Below, piece after piece: positions 1 to 64,000 of a DNA stretch of 64,000 nucleotides (position 1 is its first letter; each line of letters opens with the position of its first letter). The stretch is from Eutreptiella sp. 'Long Island Sound 2002' (lineage: Eukaryota > Euglenozoa > Euglenophyceae > Eutreptiales > Eutreptiaceae): NCBI GenBank assembly GCA_964036045.1, contig OZ038390.1:3608517-3672516 (forward strand), in the 5' to 3' direction. Under the pieces are notes generated by a model. It did no database searches, was not told the DNA's origin, and saw only the letters and a list, made by a program, of their open reading frames with translations. Position numbers and translations under genes: made by a program.

Positions 1-79
1 CCCTTCTTCCACAACCGACGCCCCCTAGCGGAGCCCCTGCAGCCAAGGGCCCCAGCTAGGGCGGTCGCAGGATGGTGAC

Positions 80-1273
80 GTGGGAAGCGCCGAACCATCC
101 CAGTCGGGAGTCGATAAGCACAAAGGGACTGCCGCGGGCGGAAGGCCCGGTCCGGCACCCAGTCGCGGAGGCGGGGTGAGGGCAAGTGAAGGCACGAACC
201 CTTGCACCTGTCCGTCCTTCGCGACCAAGAATGTGTTTGATGTACTTCAGGATCTATCCGAGAGTATCGGAGGATCACCCGGACCGCAGCTGGATGCTGC
301 AGATGGGCAGCCTGAGCCCATTGTCCACGACCTGCACCAGTCGCTTGTTGAGCTTCTGGAACGGCCGGAGATCCTGAGTTTGCACGCCGTGCGCCGTGTC
401 TGTCGCGAGCGGCAGTTGCATCTTAAGGTCCATGCCTTATGCGGGGAATTGGAAAAGGTTTTCGACGTGTTGGTCGACACGGGAGCTCAAGTCAGCTTGG
501 TCAAGGCTGGCCTACTTTCACCAGAGTGTCTGACCGACAGTCGGAAACCTGTCAGGCTGAAGGTGGCGAACGGCCAGTACATGGTGGGAGGCACGAAGGA
601 AGCGGCCATTGGGCTGCAGTTCGTGAACCATCGTGAGCTGAGCCGCCCAGACCTCGGCAAGGAAATCCTCCTGCACGGTCGCTTCTACGAGGCCGAGATG
701 GACTGGGACATGATCGTTGGGTACTACTTCATGATGGAGACGGACTCCGGCGTTCTCCCGGCCCAGGCCTCCATGACCCTGTACCAGGACGACCAGCTCT
801 TGTGGCTCTCGTCACCTGAGCACCATGTGGAATGCCAATGGATCCACCCCGAACGCAATCAGCTCGAAGTGGCCGCGCTGGACACTGAGCCAACTGGTCC
901 TGCAAACCAGGAGTACGGCGTAATGCCGGAAGTGGCGAGCCGAGTTGTCGCGGACTTGGGAGCTTCAGATCTGGCCCTGGATTCGTTCTTTTCAGGAACC
1001 TCCGCCCATCTTTGGGTTTGTGAGAAGTACTGGAGCGCCCAGGACTCCGCGTGGAAGAAGCACTGGGGTCCGCATCAGGGATTGATGTGGATCCATTGCC
1101 CCCATTGGGACATTCCAAGAGCGATAGCGAAGATTCGCAAGGACCGCTCCAAGGCAGTGCTGGTTGTTCCTATGGGATGCACCGAGGAGGAAAGTACCCG
1201 ACATTGGGTAGCCTCATTGACCAACATGACCTTAAACAAGGTCGTCCTACCGGCTGAAGAGAGTGTCTATTAG
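80..1273 (+). pseudogene. Ty3/gypsy pol fragment: N-terminal linker and aspartic protease
   Basis: This is the first open part of the decayed pol. The protease active-site motif DTGAQVSL is at about residues 133-140, in the context VFDVLVDTGA typical of retropepsins that cleave Gag-Pol. The downstream stretch (RPVRLKVANGQ, then DWDMIVGY) matches the pol of the complete element at 34649-39649 segment for segment. The stop TAG at 1271-1273 falls inside a conserved block: the two sides read ESVY and DAKG, and the other element reads FIDAKG there. It is therefore a premature in-frame stop. The first Met at 80 is only the first available one; the frame is closed just upstream and gag is missing from the window. 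Confidence 0.8.
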
Positions 1274-1291
1274 GACGCTAAGGGACAGCCC

Positions 1292-1930
1292 ATGCCACCC
1301 CAGAGATGGCCAACGGAATTCCACTATGTGGATGGGGGCCTTGATCAGGCCGACACCACGGACTTCGTGTGTGTCAACCGCATCGTAGCGGAGCCTTGGA
1401 GGCAATGCTTTGCGGTTCCCCCTGTTGACATCGGAGAATCGGAAGACCCCCTCACTGAAGAGGAGTTGGATCTGGTTCAGGGGTATATGGATCAGCCCTT
1501 TCACGACTGGGGAAACCAGCGTGAGGGCAAAGGCCAGGACAAAGCCTGGTGGGAAGTGGACTCGATCGTCTCTGGTTCCTATGATGGAGATACCTTCGTA
1601 AGGAGGGTACTGGACCACCTGTCCAGCCAGGACGAGCCAATCGGGGGTAACCCACCCACCTACGGCGATCTATTCCGAGGCAAGACCAGAGATGGCCCTT
1701 TGGGCCACCTGGGAAGACCGCCTGAGCCGAAGACGAGCGGGGTCGCTACCCCTCAAGTAAGCTCCGTGGTCCAAGTGCCCGGAAAAGCCAAGGCGGAGTC
1801 CGATGATTGCCCCAAGATCCAGGCATTGAGGGCCAGGCTGAAGCAGAAGTATGGCGAGACCTTCTTCAGCGGTAAGCCTGTGTTTCCCCACCGGTGCGTG
1901 GACCGTATGGCGAGGCCAAGATACGACTGA
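1292..1930 (+). pseudogene. Ty3/gypsy pol fragment: protease-RT spacer
   Basis: It is in the same frame as the preceding fragment, after the TAG. It encodes the acidic spacer between protease and RT and aligns with the spacer of the complete element. At its end the homology moves to another frame: the conserved segment GEAKIRLKQDPGVYRHRE is read from the frame of the next fragment. A frameshift therefore lies at about 1875-1905, and the terminal residues of this frame up to 1930 are out of frame. Confidence 0.75.
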
Positions 1931-2595
1931 AGCAGGACCCCGGTGTGTATCGACACCGGGAGTTTGCCCTGAGGGGCGAGAGGAAGGAGGCCATGGAGAA
2001 GATCCTCCGTGACTTCATCCAGAGAGGCTGGCTTGAGCCGTGCCACTCCGAGTGGGCCTCTCCGTGCTTCGTCGTCCCCAAGAAGGTTGCCGGTGAGTGG
2101 CGGCTCGTGGTCGACTACCGCGGCCTGAACGCCCAAACGCAGCACGACAGCTATACGCTGCCCCTCATCGAGGACATGCTGCAAAAACAACACCGGCGGA
2201 GGATCTTCATGGTGATTGACCTGAAACATGGTTATCATCAGATGCCTCTCGCCGAGGAGTCCCGTGCCTGCACAGCCATGAGCACCCCACTTGGACCTCT
2301 CCAGTGGAAGGTGATGCCCATGGGCGTTACCAACGGCAATGCGGCTTTTCAGCGGATGCTGGAGAACCTGCTTGAGCCGGTGCGTGACTGTGTGGACCCC
2401 TTCGTGGACGACGTGATCATCGCGTCCGGGGACCCCAGTATGAGCTACGAGGAGCTCCTGGAGGCACATGAGAGGGACGTCACTCGAGTGCTAGACCTTC
2501 TGGTTCGGCACAAACTCACGGGCAGCAGTGACAAGGCCACAATTGCGGTGAGCGAGGTGGTCTTCGCTGGCCACGTAGTTGGGATCGGGCAGTGA
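1894..2595 (+). pseudogene. Ty3/gypsy pol fragment: reverse transcriptase
   Basis: This is the RT finger and palm region. Visible motifs are SEWASPCFVVPKK, WRLVVDYRGLN, IDLKHGYHQMPL and the catalytic box PFVDDVII near 2398-2421, which carries the two adjacent Asp residues that hold metal. It would copy element RNA into cDNA. The fragment ends at TGA 2593-2595 inside the motif GHVVGxGQ; the complete element has Arg in this place, so the stop probably arose from CGA. The frame resumes directly after it. Confidence 0.85.
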
Positions 2596-2613
2596 AAGCC
2601 CATACCTGGCAAG

Positions 2614-5004
2614 GTGGCTGCGATTGAGCACTGGGAAAAGCCCAAGACCGTCTCTGAGCTACGGGCGTATCTGGGGTTCTGCAACTACTACTCGGGGTAT
2701 ATCAAAATGTATGCCGAGTATGCAGCCCCCATGACGACCATGCTCAAGGGCAACCGAGAGGAGACCAAGAAGGGGTCCAAGAAGGCTCTGGTCTGGGATG
2801 CTGATTCCGACCGTGCCTTTGAGGGGATGAAGCAGGCGCTGCTATCCGCAGTGGGTCTGCACCTCGTGGATCCCGACCGAGGGTTCGTCCTGCGCACCGA
2901 CGCTTCCGACTACGCCGTAGGCGCTGTGTTGGAGCAAGTGCTTGACGATGGGAGGCACGTGCCCGTGGCCTTCTGGAGCCGAGTCCTGGCGGAAGGCCAG
3001 AGACGGACGTGGACGCCCCGAGAGAAGGAGGCGTATGCCATCGTCATGGCTCTCAGGAAATGGGCTGGGTATATAGCCCTCCATCCCGTCACCGTCTGCA
3101 CCGACCATCAGAGTCTGCAGTCGTGGCACAAGGAGCACGTGGACACCCCCTCTGGTCCCGCCTCCCGACGGGCAACATGGCATGAGACCTTGGCCAAGTT
3201 CGACCTTACGGTTGTTTATATTCCTCGAAAGGATAACACCGTGGCGGACTGTCTCAGCAGGTGGGCCTATCCCGCCAGCAAGGGCATGACAGACGTGTCT
3301 GCCCATGGCGATGAGGCTGAGACCGCTGAAGCCAAGAGGATCATCGAGATGGAGCGCCTGATGGAGGAGGAGGGTGTAAAATGCTTCGTCGTTATGGCTG
3401 CGGATGCCCCCCTCGGAACGAGGATGGGCAGAGCGGTCAGAGTACTCGCCCCTGATGGAGATGAGTCCGACAAGCACCTCTTCCCTGAGTCTTGCCTCCA
3501 GGACGACTGGACCGACGACTACGCTAAGTCTGAGGCCTTTGCGGCGGAGTATAGGGCTGTGACCGACCCTGATGACGGGCAGAAGTGGCCAAAGGGGCTG
3601 ACTGAGGAAGATGGCAAGCTCTACCGGAATGGTAAGCTGCTAGTACCGGAGTCCCGGGTGCTCGAGCTTTGTGAAGCTTGGCACCACCACATGCTGCACC
3701 CAGGGGTCAAGAAGCAAGCCCTTGACATGCAGCGCCGGTTCGAGATCGACCATATCGTTCTCTACACCGCCATCAAGAAGGTCAGGAAGGGTTGCTCGGT
3801 CTGTCAGGCCTGCAATCCCGATAACCGGAACGTCAAGGGGGAAGCCCAATGGACCCCGGTTCCTGACCAGCCCATGGAGAGCGTAGCCATGGATGTCTTC
3901 TCCATGCCCGAAGTGCACATTGGCAAGGAGACCTTTGACTGTGTGGTTCTCTGTGTGGACCGCCACAGCGGCTACGTTGTAGCCGTTCCGGCACGCAAAA
4001 AGGGGTTGCTTGCCAAGGAAGTGGCAGTCATGATGATTCGTCATTGGCTGACCGTCTTTGACATCCCCCGCACCATTTGCAGTGACCGAGGGCCCCAGTT
4101 TACTGGTGGCTGGTTCAAGGCTATGTGTTCCCTCATGGGAATACGTCACGCCAAGAGCGTCGCCTATCTCAGCCGGTCTAACGGCCGTGCTGAAGTGGCT
4201 GGACGGCAGCTGTTCGAGAAGCTGCGCAAGATCCACATCACCAATCCACGTCGGAACTGGTTTGAGGAGATGTGGCCTGCTCTGAAGGCCCATCATGACA
4301 CCCCCACTCCGGGCGGTTTGTCCCCTCACCAGATTCTGTTCGGCAGGGACCCCCTGGGTAGGGGACTTCCCTTGTCTGGTGATGGCATGGCTATGGATGC
4401 CAAGGAATTCTTCGCGCGGCAAGGGCAAACGGCGCGGGACATCCGCCAGCAGCTCGAGAAGGAGCATGCTGAGCGTCAGAAGTCGGCCCCGAGCTCGACA
4501 GCGCAGAAGTTCAGGGTGGGAGACCCGGTGTGGGTGATCAGACCCCGCCCTATGGGCACCCACCGCACCAAAACCTGGTTCACACCCGGAGAGGTGGTCC
4601 GCAGGATTGGTGAGGACACCTACCGCATCAAGGTGGGTCACGGACAGTTCCGGGAGCGCCACGAGAGTCAACTCCGTGTGCGGGAACCCGACCTCCGTGG
4701 CCAACATGTGTCCCTGAGCTATGCCGCACATGAGGCTGATTCGGATGATGACTATGCTGAGCAGAACGACTATACTGTCGAGAAGATCCTGGCTCAGCGT
4801 CCGAAAGCCTCGGCACCCGGAGGTCTGGAGTTCAAGGTTCGTTGGCGAGGCCATGGGCCGTACCACGATACCTGGGAACCCGTCTCCTCGTTCGTGCCGC
4901 GGGTCAATACTCCCTTCATGGAGTACATCCGCAAGCAGAAGACCAAGATCCATGTTTCGGACTTGGCAGCACTCAGCCGGGCGATTGCAGCCAGGGGTGC
5001 CTGA
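2614..5004 (+). pseudogene. Ty3/gypsy pol fragment: RT thumb, RNase H, integrase, chromodomain
   Basis: It continues the RT frame after the TGA. RNase H follows the RT connection and shows VLRTDASDYAVG, REKEAYAIV, CTDHQSL and DNTVADCLSRW. The integrase has an HHCC zinc domain (HHHMLHPG, then CSVCQAC) and a DDE core (MDVFSMPEV, ICSDRGPQFTGG, and the Glu in SNGRAEVAGRQ). The C-terminus is a chromodomain, with VEKIL near 4774 and FKVRWRGHGPYHDTWEP near 4834-4880. Chromodomains of this group steer integration to modified chromatin. The natural stop is TGA 5002-5004. This 796-residue segment is open, but the protein as a whole is broken upstream. Confidence 0.9.
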
Positions 5005-5274
5005 TCAGCGCCCTGAGCTCTCCCCTGATGCATTTTGAGCGCTTGTGAGGTCGACGGATCGTCCCTTACTTGCTTGCTCTCTCATCTTTCGGTGACCTGC
5101 CATCAGAGTGGCCATATACCCCCCCCTGCTGAATCCAGAGGAGGATGGCCCCTCTCTTTCAATTCTATTTGTCACTCCCCACCTGCTGAATCCTTGGGAA
5201 ACGAGGTAGGGCGACTGACCTTCATATTTTCTGAGCTCTTGGGGCCTTGAAGCCCATACGACGTTGCGCAACGG

Positions 5275-5625
5275 ATGCCGCTGTCATCGGCATTGCGATT
5301 TTTGAGTGTGTGGTCTGGTTCCATGGCACTTGCGGAATCCAGACCAGTTGACGTGTGTCTCGAGACTATATATGGCCTGAACTCAGGCGTTTTCCTGTCC
5401 AACCTCCTGCATTTGCCTTATCCTGACCGTGGCGTGGTTTGGCGCTCTATCCAGAGTGTGTTTACACGCCTTTTACCCCGCTTATTGCTTGTTTTTCTAC
5501 GCCCCCCCAGGATATGTGCATCTGTATGTCAGCCCATCACTGAAGTGTGGACTGTTTTCCCCCCCGATGGGTTGCGAATCGACTACGAAGGCGCCCTGAG
5601 TCGCCGTTTACATGTTCTTACATAG
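5275..5625 (+). CDS. Hypothetical ORF in the 3' region of the chromovirus
   Basis: A 116-codon open frame lies downstream of pol. The middle of the protein (VCLETIYGLNSGVFLS, then WRSIQSVFTRLLPR) also occurs in copy 2 at 19988-20194 on the - strand, with about one difference in eight residues. In copy 2 a small indel closes the frame after RICASVC. A hydrophobic Leu-rich patch (LLPRLLLVFL) is present, but no domain is recognised. The similarity could simply reflect nucleotide identity between the copies. Whether the protein is made is unknown. Confidence 0.3.
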   Translation: MPLSSALRFLSVWSGSMALAESRPVDVCLETIYGLNSGVFLSNLLHLPYPDRGVVWRSIQSVFTRLLPRLLLVFLRPPRICASVCQPITEVWTVFPPDGLRIDYEGALSRRLHVLT

Positions 5626-5919
5626 GGTCCAGCTTGGACCAGTACCTAATTACAGATTCTTCTGTTTGAGTGCCCGTATTACTGTGTGCCCTATTCGCTG
5701 TGATGTGTGGAGATCCTGATGGCGCCAGGCGGGAGGCCCAGTTGCCTGACTACACTCCCAGCGGTCCGCCACTGTCAGTCCCAGTGTGAGCCTACCGACT
5801 CGCAGACGCACTTGCAGTCGGATGGCGGCCTCCGGTGCTCCTGACCTCGGTCAGTCTGCCTGGGAAACTGGTGGTTTGAGGAGTCGACGCCTCCGCCCAC
5901 ACTGCATGAGGACTCCCTC

Positions 5920-6378
5920 ATGTATGGCCTTCGTGGTAATAGGGCGAGGGAAAAGACGGCCTTGATGCCCGATCCCTTAAGGAGGAGCTCGTTCGGCTGT
6001 ACCACTCTGGACTCGCGTCGTATGGATATGGACATGGTGCGCCCGAGGAAGGACCCGTGGGGACTCTCCCCAGTTGGCGGGCCTTTGGAAGCTTGGGGTA
6101 GCCTGATGGATCTTTGTGGTCGCTCTCGACCTGTGGGACCACCTCGATCGTCGTCTGTCGCCTATGTTGGCCGTGTATGCCACTGCCACTGTGGTGGTGA
6201 CCGTAGCAGCCGGCACCCGGTGCGCCTGGTATGGGTTAACGGGTCCTTTGGATGCCGAACAATCGCCGCCAGGACCTGGGACTTGATACTTGATACTATA
6301 CCTGCAGTTACTATCAACTACAGCATCATACCTGTTTTACTGTGGGATTTGGGCGATCTAACCTGGGAATCAGCCTGA
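5920..6378 (+). CDS. Hypothetical ORF next to the polypurine tract, retained in copy 2
   Basis: A 152-codon open frame ends just before the LTR. Its C-terminal two thirds (from MDMVRPRKDPWGLSP on) recur as an open frame in copy 2 at 19173-19484 on the - strand, with scattered substitutions. The segment VCHCHCG contributes three close cysteines. Lying downstream of pol, it occupies the place where some LTR elements carry an extra or env-like gene, but no signal peptide, transmembrane segment or known motif is visible. Function unknown. Confidence 0.35.
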   Translation: MYGLRGNRAREKTALMPDPLRRSSFGCTTLDSRRMDMDMVRPRKDPWGLSPVGGPLEAWGSLMDLCGRSRPVGPPRSSSVAYVGRVCHCHCGGDRSSRHPVRLVWVNGSFGCRTIAARTWDLILDTIPAVTINYSIIPVLLWDLGDLTWESA

Positions 6379-6386
6379 AGTGAGGA
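6377..6386 (+). promoter_or_regulatory. Putative polypurine tract of copy 1
   Basis: The sequence GAAGTGAGGA lies directly before the LTR start TGTGACACCC. The same sequence precedes the LTR start of copy 2 (19122-19131, - strand). It is purine-rich with one T, as expected for the plus-strand primer. Confidence 0.5.
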
Positions 6387-6465
6387 TGTGACACCCCCCC
6401 CTTCAGGGGATGGTCCTGGGTACCCAGAACCCCATGGCTAGGTTAGGGCATACAACCGGTCTCCG
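6387..6465 (+). repeat. 3' LTR of copy 1, first 79 bp, cut by LINE-A
   Basis: It starts TGTGACACCC. About the first 37 bp match the LTR start of copy 2 (19085-19121, inverted). The LTR is interrupted after AACCGGTCTCCG (6454-6465), and the same 12 bases reopen it at 16101-16112. Together with 16113-18978 the LTR is about 2.95 kb. Confidence 0.75.
6454..6465. repeat. Target-site duplication of LINE-A, left copy
   Basis: AACCGGTCTCCG here is repeated exactly at 16101-16112, directly after the poly(A) of LINE-A. Its first two A bases may belong to the tail, so the duplication is 10-12 bp. It fixes the 5' end of LINE-A at 6466. Confidence 0.75.
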
Positions 6466-6709
6466 TGTGGCGATTCCTAGCGAAGGTGTGCGGGTAGCCT
6501 TCTGCTCAGAATTACAAAAAGCCACTTTCTATAAATTCCCGGAATTTGCTTTCACCTTCATCATTTCCTGCATGAACTGCTGACCACGCTGATCACCGAT
6601 TTATCATCTGTCGATTTCGCCGAGATCCGAACTCCACAGTCATATACCAGACGACGCGTTTCAAGTCATCTGTGAATCCCAATATCATAAGTGATCATAT
6701 TCAATCAGC

Positions 6710-8995
6710 ATGGGCAAAGGAAAAGAACGAGCAGGACCAAAAGCGAGCGGCCATGTTAAAGATCGCATTGACCGCATCGAGAATGAGGTGAAAACAAGCA
6801 ACGAAATTGGTCAAGTTCGAGGTAATCAACAATTAAACGAAAGGCGACGAACCCAAGGTCAATTTCAAAATGAAATGGAACGTGTCGAACAACAACCTTC
6901 CAAAGAAGATGAACGAGATCAACAAAGCCCCAATAAAACCAAGAACTCACAAGAACATGAAGGAAATCCGACGACTCCGAACAAGCATCGAACTCCTCAA
7001 CGTTCTCAAAAATCTCCAAATGGGAAACAAAAGACTCCAAGTAATAGTGGGCCTTCAAACTCTCAGGATATTCCTTCAAGCTCAACCCAATCCCAACCTT
7101 CTCACTCATCGCCCTCATCCAGTTCTTCTCTTGTTCCTACCCTTAACCCACCTAAAGATTCAACACCCAAAGGTAAATACTCCACTCCCTCATCCAAAAT
7201 CCCCACCGACAAAACCTCACTTCGCAAACTACTACACTCCAACAAGGCTCCACAAATTTTCGACTTTTCACCACAAGGCAACACACAAGCCTTTTCTTCA
7301 CGCCAACACTCCATTCCCCCGGAAATCATAGCCGAAGAGTGGAACTCTTCCGAAGGCTTTGAAGTCGGCATTTTTATGACCGACACACAACACATTTTTG
7401 GAGATTCTTACACCCCCCTCCTCTCCACTTCGACCACAAAACAAAAAGAGGCTCTCCAACACGCCAAATATATCTCTTGCGGAGATGGTTTTGACCAAGA
7501 CAACCTCTCTCTTGTCCTATCCACATCCGCCACACGCACTTTTCTCGCCACCCCACTTTGCACCGACATTTTTGATCAAGACGCCGAACACAATACCTAC
7601 AACCACGTCCTCACCCTCTTTGAATCCGTCCACGACCTCGCATCCAAACAAATTTTCTTGAAAGGAAAAATCTTTCTTCCGGTACTCGACGCAAGCCTCT
7701 CCCCCGCCGACACCATCATATGGGACTACCGTCCAATTTTGCAAAAGTTCACAAGATACCTAGACAACATTTCCTACATCGACACTTACAAACCTTTCAT
7801 TCATGACAACAACAACATCTTTTCTTCAACTCCCATCAAACAAGCCACATTCAACAACACCAGCGGCATGATGATCATCACCATTGACACATCCAAAACA
7901 TACTCTTACCAACCTCCACCACGCACCCCAAAGGACCCCGCCACCACTCGATTAAGAGTTGACATCTTGAAAAAGCAACTCAACGATGGTAGCCGGGAAA
8001 GTGCCTACGACTTCATCAATAGGTCACTCCAAGGCAAAATGCATGAAAAGGCATCAATTGCCTCCTCAACGGCCGATTTTCAACGAGCGGCCTTCCACAA
8101 ACGCCCTTCCCCCATCTCCAAACACCCTCAAGGTGACCAAGACCACGAGTACTTCCGTTTCGACATAGATTGTCACACGGAAGAGGTCGAGGAACTAGCA
8201 ACCACACTCCAACAACAACACCCTCTCACATCTCAATCACCAACAATCATTGCATTCCCCTTTGATCTTGCTACCCACCCCGACACCTTTGTTGCCACGC
8301 TTCGTAGAGGACACCCTGCCGCTCCACCACTTGAACTCCTCAACCAACTAACGAGCATCCCAAGAATTGATGAATTTTTGAAATTCGCGATGGTCCGAAC
8401 CAAATATTCCATTCTTTTCCACGTAGACTCCGAATGCATCCCTTCTCCCACCAACTCAGAAATAGGCCGACTCCATTGGTTGAACCAATTGCTTTGGGAT
8501 GCAGGTCTTGTATTGCTATACCCCAATGGGAAATACACTCCCAACCCCCGCATTCAGCAAGCCAACTCTCAACCCAAAAAGCACATCCTCACCTCTTCCA
8601 AGGCCGTAGTCGCCGAAGCACCAGCCGCAACCACTCACATTTCCCTCGCCAAAGCAGCGGCTATCTTCGGCGAAATTGAAAAAATCATTCCACTCCATTT
8701 CTCGTCCATGTCAATTGGAACATCACTCCATTACGAGATCACCTATACCAACAACGACTCTCCAATCATTGCACATGGTCAAGAAATCACTGGGATCAAT
8801 TTTTCTCAAGGTCAGAACATCAATCTCCAAAAACAACAACATCTAATTCACAACAAACGCCTCACCACCGACCAAGAGCACATCCATGAATGGTCTGTCA
8901 TTGAACAGCTCGGAGCTGACTTGGGAGCCAAGAGTCATAAAAATCAACTTCTCACCAATAAACCTCCCAATGCTAAATACACGAAGCGAAAGTGA
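6710..8995 (+). CDS. LINE-A ORF1 protein, novel type
   Basis: A 761-residue protein starts at the first ATG after the 5' UTR. Residues 1-80 are highly charged and predicted helical (DRIDRIENEVKT, RRRTQGQFQNEMERVEQQ); 80-170 are Ser/Pro/Thr-rich and basic; the remainder looks globular. No CCHC knuckles are present. Residues about 640-710 (SLAKAAAIFGEIEK, then YEITYTNNDS) resemble a stretch of LINE-B ORF1 before its AlkB domain (SLFDIQTAAGLLGPFTRF, then YSVTYEKLQSAQIA), which suggests a shared fold, perhaps RRM-like. By analogy with other LINEs it should bind element RNA in the RNP. It lacks the AlkB domain of LINE-B. Confidence 0.75.
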   Translation: MGKGKERAGPKASGHVKDRIDRIENEVKTSNEIGQVRGNQQLNERRRTQGQFQNEMERVEQQPSKEDERDQQSPNKTKNSQEHEGNPTTPNKHRTPQRSQKSPNGKQKTPSNSGPSNSQDIPSSSTQSQPSHSSPSSSSSLVPTLNPPKDSTPKGKYSTPSSKIPTDKTSLRKLLHSNKAPQIFDFSPQGNTQAFSSRQHSIPPEIIAEEWNSSEGFEVGIFMTDTQHIFGDSYTPLLSTSTTKQKEALQHAKYISCGDGFDQDNLSLVLSTSATRTFLATPLCTDIFDQDAEHNTYNHVLTLFESVHDLASKQIFLKGKIFLPVLDASLSPADTIIWDYRPILQKFTRYLDNISYIDTYKPFIHDNNNIFSSTPIKQATFNNTSGMMIITIDTSKTYSYQPPPRTPKDPATTRLRVDILKKQLNDGSRESAYDFINRSLQGKMHEKASIASSTADFQRAAFHKRPSPISKHPQGDQDHEYFRFDIDCHTEEVEELATTLQQQHPLTSQSPTIIAFPFDLATHPDTFVATLRRGHPAAPPLELLNQLTSIPRIDEFLKFAMVRTKYSILFHVDSECIPSPTNSEIGRLHWLNQLLWDAGLVLLYPNGKYTPNPRIQQANSQPKKHILTSSKAVVAEAPAATTHISLAKAAAIFGEIEKIIPLHFSSMSIGTSLHYEITYTNNDSPIIAHGQEITGINFSQGQNINLQKQQHLIHNKRLTTDQEHIHEWSVIEQLGADLGAKSHKNQLLTNKPPNAKYTKRK

Positions 8996-10313
8996 GACCC
9001 CACGTCTCCTTCCCTCCACGCATCTTTCTCTCCACCTTCTCAAAGGTTACCATGTCAATCTCAGAACCCATTCGCGAATCTCTACTTCAACCAGGTTCTC
9101 CCCTCCCATACTCCCCCACACCCATGCTTTCTCTCATCACTTAATTGCGATATCGGCTTCGAGCTCTCCACTTCCACCAACTCTAATCGAATCTCTTATC
9201 GACGTAAATGCGTTTATTGTGTGTCGATTCAATCGTCCCCTTCACTGCTCTCATTCTAGTTTCTACAAGTCTCGGTATGTTTCACAACATCCGTCATTTA
9301 ATTTTTGCACTCGCTTCCTTTGTTCGACTCCTAACTTCTTCAACACTCGCCACGACTCGCTTTTTGCCCTCATCGCGCCTCCATCCTGTCTCACAGCTAC
9401 TCCCGTCATTCTTTTTCCCCACCAACCTCTCAACCCACATGTTCAGGACAACAATCCATTTCAATTTCCAAGAACGACTCAATTTCCAAGAATGAATCAA
9501 TCAAAGAAGCTCTCTAAGGAACGACAAGGTTCTCCTTCACTCGCACATGCACATCACCACCGCACAAACACTAACACAACACCTTGCACCCAACACCACA
9601 TTCACACGACACAAATCATCACTCCACCTCACTCTACACTCATCGATCACCACTCCACCACCACCGCCCCACTTCTCGCCTGGATTACGTTGACATCATC
9701 GAATACTTCATCATCATCAAGCTTGCCTGTTCCCATGCCTCCTCTCCCGATCACGAGCGCTTCGACATCATGGAGATTATCACAAGTTAACAGAAAGTTG
9801 ATTTGTGTGCCTCACGAACTGCGCCCAAAACACCAAGGTTCACTTATTCCCATGCCTCCCCTCCCGAGCACAAGCGCTTCGACATCATGGAGACTATCAC
9901 AAGTTAACAGAGTTTTGATTTGTGTATCTCACGACTTGCGTCCACAACACCACGGTTCCTTTATTCTCATGCCTCCCCTCCCAAGCACAAGCGCTTCGAC
10001 ATCATGGAGACTATATCAAGTTAACAGAAATTTGATTAGTGTGCCTCACGACTTGCGTCCAAAACACCACGGTTCTCTTATTCTCATGCCTCCCCTCCCG
10101 AGCACGAGCGCTTTAACATCATGGAGACCTTTACACGTTAACAAATTTTGGGTTTATGTCCCCCACATTGATATTTCATTCCCTTTCGTGTTCACCAACA
10201 ACCCGACCTCACACCACGAACACACCCACGCTCACAATCACATCACTATCACTCCCAATACCCCACCACTACCCCCCCGACCCAATCGCCGGCGATCCCA
10301 ACACCGAGCCTAA
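8886..10313 (+). CDS. Overlapping middle ORF of LINE-A with 39-residue repeats
   Basis: A 475-codon frame overlaps the end of ORF1 by 110 bp and the start of ORF2 by 158 bp, in a third frame. Its second half contains about 3.6 copies of a 39-residue unit with the core MPPLPSTSASTSWRLSQVNR, encoded by the 117-bp tandem repeat at 9732-10145. Composition is Ser/Thr/Pro/His-rich with no known domain. The frame could be open by chance in C-rich DNA that is poor in stops. In favour of coding, the repeat keeps its frame through all units. In LINE-B the corresponding inter-ORF gap is only about 120 bp. Confidence 0.3.
   Translation: MNGLSLNSSELTWEPRVIKINFSPINLPMLNTRSESETPRLLPSTHLSLHLLKGYHVNLRTHSRISTSTRFSPPILPHTHAFSHHLIAISASSSPLPPTLIESLIDVNAFIVCRFNRPLHCSHSSFYKSRYVSQHPSFNFCTRFLCSTPNFFNTRHDSLFALIAPPSCLTATPVILFPHQPLNPHVQDNNPFQFPRTTQFPRMNQSKKLSKERQGSPSLAHAHHHRTNTNTTPCTQHHIHTTQIITPPHSTLIDHHSTTTAPLLAWITLTSSNTSSSSSLPVPMPPLPITSASTSWRLSQVNRKLICVPHELRPKHQGSLIPMPPLPSTSASTSWRLSQVNRVLICVSHDLRPQHHGSFILMPPLPSTSASTSWRLYQVNRNLISVPHDLRPKHHGSLILMPPLPSTSALTSWRPLHVNKFWVYVPHIDISFPFVFTNNPTSHHEHTHAHNHITITPNTPPLPPRPNRRRSQHRA
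9732..10145 (+). repeat. 117-bp tandem repeat, about 3.6 units, between LINE-A ORF1 and ORF2
   Basis: Units start near 9732, 9849, 9966 and 10083 with an exact spacing of 117 bp. Each begins CCCATGCCTCC or CTCATGCCTCC and contains GCGCTTCGACATCATGGAGA. Units differ by a few substitutions; the last one is shorter and more diverged. Confidence 0.9.
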
Positions 10314-13300
10314 TGGTGACAACAACAACACCACCAAGCCCCCCTTCATTTTTCTTCCTCACCATCCAAACACCACTAAACACCGTCACCCAGTACTCTC
10401 TAAAACCACATTACAGATCACAACTCATAACACTGCCAAAAACATGCACGACATCCAAGCCACCGTCCTCCACCACTTCAGCAAAGGAACAGACATTCTA
10501 TGCCTTCAGGAAATTCCCTCCAACATTACCCTTGACAACACCCTTGGCCTCACCACCTTCGAAAACTATGCCCCTGACAAAACAAACGGCACTGCCTTAA
10601 TCGTCCACAAACACCTCGCTCCCTTTTGCCGCAAAACCCACCACACTAACATTCACGGTTGTCTCACTACCATAGACATCACCCTACCGGGATACCCCAC
10701 ATTTCGTATCTTCAATATTTATAAAACCCACATCCAATCACATCAACAACGCCTCGCACACGTCATCACCACTCTCCAGCAAAAAGAACCAATTCACCTC
10801 CTCATTGGAGACATGAACACTCACCTACAACCACACTTAGACACCGACAACATCAAACACCCAAAATCCTGGCCTTGGCTCTATGACCAACTACACCCCC
10901 CAACTCCAGACACTACCCCCCGGCTACATGACCTTTTTCGGTCCCAAAACCCCCATCTCCGCCAATGGACAAGGCCCCGTAACAAGCGCCTACCCGACTC
11001 CCAATCTCGCATAGATCTCATTATCGCTTCTTCCTCCTTCATCTCCATATTCAATCCACAAAATACCTTTATCAATACCACCATCAATAACTCCGATCAC
11101 TACCCTGTCACCTCCACCATTAACATACCTACCAACCCACTAAACATCTACGACATTCCCCACGCAGACATCTACTACAGAAAACTCAACAAAGAAGAAC
11201 ACAGCAAATTTCTCCAACGCCTCCACTCCCTGGACACATGGACCCAAAATAACATGACCTCCATTTTAAACTCTCCCATCGACGAATTAATCGACACTAC
11301 AAACAACATCCTCTGCTCTCTTGTCAACTCCTACAAGTTGGTCACCAACCAGCATCATTCCCACAAACCTACCAATATCGAAAAGGCCTTCACTCACCAA
11401 CTCAACAACATCCAACCCTCCACCACTTTAACCTCCAAGCAAGCCAAGACACTTCAACACACCCTGGACAAATGGACTGAAAAGAAAAAACGTCAATCCC
11501 AAAAACGTCTCCATCACTCTCTCATTAAAGGACGGAAAATTAAAAAGTCTCTCAATAACATCTTCACCCCCCGCTCCACCACACCCATGGCCCTATACGA
11601 TACCAACAACAATCTCACCTCCGACCCCTACTCCCTCTGCGAATCCATGGGCCAGTGCCTCACCGCTTTAGGAGGACCCCCAGACTTCCAGATAGAACCC
11701 CAACTTATCGACTCCCTTATGGAGCTCTCCCCCTCCATCCCTCAGGACGCTCCTCACCCCGAATTCACTGAAATCTTCTTCAACACCTTGCTCTCAAACT
11801 CAAACCCAGTCAAAGCCCCTGGCTTTGACAACACCAACCTATACCTCTTCCACCTAGCTCCCAAACACATAAAGTCTCTCCTCTTTCACGTATGCTCCCA
11901 CTTCATCACCAACCCCATTCCCAAACAATGGCTCACCGCTCGAATCTTCCTCCTCTACAAGAAACACGACCCCCACAACCCTATCAATTACCGACCCATA
12001 GCTCTTCTCCAAACAATTTATAAAATACTCGCCTCATATGCCGCTACCGCCCTAACCTTCTACGCCACCAAGTATAACCTACTCCACCACTCCCAATACG
12101 GTGGCATCCCCAATCACCGCACCACAGACCACATATTCACCATGATCTCCAACATCTCCCTCCACCCCGACATCTACCACCTCTACCTCGACCTCAACAA
12201 GGCCTTCAACTCCGTCCCCCACCAAGCCCTATGGCAAATCCTACACAACTACAACTTCCCCAAACACATTATCTCTCTCATCGAAAACCTATACTCTCAT
12301 CCCGCTGACTATCCCACCGTCAATGGCTTCTCTCTTTTTGCCGCCATGACTATCAGGGGACTCCGCCAGGGATGCCCAATGTCTCCAATTCTTTTTAATC
12401 TCTTCATCGACCCCATAATCCGCAAACTCTCTTCCTTGCTCCCTTCTCACACCTTCTCCGCTCTGTTCTCTTTTATTGACGACATAGCCCTACAAACTGC
12501 CTGCCCCAAAATCCTGCACACTGCACTCTCCTTCCTCTTCAACGTAGGCCCAAAATACGGCCTCTCCTTCAACGCCACCAAATCCGAACTCCACGCCCTC
12601 AACAATGCCCCTCACCTCACCATCCGCATTTCCTCTACTACCCACTTCAGCACCTTCGATCAACATGGCAAACCACGCCAATATTACAAATACCTAGGGG
12701 TCTTCTTCTTCACTTCTCAACAAAATCAACAAATGTTCCTCCTCCTGAAAAACCTCGTCAACTCCTTCTTCACCAACCTCCTTCCTCTATCCTTATCACA
12801 CACCGAACTCATCAAACTCTCCAATATTCAACTTATTCCTATCCTTGCCTACCGCCTCATCTACAATTCCCTCCCCAACAAACTTCTTGACACACTTGAC
12901 CACTCCATTTGGCTCAACATAGCATCCCAAGGCAAACTCTCACTCCGCACTCCCAACAAAACCAAATATTCTCCTCGCCACACTCTTGGTCTTGGCATCA
13001 CCAAAATATCACACGTTACCCACACTCAAGCCATCAACCACTTTCTCCGTTACACATCAAACGAAGGTCCCTCCACATCCAATCGTTCTATCCAACACAC
13101 CCTCTTCCACCGCGGCCCAGTTTCTAACCTCCTGCAAGACATACTCATCACCTCAGCCCACCACTTCTCCATCCAAACACACAACATTCCACACCACAAC
13201 CCCTGCCAGGTCCGATCACTTCCACTCAACTCAGCCATCCAAGTCGCCTTCCTCGACCACAAGAATGAAAATTCAAATCTCTGGTTCCCGGGCACAACCA

Positions 13301-14625
13301 TCCAACACAATCTCCACTCCACATCAGTCCAATTCTCCGACAACATCTTCCACCTTCACGACACCCACCACTTCTCCTTCATCACTCAAAAGGGCAACGA
13401 ACTCTCATCCTTTATTACTACTCCCACACACCCAATATGCCCAACCACACTGCAAGACTTCCCCATCTCACATACCACCACCCTATCAACCACACATTAT
13501 TTCCAGCTCAAATCCAACCAGAATATTCCCCTTCCCAACTTTTCACATCTGGATTATTGGGGCTGTCACGACTTACTCAACGCTCTCCAATCCAACACCA
13601 CCTACTCTATCATCTATACCGACGGATCGGACGACCCCAACTCTTCCAATCCCTCTGGATCAGCCGCAATTATCTCCCTCCAAACCAACGACCACACTAT
13701 CATTACCTCCCCCTCTCCCCTCAAAGGGTCATACCCAGCAGAAATCTACGCCATCATCATCTCCCTCCTCTACCCTCAACTCACCACCCTCCCCCAGCCG
13801 ATCATCTTCGCCATCGACAACTTGAGCACATGCCTCACCCTAAATACCCTCCTTCACTTTCACTCTCCCCCCTTCACCACTAGCAACAACGCCTTTGCTC
13901 TTTGGTACAACCTCATATGGCATCTTCTCCAACATTTAAAACACATCGCCATCCTTTTCACTTGGATCAAAGGACATGCCGATTTCCCCGGCAATGACGC
14001 GGCGGACAGTGTCTCCAAATGGAGCACCACCCACTTCGATTACCTTCTCTCCCCCACAACTTCCACACAACTGGCCATTAACCAAACTCCACTTCCCGGC
14101 AAAATAACCTCTAAACTCACGAAACATCAACTCCCAACCCATCAACACAACAACATTCAGCTCTCCCTTAGTAATCACTTCTTTCTCAAATCCTCGTGGT
14201 TCTCCACTTTCACCTTTAAGTGGGTGAATGGCCTCTTCTCTTGCAAGGGCTACCAACCCCACTTCATCCTCAACACCTACCTCTGCCCTCTTTGTAATCA
14301 CCACCACCCCTTAGACCCCATCACCTTCATCACCGAATGCCACACTACTAACGCAATACGGAAAAAATTCTTCAACACTTGGAATGGGCACTTCCACAAC
14401 ACCATCATCACTTGGTGGGCCACCGCTTCCAAAGGCGACCGCCGCAACTTCATTCGAACCCTCATACCCAACACACTCAGCAATCAATTACGCACACCCC
14501 CACGCGACCACAACCTACTACTCCAACATCAAATCTCTTCGTCAAGCCCTAAAATATCGACAAAAACCTCTCACCACCCTCCTCAACGAAACCAAACAAT
14601 GGCTCATCGACAACCCCATCTCTAA
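10156..14625 (+). CDS. LINE-A ORF2: APE endonuclease, reverse transcriptase, RNase H, zinc motif
   Basis: A 1489-residue polyprotein for target-primed reverse transcription. APE endonuclease at about residues 90-325: LCLQEIPS, LLIGDMNTH, RIDLIIASS, SDHYPVTS. RT at about 545-830: NYRPIALLQTIYKILA, LDLNKAFNSVP, GLRQGCPMSPILFN, and the catalytic box SFIDDIAL (Ile where YADD or FADD is usual). RNase H at about 1150-1285: IYTDGSDD, AEIYAI, and IKGHADFPGNDAAD. A zinc motif follows at about 1376 (CPLCNHHHPLDPITF, then C), then WWATASKGDRRNFIRTLIP. Homology to LINE-B continues beyond about 14520 in another frame, so the last ~35 residues up to the stop at 14625 are probably out of frame. The start is uncertain: 10156 is the first Met in frame. 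Confidence 0.9.
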   Translation: MSPTLIFHSLSCSPTTRPHTTNTPTLTITSLSLPIPHHYPPDPIAGDPNTEPNGDNNNTTKPPFIFLPHHPNTTKHRHPVLSKTTLQITTHNTAKNMHDIQATVLHHFSKGTDILCLQEIPSNITLDNTLGLTTFENYAPDKTNGTALIVHKHLAPFCRKTHHTNIHGCLTTIDITLPGYPTFRIFNIYKTHIQSHQQRLAHVITTLQQKEPIHLLIGDMNTHLQPHLDTDNIKHPKSWPWLYDQLHPPTPDTTPRLHDLFRSQNPHLRQWTRPRNKRLPDSQSRIDLIIASSSFISIFNPQNTFINTTINNSDHYPVTSTINIPTNPLNIYDIPHADIYYRKLNKEEHSKFLQRLHSLDTWTQNNMTSILNSPIDELIDTTNNILCSLVNSYKLVTNQHHSHKPTNIEKAFTHQLNNIQPSTTLTSKQAKTLQHTLDKWTEKKKRQSQKRLHHSLIKGRKIKKSLNNIFTPRSTTPMALYDTNNNLTSDPYSLCESMGQCLTALGGPPDFQIEPQLIDSLMELSPSIPQDAPHPEFTEIFFNTLLSNSNPVKAPGFDNTNLYLFHLAPKHIKSLLFHVCSHFITNPIPKQWLTARIFLLYKKHDPHNPINYRPIALLQTIYKILASYAATALTFYATKYNLLHHSQYGGIPNHRTTDHIFTMISNISLHPDIYHLYLDLNKAFNSVPHQALWQILHNYNFPKHIISLIENLYSHPADYPTVNGFSLFAAMTIRGLRQGCPMSPILFNLFIDPIIRKLSSLLPSHTFSALFSFIDDIALQTACPKILHTALSFLFNVGPKYGLSFNATKSELHALNNAPHLTIRISSTTHFSTFDQHGKPRQYYKYLGVFFFTSQQNQQMFLLLKNLVNSFFTNLLPLSLSHTELIKLSNIQLIPILAYRLIYNSLPNKLLDTLDHSIWLNIASQGKLSLRTPNKTKYSPRHTLGLGITKISHVTHTQAINHFLRYTSNEGPSTSNRSIQHTLFHRGPVSNLLQDILITSAHHFSIQTHNIPHHNPCQVRSLPLNSAIQVAFLDHKNENSNLWFPGTTIQHNLHSTSVQFSDNIFHLHDTHHFSFITQKGNELSSFITTPTHPICPTTLQDFPISHTTTLSTTHYFQLKSNQNIPLPNFSHLDYWGCHDLLNALQSNTTYSIIYTDGSDDPNSSNPSGSAAIISLQTNDHTIITSPSPLKGSYPAEIYAIIISLLYPQLTTLPQPIIFAIDNLSTCLTLNTLLHFHSPPFTTSNNAFALWYNLIWHLLQHLKHIAILFTWIKGHADFPGNDAADSVSKWSTTHFDYLLSPTTSTQLAINQTPLPGKITSKLTKHQLPTHQHNNIQLSLSNHFFLKSSWFSTFTFKWVNGLFSCKGYQPHFILNTYLCPLCNHHHPLDPITFITECHTTNAIRKKFFNTWNGHFHNTIITWWATASKGDRRNFIRTLIPNTLSNQLRTPPRDHNLLLQHQISSSSPKISTKTSHHPPQRNQTMAHRQPHL

Positions 14626-14890
14626 CCTTCATCAGTTATCTCCGACGTCCACCTCCAACCCCTGGAACGAATCTTTTTCCATTTACAGCACATCATCCAC
14701 CGCTCCCCACCCACTACTCTTTCCATCCCCTACCAACAAAGAACCAACCAACAAACGACCTCACTCTAAACGCCCTACCACAAAACCGAAGCCCCCCACC
14801 AAAACTTCAGCCATACAACTTCAGCACTTTCCGCCTCAACCACTACATCCTCACATCACCAACCGCATACCTCCTCCAAATGACACTTAA
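14520..14890 (+). pseudogene. Frameshifted C-terminal tail of LINE-A ORF2
   Basis: In the +1 frame relative to ORF2 the sequence encodes NIKSLRQALKYRQKPL, then LLNETKQWLIDNPISN. This aligns with the tail of LINE-B ORF2 (NIKKKMHAKDFDSALVKRNR, then LIEDANKFLHDNPPG). A frameshift near 14495-14525, close to a run of five C, therefore separates this tail from ORF2. The tail is Lys/Pro-rich, has clusters such as NKRPHSKRP, and ends at TAA near 14888-14890. Confidence 0.55.
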
Positions 14891-14945
14891 CCTCCAATCC
14901 CATCCTTCAACCCCAACGCATACACTCGCTTCACCAACGGCACTC

Positions 14946-15460
14946 CCGTCTTGTCAGCAAACAGCAAACAATCAGCAACCAACAGCCAGCAGCCAACAGC
15001 CAGAAACAAACAGCAAACAACCAGCAGCAGCAACAGTCAGCAGCCAGCAGCCAGCGACCAACAACCAGTAACCAGCGGCCATCAGCCAACATCCAGCACA
15101 TCAACCACCCACCGCCTCCCATCCACAGTAGGACACTTCCAGCGACAACAGCCAGCAAACACCCCCCCCCCCAACCACTCTCCCCAGACACCCCAGACAT
15201 TATCCCCCCCCCCCCCCCGGCTACCTGCTCCCCTCTTCCGACACTCGACCTGTATCAGCAAGCAAGTAGCACCCAGCTACCATCCAGCAGCAAACATCCA
15301 GCAACCAGCAGCCAGCGACCAGCAGCCAGCAGTCCTCAGCCAACGACACACAGCAACAGCAGTCAACATCCAGCACCCAGCAGCCATGAGCAATCGGCCA
15401 GTATACAGCAGCCACCATCACCCACTAACGCAGCCAGCAACCAACAGCCACCTGACACAT
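14946..15460 (+). repeat. Degenerate CAGCCA/CAGCAA repeat array in the LINE-A 3' UTR
   Basis: About 500 bp of imperfect 6-7 bp units (CAGCCAG, CAGCAAA, CCAGCAGC), broken by C-homopolymers near 15165 and 15206-15218. It is strand-biased, with almost no G runs. Many LINE 3' UTRs carry simple repeats; a role in RT recognition is possible but not shown. Confidence 0.7.
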
Positions 15461-16100
15461 CAGCCTTCACCCGTCACCCACCTACACGGCAGGACACAAC
15501 ACCGTCACCACACTGCACCACACTGCACCACTGTATGCACAGCTCTGCGCACCAGGAAACCTTACCGATCCATTGAGTCTTTTTTGTTTGAGCCATCAAT
15601 TGGAATTTTTCTTTTCTATTTTTTTTTTTCAGGACCACTACGGCAAGAGCGCAAGACTTGAGCAGAATGAAAGGGCTTTGTACTTTAGTAATTCTCAGAT
15701 CAGCTACAGGGCCACAGACTGATTCCAGGCAAGCCAGAGTGTTCCAGTCTGTTTTACTTTTTGCCCCTGCACTTGCTCGCTTCTCTTCGCTCAATCCACT
15801 GGTCCATTTTTCCATTATATCATCTTTTTGTTTTTGTTTTTTTTTTGTTTTTTTTCTTTTTTGCCTTGGTATAGGCTATATATCCCTTTGCATCTTTCAC
15901 CGAAATGGCCTCCACTAGTATTTTAACCTTTTCAGGCCCATGGTGCAGTTCATGCAGTGTTTTCACCCTGACTTGGTTTGTAAATACCCGCGGCTGTCCT
16001 TCGGAGAACTTCGGCTCACCATGAACGCTCATTTTGCCCATGGTTAGGCCGCTTTGGTGCAATGCTTTGGGCGGGGGACCGCCATGCCTCAAAAAAAAAA
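15461..16100 (+). other. Distal 3' UTR and poly(A) tail of LINE-A
   Basis: Non-coding. It contains T-rich runs at 15620-15631 and 15821-15862 and finishes in an A run at 16091-16102 that abuts the target-site duplication. No gene is seen. The T-rich tracts in the sense strand are unusual for a LINE 3' UTR, and part of this stretch could be a later insertion. Confidence 0.6.
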
Positions 16101-16112
16101 AACCGGTCTCCG
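16101..16112. repeat. Target-site duplication of LINE-A, right copy
   Basis: AACCGGTCTCCG is identical to 6454-6465. Joining the flanks restores a continuous LTR sequence, including the first of two 40-bp tandem units. Confidence 0.75.
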
Positions 16113-16179
16113 GTCCACTAACCCCATGTACGGAAGGGAAGACCGGTCTCCGGTCCACTAACCCCATGTACGGAAGGCG
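16102..16179 (+). repeat. 40-bp tandem duplication in the LTR (U3)
   Basis: Two units of ACCGGTCTCCGGTCCACTAA plus about 20 more bases start at 16102 and 16142. They lie about 100-165 bp upstream of the TATA-like box, the position of U3 enhancer repeats in LTRs. The first unit contains the LINE-A insertion site. Confidence 0.8.
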
Positions 16180-18978
16180 CCCGTTGACGCCCGGTGCGAG
16201 CCCGGCGGGAGCGTGTTCCGTGCTGTAAAGCCCCGCATCGGCAACCGATGCACCGCCAGCGGAGATTTGTATATCAGAATATCAGGAATCAACAGGGTCT
16301 TATTTTCACATTGTTTCCGTCAATTTTTACGCTTCCGTTCTGATATTCACTGTTTTGACAGCTGGCGGTTAGCTCGCGACTTTAGCGTAACCGCCTGTTT
16401 AACTGTTATATACAGATATTTTAGCGCAAATCGTGACGAAGACTCTAAAGTCTTCAGGAATTGCATTGATGCATCCGCAATTTTCACATCTTACACTCGC
16501 AACCTTAATCCGAATTTTTCAGGATGTCGAAATCGGATTTTCGACTTCGACATCCCCGCACTTGATTTGACCTCTTTCGAGTGGACCTACGTGCTTCCCT
16601 ATGCAGGAATCAACTTTCCTTTTATCTTGCGCTCCATTTGTCTTAGAGATATGGGCAAAACAAAGTTGATACGTGAGGCCACTTGTGAGGGTCATATCTC
16701 GTGCCGCTTGCGAGGAATGACAATAAGGAAACGTGGGATGTATTCACAATACTCCCGACGTAATTTAGGAAGCTTCATATGCCTTGCGTCTCCACACGTG
16801 CGCGCTAGTGTAATGGATCATGGTCAAGAGGGTAGAGTTTGCGTTAGGACTCTTTGGCCATGATATTGCGTGCGTTAAGATAACCTTCGAGTGTAGCGCG
16901 CGAGTGTTGGTGTCGCATAGGAACTCTCCTTGAGTTCCTATGAGCGATTGACACAAAGTTATGCCCTTGGAGGGGCATGACATATCGTGGGGGGAGCTAC
17001 CTTTTTGGGCAATATGTGGTATGTGCCATGTGTTGTGTTGCGTGCCCATTTGGCGGGTTCATCGCTCCAAGCCAAACCCGCCAATGGACCTCATATTGCG
17101 CAAGCCCCTTCCTTATACTCCCCACGATCAATTGCAAGCCTAACCTTCGTGGAGGAAAGCTTGTGGGGCGATCCCAAAGCGATGCGTTGGGAGCAAGGTG
17201 TGTGTTTTGCAATTTTCCATGTTTTCATGTGCCCACTTGGGAAGTAGCGCTCGTAACCTTTCAAAGCGCCCCAAGTGGAGCACATATGTGGAATCGAAGG
17301 TCATTGGTGTCAAGTCATTGTGTTTAGAAGGATTAGTTGATTGCACGATCCAAGCCGAAGATATTATAATATAATTGTGCGCCTTTCAAGGCACTTTTGT
17401 GTGTCTTTGTGCCAATTTTGCCGTTTTTGGCCCGTCATGATGTCAAGTGGTGACCGTGTATTTCAGCGTTGCGCTCAATTGACATCATGACCCAAGTATG
17501 ATATGAGGGTACATACTTCGGTGCCCAACATATCTTGGACCCGGCGAATAACTCCTCTTGGGCTTGGCACATCGTGGCCGCCATGTTTGCGATTTGGGAC
17601 TATCCCAAATCATGGGCTCACTTGGCGACCCTGCCATTCCCAAAACCGGGGGAGTTGGGCGACGCCCAAAGGATATGTTGGACACACATGACTTGATACC
17701 AATCCTATGGCGCACTCCGGTCCAACTCGGGCATGTGCCTCATTTGCCCCAACCATGAGTGTGCGCATTTTTGGCCTTTTTGAGCAATTTTCCACTTTTG
17801 CTGCCCGCCGTGCACTATGTTCAGCCCACCCGTGCACGCCGGACGCATGGACCAATGGACCATATATGACATGGGTGTTATGCATATTGGTCCCCATGGT
17901 TCACACACCACGTGCGCGAAGCGGAGCAACCTTCGTTAAGGTGCTAGCCCAAAGTGAGTGTGGGCAATTTTGCCATTTTGGCATTTGTGGACCCAATTGG
18001 GATCGTCACCAGGCCAAGTGGCATGAAGATCTTTGAGAGCCAAGGGCGTGGGAGTCTTCATTGGACTCCCGGTGGACCGCGTATGGAAAAGCGGATCCGA
18101 TCTCCAAGCCGGCGTGGAGATATACTATTGGGTGCACCCCGAATTTTGGCTCATTTCGAGCAGCCAAAATGACCCCATTTTGGGACCCCAATTTCACCCC
18201 TCCGTGTGGTCAATTGGCGGCCCCATATCTCTTTGCCCACAGGGAGCCCGGACCTAATTCCAAGTTGTGCACTCAGATAAAAGTCCTAGGTCCTGTCTCC
18301 TAACCTGTGAGTCATTGGCCTTGCCCTGGCCGGGCGAGCCACGCGTGGGAATGACGCCAATTTTGGTGATTTTGGCATCATGACCCCACTTGACGAACCT
18401 GTGGTGCCCTGATGCCGGGACCTCAGAGGGAACCAGGTTGGGTGAGGGCTCCAGGGAGTTCGTAGCCGAAGGGCATAGGGTCAGTTGCCTCGTCCCTACC
18501 TCTGGCGGGTCCGGACGAGGGGTCAATTTTGGAGATTTTCAAGCCAATTTCAGTTTGGGCTGAAACAGCCCATTTTCAGCTACCAACTCCTGAGGGATAA
18601 TGGCGGGGCCATATCTCTGGCTCAGAGAGGAGTTGGGACCTGCCGTTAAGGGAGCATAGGAAGCCACAGGCGGTTGGCCTTGGAGCCCCTTGGTTCCCAG
18701 GAACTCGCCTGTGGCTGGGCGGGACACCCCCCCTATTGGCAGGGTTTCAGGGTCCGGACTGTGTAGGGCATGGGTTGTGTTTGAGCCCCCGCCCCCACCA
18801 GCCACTGAGAGGGTCGGACCTGGGATTGGGATATGAGTTGGGACTGAGTGTCTATTGTCCAGTGATGCCCTTACCCCAGTCCAGTCTTAACCCCATGAGT
18901 ACATATCCTGATGTGTTGCTGTACATACTTTCGTTCCCTTGTTGCAGAGTGGCAAGGATCCTGAAACGCTTTGTCACA
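16113..18978 (+). repeat. 3' LTR of copy 1, remaining 2.87 kb
   Basis: From about 16255 to 17050 it shares blocks with the LTR of the complete element (both read in LTR orientation): GCCAGCGGAGATTT, AGGAATCAACAGGGT, GTCGAAATCGGATTTTCGAC, TTCGAGTGTAGCGC and TTGGAGGGGCATG. The interval from about 17500 to 18970 recurs inverted as the split LTR of copy 2 (45095 onward, and 30719-32024). It ends TTTGTCACA. No coding capacity is recognised; small open frames here are incidental. Confidence 0.8.
16267..16277 (+). promoter_or_regulatory. Putative LTR TATA box
   Basis: TTGTATATCAG lies in the block GGAGATTT..ATATC shared with the other LTR family, where it reads TTATATATCGG. The flanking bases are also conserved between the two families. 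Confidence 0.45.
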
Positions 18979-19084
18979 TGACACGAGCGTATTGATGCCC
19001 TTGTGAGCGTAGTGCTTTGCCTGCCTGCTCACCTGTGCGTGTCACCGCAGCGTCCCGTGGCCGGCCCCCCACGGAAACGCGTCA
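18979..19084. other. 106-bp spacer between the LTRs of copies 1 and 2
   Basis: A GC-rich sequence lies between the end of the copy 1 LTR and the truncated LTR start of copy 2. It holds no gene and matches neither LTR. It may be old flanking DNA or a rearrangement junction. Confidence 0.4.
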
Positions 19085-19121
19085 CCAGGACCATCCCCTG
19101 AAGGGGGGGGTGGGTGTCACA
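19085..19121 (-). repeat. Truncated 3' LTR start of copy 2
   Basis: Read on the - strand it starts TGTGACACCC and continues CTTCAGGGGATGGTCCTGG like the LTR of copy 1, then the match stops. The preceding polypurine tract GAAGTGAGGA is at 19122-19131. Confidence 0.65.
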
Positions 19122-19172
19122 TCCTCACTTCAGGCCGATTTGCGGGTTAGGCTGCCCAGTACAATCCCACAG

Positions 19173-19484
19173 TCAGACAAGTACGGTGCTGTAGCTGTTA
19201 GTAACTGCAAGTATAGTATCAAGTATCAAGTCCCGGGTCCTGGCGGCGATTGTTCGGCATCCAAAGGACCCGTGAACCCACACCAGGCGCACCGGGTGCC
19301 GGCTGCGACGGTCACTACCACAGTGGCAGTGGCATACACGGCCAACATAGGCGACAGACGACGACCGAGGTGGTCCCACAGGTCGAAAGCGACCACAAAG
19401 ATCCATCAGGCTACCCCAGGCTTCCCAAGGCCGCAGTCTGGGGGAGAGTCCCCACGGGTCCTTCCTTGGGCGCACCATGTCCAT
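19173..19484 (-). CDS. Hypothetical ORF in the 3' region of copy 2
   Basis: A 103-codon frame equivalent to the C-terminal part of the 5920-6378 frame of copy 1. Shared segments include MDMVRPRKDPWGLSP, SVAYVGRVCHCHCG and GSFGCRTIAART. Its end differs (YSTVLV before the stop). Differences are mostly single substitutions. No known domain. Its value is as a comparison that the frame stayed open in two decayed copies. Confidence 0.3.
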   Translation of the reverse strand: MDMVRPRKDPWGLSPRLRPWEAWGSLMDLCGRFRPVGPPRSSSVAYVGRVCHCHCGSDRRSRHPVRLVWVHGSFGCRTIAARTRDLILDTILAVTNSYSTVLV

Positions 19485-19987
19485 ATCTGGGACGCGAGTC
19501 CAGAGTGGTAAAGCCGAACGAGCTCCTCCATAAGGGATCGGGCATCAAGGCCGTCTTTTCCCTCGCCCCATTACCACGAAGGCCATGCATGGGGGAGTCC
19601 CCATGCAGTCTGGGCGGAGGCGTCGACTCCTCAAACCACCAGTTTCCCAGGCAGACTGACCGAGGTCAGGACACCGGAGGTCGCCACCTGACTGCAAGTG
19701 CGTCTGCGAGTCGGTAGGCTCACACTGGGACTGACAGTGACGGACCGCTGGGAGTGTAGTCAGGCAACTGGGCTTCCCGCCTGGCGCCATCAGGATCTCA
19801 GCACATCACAGCCACTAGGGCACACGGTATCACGGGCACTCAAACAGAAGAATCTGTACTTAGGTACTGGTCCAGGCTGGACCTCATGTAAGAGCATGTA
19901 CACGGCGACTCAGGGCGCCTTTGTATTCCGATTCGTGTCCCTTCGGGGGGAAAAACAGTCCATATCTCGGTGATGAACTGACAAGAC

Positions 19988-20194
19988 TTAACATACAGAT
20001 GCACATATCCTGGGGAACAGAAAAATAAGCAAGAAGCGGGGTAATAGGCGTGTAAACACACTCTGGACAGAGCGCCAAACCACGCCCCGGTTAGGATAAG
20101 GCATATGCAGGAGGGTGGACAGGAAAACGCCCGAGTTCAGGCCATATATAGTCTGCAGACACACGTAGACTGGTCTGGATCCCGCAAGTGCCAT
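19988..20194 (-). pseudogene. Remnant of the small 3' ORF in copy 2
   Basis: 68 codons that match the central part of the 5275-5625 frame of copy 1 (TIYGLNSGVFLS, RGVVWRSVQSVFTRLLPR). A small deletion in the Pro codons before RICASVC shifts the frame and brings an early stop. Confidence 0.3.
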
Positions 20195-20515
20195 GGGACC
20201 AGACTACACACCAGAAAAATCGCAATGCCGATGACAGCGGCATCCGTTGCGCAACGTTGTATGGGCTTCAAGGCGCCAAGAGCTCAGGAAATGTAAGGGT
20301 CAGTCGCCCTGCCTGGTTTCCCAAGGATTCAGCAGGTGGGGAGTGACGAATAGAAGTGGAAGAGAGGGGCCATCCTCCCCTGGATTCAGCAGGGGGGGGT
20401 ATATGGCCACTCTGATGGCAGGTCACCGGAAGATGGAAGAGAGCAAGCAAGTGAGGGACGATCCGTCGACCTAACAAGCGCTCCAACTGCATCAGGGGAG
20501 AGCTCAGGGCGGTGA

Positions 20516-20629
20516 TCAAGCGCCCCTGGCTGCAATCGCCCGGGTGAGTGCTGCCAAGTCCGAGACGTGGATCTTGGTCTTGTGCTTGCGGATGTAGTCC
20601 ATGAAGGGGGTATTGACCCGCGGCACGAA
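20516..20629 (-). pseudogene. C-terminal end of chromovirus pol, copy 2
   Basis: Read on the - strand it encodes FVPRVNTPFMDYIRKHKTK and the tail up to ARGA and a TGA stop, equivalent to the last 37 residues of copy 1 pol. It starts exactly at the LINE-B insertion point; the rest of the protein is at 28868-29989. Confidence 0.8.
20618..20629. repeat. Target-site duplication of LINE-B, left copy
   Basis: CCGCGGCACGAA is repeated exactly at 28868-28879. Joining the flanks restores the uninterrupted pol codons for SSFVPR, as in copy 1. Confidence 0.9.
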
Positions 20630-20879
20630 TCACTTTCTGAGTGTCTATTTTTTTTCGATTGCCCCTTCAGATGGACAATGTCGCACCACTAGTAAAAAAA
20701 TAAGCCGTCCAGGACTAGTGGCATTTGGGCGCATTTCACCGAAATTTGAGCATCTACCTTGGTTGGCATTGATCGTGCCACCTACGCCATTTCACCGCCG
20801 TCGCCGACATTTCTCGTCTTTGCCAACCTCTAGTCCCATTTCGCAATTCCGACGTGAACGCGCCTATTTTCACGCTACC

Positions 20880-21430
20880 ATGTTCCCAAGCCCATATACG
20901 CTCCTTGGTTGGTCCAATGCTTCCCAAACGCAAAATTCTATGGATATTGATGACTCCAAACTACCACTTTGCCAAAAAAAAAAAAACTTCATCCACGCTT
21001 GCCTAGCGGTTTTCCACGCACCTTTGGACAATACTTACATATTGACCAAGCGGCGCCTACGGCCCTACAACGATGGGCTTCCTTTGAAAGCAACGCTGAA
21101 CTCCTCATATCTCGAACACGAAGCATCAAAGTGCAAGGCAACATGGCGTATGATGCCAAGAAGCGAATCCACACGTGTGCCACGTTGCGAAAATTATGGG
21201 ACACTTGCCAATGGAACCATGAGTTCAACGTTTCCGACAAAAAGAACTCCTTCACGGAACTCAACACCACTATCCCGAAAGGCTCGGGCTTCTACTCAAA
21301 TTGTGCACACGAAGACTTGGCGCACGTCTATGATATCTTGCACATCCACAAGACCTTCCTAGTGTGCCCGGTGCCGTACAACTACGTGGACCACGACTTG
21401 GGAACCACCCTAGAGACCGTGACGGATTAG
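20880..21430 (+). pseudogene. LINE-B ORF1, N-terminal part, broken
   Basis: The first ATG (ACCATGTTC) opens at 20880. The frame shifts at a 13-base A run near 20975-20987. The second frame reads GFPRTFGQYLHIDQAAPTAL and onward to a TAG at 21428-21430, with a further TAA in the same frame at about 21454, before the main ORF1 frame resumes. The three pieces appear to be one ancestral ORF1. Slippage at the A run could be mutational; programmed shifting is possible but the downstream stops argue for decay. No domain is recognised in this part. Confidence 0.6.
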
Positions 21431-21496
21431 GCGGCCTCCATAGGACACGCCCTTTAACTAGCCCGCTCGCGCAACGAAGAGTTCGAGGGATGGTTC

Positions 21497-23587
21497 ATGT
21501 TACCGGCGCCCATTAAAAATTGCAATGCGGAAAATTGCTTGTTGGTTGACCCCCGTTTGCTTCTCACTCCCTTACGCCCCTTTATTACGCAACGCTTTAG
21601 CTTCCATGATGCAAAGCAATGGTGGATCCCCGGCAACCAAAACGTTGAGAACGCCGAATACATTTTGGGGAATGCTCTCGCCGTGCCATACATCGCCTAC
21701 CGACTTCATTCCCAATCGTGGTATGCTCCGTCTAAGCACCCGAGTGTCACGGTTGACCACTCCTCAAGCCTACGTCGCTTCGTACATCAAAGTACCAACT
21801 TGGATATAGAGCAAGCACATGTCCTACTTCGATTTGACGTGCTACGAGAGATCATTGATCAACGAGAGCTCCCGAGTGACCAAGAAGACACCAACACCCG
21901 AAAGACAGCGGAGCTAGGCAAAGTGCGGGACTTCTACAAATGGTTGAACAATACGCTTGCACCGGACTTTGAGGGCGCGGCGACTACCACCAATTGCAAA
22001 TATTATTTTGAGAACGGAGAAGCCCTTCGTGCACCACACCCAAATTATTATCGGTACGACTATACCATGGCTCCGGCTCTTGCAAACGAACTTATGTCCG
22101 TGGCTTTGGAGCATCAAGATTTCTTACGAGGGCGATTCTATGTGATTGAAGTGGCAAAAATGGTTGACCAACACTCTTTTTTTGTGAACCCTTCACGCAA
22201 CGAGAGAAACCGCCACAAGGGAGAATTTACACCCACCGAGGTCATGAACACCCTCATGGGCCACATGATTGGGGGACGAGGGCTCACCCGTGTCATGGGT
22301 ACGTCAATCAAGAGCCGGGATAGCGTGATAGTCCGATTGGACCTTAGCAATACCCCAAGCGACGAAGGGCGCTCGCCTCTCTCTACCTTTGCCTCTTTCC
22401 TCCACACTAATGGAGCGATGGTAATGTGCACCTCAAAGGACGGAGCGTTGATCACCTTCAATGCATTTGGACAAGGGGGCAAGCAGGAAGCTCACCCTAA
22501 ATCTCCGCCAACCATGGTCTCTATTCCGCCGCCAATGCCTAGTCGGAGAGAGCCAAACAAAGTGGATGTCCAAGCGCCCAACACGACCTCACTTTTTGAC
22601 ATTCAAACTGCGGCGGGTCTCCTAGGCCCATTCACGCGGTTTGAACTCCACTCGAGATCCGAAAATCCTCCTATAAGCTTCTACTCCGTCACCTATGAGA
22701 AGCTCCAATCCGCTCAAATTGCCACGGGTTTTGCTATGGGCCCCATTTCCTTTCACCCGTCCCAACCTTATCTACAGGTTGACACACTTCTACACCTCGA
22801 CCCCTCGGTGGCTGAGGAGGATCGCCCGGCGGAAGCACGAGTGCGAGCGGGCCTGAACGTCGGCGCGGGGGCCTTCCTCAAGGACTACATCGCCAACTAC
22901 AAGGAGCATCAAACACTCCTACGCCCGCCTCGCCGCCCGCCGCGAGAAGAAGATCGACAACCGGAGGACCTCACGGAGGAAGACCTCCCGGGCTTACGCA
23001 TCATCGAGGACGTCATCGACATGACTATGGAGACCACCCTAATGGCCTACTTCGAGAATCAGGAATGGGAGCGAGAGACCCGAAGAGGCAAGCTGCACTA
23101 CGGATGGAAGTATGTGGATGCCTCCCACACCCTCAAACGAGCGGAGGAACTCCCCACGGAGCTCATGAATCTCATCGACAACCTCATGGACGCTAAAGAC
23201 TCGGAGGACATCCCCCTGCTAGCAGTGCAGCCGAACCAAGTCAGCGTGAACGACTATGAACCTGGGGTGGGCATAGGATGGCACAAGGACATCGATGACC
23301 TAGGCGACACTATCACCTCGATTTCACTCATGGGGGCTACCACCATGGAGTTCCGTAAAGGAAATGGCCCGGTGGTGAGTGTGCGGGTACCACGATACTC
23401 AGCCCTCCAAGTCACGGGAGAACTTCGAGAACAATGGCAGCATCAGGTGCCCTACCGCATGAGTGATTTGGTGGATGGGGCCGAAATCCCTCGGGACCGG
23501 AGAGTGGCGGTCATCCTTCGCAACGTGCAGTGTGGTCTGGACGCCGAGCCCGACGCCGAAACTCAAGACGGCAGCGGGCAAGCTTAG
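21497..23587 (+). CDS. LINE-B ORF1 main part with C-terminal AlkB-type dioxygenase domain
   Basis: A 696-residue open frame. Residues 1-440 are an unrecognised ORF1 region; about 365-425 (SLFDIQTAAGLLGPFTRF on) resembles the C-terminal part of LINE-A ORF1. Residues about 480-685 form an AlkB-like Fe(II)/2-oxoglutarate dioxygenase: PNQVSVNDYEPGVGIGWHKD gives the HxD pair (His596, Asp598), ISLMGATTMEFR forms the next strands, the distal His is 649 in QWQHQVPYR, and RRVAVILR gives the R-x5-R pair (Arg669, Arg675) that binds 2-oxoglutarate in this family. AlkB enzymes remove methyl groups from 1-methyladenine and 3-methylcytosine in single-stranded nucleic acid. In this context it may act on element RNA or cDNA; that is inference. 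The N-terminal part of ORF1 upstream is broken. Confidence 0.85.
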   Translation: MLPAPIKNCNAENCLLVDPRLLLTPLRPFITQRFSFHDAKQWWIPGNQNVENAEYILGNALAVPYIAYRLHSQSWYAPSKHPSVTVDHSSSLRRFVHQSTNLDIEQAHVLLRFDVLREIIDQRELPSDQEDTNTRKTAELGKVRDFYKWLNNTLAPDFEGAATTTNCKYYFENGEALRAPHPNYYRYDYTMAPALANELMSVALEHQDFLRGRFYVIEVAKMVDQHSFFVNPSRNERNRHKGEFTPTEVMNTLMGHMIGGRGLTRVMGTSIKSRDSVIVRLDLSNTPSDEGRSPLSTFASFLHTNGAMVMCTSKDGALITFNAFGQGGKQEAHPKSPPTMVSIPPPMPSRREPNKVDVQAPNTTSLFDIQTAAGLLGPFTRFELHSRSENPPISFYSVTYEKLQSAQIATGFAMGPISFHPSQPYLQVDTLLHLDPSVAEEDRPAEARVRAGLNVGAGAFLKDYIANYKEHQTLLRPPRRPPREEDRQPEDLTEEDLPGLRIIEDVIDMTMETTLMAYFENQEWERETRRGKLHYGWKYVDASHTLKRAEELPTELMNLIDNLMDAKDSEDIPLLAVQPNQVSVNDYEPGVGIGWHKDIDDLGDTITSISLMGATTMEFRKGNGPVVSVRVPRYSALQVTGELREQWQHQVPYRMSDLVDGAEIPRDRRVAVILRNVQCGLDAEPDAETQDGSGQA

Positions 23588-23706
23588 CGAACTGCTTCAA
23601 CGCCTCGGCGTCCCTCAACCCAGCGCGCATCGTTTGAGCACCCCCCCCTCCATCCTCTGAACCCCTCCGCCCCCGCCCCACCCCTAAAAACCCGCGACCT
23701 TCACGC

Positions 23707-24555
23707 TTGCCCGACCTGGCTTGCTTTGGTCTTGAGCCCCCTCCCGTGACCAGTTGGAGGCAAAGTAAGGGGTATGTGCGTCCAGCTGCAAAGCTCAACA
23801 ACCCCCCGCCCCCCACGCTCAAAATCCTTTCACACAACCTGGAAAAGAAACCCCCCACCCCCTTCATTTTCCACCACCTACAAAAAGGGTACCATGTCTT
23901 GCTCCTCCAGGAACTGAACGAAGAGCCCAGCCTCCCACACATCTTTAGCCACGGGGGGGAAAAATGCAAAATTTTCACCAACATCAACAAGAGAGAGAAA
24001 AAGAATGGCACTGCCATCGTGGTCTCTTCGGCTTTGCGGCCCTACACAAAGATTGTTCCGAACTCGGACAACGATGGACTCATGTGCTCGGTTGAAATAA
24101 CCCTCCCGGGCGCCCCCCCCACACTCCTCACTTCTCTCTACTCCCCCCCACCCGCAATTACCAGGCGCCCCCTGATTGAAATCAACCTGTCGCGTCTTCT
24201 TTCCCGATACCCCTACCATGTGGTGGGAGGTGATTTCAACTGCATCCGCAATCCCCATCTAGACTCCCTGCACGCTGATTCCAACCCGTGGGCCTGGGTC
24301 ACTTCCAAAACATCGGGCAGTAACCCGTCATGGATCGATACGTACCGACACATGCACAGCACTGCCCTGGGGTGGACCCGACCGGCGTCTAAGAACAGAT
24401 TGGACTACATCTTTGCTTCGAGGAGCCTCTTCCATGACCAAAAAATTGCTGACGCTTCAATTCTCTATGGTGATTGCTCTACCGACCACCACCCTGTCAC
24501 AGCACAACTGCACTCACCCCTCATCCCCACACAATCCCCCCCACCCCCCCCGTAA
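23707..24555 (+). pseudogene. LINE-B ORF2 fragment: APE endonuclease
   Basis: 282 residues with the AP-endonuclease fold motifs of LINEs: VLLLQELNEEPS (about residue 63), VVGGDFNCIRN (about 173), KNRLDYIFASRS (about 229) and STDHHPVTAQ (about 257). The enzyme nicks target DNA to prime reverse transcription. The frame ends at 24555 just after a C-rich run (about 24536-24552), where homology passes to another frame. Conserved catalytic Glu, Asp, Asn and His residues are visible. Confidence 0.85.
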
Positions 24556-25309
24556 ACGCTTCCGAAGGCTAAAAAAACAGGAATTGCTCCGTCTTCAAGG
24601 GGGACTGCAACCCCTCGAGAAATGGTGTGAGGACTTTAACCAACACCTCCCTGACGTCCCGACCTCTGACCTGGTCCCGATAGTGGACGCCATTCTCCGA
24701 GAGTGCTCGGAGGCCTACCACTCGATTACCACCCTGGCGGGAGGGACAGCCCCCTCCAAAATTCAGAAAGAATTCACCCAATTGGCCAATGCCCTCCCCC
24801 CAGCCTCCCACCCCCGTTTCAGAGAAAAAATGAGGCAGCTCAATGACTACCTCGATGAATGGCAGAAAGCGAAACAGAAATCGGCCCGGACCGCGGTACA
24901 CAGAGCGATCGTCCAGGGCCGCCAACTCAAGAGTGCCATCCAGAAACACCTCTAACCCCCGGATCAGGCTCCAATCTCTCTCAGGCGCTCTGACGGAACC
25001 CTTGCTACAGACACCAAAGAGGTTGCAAAGATATTTTCGGATACGCTCCTCCACTTGGGGGGTTCGCCTGACTACACCCCCCCCGACGATTTCACGGAGC
25101 GCCTCCTGAGCCACACCCCCCAGTGCCCTTCGGGCACAGAAACTCAGGACATCCCGGACATGACATGGTCAGAGTTTACCGACATCCTCCACTCGGCTAA
25201 CCCGCGCAAGGCAGGAGGAGACGACCACACCAACACCTACCTGCTCTCCGTCCTCCCCCCCCACCTGCAGACGCTCTTCTTTCTGGTGGTAAATCGCTTC
25301 CTGCATTAA
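24556..25309 (+). pseudogene. LINE-B ORF2 fragment: endonuclease-RT linker, stops and frameshift
   Basis: It continues in the frame two bases from the endonuclease. The segment VHRAIVQGRQLKSAIQKHL ends in TAA (24953-24955). The same frame carries on with the equivalent of the LINE-A linker (TLLHLGGSPDY aligns with CLTALGGPPDF) to TAA at 25307-25309. The homology then shifts frame into NPMPPHWTTAQVCLIYKK. So one in-frame stop and one frameshift fall here. Confidence 0.7.
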
Positions 25310-28300
25310 CCCCATGCCTCCCCACTGGACGACTGCCCAAGTATGTTTGATCTACAAGAAAAAATGCCCCCACGACCCCGCAAACTACCGCCCCATAGCC
25401 CTTTGAAACACTGTCTACAAGCTAGTGGCCCGACATGCCGCCTCTGCCCTCCAAACCTTCATCAGAGATCATTCCCTCATGCACCACAGCCAACACGGGG
25501 GCATGCCAAATTTCCGAACCATGGACCACCTTTTCCACGTCACGGCAGAAATCGCCCGAAGCCCCCACGCCTACCATTTTTACATCGATTTTAACAAGGC
25601 CTTTAACAGCGTTCCCCACCCCACCCTCCGTCGGGTCCTCCACCACTATCGAATGCCGGCGGGGCTGGTAGACCTGATCAGTGGACTCTACGCCCACCCC
25701 CAGGATGCCCCTCTTGTCAACAATGTCACACCCTACCACTACCTCCAAATCAGGGGCCTCCGCCAGGGCTGCCCCATGTCCTCTGTCCTGTTCATCCTTT
25801 ATTCTAACGTGCTGCTCCATGCAGCCCCTCAACCCTCTCCTTTGGAAAGACCCGCCGAGACCTCTGCACACGCTTTCATCGATGACAAATTGTACCGATC
25901 ACCCTCCCAGACCTACATCCAAAAGTTAATTGACTTCTATGACACGGACGCCAGGACATGGGGGCTCCAAATGAACTGTTACAAGTCAGAGGTGCACGCC
26001 CTGGGTGGCGTCCCACAGCATGACTTCCAGAGCCCAAGGGGCTTCACACTTTCTACTGTCGACCCGGATACCAAACAGCCACGGAAGGGCTACAAATACC
26101 TGGGGGTTTACATCTACAACGATAAGCACCTTCCGCAACTCCGACACCAAATACACCCGGAACTGAGCAGCTACTTCGTACACCTCTCCCCGCTTCGCCT
26201 CACCCTCCCTGAGCTGGTTAAACTGGTGAATGTCCAACTGATACCAATCCTCACGTACCGCCTCATCGCCCACCCTTTTCTCCCCAGCAAAATAGATGAG
26301 CTCACGGCAGCGGTCTGGAAAGAGCTTGCTGCGCATGGCAGAATCTCGCCCAAAGTCTCCACTAAGGACATATACCAGCCACGTGCTAAACTGGGGCTAG
26401 GCCTCCGCCACCTGGGAATAGCGGTTCACAAGTCTTTTGTTGAGGCGGGACTAAGGTACCTGAACCAGGACGGACCCCCGGCCAGTTGTGTGGCAGTTAG
26501 AGACGCCCTCCTTTCGACACGGCAAAATGCCCTTCAAGATAGCTTCCTGGATGCGGCCAACCGCCTGAGTCTTCGATTCCACGCCCCTGGACCATGGAAC
26601 CCCTGCCTCCCCTGTGAGCTACACGAGCGAGAACGACTGTATGCTGCACCCCGAAATGCCCCCCCCTGCCTGGCCACGGTTACCAAAGTCTACAAAAAAA
26701 CAGCCACCATTTGCTTCGACACCGGGGAATCCGCTACCATCACGGAACGGAGTAATTTCACCTTCACCCCCCCCAACACCCCTCCTCTCCCCCCGGGTGA
26801 CATAACCCACTACCACCTTTTCCCACCCTTCTCTTCCCCGCAAACCCGCAACCCCGACATCCCGGTTCCTCTTCAAGCGGACCTCATGGATAGCACCTGT
26901 GAAGGCCACTGGTTCCACCTGCCTAACCTCCGCCACGTTCTAAACCATGAGGATCTAATGGGGTGGGGGTGCATTCAGGCGGCTAACCTCGTCGCCGAGC
27001 TCCCCTTTGATGACATGGCGTGGATCTATACGGATGGAAGCTCGGGAGATGGGGGCCATGGCAGCGCCTTCGCTATCTTTTGGCAACAACAGTGTTACTT
27101 CCTCTGCCCCTCGTCACCGTCACCCACTTCAGGGGGCTCCGAGCAATGGGCCATGGCAATGGCGTTAGCCGACCTCCCCAACATCCTCCCCAATACTCCG
27201 GTGGTGATCTTGGGTGATAACCTTGACACAGTCGAAGCGGTCAACCGAGCCCTCTCCAGCCCCCTCCCAGCGAGGCCGTCCACTTACACACAGGGCACAC
27301 GAGACACTGCCTACACATCCTTCCTCGCCCCCCTCCCCCACCTGATCCATGTGGCTTGGATCAAGGGCCACGCACACTTTATGGGAAACGAGCTCGCGGA
27401 CTATTTCTCAAAATGGGCCGCTCAAGCATTACTGTGGCACCCCTCCCTCCTACCCCCCCCCCCCCCTGCGAGAGTAGTCACTAGTGGGGGCCTAGCCCTC
27501 ATCTCAAAAATTCCGAAACACCACACCCGCTCCCTCTTCCCGACCCACCCACACACGCGCCTGCACTTCAGCACCAGCGCAAGCTTTCTCCAACAGAGCA
27601 GCTTTTTCTCGGCAATCGCATTCAAGTGGGTGTCAGGCACGTATGGTTGTCAGGACTACAGACCTCACTGTGACACCAGTGACCGAACATGCCCTAAATG
27701 TCAAGAAGTGCACCCGATGGATCCCATCTCATTCTGCGCCCTCTGTCCCATGATGCAATGGTTCCAGCAGTGTCTCTCCAGCGCCTGCCCCCCCCCTTTT
27801 GACAAATTAGCACTCGAATGGTGGATAGCCAGCGACCGCGGGGACCGACGACTCGCTACCAGAACGCTCGTCCCAAAAACGCTCCACACAACGCTTGCAA
27901 CGTCCCCGTCAGGCAAGGACCCCGCTATGCATGCTAAGGATTGGGGGACGTCAGCCCCAGAACAAGTTGATGCGGTTAAGAACATTAAAAAAAAAATGCA
28001 TGCTAAGGACTTTGACAGCGCCCTGGTTAAACGCAATAGGGCGCTCACGCCACTCATCGAGGACGCCAACAAATTTCTCCACGACAACCCACCCGGGGCC
28101 ATTGGCCCACCAGTAACCAGAAACAGTTATTTTGATTCCCTGGGTGAATTCAGTACCTCCAGAGGCCATGCCCCCCGGGACCCGCCAAAATACGTTCCCC
28201 CCTCGGCCCTGCCTGCGGCGGTGTTGACACCCCCGAAACGCAAAGCCTCGGATCAACCACAGCGGAAAAAACGCCCCCCCCCCCGGCACCGCCCAAGCCA

Positions 28301-28514
28301 GCAAAGCCCAGCGCAGCGCAACGCGCTCTGGACGCCTACCTGCAGCCTATTGGCCCTGGTCCCCCCCCCCCTCCTCCCCCTGCGCCACCCCGACGTGACG
28401 GAGCCCAGGCTCAGCACAAAGGGCGAAAGCGCAGTGAACCCGCCCCCCCCCCCGGCCGCACACCCTCCTGATCCCAAACAGCCTCGAATGGACAGATTCT
28501 TCCCCCCGAACTAG
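25308..28514 (+). pseudogene. LINE-B ORF2 fragment: RT, RNase H, zinc motif, PIP-box tail
   Basis: The frame holds one stop at 25407-25409 (after NYRPIAL) and is then open for 1029 codons from the Met at 25425. RT: FYIDFNKAFNSVPHPTL, GLRQGCPMSSVLF and catalytic AFIDDKLY, again Ile in the second place. RNase H at about residues 530-660: WIYTDGSSGD, SEQWAMAMA, LGDNLDTV, WIKGHAHFMGNELADYF. Zinc motif near 755: CPKCQEVHPMDPISF, then CALC. A block WWIASDRGDRR is shared with LINE-A. The tail is basic and Pro-rich (PPKRKASDQPQRKKR, NLS-like) and ends KQPRMDRFFPPN, a match to the PCNA-binding PIP box QxxMxxFF. Upstream breaks make the whole ORF2 inactive. Confidence 0.85.
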
Positions 28515-28867
28515 CGGCCTGTACCTGTTGTATGTCTCTCCTCATTCCTCCAGTAATTCCACACGATGTAGCTAGCTGATCCACCCTGACTACAGCCGAC
28601 AGTACCCTCTGTTAGCCAGGCTTTGCTTACAGTTTCGAATGCACATCCAACTCTCATGATATATCGCATATATCACCCCCTCATGTGCCGGCGGACGCCC
28701 TACAGGATCTTGAGGCGCCGAGCACCCGAATTTGCACTGACCCAATGGCGTAAGCGGCATCCATCGGGTGACTCTGCCTACTGGGTTCTGCTGTAAAGTA
28801 GTCTTGCAGTGTAAATTTGATCGAACAGTCTTCACCGGACTCAAAATGTGTCTACGTGCAGGTTAAT
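28515..28867 (+). other. 3' UTR of LINE-B
   Basis: 353 bp from the ORF2 stop TAG to the target-site duplication. No poly(A) and no obvious short repeat at the end (GTGCAGGTTAAT). No gene seen. Confidence 0.75.
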
Positions 28868-28879
28868 CCGCGGCACGAA
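28868..28879. repeat. Target-site duplication of LINE-B, right copy
   Basis: CCGCGGCACGAA is identical to 20618-20629 and marks the 3' end of LINE-B. Confidence 0.9.
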
Positions 28880-29989
28880 CGAGGAGACGGGTTCCCAGGT
28901 GTCGTGGGACGGCCCATAGCCTTGCCAACGAACCTTGAACTCCAGGCCTCCGGGTGCCAAGGCGTTCGGACGCTGGGCCAGGATCTTCTCGGCGGTATAG
29001 TCGTCCTGCTCCGCGTAGTCGTCGTCCGAATCAGCCTCATGTGCGGCGTAGTCCAGGGACACATGTTGGCCACGGAGGTCGGGTTCCCGCACACGGAGTT
29101 GACTCTCGTGGCGCTCCCGGAACTGTCCGTGACCCACCTTGATGCGGTAGGTGTCCTCACCAATCCTGCGGACCACCTCTCCGGGTGTGAACCAGGTTTT
29201 GGTGCGGTGGGTGCCCATAGGGCGGGGTCTGATCACCCACACCGGGTCTCCCACCCTGAACTTTTGCGCTGTCGAGCTCGGGGCGGACTTCTGACGCTCA
29301 GCATGCTCCTTCTCGAGCTGCTGGCGGATGTCCTGCGCCGTTGCCTCTTGCCGCGCAAAGAATTCCTTGGCGTCCATGGCCATACCATCACCAGACAAGG
29401 GAAGTTTCCGACCAAGGGGGTCCCTGCCGAACAGAATCTGGTGAGGGGACAAACCACCCGGAGTGGGGGTGTCGTGATGGGCCTTGAGAGCGGGCCACAT
29501 CTCCTCAAACCAGTTCCGACGTGGATTGGTGATGTGAATCTTGCGCAGCTTCTCGAACAGCTGTCGTCCAGCCACTTCAGCCCGGCCATTGGACCGGCTG
29601 AGATAGGCGACGCTCTTGGCATGATGTATTCCCATTAGGGAACACATGGCCTTGAACCAGCCACCAGTAAACTGGGGCCCTCGGTCACTGCAAATGGTGC
29701 GGGGGATGTCAAAGACGGTCAGCCAATGACGAATCATCATGACTGCCACTTCCTTGGCAAGCAACTTCTTTTTGCGTGCCGGAACGGCTACTACGTAGCC
29801 GCTGTGGCGATCCACACAAAGGACCACACAGTCAAAGGTCTCCTTGCCAATGTGAACTTCGGGCATGGAGAAGACGTCCATGGCCACGCTCTCCATGGGC
29901 TTGTCAGGCACCGGAGTCCATTGGGGTTCACCCTTGACGTTCCGGATGTCGGGATTGCAGGCCTGACAGACCGAGCAACCCTTTCTGAG
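28868..29989 (-). pseudogene. Chromovirus integrase and chromodomain fragment, copy 2
   Basis: An open frame of about 370 residues on the - strand starts abruptly in the integrase zinc domain (KGCSVCQACNPD). It contains the DDE core (MDVFSMPEV, CSDRGPQFTGG, NGRAEVAGRQ) and most of the chromodomain (FKVRWQGYGPSHDTWEP) before LINE-B interrupts it at SSFVPR. It is very close to copy 1 in amino-acid sequence. Everything upstream (gag to RNase H) is missing: the homology ends at about 29989 and unrelated sequence follows. The fragment cannot be functional on its own, although it has no internal stop. Confidence 0.85.
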
Positions 29990-30004
29990 TAACTATTGTT
30001 TTTC

Positions 30005-30217
30005 GGACGCCAGATTGTGTCATGGACGAGGCAAGGATCACAGAATTCTTTTGAAGAGGTTGGGGGGTGGGCACGGGCGGCAACCCTTGGCATGCACAAC
30101 CCCAATCCCATGAAAATCCAAGAATTCCTCTTGAAATTCGTGCTGAAGTACCATCAATTTGGGTTTCCCCAAAGAATTCTGTGATCCTTGCCTCGGCCAT
30201 GACACAATCTGGCGTCC
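30005..30217. repeat. 213-bp MITE-like element with 47-bp terminal inverted repeats
   Basis: The arm at 30005-30051 (starting GGACGCCAGATTGTGTCATG) is the reverse complement of 30171-30217 with one mismatch. The 119-bp centre is non-coding. Size and structure fit a non-autonomous DNA transposon or a snap-back repeat. No clear target-site duplication is seen. It sits within the 5' internal remnant of copy 2. Confidence 0.75.
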
Positions 30218-30325
30218 TAGGCAAGAGATGAAGGTATATGTAGACAAAGAAGACATGTAGACTAGTATTATGTACATGTATCACATCTAAACTATAAAAT
30301 AGCTTAAAAAAGAGGACGAAATGAA

Positions 30326-30399
30326 GGCGGCGGCGTCGCCGCCATCAGAAAAACTGACGGCTACGAGTCGTCGCCATCAGGATCTCCACTGAGATCCTG
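30326..30399. other. Three adjacent hairpins in the copy 2 internal remnant
   Basis: Perfect arms GGCGGCG/CGCCGCC (30326-30332 and 30337-30343); CCATCAG/CTGACGG with one mismatch around an A5 loop (30342-30360); and CAGGATCTC/GAGATCCTG with a 4-base loop (30378-30399). The rest of 30218-30718 shows no gene; an AT-rich stretch (30280-30310) and further short inverted repeats are present. Confidence 0.55.
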
Positions 30400-30718
30400 C
30401 CCAAACTGGACCAAACAGTGGTTTTTGGGCGAAAAACAGTGAAATATAGTGTTTTTTGAGTCGAAAACACTCTTTTCGCGTGTCTCCCCCGAACGCGTCG
30501 TGTAGCCAACACGAGGCGTCTCTTCCCCAATTCATATCATATATGAAGAGGGCCACTGTTGGGCCACGCCTTGGGCGCCTGGCTGATTCCTGGGATCGCC
30601 TCAGGATTTTCCGGAAAAATCTTTTACGTGACCAATTTCGTCAAAAATTGACCCTCGCGGAACGCCGCAAAAATGGTCACGGCTCATTTCTATAATTCTG
30701 AAAACGATAAATCTGGAC

Positions 30719-32024
30719 TTCAGGATCCTTGCCACTCTGAAAGAAGGGAACAAAAGTATGTACAGCAACACATCAGGATATGTACACATGGGGTTAAGAC
30801 TGGACTGGGGTAAGGGCATCACAGGACAATAGACACTCAGTCCCAACTCACATCCCAATCCCAGGACCCACCCTCTCAGTGGCTGGCAGGGGCGTGGGCT
30901 CAAACACAAACCATGCCCCACTCAGTCCGGACCCTGAAACCCTGCCAATAGGGGGGGTGTCCCGCCCAGCCACAGGCGAGTTCCTGGGAACCAAGAGGCT
31001 CCAAGGCCAACCAACAGTGGCTTCCTATGCTCCCTTAACGGCAGGTCCCAACTCCTCTCTGAGCCAGAGATAAGGCCCCGCCATTATCCCCCAGGAGTTG
31101 GTAGCTGAAAATGGGCTGTTTCAGCCCAAACTGATATTAGCTCCAAAAAATCCAAAATTGACCTCTCGTCTGGACCTGCCAGAGGTAGGGACGAGGCAAC
31201 TGACCCTATGCCCTTCGAGTACGAACTCCCTGGAGCCCTCACCCAACCTGGTTCCCTCTGAGGTCCCGGCATCAGGGCACCACGGGTTCGTCAAGTGGGG
31301 TCATGATGCCAAAATCACCAAAATTGGCGTCATTCCCACGCGTGGCTCGCCCGGCCAGGGTAAGGCCAATGGCTCACAGGATAGGAGGCAGGTCCTGGGA
31401 CCTCTATCTGAGTGCACAACTTGGAATTAGGTCCGGGCTCCCTGTAGGCATAGAGATATGGGGCCGCCAATTGACCACACGGGGGGGGGGTGAAATTGGG
31501 GTCCCAAAAGGGGGTCATTTTGGCCGCTCAAAATGAGCCAAAATCGGGGGTGCCCTCAATAGTATATCTCCACGCCGGCTTGGAGATCGGATCCGCCATT
31601 CCATACGCCATCCACCGGGAGTCCAATGGAGACTCCCATGCATTTGGCTCCCAAAGATCTCCACGCCACTCGGCGTGGTGACAATCCAAATTGGGTCCAC
31701 AATTGCCAAAATGGCAAAATCGTCCACACTCACTTTGGGCTAGCACCTTGACGAAGGTTGCTCCGCCTCGCCCACGTGGTGTGCGAACCATGGTGACCAA
31801 TATCCATAACACCCATGTCATATATGGTCCATTGGTCCATGCGTCCGGCGTGCACGAGGGGGCTGAACATGGTGCACGGCGCGCAGAAAATGTGGAAAAT
31901 TGCTCAAAATGGCCGAAAATGCGCACACTCATGGGTGGGGCAAATGAGGCACATGCCCGACTTGGACCGGAGTGTGGCATAGGATTGGTATCAAGTCATA
32001 TGCGTCCAACATATCTTTTGGGCG
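30719..32024 (-). repeat. LTR of copy 2, 3' half
   Basis: The reverse complement matches 17640-18968 of the copy 1 LTR over most of its length (for example around GGGTTAAGACTGGACTGGGG and GGTATCAAGTCATAT). At 32024 it breaks off in TTTTGGGCG and resumes at 45095 as CGCCCAAACC, on the other side of the complete Ty3 element. No coding content. Confidence 0.8.
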
Positions 32025-34381
32025 TAAAGAAGGTCCCTACGAGGACCGGCCCCCGCTGTGCCCCTTCCGCCTGTTACCCCTGCTGATTTACTCCGGATCA
32101 ACGATTGCATTCCTCAAATTCCAAGGTCCAAAATCCAAAAATATAGAAAATAAAATCCTCCTTCAACCCTGAATAGCAACCAGATCCCACAAATGCAGCA
32201 ATAACCCGATTCACAATCCAATCCACACTGCGGGCTTCCCTTCAGCACACCGGTCGTCCCACGGTGGCGGGCATGTACAAGAATTGCACCAAAGAAGAAA
32301 GCCCTGAAATTGGCATATGAACACAAATAAAGCAAAGTTGGGGAAAGAGGTAAACATACACATTCATCGCCATAAACCCCTCATTCCCTGGACTCAAGAC
32401 CTTCCCTTGACTCACCAACATGTTGCCCTGAACCAGGTCAAATGAGATGGCTGAATGCCATGTATCGCAAGTCACTACACAAACCCCAAAAATGTGTTCA
32501 CTCCCAAGCCTCTAAATCCTAGCCCAATAGGGGAGGTGGCGTGTCATGGCCTAGAGTGGCCCTCAGGACCATGCCCTACCCTGACATAAACTTGGATGGA
32601 CTTGGAGTCGAATGGGCTTGGAGAACTGCCCCATGAGTTTGAACTCATAACATGCCAAAAACTGCCAATTCACACCATATTGGCCATATATCAAATATAT
32701 GCTCAAGATTGAGGTTACCACTTATCCGAAGGCTCAAAGTATGCATGGAATCGAAGTCTAGTATTCATGGAAGATAGAGACCAAAGGTCAATGCCCATGT
32801 ACATCCCCACTTTACCCTCGAAACCCCTTCAGATATGGGCGCCACGCACTGCCCAAGTCAGCCCATGATTTTGAGACCAATTCTTGTAATCCTTCGTGTG
32901 CCAAGCCAAATGGAGTACGCAATCCGGCATACGATGGTGTTCAACTCCAAAGCATATGCCAACGTATGAACAACATGCCATGGTTCGACTGTCCATAGGC
33001 TTCTTGCTGTTTGCCGACCAGTTGAGCACACAAAATACAAAAATGAGCAAAAATTGAGGTCAAAAACATGAAAATATGTCCAAATACAAAGTTGTCATGA
33101 TAGTATATCTCTATGCTCACCCATGATATCCGCTCATGGTTCAATACACGAATGATTGGAACCATTTGCGAACAAATCCCCCACTTGGATCCCCAATCGA
33201 GCGCATGGAGATACCTTCGCCACTCATATCTACATGCCCCATGAAAATGGGAGTGCACTCATGGATCTCTTTGCCAAACATACCATGAGCAATACATACG
33301 CGGTAGACTTAGTCTAGCGCTTTGAATTCCACAATTGGGACATGGGCAAAGCCCTTGTCACGTATGGCTCCCCATCTCCTCCGCCACACGAAGATATATC
33401 ACATGGGCGTGAGCATATCAAGACATATACTACCAATATCACACATAGCCCTTAAAATAGGCTCCCACCATGGTATGCCATGCCCCTCCATGGTCATAAC
33501 TTTGAGTTAAATGGACGTGAGAACCTAAGAAAAGATGCTATGCAACCGCAAGACTCATGCGCTACACTCGAAAGTCATAATATCAAGTCCGGACACATGG
33601 TCAACAAGTTATAAACAAGTTTCTACCATGTTGACCATGATCCTATGATACAACGAGTGTGTGTGACGACTTAAGGTGTTGGACCCTACTAAAAATAAGT
33701 TGAGACCAAGGCGCTTGCAACACAACCTTCCTTATTCTCTTTCCTCACACTCGCGCGTAGATATGTCCCTTCAAAGTGGTCTCACGATCCACTTTTGTTT
33801 CCCTTATATCTCCAAGTCAAATGGGTGGCAAGTATAAGGGAAACCTGATTCGGGCATAGGGAAAAGAGTATGACCACTCGAAGAAGACCAAATCAAGTGC
33901 GGCGATGTCGAAGTCGAAAATCCGATTTCGACATCGCGAAAAATTCAGATTAAAATTCCGAGTGCATATTTAGAAAATTGCGGAAGCAACGAACCCTTTC
34001 CTGATGAAATCTGACCCTTCATCGGCGTTTCCGCCAAAATATCTGGAAATAACAGTTAACCAATCGGTTACCGCAAAATCGCGAGCCAACTGACAGTTGC
34101 CGATACATTGACTATCAGAACGGAAGGCTGAAAAATTTCGGAAACATTATGATAAAAAAACCCTGTTGATTCCTGATATTCCGATATATAAATCTCCGCT
34201 GGCGGCGCCTGGGTACTGAATATGGCCGCTCATAGCCGGAATGGCCAAACCTATCACACTATCACATCGAGTTACGTCAGGTGGATGGGAGAGTATGATA
34301 TCAGCCAATGGCGGCTTGCCGGCACATAGATACACACCCCAAGTGACCCCAAGATGGCCACGGGGGTCCGAACCGGCTTCA
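32025..34381 (-). repeat. 3' LTR of the complete Ty3 element
   Basis: 2357 bp; on the - strand it starts TGAAGCCGGTTCGG after the PPT and ends GGACCTTCTTTA. It is a direct repeat of 42738-45094. A TATA-like box is at 34181-34191. Confidence 0.95.
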
Positions 34382-34392
34382 CCCCCCTTCTC
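34382..34392 (-). promoter_or_regulatory. Polypurine tract of the complete Ty3 element
   Basis: GAGAAGGGGGG on the - strand abuts the LTR start TGAAGCC. This is the plus-strand priming site. The 256 bp from here to the pol stop (34393-34648) are non-coding 3' UTR. Confidence 0.85.
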
Positions 34393-34648
34393 AGAGCAGT
34401 GTATCCGCTCGGAAATAATTGAAGAGAGGACGGGAGGACCCCAATGGGCTCCAACTACAACATGGACCTAGGGGATCAAAGATAGAAAAATGTCGTCGGT
34501 CGACCTAAATAAGTATACCATAATGAAATATATATGTGGAGATCGAGTGAAGGGGGTAGATGGCCAATCAAGGCCCAAAAATCCCCGGATGAACGCCCTC
34601 ACCCGTCTCCCAAGCACAGAAACAAACAAAAATACCAAGGGGGATCCA

Positions 34649-37600
34649 TTACGGTGCTACAGCAGCAACCAAGTGGACCAACACGTCCTTGACATCCAAA
34701 GAAATATTCTTTTTCTTCAGATAGTCCATCCAGACCGTGGTATACCTCGGCACGAAACTGCTCGGAGGTTCCCACGAATCTCTGGAGGCGGCGAATCCCT
34801 TCCAACGGACTTTATAAAGCCTCCCCCCAGGCGTCCCCGGGTCCGGCTTGTCCGCCAGGATCTTCTCAGCGGTGAAGTCGTCGTCCTCACCCTCGTCGTC
34901 CGAGTCCACATCGCCAGCCGTGAACTCGAAGGTGACGGCACGTCTGCTGGGGTCTGGTGCTCGGGGACGAAGCTGGGTATGGTCGCAGTCCAGGATCTTG
35001 TTATCCCCCACACGAACCGCATACACATCCTGCCCGACCTTCCGCACGATTCCCCCCGGCACATACCAAGATGCCTGCCGATGCCTGGACAGGACATCCT
35101 TGTGGTGCCGCTCCACCCACACGGTGTCTTGGAGAGCATACTTCTGGACCTTTCCCTGCTTGAAGTACTTGGCCCTCTTGTCATGCTCGTCCTGAAGTGC
35201 CTTGCACACCTTGGCCGCCGTGTCGTCCGCCTCAGCCATCATGGCGTTCGCATCCCGTGCCACTTTGCCATGATTCAACCACGGGAGAGTGCGTGACACC
35301 TGATCCCGTAGGAACAGGATACGATGGGGCGACAGTCCAGTGGGTCCCGGAAGGTCGTGATACGCTTGGAGTACCCTCCACAGCGAATTGTACCAATTCC
35401 GGCCTGGTTCGTCGATGTGCAGCTGGCGGAACTTCTCGAACATCTGCCGCCCGGCCACCTCAGCCTGGCCATTCGACCGGCTGTGGTATGCCACGGTCTT
35501 GGCGTGCCGAATCCCCATGTGCTTGCACATCGTCTTGAACCACGTCCCCACGAATTGACTGCCCCGATCGCTGCAGATGACAGCTGGGACATCGAAAATC
35601 GTCAGCCAATGCCTGATCATGGCATTAGCGACGGTCTTGGCCTGCAGCCCCACTCCATGCTTGTCCTTCTTGTCCTTCTTCTTGGACTTCTTGCCCGGGA
35701 CTGCCACGATATACCCGCTGTGCCTGTCCACCGCCAGGATGACACAGTCGTAGGTCTCTCCGTCCACGGTGACCTCCGGCATGGCGAACACATCCATGGC
35801 CACGGACCGCATAGGGGCCTCCAGTATAGCCGTATACACCGGGTTGCCCGCTGTGGATTGGTTGGGGCTCTTCGTGGCCCGACACACGGCGCAGTCGCTG
35901 CAGTACTTGTCCAGGATAGCATAGTACCCCGGTGGGAACTTGAAGCGCCACTCCAGGTCCTGCTGCATCTTGTCCCGACCAGGATGCATGAGCTGGGCGT
36001 TGTGCCAGTGGTCAATGAGCTCCTCCACTCGGTTCTCAGGGACCAGTAGCTTGTCCTTGAGGAACAGTTTGTCCCCATCCTCGGTCAAGCCCTCAGGCCA
36101 CTCGTCGTCCGACGGGGCGCTCACGGCATTCCAGTACCTGCTCCAGTGCTCGGATGCTGCGTAGTCATCCGACCAGTCCTCTGTGAGCACCGACCTGACG
36201 AGCTCTACAGGGGCCACCATCCATTGCTCGAGGGTTTCCTCTCGAATAGCTTGGACGCGGGCACCCCGGAACTTGGCCAGGTCCGTACGGTTCGCCATAA
36301 CCACAAAGCACTTGACCCCCTCTTGCTCCATGGCCTTCTCCATCTCGATGATGCGCTTGGCCTCCTCGGTTTCCTCGGCGTCCTCATGGCTGGATATGTC
36401 CATCCAAGCCTTGCCCGCGGGGTAGGCCCAGCGACTGAGGAAATCTGCCACAGTGTTGTCCTTCCCCGGGACGTACACGACGCTGAGGTCGAACTTGGCG
36501 AACATCTCGTGCCATCGGGCCCTCCTAGCCGCTGGTCCTGAGGGGTTGTCGACATGCTCCTTGTGCCAGCTCTGTAGGGACTGGTGGTCCGTGCAAACCA
36601 CCACCGGCTGCAGTCCGATGTGGCCAGACCACTTCCTGAGCGCACATACAATGGCGTATGTCTCCTTCTCCCTCGCGGTCCATGTTCGGCGTTGGCCCTC
36701 GGCCAGGATCCTGCTCCAAAACGCCACGGGAACATGAGTCCCGTCGTCCCGGACTTGCTCGAGGACTGCCCCCACGGCATAGTCCGAGGCGTCTGTCCGT
36801 AGCACGAATCCCTTGTCCGGGTCCACCAGGAACAGCCCCAACTGCCCCAGGAGTCGCTCCTTCAGGCGGTTGAACGCATCTTCGGCCTCAGGGGTCCAGA
36901 CAAGCTTCTTCTTGCTCCCCTTCCGGCCATCGAACTTCCCCACCTGCAGCATCTTGTGCAGCGGCCCCGAGAGTTCTGCATACATCCGGACATAGCCCGA
37001 ATAGTAATTGCAGAACCCCATGAAGGACCGGAGTTCGCTGATGGTCTGGGGCTTTTCCCAGTGGTGCAGGGACGCCAGCTTCCCAGGCATGGGACGGCGT
37101 TGCCCGTGACCAACCACGTGACCCGCGAACTCCACTTCCTTCACGAAGAGTGAGGCATTGGTGGGCTTGCACACCATGTTGTGCTTGTCCAGCTCGCTGA
37201 GCACTCGGCGCAGATCCTTCTCATGCGCTTCGATGAGCTCATCCTCAGTCATGTTCTCCGTGCTGGACCCGATGATGATGTCATCCACGAAGGGATCGGC
37301 ACAGTCCCGGACAGGACCGAGCAGGTCCTCCATCATGCGCTGGAAAGCGGCGTTGCCATTCTTGGCGCCCATAGGCACCACTTTCCACTGCATGGGCCCC
37401 AGCGGCGTCGACATCGCTGTGCAGGGCCTGGAGTCCGGGTGTAGCGGCATCTGGTGATAGCCGTGTTTCAGGTCTAACACCGTGAAAATCCGCCTTTTCT
37501 GTTGTTTTTGGAGGATGGAGTCGATCAGGGGAAGGGAGTACGAGTCGTGCTCGGTCCGCTCGTTCAAACCTCTGTAATCAACCACCAACCTCCACTCGCC

Positions 37601-39649
37601 CTTCTCCTTCTTGGGCACGATGAAGGCTGGACTGGCCCACTCACTGTCGGAGGGTTCGATCCATCCCCGCTCAATGAACTCGGCCAACAGCTTCTTCATG
37701 GCCTCGGCCCGATCGCCCTGAAGTTGGTACTCCCGATGACGATAGATCTTGGGGTTCGGCTTCAGCTTGATCTTCGCTGTGCCAAACCTCCCACGATCTG
37801 GAGGGTTCTTGTTGGCGACGCCACTGAATAGCCGCGGATAGGCGTTGATCAGCCTCTCCTTCAGCTCGGCGACCTTCGGGTTCTCCTGAGCCTCTTCAGC
37901 CGCTTGCTTCGGTATCGATACAACCGACCGCACTGCGGTATAGGCCTCTTCTGGGTCCGAGTCCGACTTCTCCTCGTCCGATATGCCGTCTTCATCGTCG
38001 TGGGTCGCGATTCCCACCGATAATCTTCGAAAATTTGCGGCCTCGGGCTGGTGCTCGTCGCTACCGGTTCCCACTCTTGGAAAACCCCACGTTGGTGGGT
38101 CCGACCCAACCGGACCATCGTATTGGTCCGCGATGTGATCCATGATCCTCGCCACGAACTCATCCTTCTCGTACTTGCCGGTGACCAACATCTTGTCATC
38201 CCACCAATGCGGAGATGTGACCATGGCCCGCCTCTTCTTGGCTGCCACACGGTCGTGCATCCCCATCCGCATGTAGTTGACGACGTCGTCGATCTCGGAG
38301 TGGGACAGGATGTCAATGCCATCAATAGGCTGATCCGTCCCCTCCTTGGGCTCAAACATGACCTTCATGGGCACCGCCTCCACCCTACGGATGAATGCTT
38401 CATCACCCGTGGGCTGGGCTTGCGCCCCATCCACCAGGAAAGCCTTGGTACCCCACGCTTCACCCGGGGAGGGCATTGATACACCCTTGGCGTCGATGAA
38501 CAACTCCTTCTCTGGCCCGAATGACATCTCGTTCAGGTTGATGGAGTCCAGCGTCGACTTGAGACCCTCCAGCGGACATGGGGTGGATCCTATGCCGGTT
38601 ATGACCAGGATCCCCCTCGCCCTATCCGCGACGATCTTCTCCACCGTACGTCTGGTATTGTCCAGGGAGCCATGCCAATACATGGGCCCCCACTCCTTCA
38701 AACCCCAATGCCTGTGCCAGGCTGAGTCTCCTCGATGCCAATGCCTCCTACACTTCCGCAAAAGTGGGGCATCCCGGGAAGCGAAGACGTCCGTCTCGGG
38801 CGCTTCGGCTCCCAGCGTCTGGATCATCCTGGCATACACCTGCGGCGCCATTCCATACTCCGTGAGCTGAACTCCACGGTCTCCTCTGGACTTGGCACCC
38901 ACAGCTTGCACCGCTTGGACGATCCGATCCTCTTCCTCAGCATTCCATTTGGATGATCCGCATGCATAGTCCGTGGACAGCCATGTGAGGCATTCATCAT
39001 CCTCCCGGACCAGCGTTGCACGATGGGGAAGGGCTCCTATGGCGTTTGCCACCATGAAGTCATACCCCATGATCATATCCCAATCTGCAATGTCGGCCAC
39101 ATAGAAGTTCCCGGATAGAGTGCTTCTCTTCGCCAGATCAGGGCGGCTCAAGCGCTCATGCTCCCAGAATTCCATACTGATAGTGGCCTCATGGGTACCA
39201 CCACCCATGATCTCTCCATTGGCCACCTTCAGGCGCACCGGTCTCCGGCTGGGCTGCAGGGATTCCTCCTTGAACAACCCTCTCCGGACCAGGCTCACCT
39301 GGGCACCCGTATCCACCAGAACATCGGCCACCAACTCCTCTTGTCCGCACCGTACACGTACCTTCAAGTGCAACTGCCGCTCGTCACCATGCGGTGTATG
39401 GACGACTCTCACGGCATGCAACTCTAGCACGTCCGGGTGCATCAGGACTTCGAGGGTATGATCACGGATGGTGTAGATCTTGTGTTGGTCCTGCCCGTCC
39501 ACGGGGCTCTCCGTGGTCGCTCCTTCCTTCTTACCACGTCCCTTGCCCCCATAAACGTCCCTTGGCAGGGCGCTCCAGGGGTTGGGAGTGGCGAAACTCA
39601 GTGGTTTTGGCTCTTCTGGAGCCTTCTTCGGCACCCGATGTGCCTTCAC
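34649..39649 (-). CDS. Pol polyprotein of the complete Ty3 element: protease, RT, RNase H, integrase, chromodomain
   Basis: A 1666-residue uninterrupted frame. Protease: VLVDTGAQVSLV (DTGA at residues 113-116). RT at about 640-860: SEWASPAFIVPKK, WRLVVDYRGLN, LDLKHGYHQMPL, catalytic PFVDDIIIG. RNase H at about 945-1075: VLRTDASDYAVGAVLE, REKETYAIV, CTDHQSL, DNTVADFLSRW. Integrase: zinc domain HNAQLMHPG, then CSDCAVC (about 1213-1255); DDE core MDVFAMPEV, ICSDRGSQFVG, SNGQAEVAGRQ. Chromodomain at about 1590-1650: AEKILADKPD, YKVRWKGFAASRDSWEP. It lies in the same frame as the zinc-finger ORF, separated from it by TAG (39714-39716), and has no own Kozak-like start; the Met at 39649 is merely the first. 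Expression by readthrough of that TAG is likely. Confidence 0.95.
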   Translation of the reverse strand: MKAHRVPKKAPEEPKPLSFATPNPWSALPRDVYGGKGRGKKEGATTESPVDGQDQHKIYTIRDHTLEVLMHPDVLELHAVRVVHTPHGDERQLHLKVRVRCGQEELVADVLVDTGAQVSLVRRGLFKEESLQPSRRPVRLKVANGEIMGGGTHEATISMEFWEHERLSRPDLAKRSTLSGNFYVADIADWDMIMGYDFMVANAIGALPHRATLVREDDECLTWLSTDYACGSSKWNAEEEDRIVQAVQAVGAKSRGDRGVQLTEYGMAPQVYARMIQTLGAEAPETDVFASRDAPLLRKCRRHWHRGDSAWHRHWGLKEWGPMYWHGSLDNTRRTVEKIVADRARGILVITGIGSTPCPLEGLKSTLDSINLNEMSFGPEKELFIDAKGVSMPSPGEAWGTKAFLVDGAQAQPTGDEAFIRRVEAVPMKVMFEPKEGTDQPIDGIDILSHSEIDDVVNYMRMGMHDRVAAKKRRAMVTSPHWWDDKMLVTGKYEKDEFVARIMDHIADQYDGPVGSDPPTWGFPRVGTGSDEHQPEAANFRRLSVGIATHDDEDGISDEEKSDSDPEEAYTAVRSVVSIPKQAAEEAQENPKVAELKERLINAYPRLFSGVANKNPPDRGRFGTAKIKLKPNPKIYRHREYQLQGDRAEAMKKLLAEFIERGWIEPSDSEWASPAFIVPKKEKGEWRLVVDYRGLNERTEHDSYSLPLIDSILQKQQKRRIFTVLDLKHGYHQMPLHPDSRPCTAMSTPLGPMQWKVVPMGAKNGNAAFQRMMEDLLGPVRDCADPFVDDIIIGSSTENMTEDELIEAHEKDLRRVLSELDKHNMVCKPTNASLFVKEVEFAGHVVGHGQRRPMPGKLASLHHWEKPQTISELRSFMGFCNYYSGYVRMYAELSGPLHKMLQVGKFDGRKGSKKKLVWTPEAEDAFNRLKERLLGQLGLFLVDPDKGFVLRTDASDYAVGAVLEQVRDDGTHVPVAFWSRILAEGQRRTWTAREKETYAIVCALRKWSGHIGLQPVVVCTDHQSLQSWHKEHVDNPSGPAARRARWHEMFAKFDLSVVYVPGKDNTVADFLSRWAYPAGKAWMDISSHEDAEETEEAKRIIEMEKAMEQEGVKCFVVMANRTDLAKFRGARVQAIREETLEQWMVAPVELVRSVLTEDWSDDYAASEHWSRYWNAVSAPSDDEWPEGLTEDGDKLFLKDKLLVPENRVEELIDHWHNAQLMHPGRDKMQQDLEWRFKFPPGYYAILDKYCSDCAVCRATKSPNQSTAGNPVYTAILEAPMRSVAMDVFAMPEVTVDGETYDCVILAVDRHSGYIVAVPGKKSKKKDKKDKHGVGLQAKTVANAMIRHWLTIFDVPAVICSDRGSQFVGTWFKTMCKHMGIRHAKTVAYHSRSNGQAEVAGRQMFEKFRQLHIDEPGRNWYNSLWRVLQAYHDLPGPTGLSPHRILFLRDQVSRTLPWLNHGKVARDANAMMAEADDTAAKVCKALQDEHDKRAKYFKQGKVQKYALQDTVWVERHHKDVLSRHRQASWYVPGGIVRKVGQDVYAVRVGDNKILDCDHTQLRPRAPDPSRRAVTFEFTAGDVDSDDEGEDDDFTAEKILADKPDPGTPGGRLYKVRWKGFAASRDSWEPPSSFVPRYTTVWMDYLKKKNISLDVKDVLVHLVAAVAP

Positions 39650-39715
39650 TTTCTCTGGGATTCCACCGATTTTCGGAGGAGAGACCTCCGAGGTCCCACT
39701 CCCGTGGGGGCTCCT

Positions 39716-40207
39716 CTACACTTGGCTTCCCGCAGCCCCTTCCGGCTGCGATCCGCCAGGACTTTGTCCACCACGTTGCTGGGCTCTGAGTTCCTCCAAC
39801 GTCCTCAACATGTCCTCAGCAACCTCCTCGATCGACCTCACTCGTCGGTCTTGGCCAGGTCCACCACCATAGCCTCTTCCTCCGCCTTTTCCTTGGCCTT
39901 TGCCTTGGGCCTTTCCCCCATCTCCGCCCTTCGCCTTCCAATCGGAAATCCGCTGCTCCTTGGGCTTCTTCTCGGGGTGGGCGGCGAAGTAGGCCTTCTT
40001 GTCCGCCTCATACACCTTGCACTGACGGTGGTCGTGTGCATGGTTGTTTCCCTTGCCATAACAGACCCAGCACCCGTCGTGCTGAGACCTGTACTCCCGG
40101 AACGAGAGCGGTGGGTTCCCGATCCTCCTTGGCTCTTTGCCCTTCTTGGGTCCCACCTGGCTCCATCTGGACCGATCCTGCCCATGGTTCCTCACGTTGT
40201 GCGCCAC
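39716..40207 (-). CDS. Nucleocapsid-like zinc-finger segment of Gag
   Basis: 163 residues between two in-frame stops. They contain a variant CCHC knuckle, CWVCYGKGNNHAHDHRQC (CX2CX8HX4C, longer than the usual CX2CX4HX4C), followed by a Gly/Lys-rich basic tail (GKAQGKGQGKGGGRGYGG) typical of nucleocapsid RNA-binding regions. In the same frame, translation is open upstream from just after the gag TAA (HWSQEDHEEAHFFAFVAHNV), so the segment is more likely the end of Gag than a separate gene. It ends at TAG, with pol in the same frame beyond. Confidence 0.8.
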   Translation of the reverse strand: MAHNVRNHGQDRSRWSQVGPKKGKEPRRIGNPPLSFREYRSQHDGCWVCYGKGNNHAHDHRQCKVYEADKKAYFAAHPEKKPKEQRISDWKAKGGDGGKAQGKGQGKGGGRGYGGGPGQDRRVRSIEEVAEDMLRTLEELRAQQRGGQSPGGSQPEGAAGSQV

Positions 40208-40339
40208 AAACGCGAAGAAATGGGCCTCCTCGTGATCCTCCTGGGACCAGTGGTCTTGGCCACTTCCACTGCCATCCTCCGCGGAGTTGGCCGTGTCCTC
40301 CTGGATCTCCCGATGATGGCGGTCTTCTCGGTGGCCTCG

Positions 40340-42823
40340 TTATCCATGACCATGTCGATCCTGCACGTGGGCCTCGTTCTTCGCATTGAGCTTCAACTCC
40401 ACCGTGATGTACTTCACGATCTCGTCCAGGCTCATGCGGGCGAAGATGACCTGCATCCTCAGCGGCTCCCCGCGCCTCCACTCCACGTTGTTGAGGCGCA
40501 GCAACCTTTGCCCCATGGAGTCTCCAAACACCTTCACGTACACGGCGTTCTTCAGTCCCAACATCCGGTTGGGCTCGCCCAGGTTCCTCCTGAAGAACTC
40601 CATGATACCCGCATGGGTATCCTCCGCCGCCATGATCCTCACTGCCACCCGCTTCTTGGCTCGCTTCTTCTCCTCGTCCTCCACTCGCCTCTTCCAGTGG
40701 CCGGGGAGGACGTCCTTCAGCAGGTGGCGGATCTCGCTGGACTCGTTCCAGTCCTCCACCAGCTTGAGGCTCCGCCGGTACTTCCGCAGGTACCGGTTCC
40801 ACTCCCGGACCCGCAACTCACCGCGGTCCAGCTGTAGCGGGATGGACCACAAGTCCTCCAGCTTCTGATTCGGAGCGTCCACCCGCTCCTCATCCTCCAA
40901 CCACTGGAGGCAGGCCTGCTCCGTACGGATCAGTCCTTCCCGGATCTGATCCCGCAGCTCCTCCTTCAGGTCCTGCGCCAGCCGGTGTGGGAATGTCCGG
41001 CATACCCACTTGTCCCGCGGCGCTCCCCGCATCTCACCGACGACCTCCTCGGCAAAATCCTCCCAATCCAGGATGAAGTCATCCAGGTTGGAGGGGTTGC
41101 CATCGTAGTAGGGGATTTTGATTCCCCTGAGGTCGTCAATCCTGATGGCGTCTCCGACGTCCCCAGCCACCACTCCACCGAGACGGATACCACCTGTGGC
41201 CGGGGGGTGTGAGTACACTCCCCGTACATCCCTCTCCTCCATGGAGTGCGGTCCAGTTGGGCCTGAACCCATGGGGTTTGGAATGCGGGAAGGGCTTGCT
41301 CCATCGGCCGTCCATATCCCCGTATTGGGGTCCTTCGCCCACAGATTTCCACCTGGGTGGCCTCGACCATGTCCGTCGGCGCTTCCCATGGTTCGCCCCT
41401 GCATGGCCTGGCTCTGGATCTCCTCTTCCGCATAAACTGCATGGGTATTCGTAGTTGGCGGTAGATCCTGGGCGGCGTGGGACATCTGTACCGTCAGGCT
41501 CCTCGGGTCCGTGGTCACGTGCCCTTCCCGCATGGACCCAGCCGGTGCCGTGTGTTCCCCGAGCATTGTGGATTCGCTGAACATGGGAACAAACGGCAGC
41601 GCACCCGGGTCAACACGCGGAGGCGCGTAGGGTGCCTCTGCAGGGCCGCCCATGGGTTTATCCATGACGCTCCTGAGGGTCTTAACCCGCTCCACCAGCT
41701 TTGCCGCGGCCGGCTTTGCCGGGAGCTCCGGACCCGAGGCGAGGGGCTGTAGCTCCTCTAGCCTTTTCAGGCGTCCCGACATGTCCTCCACCAGGTGGAG
41801 GAGGCTGTCCACCACTCGCTGCTGCTTCTCCAGGGCCAGCTCCAGATTCTCCCGGTACCGGTCCCGTTCCGCTCGCAGGTCCGTCATGTCTTTCTCTACG
41901 GCCGACTGGTCATCCAGAATCCCGGCGACGTCCTCCTCTAGACCGTCCTTCGCGTTGTCCAGGCGGTCGAGTCGATGCACGATGGCGTCCATCCCCATCT
42001 TTGGGTACTTGCCCATGAGGAAGGACACGTGCTCGCAGTGGCACTCAGCGTGCCTTCCAGCTGATCCGGCGCATCCCGCGGTTCCCGGCGCCTCGGACTC
42101 CTCCGCCATGGTCGTGTCGCCCATGCTATCCCGCGTTGACTCCGTATGTCGGGCCACAGGCGCCGTCCTGGCTCTGGCGGGCCTCTCCAACGCCTCAGCG
42201 TCGTGCTCCAGGCTGGGTTCTGGGGCCGTGTTTGCCCTTGTGGGCGGTCTGGCCGTCTCCTCCGACTCCGAAGGTTGCTCGTAAGCTGTCTGATAGCCCT
42301 CGGAGTGCTCGGAGTCCCACAGCCTGACCGGGCTTGGGTCCGTATCCATAGCCCCGGCGTCCCCTGCCGCGGGCTTGGGTGACCGGCGCTTCCGGTAGCG
42401 CCGGGCCCGTCCTCCACTGCTGCCTGAATGGCAGGCCTCGTCAGAGTCCTCCGCGGCGGAGCGGAGGTTGCATGCCTTTTGGCAGCGACGCTCACACATG
42501 GAGACCAGGTCCTCCATGTCGAGCCCTCCTCTTCCCGAACGTCGTACTTCTCTTCGGGCTTCAACTTCCGGAGTTCGCCATGCTCCCGAACGCCTCGGTT
42601 CTTCTCTGGCTCCTATCTCCGGCGTGGTCTCCACCGAGTCCACGATACGCACCCGGGGCGTACTTGGGCAGGGCTCATAGGGGCCCAAGTCCCCGGGTCG
42701 GCGGTAGGTAGGGGCAGCAGGTAAGCCTCTGCTACCATAAAGAAGGTCCCTACCAGGACCGGCCCCCGCTGTGCCCCTTCCGCCTGTTACCCCTGCTGAT
42801 TTACTCCGGATCAACGATTGCAT
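40340..42823 (-). CDS. Gag (matrix/capsid) of the complete Ty3 element
   Basis: An 827-codon frame. The C-terminal half is a retrotransposon Gag capsid domain (PYYDGNPSNLDDFILDWEDF, then about 190 helical residues). Residues about 290-370 are a coiled coil (ILDDQSAVEKDMTDLRAERD on). The N-terminal third is charged, Glu/Arg-rich and probably disordered. It assembles the virus-like particle. The frame is open from inside the 5' LTR (42823) through the PBS, so the true start is unclear; the Met at 42517 (MEDLVSMCERRC) is an alternative downstream of the PBS. It ends in TAA (40340-40342), after which the nucleocapsid part continues in the same frame. Confidence 0.85.
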   Translation of the reverse strand: MQSLIRSKSAGVTGGRGTAGAGPGRDLLYGSRGLPAAPTYRRPGDLGPYEPCPSTPRVRIVDSVETTPEIGAREEPRRSGAWRTPEVEARREVRRSGRGGLDMEDLVSMCERRCQKACNLRSAAEDSDEACHSGSSGGRARRYRKRRSPKPAAGDAGAMDTDPSPVRLWDSEHSEGYQTAYEQPSESEETARPPTRANTAPEPSLEHDAEALERPARARTAPVARHTESTRDSMGDTTMAEESEAPGTAGCAGSAGRHAECHCEHVSFLMGKYPKMGMDAIVHRLDRLDNAKDGLEEDVAGILDDQSAVEKDMTDLRAERDRYRENLELALEKQQRVVDSLLHLVEDMSGRLKRLEELQPLASGPELPAKPAAAKLVERVKTLRSVMDKPMGGPAEAPYAPPRVDPGALPFVPMFSESTMLGEHTAPAGSMREGHVTTDPRSLTVQMSHAAQDLPPTTNTHAVYAEEEIQSQAMQGRTMGSADGHGRGHPGGNLWAKDPNTGIWTADGASPSRIPNPMGSGPTGPHSMEERDVRGVYSHPPATGGIRLGGVVAGDVGDAIRIDDLRGIKIPYYDGNPSNLDDFILDWEDFAEEVVGEMRGAPRDKWVCRTFPHRLAQDLKEELRDQIREGLIRTEQACLQWLEDEERVDAPNQKLEDLWSIPLQLDRGELRVREWNRYLRKYRRSLKLVEDWNESSEIRHLLKDVLPGHWKRRVEDEEKKRAKKRVAVRIMAAEDTHAGIMEFFRRNLGEPNRMLGLKNAVYVKVFGDSMGQRLLRLNNVEWRRGEPLRMQVIFARMSLDEIVKYITVELKLNAKNEAHVQDRHGHG
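42726..42737 (-). promoter_or_regulatory. Primer binding site, tRNA initiator Met
   Basis: TGGTAGCAGAGG on the - strand follows the 5' LTR end TTTA directly and is complementary to the 3' terminal 12 bases (CCTCTGCTACCA) of the common eukaryotic initiator tRNA-Met. Beyond that the match ends. Confidence 0.9.
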
Positions 42824-45094
42824 TCCTCAAATTCCACGGTCCAAAATCCAAAAATATAGAAAATAAAATCCTTCTTCAACCCTGAATAGCAACCAGATCC
42901 CACAAATGCAGCAATAACCCGATTCACAATCCAATCCACACTGCGGGCTTCCGTTCAGCACACCGGTCGTCCCACGGTGGCGGGCATGTACAAGAATTGC
43001 ACCAAAGAAGAAAGCCCTGAAATTGGCATATGAACACAAATAAAGCAAAGTTGGGGAAAGAGGTAAACATACACATTCATCGCCATAAACCCCTCATTCC
43101 CTGGACTCAAGACCTTCCCTTGACTCACCAACATGTTGCCCTGAACCAGGTCAAATGAGATGGCTGAATGCCATGTATCGCAAGTCACTACACAAACCCC
43201 AAAAATGTGTTCACTCCCAAGCCTCTAAATCCTAGCCCAATAGGGGAGGTGGCGTGTCATGGCCTAGAGTGGCCCTCAGGACCATGCCCTACCCTGACAT
43301 AAACTTGGATGGACTTGGAGTCGAATGGGCTTGGAGAACTGCCCCATGAGTTTGAACTCATAACATGCCAAAAACTGCCAATTCACACCATATTGGCCAT
43401 ATATCAAATATATGCTCAAAATTGAGGTTACCACTTATCCGAAGGCTCAAAGTATGCACGGAATCGAAGTCTAGTATTCATGGAGGATAGAGACCAAAGG
43501 TCAATGCCCATGTACATCCCCACTTTACCCTCGAAACCCCTTCAGATATGGGCGCCACGCACTGCCCAAGTCAGCCCATGATCTTGAGACCAATTCTTGT
43601 AATCCTTCGTGTGCCAAGCCAAATGGAGTACGCGATCCGGCATACGGTGGTGTTCAACTCCAAAGCATATGCCAACATATGAACAACATACCATGGTTCT
43701 ACTCTCCATAGGCTCCTTGCTGTTTGCCGACCAGTTGAGCACACAAAATACAAAAATGAGCAAAAATTGAGGTCAAAAACATGAAAATATGTCCAAATAC
43801 AAAGTTGTCATGATAGTATATCTCTATGCTCACCCATGATATCCGCTCATGGTTTAATACACAAATGATTGGAACCATTTGCGAACAAATCCCCCACTTG
43901 GATCCCCAATCGGGCGCATGGAGATACCTTCGCCACTCATATCTACATGCCCCTTGAAAATGGGAGTGCACTCATGGATCTCTTTGCCAAACATACCATG
44001 AGCAATACATACGCGGTAGACTTAGTCTAGCGCTTTGAATTTCACAATTGGGACATGGGCAAAGCCCTTGTCACGTATGGCTCCCCATCTCCTCGGCCAC
44101 ACGAAGATATATAACATGGGCGTGAGCATATCAAGACATATACTACCAATATCACACATAGCCCTTAAAATAGGCTCCCACCATGGTATGCCATGCCCCT
44201 CCATGGTCATAACTTTGAGCTAAATGGACGTGAGAACCTAAGGAAAGATGCTATGCAACCGCAAGACTCATGCGCTACACTCGAAAGTCATAATATCAAG
44301 TCCGGACACATGGTCAACAAGTTATAAACAAGTTTCTACCATGTTGACCATGATCCTATGATACAACGAGTGTGTGTGACGGCTTAAGGTGTTGGACCCT
44401 ACTAAAAATAAGTTGAGACCAAGGCGCTTGCAACGCAACCTTCCTTATTCTCTTTCCTCACACTCGCGCGTAGATATGTCCCTTCAAAGTGGTCGCACGA
44501 TCCACTTTTGTTTCCCTTATATCTCCAAGTCAAATGGGTGGCAAGTATAAGGGAAACCTGATTCGGGCATAGGGAAAAGAGTATGACCACTCGAAGAAGA
44601 CCAAATCAAGTGCGGCGATGTCGAAGTCGAAAATCCGATTTCGACATCGCGAAAAATTCAGATTAAAATTTCGAGTGCATATTTAGAAAATTGCGGAAGC
44701 AACGAACCCTTTCCTGATGAAATCTGACCCTTCATCGGAGTTTCCGCCAAAATATCTGGAAATAACAGTTAACCAATCGGTTACCGCAAAATCGCGAGCC
44801 AACTGACAGTCGCCGATACATTGACTATCAGAACGGAAGGCTGAAAAATTACGGAAACATTATGATAAAAAAACCCTGTTGATTCCTGATATTCCGATAT
44901 ATAAATCTCCGCTGGCGGCGCCTCGGTACTGAATATGGCCGCTCATAGCCGGAATGGGCAAACCTATCACACTATCACATTGAGTTAGGTCAGGTGGATG
45001 GGAGAGTATGATATCAGCCAATGGCGGCTTGCCGGCACATAGATACACACCCCAAGGGACCCCAAGATGGCCACGGGGGTCCGAACCGGCTTCA
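42738..45094 (-). repeat. 5' LTR of the complete Ty3 element
   Basis: 2357 bp, a direct repeat of 32025-34381 with about 36 substitutions by eye and no net indel. Short open frames in it recur identically in the other LTR and are not genes. Confidence 0.95.
44894..44904 (-). promoter_or_regulatory. Putative TATA box of the 5' LTR
   Basis: TTATATATCGG on the - strand lies about 190 bp inside the LTR, in a block (GCCAGCGGAGATTT...AGGAATCAACAGGG) shared with the LTR of the other chromovirus family. Transcription probably starts just downstream. Confidence 0.5.
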
Positions 45095-46660
45095 CGCCCA
45101 AACCCCTCCGGTTTTGGGAATGGCAGGGTCGCCAAGTGAGCCCATGATTTGGGATCGTCCCAAATCGCCAACATGGCGGCCACGGTATGCCAAGCCCAAG
45201 GGCAGTTGTTCGCCGGGTCCAAGATATGTTGGGCACCCAAGTATGTACCCTCATAACATACTGGGTCATGATGTCAATTGAGCGCAACATTGAGATACAC
45301 GGTCGCCACTTGACATCATGACGGGCAACAAACAGCAAAATTGGCGAAAAAACAGGCAAAGTGCCTTGAAAACTACACAAATATATTATAATATCTTCGG
45401 CTTGGATTGAGTAATCGACCGATCCTTCTAAACACAATGACTCGACACCAATGACCTTCAATTCCACATATGTGCTCCACTTGGGGCGCTTTGGAAGGCC
45501 GCGCGCGCTGCCTCCCAAGTGGGCACATGCAAAAATGGAATATTGCAAGAAACACACCTTGCTCGCAACGCATCGCTTCAGGAGCGCTCCACAAGCGTCC
45601 CTTCACGAAGGTTAGGCTTGCGAGTGTTGGTTGGGAGTACAATGAAGGGCCTCGTGCGATATGGGGTCCATTGGCGCGTTAGTCTTGGAGTGGTGCACCC
45701 GCCAAATGGGCACGTGATATGACACCAACTATGGCATACAACCCTACCCTCGCCTTCTACACCCAACCTAGTGGCCTAGAATCAAAGTGTGCCTATATTC
45801 TAGAGTAACTTTGGTCCCTTAACACGCATGCAAGTGCTTTGGTCGAAAATCGACCTCCCTTCGGAAAGCCAAGTTTTAGCATGCACGCAAAATATGTTGC
45901 CAATATATATATGGAGATCATATATGCACTATCCAGGGAAGACAACTGATCTGCCCCGGATGTAAGGGCAAGCAAAGAGGGAGAAAACGCCAACTCAACA
46001 TACTTCTACACGTACTTGGACGCCAAGTACGTGAGATTGCCCATTTTTTGGAAAACACTCAAAATAAATAACCCTTTGGGCCTATGGAGTTGGGATCCTT
46101 TGGCCTCATCCTATGACTGTGGGGGGCAAAACCTCATACACAGTGCCTATGAGGCACGTTAATTCGTCCTTAGGCGCTTGAACGCTCGTAACCCTTGTTA
46201 TTTCACTTGGCGGTTCAAAGCGTCTTCTTCCGGGGAAAAATCTGGGACGCGATGCATTTTATCAAGAAAAAAATTGCGGATCACTCGAAGAGTGTTTCAG
46301 TCTTAACTTCCAAAAAGATCGTTCTACAGAATCATCTAATGCAGTGCACGGAACGGGCGACGTCAGGCGGCGATTTCACGACAATTAGAAATCGCGGTAG
46401 AAATCGGGTATTTCACCGATTTCTAACCGCAAATCGACCAAGACAGTAAAATTATGGTAATTCCACATCGATTTAATGGTTAGAAATCGGATTCCAGATT
46501 TTGCGGGTTAGAGAACAGGGATATCCCGCTGACAGCCGGTGTCAACGGCTTCCGCACGGGTGTGACGGCTCACAGGCCTCCGGGCCATGGGCCATAACGG
46601 GTGTGACGGCTCACAGGCCTCCGGGCCATGGGCCATAGGTTCTGGGTACCGCTTCACCAC
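45095..46660 (-). repeat. LTR of copy 2, 5' half
   Basis: It continues the LTR broken at 32024. The inverse matches 16200-17640 of copy 1, well conserved from 45100 to 45720 (GGTTTTGGGAATGGCAGGGT, CATGATGTCAATTGAGCG) and poorly beyond about 46000. GGTTCTGGGTACC at about 46638-46650 matches the beginning of the copy 1 LTR (6418-6430), so the LTR start lies a little past it. The exact end is not visible. Confidence 0.6.
46557..46637 (-). repeat. 41-bp tandem duplication near the start of the copy 2 LTR
   Basis: Two near-identical units starting CGGGTGTGACGGCTCACAGG at 46557 and 46598. Unrelated in sequence to the 40-bp duplication of copy 1 but in the same relative position. Confidence 0.8.
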
Positions 46661-46769
46661 CTGCTCCGCATGTTGCATGGATGTTTCCCTAGGGTTCTCA
46701 GGGTATTACAACACCTTAACATTGCATGCTGGTCATGTAAGTGTAGAGCCATTGTGACAGATCACCTTA

Positions 46770-47105
46770 TGCAGTTCGTCCAGAGACCGGTCTGCACCGG
46801 TCCAGACCGGTCTCCGTGTCAACTAGTATGAACCGAGCGGCCCAACTACTTGGACAACCACACTGCAGTTTATGATGGTGCAGGTGTCTTGCAGTCTCCC
46901 TGCTTTGCCATGCTTGTGTATGCATACTCCCCAAAGGACCTCAGGCCACCATGATGGTTTAATAGGCTTTGTCGTGTAGCACAATCCGTTTATGACATTT
47001 CGCGCAGTTGGTACGCAAACCGGTCCAGACCGGTCCGGACCGGTCTTTATCTAAACTGAAATGAACGGGCCGGTCCGACCGGTTCGTGCAGTTCGTGCAG
47101 TTTGT
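46770..47105. repeat. Left subterminal motif array of the piggyBac element
   Basis: ACCGGTCTGCACCGGTCCAG near 46786, CCGGTCCAGACCGGTCCGGA near 47020, CCGGTCCGACCGGTTCGTGC near 47070, and repeated GTGCAGTT units. The motif CCGGTC is close to palindromic (GACCGGTC). Confidence 0.7.
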
Positions 47106-47163
47106 GCTTTTTTCTAGTGTTCAACATGTTTTTCCACCTTTTTGCTTTAGTTTCTTCCTTGCC

Positions 47164-48057
47164 ATGCCTGTGGAAGGTCCCGGTCAAGCCCTCCCCCATG
47201 CCACCAAGGATGATAAGGTGGTCCCCCATGCCTTCAAGAACATCGACAGAGGGCAATGGGTCGTTTTCTTGAAGAAGGGCTCGCACGGAGCCCGTTTCAG
47301 TGGGTTGGTGTCCAAGGTGGAAAAAGGAAAGGTGACACTCACAAACACCAAGGAATACCCCGAAGACAAAAATGGAAACGTCAAGAGGCAACAAAACAAA
47401 GGGGATGTGGTGTTTGACGTTGAGACGGTTGTGGGGAGCTGGTTGATAGAGAAGGGAGGTGCCAAGGCAAAGACCCCCAAGGAGAGGGTGCAACAGCGGG
47501 CATCTGGGAGTCGGGCAGAGAGGTCCAAACGGCCTTTGGATGTGGACAAAGGTGATGAGGAGGATGGTGATGAGGAGGAGGAGGATGAAGAGGGGGATGA
47601 CGAGCCCGAGGACAAGGAGGGGATTGTAGATGAGGACCCGTTGAGCGAAGAGGAGGAGAAACCAAAGAAACAGGACAAGGGGAAGGGTAGGCGCAAGAAA
47701 AGTGTGGCACAAGAGTTCTTCCAGGAGGCGGATAGCGAGGAGGAAGACCCCCATGGGAGGCGGGAACCGAAAAGGCGGCGGAAGGCGCAAGGGTCACAGG
47801 AGGACGACGACACCCTCACCAACAGGGAGGTGGTTCGGGTCAACAATGGGTTGGAACAATACGGGGTTTCGATTGACTCCGTGGGGACCCATGTCAAGCT
47901 CTGCCTCAGGAACAACATCCACGCAAAGAAGCAGTTGGCGGCCGCGCTGAGACTGCTGCTGGAGGTCCCCAACAACCTGCTGAGCTGGCACTTCTTTCTG
48001 CGCAGCGTTCTACAAGTTGCAGCGCTTCGCGGATCCGGATGTGGATGCCTTGATTGA
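47164..48057 (+). pseudogene. PiggyBac transposase, N-terminal part with acidic linker
   Basis: From the Met in GCCATGCCTGTG (47164; an upstream in-frame Met at 47086 lies in the subterminal array) the frame encodes about 70 residues of beta-rich sequence (GQWVVFLKKGSHGARFSG, VEKGKVTLTNTKEY). This looks like a small Tudor/KOW-type barrel, not assigned with certainty. A long acidic tract (GDEEDGDEEEEDEEGDD) and basic NLS-like clusters (KGKGRRKKS, RREPKRRRK) follow. The usual N-terminal half of the piggyBac fold is not recognisable. The frame must shift near 48005 to join the catalytic part (FYKLQRFADPD), so residues after that point are spurious. Confidence 0.6.
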
Positions 48058-49024
48058 ACTGCGCACCGAACAATGGCAGAATGGGTGGGTATTAGGTGAC
48101 ATTGTGTGTGGCGATGAATCTATCGTCCCACACAAGGGCCTATTCCTATTTAGACAATTTATCCCTCGGAAACCCCATACCACGGGGGTAAAATTGTGTC
48201 TGCTGTGTGATGCTCAGGACTGGTACATTTGGCATGTTTATTTGTACCGTGGTGCGATGCCTCGTGACAACCCTCCACCTCCAACCAACTATGCTGGCCA
48301 TTACACCCCCACGGAGATTGTGCAGCTCTGGCATGATGTGGCACCCAGCAACCGGGTGTTGGTGGCGGACACCTACTTTGGTTCCCATGGTACAGCTAGG
48401 TCTCTAGCGGCACAGTCTCGACCCTTCTTGATGCTAATCCCCAAATCAGCGGATCTCGTTGAGCAGGGGGGCAAGGGGCAGCACCCTGGGAAGGTGAACA
48501 CTGTGGTTCACAAGGAGGATGGGTATGCCTTGAGCATTTTCAAAAGCCCAGAGGTGGGCAAGAAGGCCGCACGTGCCGTGCCCTTGGTCACCAACTGCCA
48601 CCATGGCCCCCATGTATGGCGGACATGTAGGTATCGCCTACCCGGCATTGTAACCAACTACCGCACATTTGCACCCGGGGTCGATGTGTGCAACCAGCTG
48701 TGCTTGCAGCATCGGGAGGAGCGGCGGTTCCCAAACTGGTGGAAGGCCTTGAACGGCATGTTGCTCCGCATGGCATCCACCAACGCTTTTACCTCGTGCA
48801 AAGCGTTGAAACTTTGTGCCCCGGGGGAAACCATGCACAATTGGCAGTGGCGTCTCATGCGGTACATCTTTCCAGCCCGAACAATTGAGGTGCAGGCAAA
48901 GCACCTCCCTATCCGTGCCAAGCGAGGTACATGCGTGTGCTGTCGGGGCGGCACATCGATGTACAAATGCCAAGCTTATGGCGTTTCGCTGCACGTTGAT
49001 TGCTTTGCGAAGTACCATCAGTAG
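48017..49024 (+). pseudogene. PiggyBac transposase, catalytic DDD domain and cysteine-rich end
   Basis: A 335-residue frame with the three catalytic Asp motifs of DDE_Tnp_1_7: GDIVCGDESIVPHKG, NRVLVADTYFGS and APGVDVCNQLC. FRQFIPRKPHTTGVKL and YLYRGAMP are further family hallmarks. The C-terminus is a cysteine-rich zinc domain (CVCCRGGTSMYKC, then HVDCFAKYH) that binds the transposon ends in piggyBac. The catalytic half appears intact, but the frame differs from the N-terminal piece. No GT-AG intron in the right phase was found, so a frameshift or deletion at about 48005 is the likely cause. Confidence 0.85.
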
Positions 49025-49160
49025 GGCTGAAGAGCGGTCATATGGCATGGGGGGAAGTGCCCCATTGCGAAGCTCCCGCCGTATAATAGAGCTAACGACC
49101 CCGAATGCGGCCACCCCTCGACGGCTCTGGCTGGGGATGGAAGGCATTGGTATGTGGCAC

Positions 49161-49229
49161 AAACAAACACACACGCGCAAACACACAAACACACGTACAC
49201 CACACACACACACACACACAAACGCACAT
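49161..49229. repeat. (CA)n microsatellite
   Basis: Imperfect CA repeat with ACAC and CGCA interruptions. Its longest pure run is near 49200-49220. Confidence 0.9.
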
Positions 49230-49260
49230 ACACTATGAAGTGAAATGAACTGCGCAAACT

Positions 49261-49490
49261 GATCGGACCGCTCGGTTTAAGGGCCTTTATGCAGTTGGTA
49301 CGGAGACCAGACCAAACCGGGCGGACCGGACAAGACTGGTCTTCCGTGTTCCCGCACGAACTGCATAAACTGCTCGGTCTGCATAAACTGCATAAACTGC
49401 GTAAACCGGCGTAAAGTAGAAGTTTTGCTAGAATAAACTGCGCGAAAAGGGAAGACCGGTCAGACCGGAGGACCGGACTTTATGAAATGC
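49261..49490. repeat. Right subterminal motif array of the piggyBac element
   Basis: GCATAAACTGC units near 49362-49400, GACCGGTCAGACCGGAGGAC near 49454, and CTTTATGCAGTTGGTACGGAG near 49285, which resembles 46767-46787 (TTATGCAGTTCGTCCAGAGAC). GCATAAACTGC is the reverse complement of the GCAGTTTATGC form. Confidence 0.7.
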
Positions 49491-50970
49491 GTACCTGTAG
49501 CCAAAGGAATATCTCGGCATTGTTCCCGTTTGTGCCAACATGGAGCGTTTTCGGGGGTCGGAGCCATTGTTGCCTCACTTGTGTCCACCATAGGTGTCCC
49601 ACAGATTTCTTACCGGGTGCGCTTTTGGGCGGGGGTAGAGGTAGCCCCCATTTTGGGGTGGTGAGTTGAAAAAATATGTCTGTTGAAGAAGGTTGGGACA
49701 GTATGAGAGCTGTACGAGGGCAAAATGATGAAAAATGGGGCAGGGTATCACTATTGATAGGGTCCTACCCAGAGCGCTAAAAATAGCCACTTTACCCCTA
49801 AAAAAAGCCCGTCCTGACCCCTTAGCCCGCCCTCCATACCATGAAAGTTGGAAACATTCCCCTTCCTTTTGCTAATTTTCGTTGTTCACAGTCACTTTTA
49901 GGGGTAAATAGAGGCTTACGTCACAAATTTTGTCCCTAAGTTCCCGAATTTTAGCAATCCGAGTAGGATGATGTGATGCCCTATTTTTAGCCCTTCCAAA
50001 CCCAAAACCCACCCCTACCCATCTAAATGCCTTCGAAATCATGTTTTTTTTTGAGTTGGTGAACTAAAGGGTGGCAATAGCGGTTTGGCCAATCACATGG
50101 AACACCAATGGCACCAAGCCCAGTGTGCCGGAGCCCGAGGATTGACGGCCATACCCGGATTGTTGTGCATCCAAAACAAACAAAGATGCTGAGGATGCAG
50201 TACGAAAAGATGGTCTGCGTTTTTGTAATCTACTAAGTACGAAAGAAGTAGTCACTTTGGGTGTTCAGTACCTGGACAGTGACGAACAGACGTGCGAAAA
50301 AAGCCTTGGTGAACCAGCGCCGAACACCTCACAGTGATCTGTGCGTCATAGGGATCGCTTTGAGGTATAGATGTTGGAGTACATGGACTCCCCGACAGGG
50401 CGGTATAGCGGTCTGGGAGTTGGTCAGCACACGGTAGGGGCAGAGGGCTGACCCCCCCCCCCCCAACAGGGCCTCCAATGTTCTCCCCGCCCAGCCTACT
50501 TGTAGGAGCCTCATAAGCGCAGATACGCAGTATCCCCTTCTGAGGGAGGACAGCCGCCAGTTTTGGTCGCCTCACTTATTGCAACTGTGGTCAGATTGCA
50601 GGCGCAACGCACACGTCCTGCACCATGTTGCCATATTGCAGTTTGTGAGGCGGGTGCGCCAAACGTCGAACAGATTCCTTCGAGCCCATCGTCACCCGTC
50701 AAAGTGAGATTTTCAACACTCGCCTGCGCCTTTCGACACTTACCCTCCAGGGCACTTCGCTCTGGGTACCCCTGCTGTCTCCTGTCTGCTTTCCCGACGC
50801 CCCAGCTGCTCAGAAACGCCTCACCGTTGCACAAGCAGTTGCAGCAACAACCAGGGTCCAACGGTCCAGGCTTCTCAGCACTAGGCCCGACAAAAAGCTA
50901 GGTACTGGACGTTGGCGTCAGCAGGCGCAAGAGTGCGCTCAGTACCACAGTAACACGGGTGCTCCTTACT
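49491..50970. other. No recognised gene
   Basis: Unique-looking sequence with C-runs (50450-50463). Open frames of about 110 codons exist on both strands at 50252-50901, for example one reading LLREDSRQFWSPHLLQLW, but none has a recognisable domain and they overlap each other. At most one of them could be an exon. Confidence 0.4.
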
Positions 50971-51103
50971 TCTTCGTGGTGCTTTGGGGAGGGGCAGTGT
51001 CAAATTTGCAACGTAAAACTTGTTGAGAGCTTGCTTGTATCATTTCTTTGTGGTGCCTTGGGAGGGGCAATGTCAAATTTGCGACGTGAAAATTGTTGAG
51101 AGC
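50971..51103 (+). repeat. 60-bp direct repeat, two diverged copies
   Basis: Copies at about 50971-51030 and 51044-51103. Both contain GTGGTGC..TGGG.AGGGGCA, TGTCAAATTTGC and GTTGAGAGC. A further short GCAAATTGTTGAGAGC follows at 51104-51119. Confidence 0.75.
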
Positions 51104-51550
51104 GCAAATTGTTGAGAGCCTGAAAACTACCAGAGCCACTGTTCCTGGCAGTCAGGCACCCGCCACACCCCAATTTTGGTTTAGGGACGTGTCCCCAATC
51201 AAAACGTTGACCGCGCAGCTTCTGTGCCATGCGTATACAGATACCCCATCTTCGGCCCTGAATTGGGGGACCTACATTCCCCGTTCTCTACCACATTTTC
51301 ACAACATACTCCGAAAGATATCCAATTTTGCTTCAACACCCCCCCCCCCCAAAATGTCTGGCAGACATTGCCTGTGGCTCTACCCCTGTGTTTATCTCTG
51401 CGGTACTCACTGGCTTTGCCTCTGCCCCCCTCTACATCAACCTTTCCCTCGGCTTCTACCCCTCTTTCCACCTCCAGGTTTCAGGGTGCATGGCGGTGGG
51501 TGGATACCGGATGATGGAGTTTACTGTGTCGCCAACCATCAAGTTGACAC

Positions 51551-52093
51551 GTGAACCAACTGTTACCTTTTCCAAGACAAGGCAAGGCAAGGCACTGCGC
51601 TGTCGGGGCAGGACACCTCACGCGGCCCCGCCAGATAGATGACCAAGCGTACTGCAATGTTGCAGCTGATGCGGGTACTGCTCCAGGATCGCTTGCCAGC
51701 GCTATCGATGTAGAGCTCCCTCCTGACCTGGGTGAGCAGCTCAGCAACGACGACGAGTGTCAGGAAGCGTCTGTGAAGCCGGCTGATGGTGAATTCGGCG
51801 GCGAGGGCCAAAATTATGAAGGAGATGTGACAGCCTGTGGCGTTGCCCCTCAGAAAGTTGCTACAGAAATAGGGGACCAGGGGCTTTCTGCCAAGCTGTC
51901 CAGGCTTAGGCCCTGCCCAACAAAGGAGTCTGACGTCCTATCCATGCCATTGAACGAGTTCTTGACCAAGGCGGGTTCCTGTATGCTGCAGATGGGTCTC
52001 ACTTTCGGTGTGTGCAATAGCAACTCCGCCACCTCCTCAAGTCCTCAAGCAGCCAGTGGGGCAAACCTACGAAGCACTATCGAGATGGCTTGA
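51551..52093 (+). CDS. Candidate exon, hypothetical protein
   Basis: A 180-codon open frame. The part from DVELPPDLGEQLSNDDECQE through GDQGLSAKLSRLRPCPTKES has balanced, acidic, protein-like composition without simple repeats and is followed by MPLNEFLTKAGS. The first ~35 codons look like non-coding sequence, so a splice acceptor near 51650 is possible. No homologue is recognised. It could be a fortuitous frame. Confidence 0.25.
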   Translation: MNQLLPFPRQGKARHCAVGAGHLTRPRQIDDQAYCNVAADAGTAPGSLASAIDVELPPDLGEQLSNDDECQEASVKPADGEFGGEGQNYEGDVTACGVAPQKVATEIGDQGLSAKLSRLRPCPTKESDVLSMPLNEFLTKAGSCMLQMGLTFGVCNSNSATSSSPQAASGANLRSTIEMA

Positions 52094-52391
52094 GGACCGC
52101 CATGCTGAGCACGATAGTCACCGCAAACACCCACGCGATGTGGCACCGCCACGTCTGCCAAGTGAAGCTGGATCAGTTGGTGGCGGGCAATTTGCCGATG
52201 ATGCCCAAATTGGTTTGGGTGTCGTATAATTGCCACGGAGGAAGTCTCCAAAAGCCTTCAATTTGAAGCACTGGCAGTGGCAATCGATATTTCTTGTGTA
52301 GCACCCTTGATCTTACTGCCTGCAGGAATCCAGGGGCCGACAAGATTGACAGGAGAAAGGGACAGCAAGTGCACATTCCCTTTCAGGCCAT

Positions 52392-52640
52392 AGTCCTCAC
52401 ACCCCCCTCAGTCCCTACCCGTCAGCCCCCATGACCAACCAACCCGTTTGTTTGGTGTTCATGTCCCCTAAAGGGGGGACTCCCAGAATACATAGCCTTG
52501 GGAGACATGACACTGGACCCTCTTTTTGCATTCACCATCACCATCCCCCAACCAGTCCTCACACCCCCCTCAGCCCCTACCCATCAGCCCCCATGACACC
52601 CCGGCCCATTTGTTTGGTGCTCATGTCTTCTGGGGGGGGT
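52392..52640 (+). repeat. 162-bp tandem duplication, diverged
   Basis: AGTCCTCACACCCCCCTCAG begins units at 52392 and 52554. Later parts (TTTGTTTGGTG.TCATGTC, CTCCCAGAA.ACATAGCC) are also shared. The second unit is truncated. Confidence 0.8.
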
Positions 52641-53150
52641 TCTCCCAGAACACATAGCCGCAACTTTTTTACAATGTATGCAATTCGTTGAACACCACAA
52701 AAAGACTGCCACAACTTCTTAAGTGGCAATTTGTAATACAGTGCACCAAGTTTTGTGACATTCAAATTCGGCTATGTATTCGTACCCTGCATGGCAAGGG
52801 TTGAGATCTTTTTTTTTAAGTTGCAGCCCAGTATGCGCGGCTCACCATGTACAACGAGGATCTCTTGTGCAGTCTCCTAATGCACCAAAGCCATAGCTTT
52901 GTGATTGTTTGGTTGTCCCGTGTTGTGCTGTGTTGTGTGGTGATGTGTAGACGAGTCACAACAAGGGACAAATGATGCAAATAAGGGACACATCAGAGGA
53001 TAAGAAAGGTTGCACCCGTCAAGCATGCAGGATCGTGATAGATCCATGTACTTGCTGTTTTATACCACAAAAATTTTCGAAAATTAGGTAATCACTCACG
53101 TACCCACCAAAGGAAGTGAGAGTCTATCGCGCCTGCGGTGGCACTGGACC
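52641..53150. other. No recognised gene
   Basis: AT-richer sequence with a T run at 52809-52817 and GTTGTGCTGTGTTGTG-type simple sequence near 52921. Nothing else seen. Confidence 0.4.
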
Positions 53151-54650
53151 TACTATATTTCGGTACCTACCGCCAAGAAGGATGATACCTCCGCTCCTTT
53201 GAGTGCCGGGGGTGAACTTCATGGGAGGTTTGGGGAAGAAACCCCAATGCTTTTGCATTGTGTGCTTAATGACCCCAAAAAGGGAGTATATGAGTCAAAA
53301 GTGTTAGTCACGGGTACACTTCAGTGAAAAGATTAGATCTTGCCTAGATTCAGTACCTCACAAAAGACGTAGAAGTAACTTTTTCTTACTTGTATCAGAT
53401 GAAGAAGGCCTCTAGGATGGGTTTGGGTGGTCCTTTGGTGATTTGGACCGAGACACCCAATTGGGACCAATGCAATGGCTGATAGGCCCAAGTAGCCCAG
53501 GCCATGGAGCCTTAGAAAACGACAAAATTGTTGTTGTTCGGATTGTTTAGTGGCAATTGAAAAAATTTGAAAATCACCTCGCGTGGGTCGTCAAATCAAA
53601 GCCAGGCAGGCCCGCAAACATGCGAAAACGCCACATACCGGCCTATTCACATACGCTACGCTAAGGGGACTCTAAGGGGTTGAAGGTGTAGGTTGGACCT
53701 TGATAGAAATCACCTGGAGAAAGATGGTTGGTGTTGTGCTTGTTATCCTTGGTAGAATGATTAGCTTCCACTGCAGATGTTTTGGTAAAAACCAAATGCT
53801 TTCTGTAAAAATCACTTGCAAAAAGTGTATGAACAAGTAGTGGCACCAACACAAATGGATCATTTTCAGGACAACTTTCTATTATGTAGTCAAATCAAAG
53901 CATAAATAGCAAAGAGGGCCTGCGGATGGACATATATAGACAAACACATTGATTAGTTTGCTTTGGATAAAAGAATAAGTCAAAATTTGGCAGCATTGTG
54001 AGTAGATGCAATGAAAGGTGCATTCGATGTGCACTCTTTGGGTGAGATAGCTATTGGTTAGGAATTGGGGGCACTGTGGGTCAAGTTGACACAGGGTATG
54101 GCTTGGTCACCTTAGCCAAGCAATTAAATTTAGAGACAGTTACACATTAGAACTAGAATAAGTAAATGAAATTTCAGAGTATGTGGGTTCAAGGGTGGGA
54201 GACCACCTGGCTTAACCTTTAATGGAAAATGGCATGAAGTGCCTACTTTATTTTGGTATATACCTCCATGAAGGATGATACCTCCACTCTTTGAAGTGGT
54301 AGAGGTGAACTTCATTGAGAGTTAGGGTTAAGAACCAAATTAACTTGTGGGACGTGTGCTTTAATGATTCGAAATGAATGAATACGAATTAAAAGTGATA
54401 GTTATGGGTAAACTCAAGTGAATAGGGGCATTTCACCTAGATTAAGTAGTCTGCAAAAGATGTAACGGTGACTGTTTCTTACTTGTGGTTGCCTATGATG
54501 GCAAGGCCTTACATCTGATTTCCGATGAAGGAAGAAGAGATAGAAGTGTTAGTTGTAGGTACACTCAAGTGAATAAACGTGTTTCAACGAGATTAGATAC
54601 TACACAACAGACCTGGCGGTGACTTTTTCTTACTATTGGTTGCGTGTGAC
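53151..54650 (+). repeat. Three diverged copies of a repeat of up to about 270 bp
   Basis: Copies at about 53155-53420, 54240-54490 and a partial one at 54530-54645. Shared words are GAAGGATGATACCTCC, GTGAACTTCAT, GTGATAG/GTGTTAG, GGTA.ACTCAAGTGAATA, GATTA.AT and GTGACT.TTTCTTACT. The copies are in the same orientation and clearly older than the TEs on the left. The DNA between copies 1 and 2 (53420-54240) holds no recognised gene. Confidence 0.65.
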
Positions 54651-55592
54651 AGCAACGGTTGCCCGTGTTGTGGGCGTTACGCCTATTATGGCGGAGAGCG
54701 AACCCACCCACCGACGAGTGGCCACCAGGCAAAAAAGGGTGTAGCAAAAAAAAAAAACACTTGTGGAGCGCTCTCGGTTCAAGTCAACCCAAGGGGTTGA
54801 ACTGTTGCTGTAACCCCTCGCAAAGTCATTATTTTGTCCAATGTCCAACAAACATATCCCTCAATAGGTATTTCGTCAAGATCCCCTAGAACTGCCCGGC
54901 TTGAAACCCAATTTTTTTTGGCGGACGGGGGGGGGGGTGGGGGCAAAAATGTCCAAAAATTTGACCAAACCTTCTTTTGGATCACAAATCTGGCAGTTTT
55001 TTTTGTATTACAAGTGCAAAAAGAAATTCGGGTCCGGCTCCATATGCTTTGTATAAAGAGGAAGAGCAACAAGCGCAGTTTATGACGTTTCAGCCATTTT
55101 GGTGATTGTGACATTCTGTGGTACCCATCTTGAGGGTGCAATTGGGGATGATGTGATAGCATATGCCTACTAGGATACAAAAAGCCTTTTTCGGCAGCCT
55201 CCAGCCTTGCTTAGGCAAAATGCAAAACGCAAATGACGGTTTATGTAGTTTATGCGCCTTTTAAAAACTTTTGCTGAGCTTGGCTGAAACCTTGTGAAAC
55301 CTATCAGCATTGCAGGACAGCCCAAAGAAGCCACCACGAACTAAAAGAAGTAACACCAACCATCTAGAAGCTTCCAGGAATTCCTTTCACACTTGTTTTG
55401 AGACGGCCTCATCACCGGGCTAAAAGTCTGGGTAGGTGTGCGGGCGGGGTACAATCTTCTCAACCATCACAAAGGTGACACACCGCGGGACCCAACCTTG
55501 AAACTGCATGCGGCCGGTGTTTGCCTAATGTTTTGTAAAAGACCTGCCATCGAAAAGAGTCATGCGGCCAGCACCACCCAAGTGAAGAGGGG
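54651..55592. other. No recognised gene
   Basis: It contains a 12-base A run (54747-54758) and a G run (54929-54940). CGCAGTTTATGACG near 55074 and GGTTTATGTAGTTTATGCGCC near 55238 resemble the GCAGTTTATGC units of the piggyBac element and may be stray copies. Confidence 0.35.
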
Positions 55593-55883
55593 TTGTTAGC
55601 CTCACATTTCGGGCGTGCTAGTGACAAGTGCAAAGCTGAGGCCCCTAAGACTGCCTTCGTGATCTCTAATTCTTCGACCCGAGAAACTCACACCTTCAGG
55701 CCAGGCCAACTCCCCGATGTGCCGCGGAGGATTGCTGTTGCTTGCACACAGGACAGCCCCTCCCTTGCAAGTCTGTCTGTGGATGATTCATCTAGTGGGA
55801 TGCCCCTAGACACTGCATTTCTGCCTCGACTCCCCACCCCCGGCTTTGCATTCTTTAAATTTCACCAAAATCTCACTAATTAG
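55593..55883 (+). CDS. Candidate exon, hypothetical Ser/Thr-rich protein
   Basis: A 96-codon frame ending TAG, with protein-like composition (KAEAPKTAFVISNSSTRETH, FRPGQLPDVPRRIAVACTQD, LASLSVDDSSSGMPLDTAFL). It ends just before AT-rich homopolymer DNA (55884-56040), which suits a terminal exon. No homologue is recognised; the start at 55593 is arbitrary. Confidence 0.25.
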   Translation: MLASHFGRASDKCKAEAPKTAFVISNSSTRETHTFRPGQLPDVPRRIAVACTQDSPSLASLSVDDSSSGMPLDTAFLPRLPTPGFAFFKFHQNLTN

Positions 55884-57200
55884 ATGGCCATCGAAAAAAA
55901 AAAGATTCTGATTTTTTTTTGACGGTTTTAAACATGCGAATGAATTTTTTTTTTAGATTTTTGGTTTTGTTGCAATCTTACTTTTTAGTACAGAAACCGC
56001 ATCTAAAAATACGATTTCGCATCTAAAAAAAATACACAAGCACAAATTCCAAAAATTAGAGGTCCGCCGGGTCCCAGAAGGATGATGTACAAAGGGTGAA
56101 ACATCCAATTTAGTGCCTTGGAGCATGCCAGTGTATCCACAAAAAGTGGGGGTATATGGCGTTTGTTTGTGCCTGCCAATGATCTCACAGCTTTGTGAGC
56201 AATTTCAAACCGCAATCTTTCCCACAAATCTGTCCCAACCACCAGAAACTGGAATACCTGTGATAGTATGAGGCTGTCCAGGAGACCTTACTCCATTACC
56301 CCAGGAGTGTGCAAAAAGGCAGCAACCAGCACATACACACTCGGCACATGGAGTAAAGCTTGCACAAACATTATCATTTGCTGCTTTTTTCGCATGCTTG
56401 CCAGTGACAGTAAACAAATATCCCACTGTTTGAGCAGTGGGCTTGGTCGTATTCTCCCCTTTTCAAGCTTCAAGACGGATCCTGCCACACACATCCGTTC
56501 AGGCATTGCACCGAACAGCATACAATCACAAGTCCAGTGCCTCAAATCAACAACCAAAGAGCATGGAAAGCCACACTTATATATGGGTACTCAGCACTCT
56601 GGTGCAACCTGCTGTGCCCAGCACAGCGTGTCATCCGAAGGGATCTGTGACCTCAGGGGCTGTCTGGAGGTGTTGTACTGAGGAATTGACGATGGATTGC
56701 GTTGTCTCTGTTCACCTGTACCTGTAGCTGTGCTGGGTTACGTTGTTGGTAGTTGTTGGTATGGAATGGTTAGGGAAAAACACAGGTTGACAAAACTGGG
56801 AACTGGCACTCCGGTGACATTGGCCACATCTTGGGGTTTTTCCCCAAGGGGCGGGTATAATGCGACCAGCTAAGGCAAAAAAAAGACGATGCACTGCTTC
56901 CCTCCTTGTCTCTTGTTCTAGGCTCTAGTTCTCTAGTTCTCTAGTTCTAGGGCGATTGAGGGCCAGTGCCAAAGGGGCAAGAGGTGGTCAAAGCGGATTT
57001 GAACCCGGAGACCTCAACCCATGGCCAAATCTGGGGCTCAATCATCATTTGTAACTGCAATCCTTCGGTTTGCAGTCACCTGCTTACTTACAGATGCGTC
57101 TGTACAAATCAGCTGAGGCCAAAAGCCTGGTTGGGTGGGTGGAGGGGCATCATTCTTTTTTGTGTGGAGGGGGGCGGGGGGGGGAGGGGGGGAATAATGG
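55884..57200. other. AT-rich tract and unassigned sequence
   Basis: 55893-56040 is rich in A and T homopolymers. 56205-56681 has overlapping open frames on both strands, including a - strand one reading HTITGIPVSGGWDRFVGK, none assigned. 56923-56950 is a CTAGTTCT microsatellite. 57172-57192 is a G run. Confidence 0.35.
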
Positions 57201-57860
57201 TTGAGATACATTGTTTACATTGGTTGTCCCCTGCGGCTGGGGAACAGATTTCTGGTCGGTGAAACAGTGTGGGACAGTCGCACCTCCACTCGCATGTGCT
57301 GCTTCTGCCCCTTGGCTTCCCTCAGTCATTCCCATGCCAATGAAGTTTGGAGACGCGGCGTGGGGAGGGCATCAAACGCAGGCACGACAGACGAGCCTTG
57401 CGGAGCAGTGTATTTCACAGGGCCTGTTCCGCGCTTCCGTGTCTGGTACGAGAGGCGATGTTGCGTCCAACAAGCAGCGCAGGGTTGTGCTCCCCAGGGG
57501 GCTTGGGGCTGGAAGCTTCTTATACACAGGCTGACATATATGAGCCCTTTCGCCCCAAGAGGTCACTGCCCGCTTGGCGGAAGCTGCTTGTGGGGCAGCG
57601 GAACATGTGGCCTACCACCTGTTTCTATTAAGAGCCTGTGTACAGGCGATTTCAAAGTGGGTTTCCTGCCTTTGGGATGGCGTAAACCTCTGGCTACCTG
57701 GATCCTGGCTGCTGGCCTGGGAGGATATGCGGGCAGACCCGGAAGTGACTGGTTTGCGGGCGAGTGGTCTCTACGAGGCCAGCTGATAAGAGGGATCACT
57801 GCATTCCCATGAGACCATGAGATGGGGTTCCAAAAGATTCTGGCCAACAACACAGAGCTC
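57201..57860 (+). other. Region with several open + strand frames, possible split gene
   Basis: One frame reads through from 57211 to 57534 and, after stops at 57532-57549, again from 57556 to 57786 with helical, protein-like sequence (ARLAEAACGAAEHVAYHLFL, CVQAISKW). The other frames are also open for long stretches. This could be a gene with short introns or a GC-rich artefact. No domain recognised. Confidence 0.2.
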
Positions 57861-58301
57861 ATCGAAGGTCATGGCCAGTCTGTCAGGGACACAACACGTC
57901 CCAAGTGCTAGCTTCAGCACCACCAAAACAATATACAGACGACAGAAACTTGAACCACAACCAACACAAAGCAATCCGTGTCGTGGACAAAAACAACTTG
58001 CGCATGGGCTGAGTCGTCAAGACAGGCTTCCGTCGTTTGTCCCTGCTACAAGCCCATTCCCATGTCCCATTCCCAACCCCGTTCCCATCCCCTCCCCAAC
58101 TTCAAACTGCCAGCCCCACCCTCCCGTTTACATCCTGGAGTTGCAGTCGCCGTTCCCGAACAACCCACGGGCCACCTAAACAGGGCGGAGGGATCCGGTC
58201 GTTGGAAATTGGGTTGGAAGGGCTGGAAAATGGGACGTCCAGCGCGCCGGCTTCCAGAATTCATGGAGAATTTATCCAGACCCCGAACAATGACCCCCTC
58301 A

Positions 58302-58372
58302 GTGTGTGTGTGTGTGTGCGCGCGCGCGTGTGTGTGCGTGCGTGCGTGCGTGTGTGTGTGTGTGTGAGTGTG
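58302..58372. repeat. (TG)n/(CG)n/(TGCG)n microsatellite
   Basis: A 71-bp alternating purine-pyrimidine tract, TGTG and GCGCGCGC then TGCGTGCG and TGTG. This composition favours Z-DNA. Confidence 0.95.
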
Positions 58373-59022
58373 ACAGCACACACATTCAGATGTGAAATTT
58401 CCATGAAACACGTGAAATGCGATGAGAAATGCTGCACACTTTCGCAAAACTCCCAAGAGGCCAGGGTCAGCCCTATATATTTTTCTGCGCCCTGCACAAT
58501 GAGGGATGCAGGATGCAGATGTCTGTTGTCAGTATCAGGTCTCAAGCAGCTGTGACCATTGCGCAGAGTGACACTGTGATCATCTGGAAGATCAGGTTGT
58601 TCTACCTAAGGCTAAGACAGTTTGCCTTACGTGAGATACAGTGCTGTGACATTGGCCATCAGCAGCATCAGACGGGCTCCAGGAGCCTCTCCACCAGAAC
58701 AAAAACAGGCTGCACTTGCGTTCTGTAACCTGGGAGACCTCTGCACAAAGCACAGCTGAGGCAAAAGGGTATTTTGCCGAAGCTGATTTCTCCAAGACAG
58801 CGCCTTGCTTTGTGCAGGGCTGGAAGTCCAATGTGATGGTATACGGACTGCTCCGGGCAATACGCACACCATCGCAGACCCCCGGCGCATGATCGTTTCA
58901 CGGTACAGGAAAGGCAACCTGTCCTGTTTGGTCAATGTTCAACTGGGGAAGCCCTGGTATATATGAGGGAGGGAGGGAGCAACGGAGCGACGGACCAGTG
59001 GGAGGAGACCGCAGGGCACAGG
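58373..59022. other. No recognised gene
   Basis: Open frames of 90-100 codons occur on both strands at 58429-58935 and overlap; none is recognised. A TATA-like GGTATATATGAGGG near 58961 precedes a GGGA-rich tract. Confidence 0.3.
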
Positions 59023-59289
59023 TCACAGATGGCAGTCGGGATGGTACAAGCGATGCATGGCCTCATGACGAGCTGTGTGCTCCAGTCTGGGCTGCTGCTC
59101 AACAGTGGGCGAAGGGAATGAGGTCGTATGGAACAGGCTGTTGGGCAGGACCGTGGGTAAGGCCGCCGCTGCCGCATGCATGGACGCTTGCTGGTACATC
59201 TCGTGGCTGTAGACGGCCTGGTAGCCACAGGGTAGACCGTGTTCAATGCGGCGTCTTTTGAGTGCTGGGTCGACTGAGAAGTCCGCCAT
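59023..59289 (-). CDS. Candidate first exon of a host gene
   Basis: From the ATG at 59289 (AAGATGGCGGAC context on the - strand, a strong Kozak-like start) the frame encodes MADFSVDPALKRRRIEHG, then YSHEMYQQASMHAAAAALPT and onward for 88 codons to 59023. KRRRIE is a possible nuclear localisation signal, and composition is that of an ordinary protein. A GT at about 59051 (CGCTTGTACC) could be a splice donor, so the true exon may end earlier. No family is recognised; a chance frame cannot be excluded. Confidence 0.35.
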   Translation of the reverse strand: MADFSVDPALKRRRIEHGLPCGYQAVYSHEMYQQASMHAAAAALPTVLPNSLFHTTSFPSPTVEQQPRLEHTARHEAMHRLYHPDCHL

Positions 59290-59424
59290 CTTAAGAAAGA
59301 ACCTGAGGACAAGGCAGAGCACGAGGCTGCGGACCCCACAATTGTAAAAAAGATTGCCCCGCCTTCCCCAATTGTTCGGAGCCCCATGGCTCCCCGGCAT
59401 GAGCCCCCCGCTTTGTCCCATCAC

Positions 59425-60760
59425 CCGCCGCCCTTAGGGGTCAGCTACTACACAGCAGAGATGTAGAGGTACGATTTAGTGGATGTCTGCTTGAAGAGTG
59501 CACATGCTGTGAATCTCACTTTCGGTTTCCTCGCCAGGCACTGCGACGCAACTAAACAAATGGCCCACAGAACACAGGCACACATTTCATTCTGTCCCTC
59601 CTGGAACCCTCCATGCACGCTTTGTTGTTCTCAGGAAATACACAACAGCAATTGCCCGGGGCACAACTCAGGTGGCCCCGTGCGCAACCCCCAAGGTTGC
59701 CATCTCGGGATGCAGGGCATTTGGTGTTCCAAAGATCAAGAGAAGAGTGATTGACGCGTGGCGGCACTTCGCTGTTGGCATCCCCCGCACAATGATCAAT
59801 GCAAACGGCAAGTGATCGTAATGCCAACATGAGCACCCTTTAAAAGGCAACATTGATCATGCGGGAAATGCCTGCCTCACCACCACATTGTGGACACCCA
59901 AGACGCTTGCCTGACCCTCCTACTGAAATGCAGAGGACAGTGAGGCCAAGCAGAGAGCCTTGGCATGCTAAGGAGACATGGTCAGTAACTACTTGAGGAT
60001 GCCTCACCTTCTGCGGTCCCCTTTGGGTTGGGAGGGTCTGCGCACCGTATCCCTGATCCGCCCTGAGCACGCACAACACGCCACTTTGACGTCTGACCGC
60101 CAAAGGGCCCGAGCCCCTGGTCACCGACCGGGCGTGGAAGCCCCATGCCTGGGGCTACCATGGCCAAGCCTCACTCCCCGGCCCTGACCGTGACTGAACT
60201 GCCCAGAGTACAGTGCGCCTTGGGCCAGTGCGTACACGCAGGCAGCACGGGACATCACACATGTTGATGATGGTGAAAATGCATTGAATGCCCCTTTCAA
60301 CGATGCACTGCGTGGGCACTGCATGCGCACTACGTGCAATGCCCACACAATGAAACCTACCCAGGGAGGAAGGGAGGAAACCACCCTGCATTTTTGCAGC
60401 CGTCACAAGGGTCTTCATATCCTTGGTGGTTGGTGGCCATGGCCAAGAGCAATCTGCTGTTGCGTGAGTGTGTTGGAACATGGTGGCAGCCTTCAGGGGA
60501 CATAGGCATTCTGCCTTGACCCGATCGGGGCCCAACTTGTAGCAATGGGGGCCGTTACTAATAAGCCATGCTACTGATTCAAGAAGATCCGAGAGTGCGG
60601 ATGGAGGAGTCAAGTGCTGGCTCATAAAGAGAATCCACAACGGACATCGTTTCCAAGAGATTGCAAGGCAATGGCCATGAAGGTTGGGATCCGCTTTGGA
60701 GTGTGTAACAATCCACGTGCCGATTTGTTGCATTGTGAATGTACATCATAATCCACCATC
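59425..60760. other. No recognised gene
   Basis: Mixed sequence. The longest frame (60155-60733, - strand, 192 codons) has no recognisable motif and is overlapped by + strand frames. Short inverted repeats of the type GTGGGCACTGCATGCGCAC occur at 60312-60350. Confidence 0.35.
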
Positions 60761-62519
60761 CACCTACAAGAAAAAGTTTAGAGCAAAACAGGGTGAAAAT
60801 GGGCTAAAATGGCTGAAAAGGGGTGAAAATGGGTGGCAATTCAAATGTGCCACATCCTCAATGCACAAGAAGCATAAAAAAACCTGTTATGGAACAACAA
60901 ACTGGTGAAAAGGGGCCAAACTAGGGTTCAAATAACTGCCGACATACAAAAGTTTGCACTGCATGTGCACTGCGTGCACAGTGCGTGCATGGCATTCCCC
61001 ATGTGTTTTCTGGTTGCCTGGCACCAAAAATCATTTTTGCCCGGCTAGTACCTCAGATTCTACCCCAGCTTGCGGTTGCCCCCCGCCACTCAAAACCTGC
61101 TACACTACTGAAGTGAGACATGTTCACAAAGGTGGACCTACATGTTTTGCGCTGTTATTGGATTCCTCTTGTCATCTTCTAAAGGCTCAGTGAAAGGCGC
61201 TCGTGACAATTTCACTTGAAGATACATTTTTTCTCATCATTTGCTCTGCGATTCACGCCTTTTTCTGCCTCACCGGTGCAAGGTCATGCACACACATCTG
61301 TTTCCCATGGGCGGTGAGCGGGGCTTCCTGGATGATTTGTTATGCCTGAAGACCAATGATTTCACCAACGCCGCAAAGTCCGAGGTCTGCAACCTCATGG
61401 GACACATTTTGCTTACTTGGAGTGCAGGGGGTGAGGGGGGGTGGCTTGGACCCCCTTGGATTTTAATTATTTCCGAAGACACCCTGCCTCACACACACCG
61501 CACGTTGTCTCTCCATTACCGTCCTTTACCTCATTTCCCCCCATTTCCCATACCCTGTTTCCCCCTATGGAGATAAATATAAAGCTGCAGCGCTCCAAAG
61601 AGTACGGCAGAATTGCTCGTTTTCATAGGGCAAAAAAAAAAAAACAACCATGACCTCAAGACCCCTCAGTAGATTTTTCTGTGTTAGGCAAACAATGTGG
61701 AAGACAGGAGGATGAAAAAAGCAGTGTACTTTGCAAAGCAAAGAGGATTGCAAAGAACATGGGCTTTCAACAACAACCCGCAAAGAAACCCTCAATGGGG
61801 ACTTTGGGCCCAAATGAGGGGGGGGGGGGATATCGAAAGTGGGTGCATTCCAAAATCCAATAATTCTGTAGTTGCACAACGTGCACCCCCACTTTGGAGT
61901 GCAGACAACGTTCTACTTTCCGCAGACAAGAAATTAGTGACCCGCCCCCACAAAAAGGTCATACCTGATGCTGCAATGGCCTTTGTGTAACACCTCCATC
62001 AAGTGTCAACATCAGAACTACCTCTGAGATCCTTCAACCAACCACATCTGTGGCACATAAAAACGTGTCACAGCCTGCGACATGTATCAAGCATGTTGCA
62101 GGTCACATCAATGCTGGATTACTACCAATCCTGAAATCAAAGATTTTATCCCACCACTCCACCCCCCAATCCTTTCCCTCACCCAAGCCTTTGACCACCA
62201 AAACACAACTCATCCAAACCCCCAAGCAATATTCCAGTATGAACACTGCAGCACCAACCCTGTGGATGGTCATCACAAATTGGCTTTACACCCTTCCAAA
62301 CCACTTCAGTAACTCACCTGCAATCACTTTTGCATTAAGGGCGTGCATACGACACCCAACCCAACCTAACCCAAGACAAAGCAGCACTCCACGTGGATGT
62401 GACACACGGCTGTTGCCCCATGAGGCACCACAACAAAGCAAATCCCTTCTTTCCTATTGTGGTCTTTTCAGTGAACCAAAAATCCACACTTTTCACAACT
62501 CAAACTCTAATGACATCAC
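60761..62519. other. No recognised gene; simple sequence and one possible exon
   Basis: 60780-60860 has GGTGAAAATGGG-type repeats. 60955-60995 is a GTGCACTGCGTGCACAGTGC inverted-repeat cluster. 61289-61430 (+) encodes a protein-like stretch (MGGERGFLDDLLCLKTNDFT, KSEVCNLMGHILLTW) that might be an exon. 61629-61641 is an A run. 62050-62519 is A/C-rich with a 157-codon frame of low-complexity composition, not assigned. Confidence 0.3.
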
Positions 62520-64000
62520 ATGACGCATGCAAGGACAGGCCGATTCCTCCCATACACAGTAATGGAGTTAAACGCACTCAACACAACTGTCAGGAGTAAG
62601 GGCCCTAACCCCCAGCCTTGGACCCGTAGGCCCCAGAGAGTGTGGGGAACCTGCTCTGGGGTTCCGGGCAGTGACAGAAGTCAAAGACACCGTACGTCAT
62701 CCTTGGCTGCCTCACAATCATGCCATGTGCTACTTGCATTTCGGCAAAACTTCCTCATCGTGCCAACGTTTTTGTTGGAGAACTTGGAGAATCGGGGGAA
62801 GTTGTTTGAGAGTAAAGTGGAAAAACCCTCCCAACGAGGGCCGGTGTTTGTGGAGTGCACCCACGTACGTTCGGATTCCAGGTGCTGTTGAGGCGTTGCG
62901 TTGCGTTCTAAACAAGTTTACTGCATCACATTTGTAGCCCTAGCCTTGTTTGAGACCTTTTGAACTTTTGTTGAAACAGTTGAACAAGTTGAAAAACCTT
63001 TGCTCTGTAATTTGTATTGTTCATTGGCTGGTGCAAATTGGTCTCTTGCATGGCCCCAGATAAAGGGCATAGGCCATTGACATGCAGCAGCCAGCCATTT
63101 GGCTTACGAATGGCCTAAAAACAAAAATGGGGCCAGACTGTGCCTTACACAGTCCTCCCAATGCTGGCTGGGGCTCAGACTGCTGTGCCAGTGTCCATGA
63201 CCGCTGGGACTCTGATGACGCCTGGGCCGCCCTGCCCACTGCATGAGTCTGGCGTGCGTCCCACCCACGCAAGCCACGCAACACACAAATCGCTGGTGCC
63301 ACACCAGTGATACCCGGAGGCGGCGAGAGCAACTGTGACAAGCGCTTGTCAATGTAACTGTGTGAGGAACTGCAACCGCATGGCCTGCATTGTCAAGTCA
63401 AGTTGGAAGGTCAGCAACGCAATGATCATAATCACAAGCGCTGCAAAATTGGCCATGCTTCCCTGCCATGAAGTTAGAGTGCATTCCAGATCAACCGTTC
63501 GGGGGGAGATCAATGAGGGGCACGGTGCGATTCAGGTCCAGGGTGGCGATGTGCCGATGGTCAGTTGCGGAGCCAGGGCGGTGTGTAGCATATGGACCAA
63601 TACATCAGTCCTTTTCCTGAGGGGTGGCATGGCTCTGCCCCTTTGATCCTCGAATGGGCAGTCCCCTCTGCAATCAGGTCCCATGTTGTGACGACTCAAT
63701 TCAGATCCGAGGTGCTCTTGGGCTATGGTCCGAGTTGGCCTCGTGCTCGCAGCCAGGCCCAAAGGGCGAGACACGAGGGGTCAGTTGCTGGGTCAGAGGA
63801 AGGGATACCCTACCCTCCAATCTGCCCTCGGCCGCCCCCATGCAGCATGGGGGCAGTAGAGGGACCACCCACTACGGTCGGAGGCCCTCCTGTGGTTTGC
63901 TGTGCTGCCTGCGGTCACCCATCGCCCAGGGGAGGAGAGACACTGGGGGGAGGGGCAACGAATCTCACACCCCAAGAAATCATACAAGAAAAAGAAAACA
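62520..64000. other. No recognised gene
   Basis: A 124-codon + strand frame at 62520-62891 ends with a protein-like segment (LLENLENRGKLFESKVEKPS, then QRGPVFVECTHV) but has no known domain. 63020-64000 is GC-rich with no assignable feature on either strand. Confidence 0.3.

Follow-up and report, generated by a model that had tools for sequence, protein, structure and literature searches.

The first open reading frame (ORF1) of LINE-B, a retrotransposon lying in a 64,000-nucleotide stretch of the Eutreptiella genome (hereafter the window), ends in a predicted AlkB-type 2OG-Fe(II) dioxygenase domain which, as far as comparison of sequences can tell, is a standing part of the element, present in many copies and in several families and maintained by purifying selection. 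The proposal of the first-pass annotation that a LINE ORF1 is fused to a complete AlkB-type domain, so that the element carries a 2OG dioxygenase domain of its own, is thereby borne out and extended to multiple copies and several families under selection. We regard this anatomical and selective picture (the fusion, its place within the element, its occurrence over copies and families, the predicted fold, the conserved active site and the purifying selection) as close to certain. The best overall explanation, to which we assign a probability of about 0.5, is that LINE-B ORF1 combines a lineage-specific core with an AlkB dioxygenase that would clear methyl groups from the element's own RNA.

The ORF at 21497-23587 translates into 696 amino acids without a stop. 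Its only Pfam family at E-values up to 10 is PF13532 (2OG-FeII_Oxy_2), the profile against which the annotation had suggested checking it; the match covers residues 534-674 with an E-value of 7.5e-13 and, at 49.6 bits, exceeds the curated cut-off of 31.2. A search of PDB sequences with the 696-residue ORF retrieved human ALKBH8 (E 3e-14 over residues 494-664) and Ofd2 of S. pombe (E 1.7e-8 over residues 583-677). A chance resemblance was rejected, the Pfam and ALKBH8 E-values lying far beyond chance. NCBIfam gave a sub-threshold AlkB match only (14.1 bits against a cut-off of 231), and a PHROGs search of the ORF returned nothing. On these sequence matches, together with the structural model described below, residues 490-678 (22964-23530, plus strand) are assigned to an AlkB-type 2OG-Fe(II) dioxygenase domain. 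In the alignment its active-site codons span 23249-23521 on the plus strand and form the motifs N585-x-Y587 (codons at 23249 and 23255), H596-x-D598 (23282 and 23288), H649 (23441) and R669-x5-R675 (23501 and 23519). The HxD...H iron ligands and the R-x5-R pair are therefore complete, in the order and at the places where the annotation had read them.

Modelled alone, with an alignment of loci from a viral collection, the domain reached a pLDDT of 89.5 and presents the double-stranded beta-helix of the AlkB kind; the whole 696-residue ORF, folded alone, yielded an unusable model (pLDDT 30.8). Foldseek and VIA-align comparisons with PDB were led by ALKBH8, ALKBH6 and Ofd2, with ALKBH5 also among the higher-ranked matches, while in BFVD proteins of giant viruses and phages came first and those of plant RNA viruses lower; these lists are ranked resemblances, compatible with other AlkB families. 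By sequence as well as by fold, the nearest solved structure is human ALKBH8 (PDB 3thp, 3tht). In ALKBH8 an RRM precedes and a methyltransferase follows the AlkB domain; in LINE-B the partner is instead a LINE ORF1 core.

LINE-B occupies 8238 bp (20630-28867, plus strand) within a minus-strand Gypsy copy. It is flanked by identical 12-bp target-site duplications, CCGCGGCACGAA, at 20618-20629 and 28868-28879, and the uninterrupted site is found at 4891-4902 in a related Gypsy copy (3782-6419). Five other copies were compared over their whole length: the alignment of each starts within the first four bases of the element or upstream of them, and two copies extend to the 3' end, where they read GTGC followed by five to six A; the window copy ends in GTGCAGGTTAAT. 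In the target-site duplication comparison, the flank of one further copy (L128) also contains a similar repeat. No direct repeat of at least 80 bp pairs the two ends of LINE-B, and scanning the window for tRNAs and Rfam families returned nothing. ORF1 is followed, on its own strand, by an APE-type endonuclease (23638-24555; Exo_endo_phos, E 2.7e-10), a broken stretch comprising a linker and the start of the reverse transcriptase (24560-25406), and the remaining reverse transcriptase and RNase H part of ORF2 (25407-28514; RVT_1, E 1.8e-19; RNase_H, E 2.4e-6), which is the order of a LINE. These parts of ORF2 align with the intact 1502-residue ORF2 of LINE-A, another LINE of the window. LINE-B belongs to a euglenid and is a non-LTR retrotransposon of the autonomous type.

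The window copy is damaged on both sides of the 696-residue frame. The ORF list and tblastn with the LINE-A ORF2 place two frame changes (near 24555-24560 and 25304-25308) and two stops (24953-24955 and 25404-25406) in ORF2. Upstream, the N-terminal part of ORF1 (20881-21496, plus strand), open in copies L097, L102, L115 and L123, is broken here: the frame changes near an A-run at about 20975-20987, and two stop codons follow (21428-21430 and 21455-21457). Full-length ORF1 in other copies has 902 residues and starts from an ATG equivalent to position 20881; the annotation was right in taking 21497-23587 for LINE ORF1 protein but not in taking it for the whole of LINE-B ORF1. The survival of an intact 696-residue frame beside a broken ORF2 could recall domestication, an idea we dropped: the 4.9 kb of ORF2 contain about four lesions, a density at which 2.1 kb may well stay open, and the upstream part of ORF1 is itself disrupted. 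The remark that the domain kept its catalytic residues while other parts decayed holds for the window copy but is weak by itself, conservation over copies and families being the stronger argument. Taken alone, the window shows a single AlkB copy whose ORF2 and N-terminus are both broken, as a one-off capture would look.

The 2.28 Gb genome, searched with the 696-residue ORF, yielded at least 65 match rows, spread over many contigs, from the 64 candidates scored out of 2506; 61 of the 65 extend to residue 668 or beyond. For codon analysis we took the best 30 of the 65 listed matches, ranked by protein similarity, and dropped alignment columns gapped in copy L102. The active-site residues are kept almost throughout these 30 best copies (N585, H596 and D598 in 30, Y587 and H649 in 29, R669 and R675 in 28). 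The annotation had considered that the other copies might all lack the domain, which would make it a one-off capture; the domain is instead multicopy, with each active-site residue kept in 28-30 of the 30. Pooled pairwise dN/dS in the same copies, a measure that their similarity-ranked choice biases downwards, is 0.256 for the AlkB domain, 0.298 for the ORF1 core and 0.545 for the N-terminus. The contrast between shared and singleton variants depends less on that sampling: per site, N/S is 0.20 (AlkB) and 0.16 (core) for variants common to at least two copies and 0.47 and 0.51, respectively, for singletons, as expected if active lineages are under selection and their insertions then drift.

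Comparison with a divergent copy, L129, which is 81% identical to the window copy and has His at the position of R675, gave an AlkB dN/dS of 0.105 (bootstrap 0.06-0.17) and a core dN/dS of 0.110 (0.08-0.14), at a dS of about 0.8; four other copies set against L129 gave AlkB values of 0.111-0.123. Judged from these substitution rates, the AlkB domain is under as much constraint as the ORF1 core, and the dN/dS check across copies that had been suggested points to purifying selection, both in the pooled value of 0.256 and in the 0.105 obtained against L129. An unbroken ORF2 is present neither in the window copy nor in any of the five copies fetched whole, which were hand-picked because their frames are long and open or, in the case of L129, because it is divergent. 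A currently active copy was therefore not seen among these six.

The domain also extends to other LINE families. A bacterial-type AlkB query gave at least 150 scored matches in the genome (of 1521 candidates). Four other families (L140-L143), hand-picked for long open frames, so that counts of four out of four do not describe a random sample, have open frames of 902-980 residues which align with LINE-B ORF1 over the core and the AlkB domain (about 600 residues) at 26-27% identity, with E-values of 6.7e-47 or lower. All four have an endonuclease frame downstream of ORF1. Pfam calls AlkB in three of them; in L142 it is absent at E-values up to 0.05, yet this family matches the AlkB query at 8.5e-19. 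The four sampled sister families share an altered active site, with a metal motif HxE and Ala in place of the Asn of NxY, the residue through which AlkB contacts 2OG; they retain R-x5-R and the distal His. Between L141 and L143 the AlkB dN/dS is 0.044, at a saturated dS of 2.3.

A phylogenetic tree gathers the six AlkB domains from LINEs into a single group (91/83) that leaves out two other AlkB ORFs of the genome. According to a warning of the tree program, long branches may account for the joining of the two LINE groups; the ORF1 core, which both have, supports this joining independently. The LINE lineage probably acquired its AlkB domain once, long ago, as the sequences would have it; most simply, a single capture preceded the divergence of HxD from HxE lineages. 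A one-off capture in a decaying element can be considered ruled out by the multicopy, multi-family spread and by selection.

LINE-A (6695-14625 in the same window) offers an instructive comparison. Its endonuclease-reverse transcriptase-RNase H protein is related to that of LINE-B (33% identity over 865 residues), and its ORF1 core, trimmed to residues 216-730 after a first look, is weakly similar to that of LINE-B (none of 500 shuffles reaches the global and five of 500 the local score; BLAST E 0.03). The first 520 read-through residues of LINE-B, compared alone with LINE-A, showed no signal, their local score being reached in 214 of 500 shuffles. Unlike LINE-B, LINE-A has an ORF1 without an AlkB domain; in it, an open frame containing tandem repeats separates ORF1 from the endonuclease ORF. 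A decayed AlkB domain in LINE-A was sought and rejected, no similarity being apparent (236 of 300 shuffles reach the global and 282 of 300 the local score), and tblastn of the ORF against the window found, besides the ORF itself, a single match at E 0.52 (25686-25883). Since LINE-A is related but lacks AlkB, LINEs of this kind can do without the domain; probably it was either added to an older ORF1 or lost from one.

The core that precedes the domain (21497-22951, plus strand) is 26-28% identical to that of the four other LINE families and matches no recognised domain. With a five-member alignment, Pfam gave nothing better than E 0.096 and PDB sequences nothing at E up to 1; no RRM, CCHC or L1-type RNA-binding domain was recognised in these searches. 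Searches of viral and genome collections for relatives of ORF1, of each reverse transcriptase and of the alignment of the reverse transcriptase pair found none, and no viral contig matched a reverse transcriptase motif pattern.

The 5' end of LINE-B provides information about the RNA from which the element is copied. It reads TC followed by ACTTTCTGAGTGTCTATTTTTTTTCG (20632-20657, plus strand), which matches the spliced leader exactly in 26 of 26 positions, the same sequence being given as the spliced leader of Euglena gracilis in the relevant part of a published study (PMC6242988). With up to two differences, the leader stands at the 5' end of 27 of the 30 best copies; the sister families L140-L143 likewise begin with 24 bases of it, exact in three and with one difference in L142. 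The exact leader followed by GT occurs 1217 times in the genome and its reversed control not at all. Seven of ten such loci have a downstream sequence in common that makes them look like spliced-leader RNA genes, and in each of these ACTTTC is preceded by AC; among the 27 LINE-B copies the two bases at this place are TC in 25 and AC in two, and all five loci from other families or the divergent copy differ from the leader gene at the first or third A. Since their 5' ends begin with the spliced leader, the element RNA appears to be copied nearly to the cap; that is, the template is, on sequence grounds, an RNA beginning with the spliced leader. Each such change is either carried in the element DNA or produced by a reverse transcriptase that misreads modified cap-adjacent bases. 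The idea that the leader is re-acquired in each cycle, based on its lower shared variation, was not retained, as the changes are too few (nine singleton and one shared in 26 columns against 65 and 20 in 219 UTR columns).

How the domain would serve the element can be proposed as follows. The ORF1 protein would coat the element's own spliced-leader-bearing RNA, and the AlkB domain would oxidatively remove base methyls from the coated RNA, in cis within the ribonucleoprotein, either ahead of target-primed reverse transcription or while it proceeds. Methyls on the Watson-Crick face (m1A, m3C or m6,6A, for example), at which a reverse transcriptase stops or errs, would be the likely targets. We hold demethylation of the element RNA in cis tentatively, by analogy, and at slightly less than even odds. 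Indirect support comes from the location in ORF1, the equal constraint on core and AlkB domain, the precedent of an orchid Gypsy element and the existence of AlkB-bearing RNA viruses. On the other side stand the nearest solved structure, ALKBH8, the HxE and Ala of the sister families, the His of L129 at R675, the absence of a recognised RNA-binding domain from the ORF1 core and the absence of AlkB from LINE-A. The first and third A of the leader, recurrently not copied as A, also count against it: if they are modified, the enzyme leaves them uncleared. ALKBH8 is known as a hydroxylase of the tRNA wobble uridine and not as a repair demethylase.

This resemblance to ALKBH8, the best match among solved structures, is an argument for a role in trans, in which an ALKBH8-like hydroxylase or demethylase would act on host tRNA or mRNA and aid the translation or stability of the element mRNA. 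The AlkB protein of the orchid Gypsy, which demethylates m6A RNA in vitro, fits this as well, its authors considering other cellular RNA in the part of their paper concerned (PMC9289625). The RRM and methyltransferase of ALKBH8 are missing from LINE-B, however, with no such Pfam match in the ORF, and a benefit in trans would fall to all copies and rivals alike, so that selection on single elements would be weak; we consider such a role unlikely. Action on DNA, whereby the domain would demethylate the target or the element copies and let new insertions escape silencing, would make it the counterpart of the methyltransferase in ORF1 of a dinoflagellate LINE, but the higher-ranked structural matches are ALKBH8, ALKBH6, Ofd2 and ALKBH5, and we find this rather improbable.

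The domain might also be kept as a module for nucleic-acid binding or assembly, and, in the HxE families at least, catalysis would be secondary or have been lost. The HxE motif and the Asn-to-Ala change in all four sampled sister families, of which L141 and L143 are comparable and strongly constrained, are in line with this, and the HxE families may indeed use another chemistry or bind without catalysis. For LINE-B itself, conservation of each of the seven active-site residues in 28-30 of the 30 best copies argues against it, and HxE occurs in active 2OG oxygenases too; as a general account it seems to us distinctly unlikely. A more specific version of RNA demethylation would direct the enzyme to the modified 5' end of trans-spliced mRNA, where it would strip cap-adjacent methyls and permit read-through. 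In related euglenozoans the cap-adjacent bases of the leader are heavily methylated, partly on the Watson-Crick face. We hold this version to be very improbable. If true, it would connect a retrotransposon's acquisition of AlkB with the unusual mRNA cap found in Euglenozoa. Clearing of methyls from the element's own RNA in general is the reading that we prefer.

LINEs vary in ORF1. In our searches of the open-access literature we found no LINE bearing an AlkB domain. What appears to be new here is AlkB in a LINE ORF1; retrotransposons with captured base-modification enzymes are already known. The nearest case is the orchid Ty3/Gypsy element Gypsy_Pa_2799, whose ALKBH5-like ORF, according to the portion of the paper relevant here, demethylates m6A in single-stranded RNA in vitro (PMC9289625). 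Like LINE-B, it is a retrotransposon with an acquired AlkB-type domain in which all cofactor-binding residues are kept; unlike LINE-B, it is an LTR element, its AlkB domain is C-terminal in a separate second ORF and nested in plant ALKBH5 homologs, and the paper's title speaks of a recent acquisition in orchids (PMC9289625). In LINE-B, by contrast, AlkB is fused to ORF1, has ALKBH8 as its closest solved structure and occurs in several deeply split families.

A parallel among LINEs is SymbioLINE-Dnmt of dinoflagellates, which has a cytosine methyltransferase in the ORF upstream of the reverse transcriptase (PMC5890265). It shares with LINE-B a nucleic-acid-modifying enzyme upstream of the reverse transcriptase, the multicopy state and purifying selection, and differs in that its enzyme adds methyl groups and is not a 2OG dioxygenase and in belonging to another host lineage (PMC5890265). 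Plant positive-strand RNA viruses (Alpha- and Betaflexiviridae, Closteroviridae) have AlkB domains, which the orchid paper, in the part concerned, relates to a proposed role in genome integrity; as described there, they resemble LINE-B as mobile RNA-based elements with an AlkB domain of their own (PMC9289625). The viral domains, some of which are among our structural matches, are embedded in a replicase polyprotein, unlike that of LINE-B.

A retrotransposon lineage that brings its own predicted RNA- or DNA-modifying dioxygenase, under selection across families sharing about 27% of their residues, makes possible a direct test of whether base methylation of the template limits LINE reverse transcription, and this in a host with spliced-leader mRNAs. 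A dozen AlkB-type genes are reported in Diplonema, with no link to transposons made in the part of that report concerned (PMC10161547), and a paper on krill also mentions AlkB in the section relevant here (PMC11294593). Counts of AlkB genes are affected by elements of this kind: in Eutreptiella, many of the at least 150 scored AlkB matches are LINE-B ORF1 copies and not repair genes.

The Euglena gracilis spliced leader forms the start of the LINE copies, being found (with a preceding TC) at 20630-20657 in the window copy of LINE-B, the element whose ORF1 is fused to an AlkB-type domain, and in 27 of the 30 best copies fetched from the genome. In the window copy, the target-site duplication is followed by TC and then by the spliced leader, with no gap between them. 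LINE-B thus either retrotransposes trans-spliced mRNA or has the leader fixed as its own 5' end. In most LINE copies seen (these 30, the divergent copy that is 81% identical and the four sister families with a fused ORF1-AlkB, L140-L143), T or C stands in place of the leader's first or third A. Both positions are A in the seven presumed spliced-leader RNA genes. It is possible that these differences represent misreading of modified cap-adjacent bases.

The sister families L140-L143 carry, in the C-terminal 205 aa of ORF1, HxE in place of HxD and Ala in place of the Asn of NxY. Comparison of L141 with L143 indicates strong constraint on this HxE-type AlkB region, and the sister families possibly have an altered chemistry. 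A 433-aa AlkB ORF lying outside the LINE set (locus L130, 1462-2763), possibly a host gene, ends in C-terminal tandem repeats with a unit of approximately 14 residues.

LINE-A, the second LINE of the window (6695-14625), has an ORF1 of 766 aa and an endonuclease-RT-RNase H frame of 1502 aa, both long and unbroken; in the second of these, C greatly exceeds G (GC skew about -0.6). In this element (8847-10313) and in L140 (reverse complement 3777-5435), L141 (3257-4747), L142 (3270-5129) and L143 (3225-5672; locus positions for all four), an additional open frame of 488-815 aa separates ORF1 from the endonuclease ORF; LINE-B lacks it. A Pfam search of these five frames gave no match, and those of LINE-A, L141 and L143 contain tandem repeats.

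Two of the LINE-B copies (L118 and L123, at 139.73 and 139.83 Mb of contig C1) probably derive from segment duplication rather than from two separate insertions, because they share an identical 12 bases of 5' flank. The window also contains a chromodomain Gypsy element (32025-45099) with LTRs at 32025-34386 and 42738-45099 that are 98.4% identical; an uninterrupted copy of the host sequence of this insertion lies at 17041-18965. A transposase fragment at 47984-49024 matches DDE_Tnp_1_7 (E 4.7e-23), a transposase domain of the PiggyBac kind.
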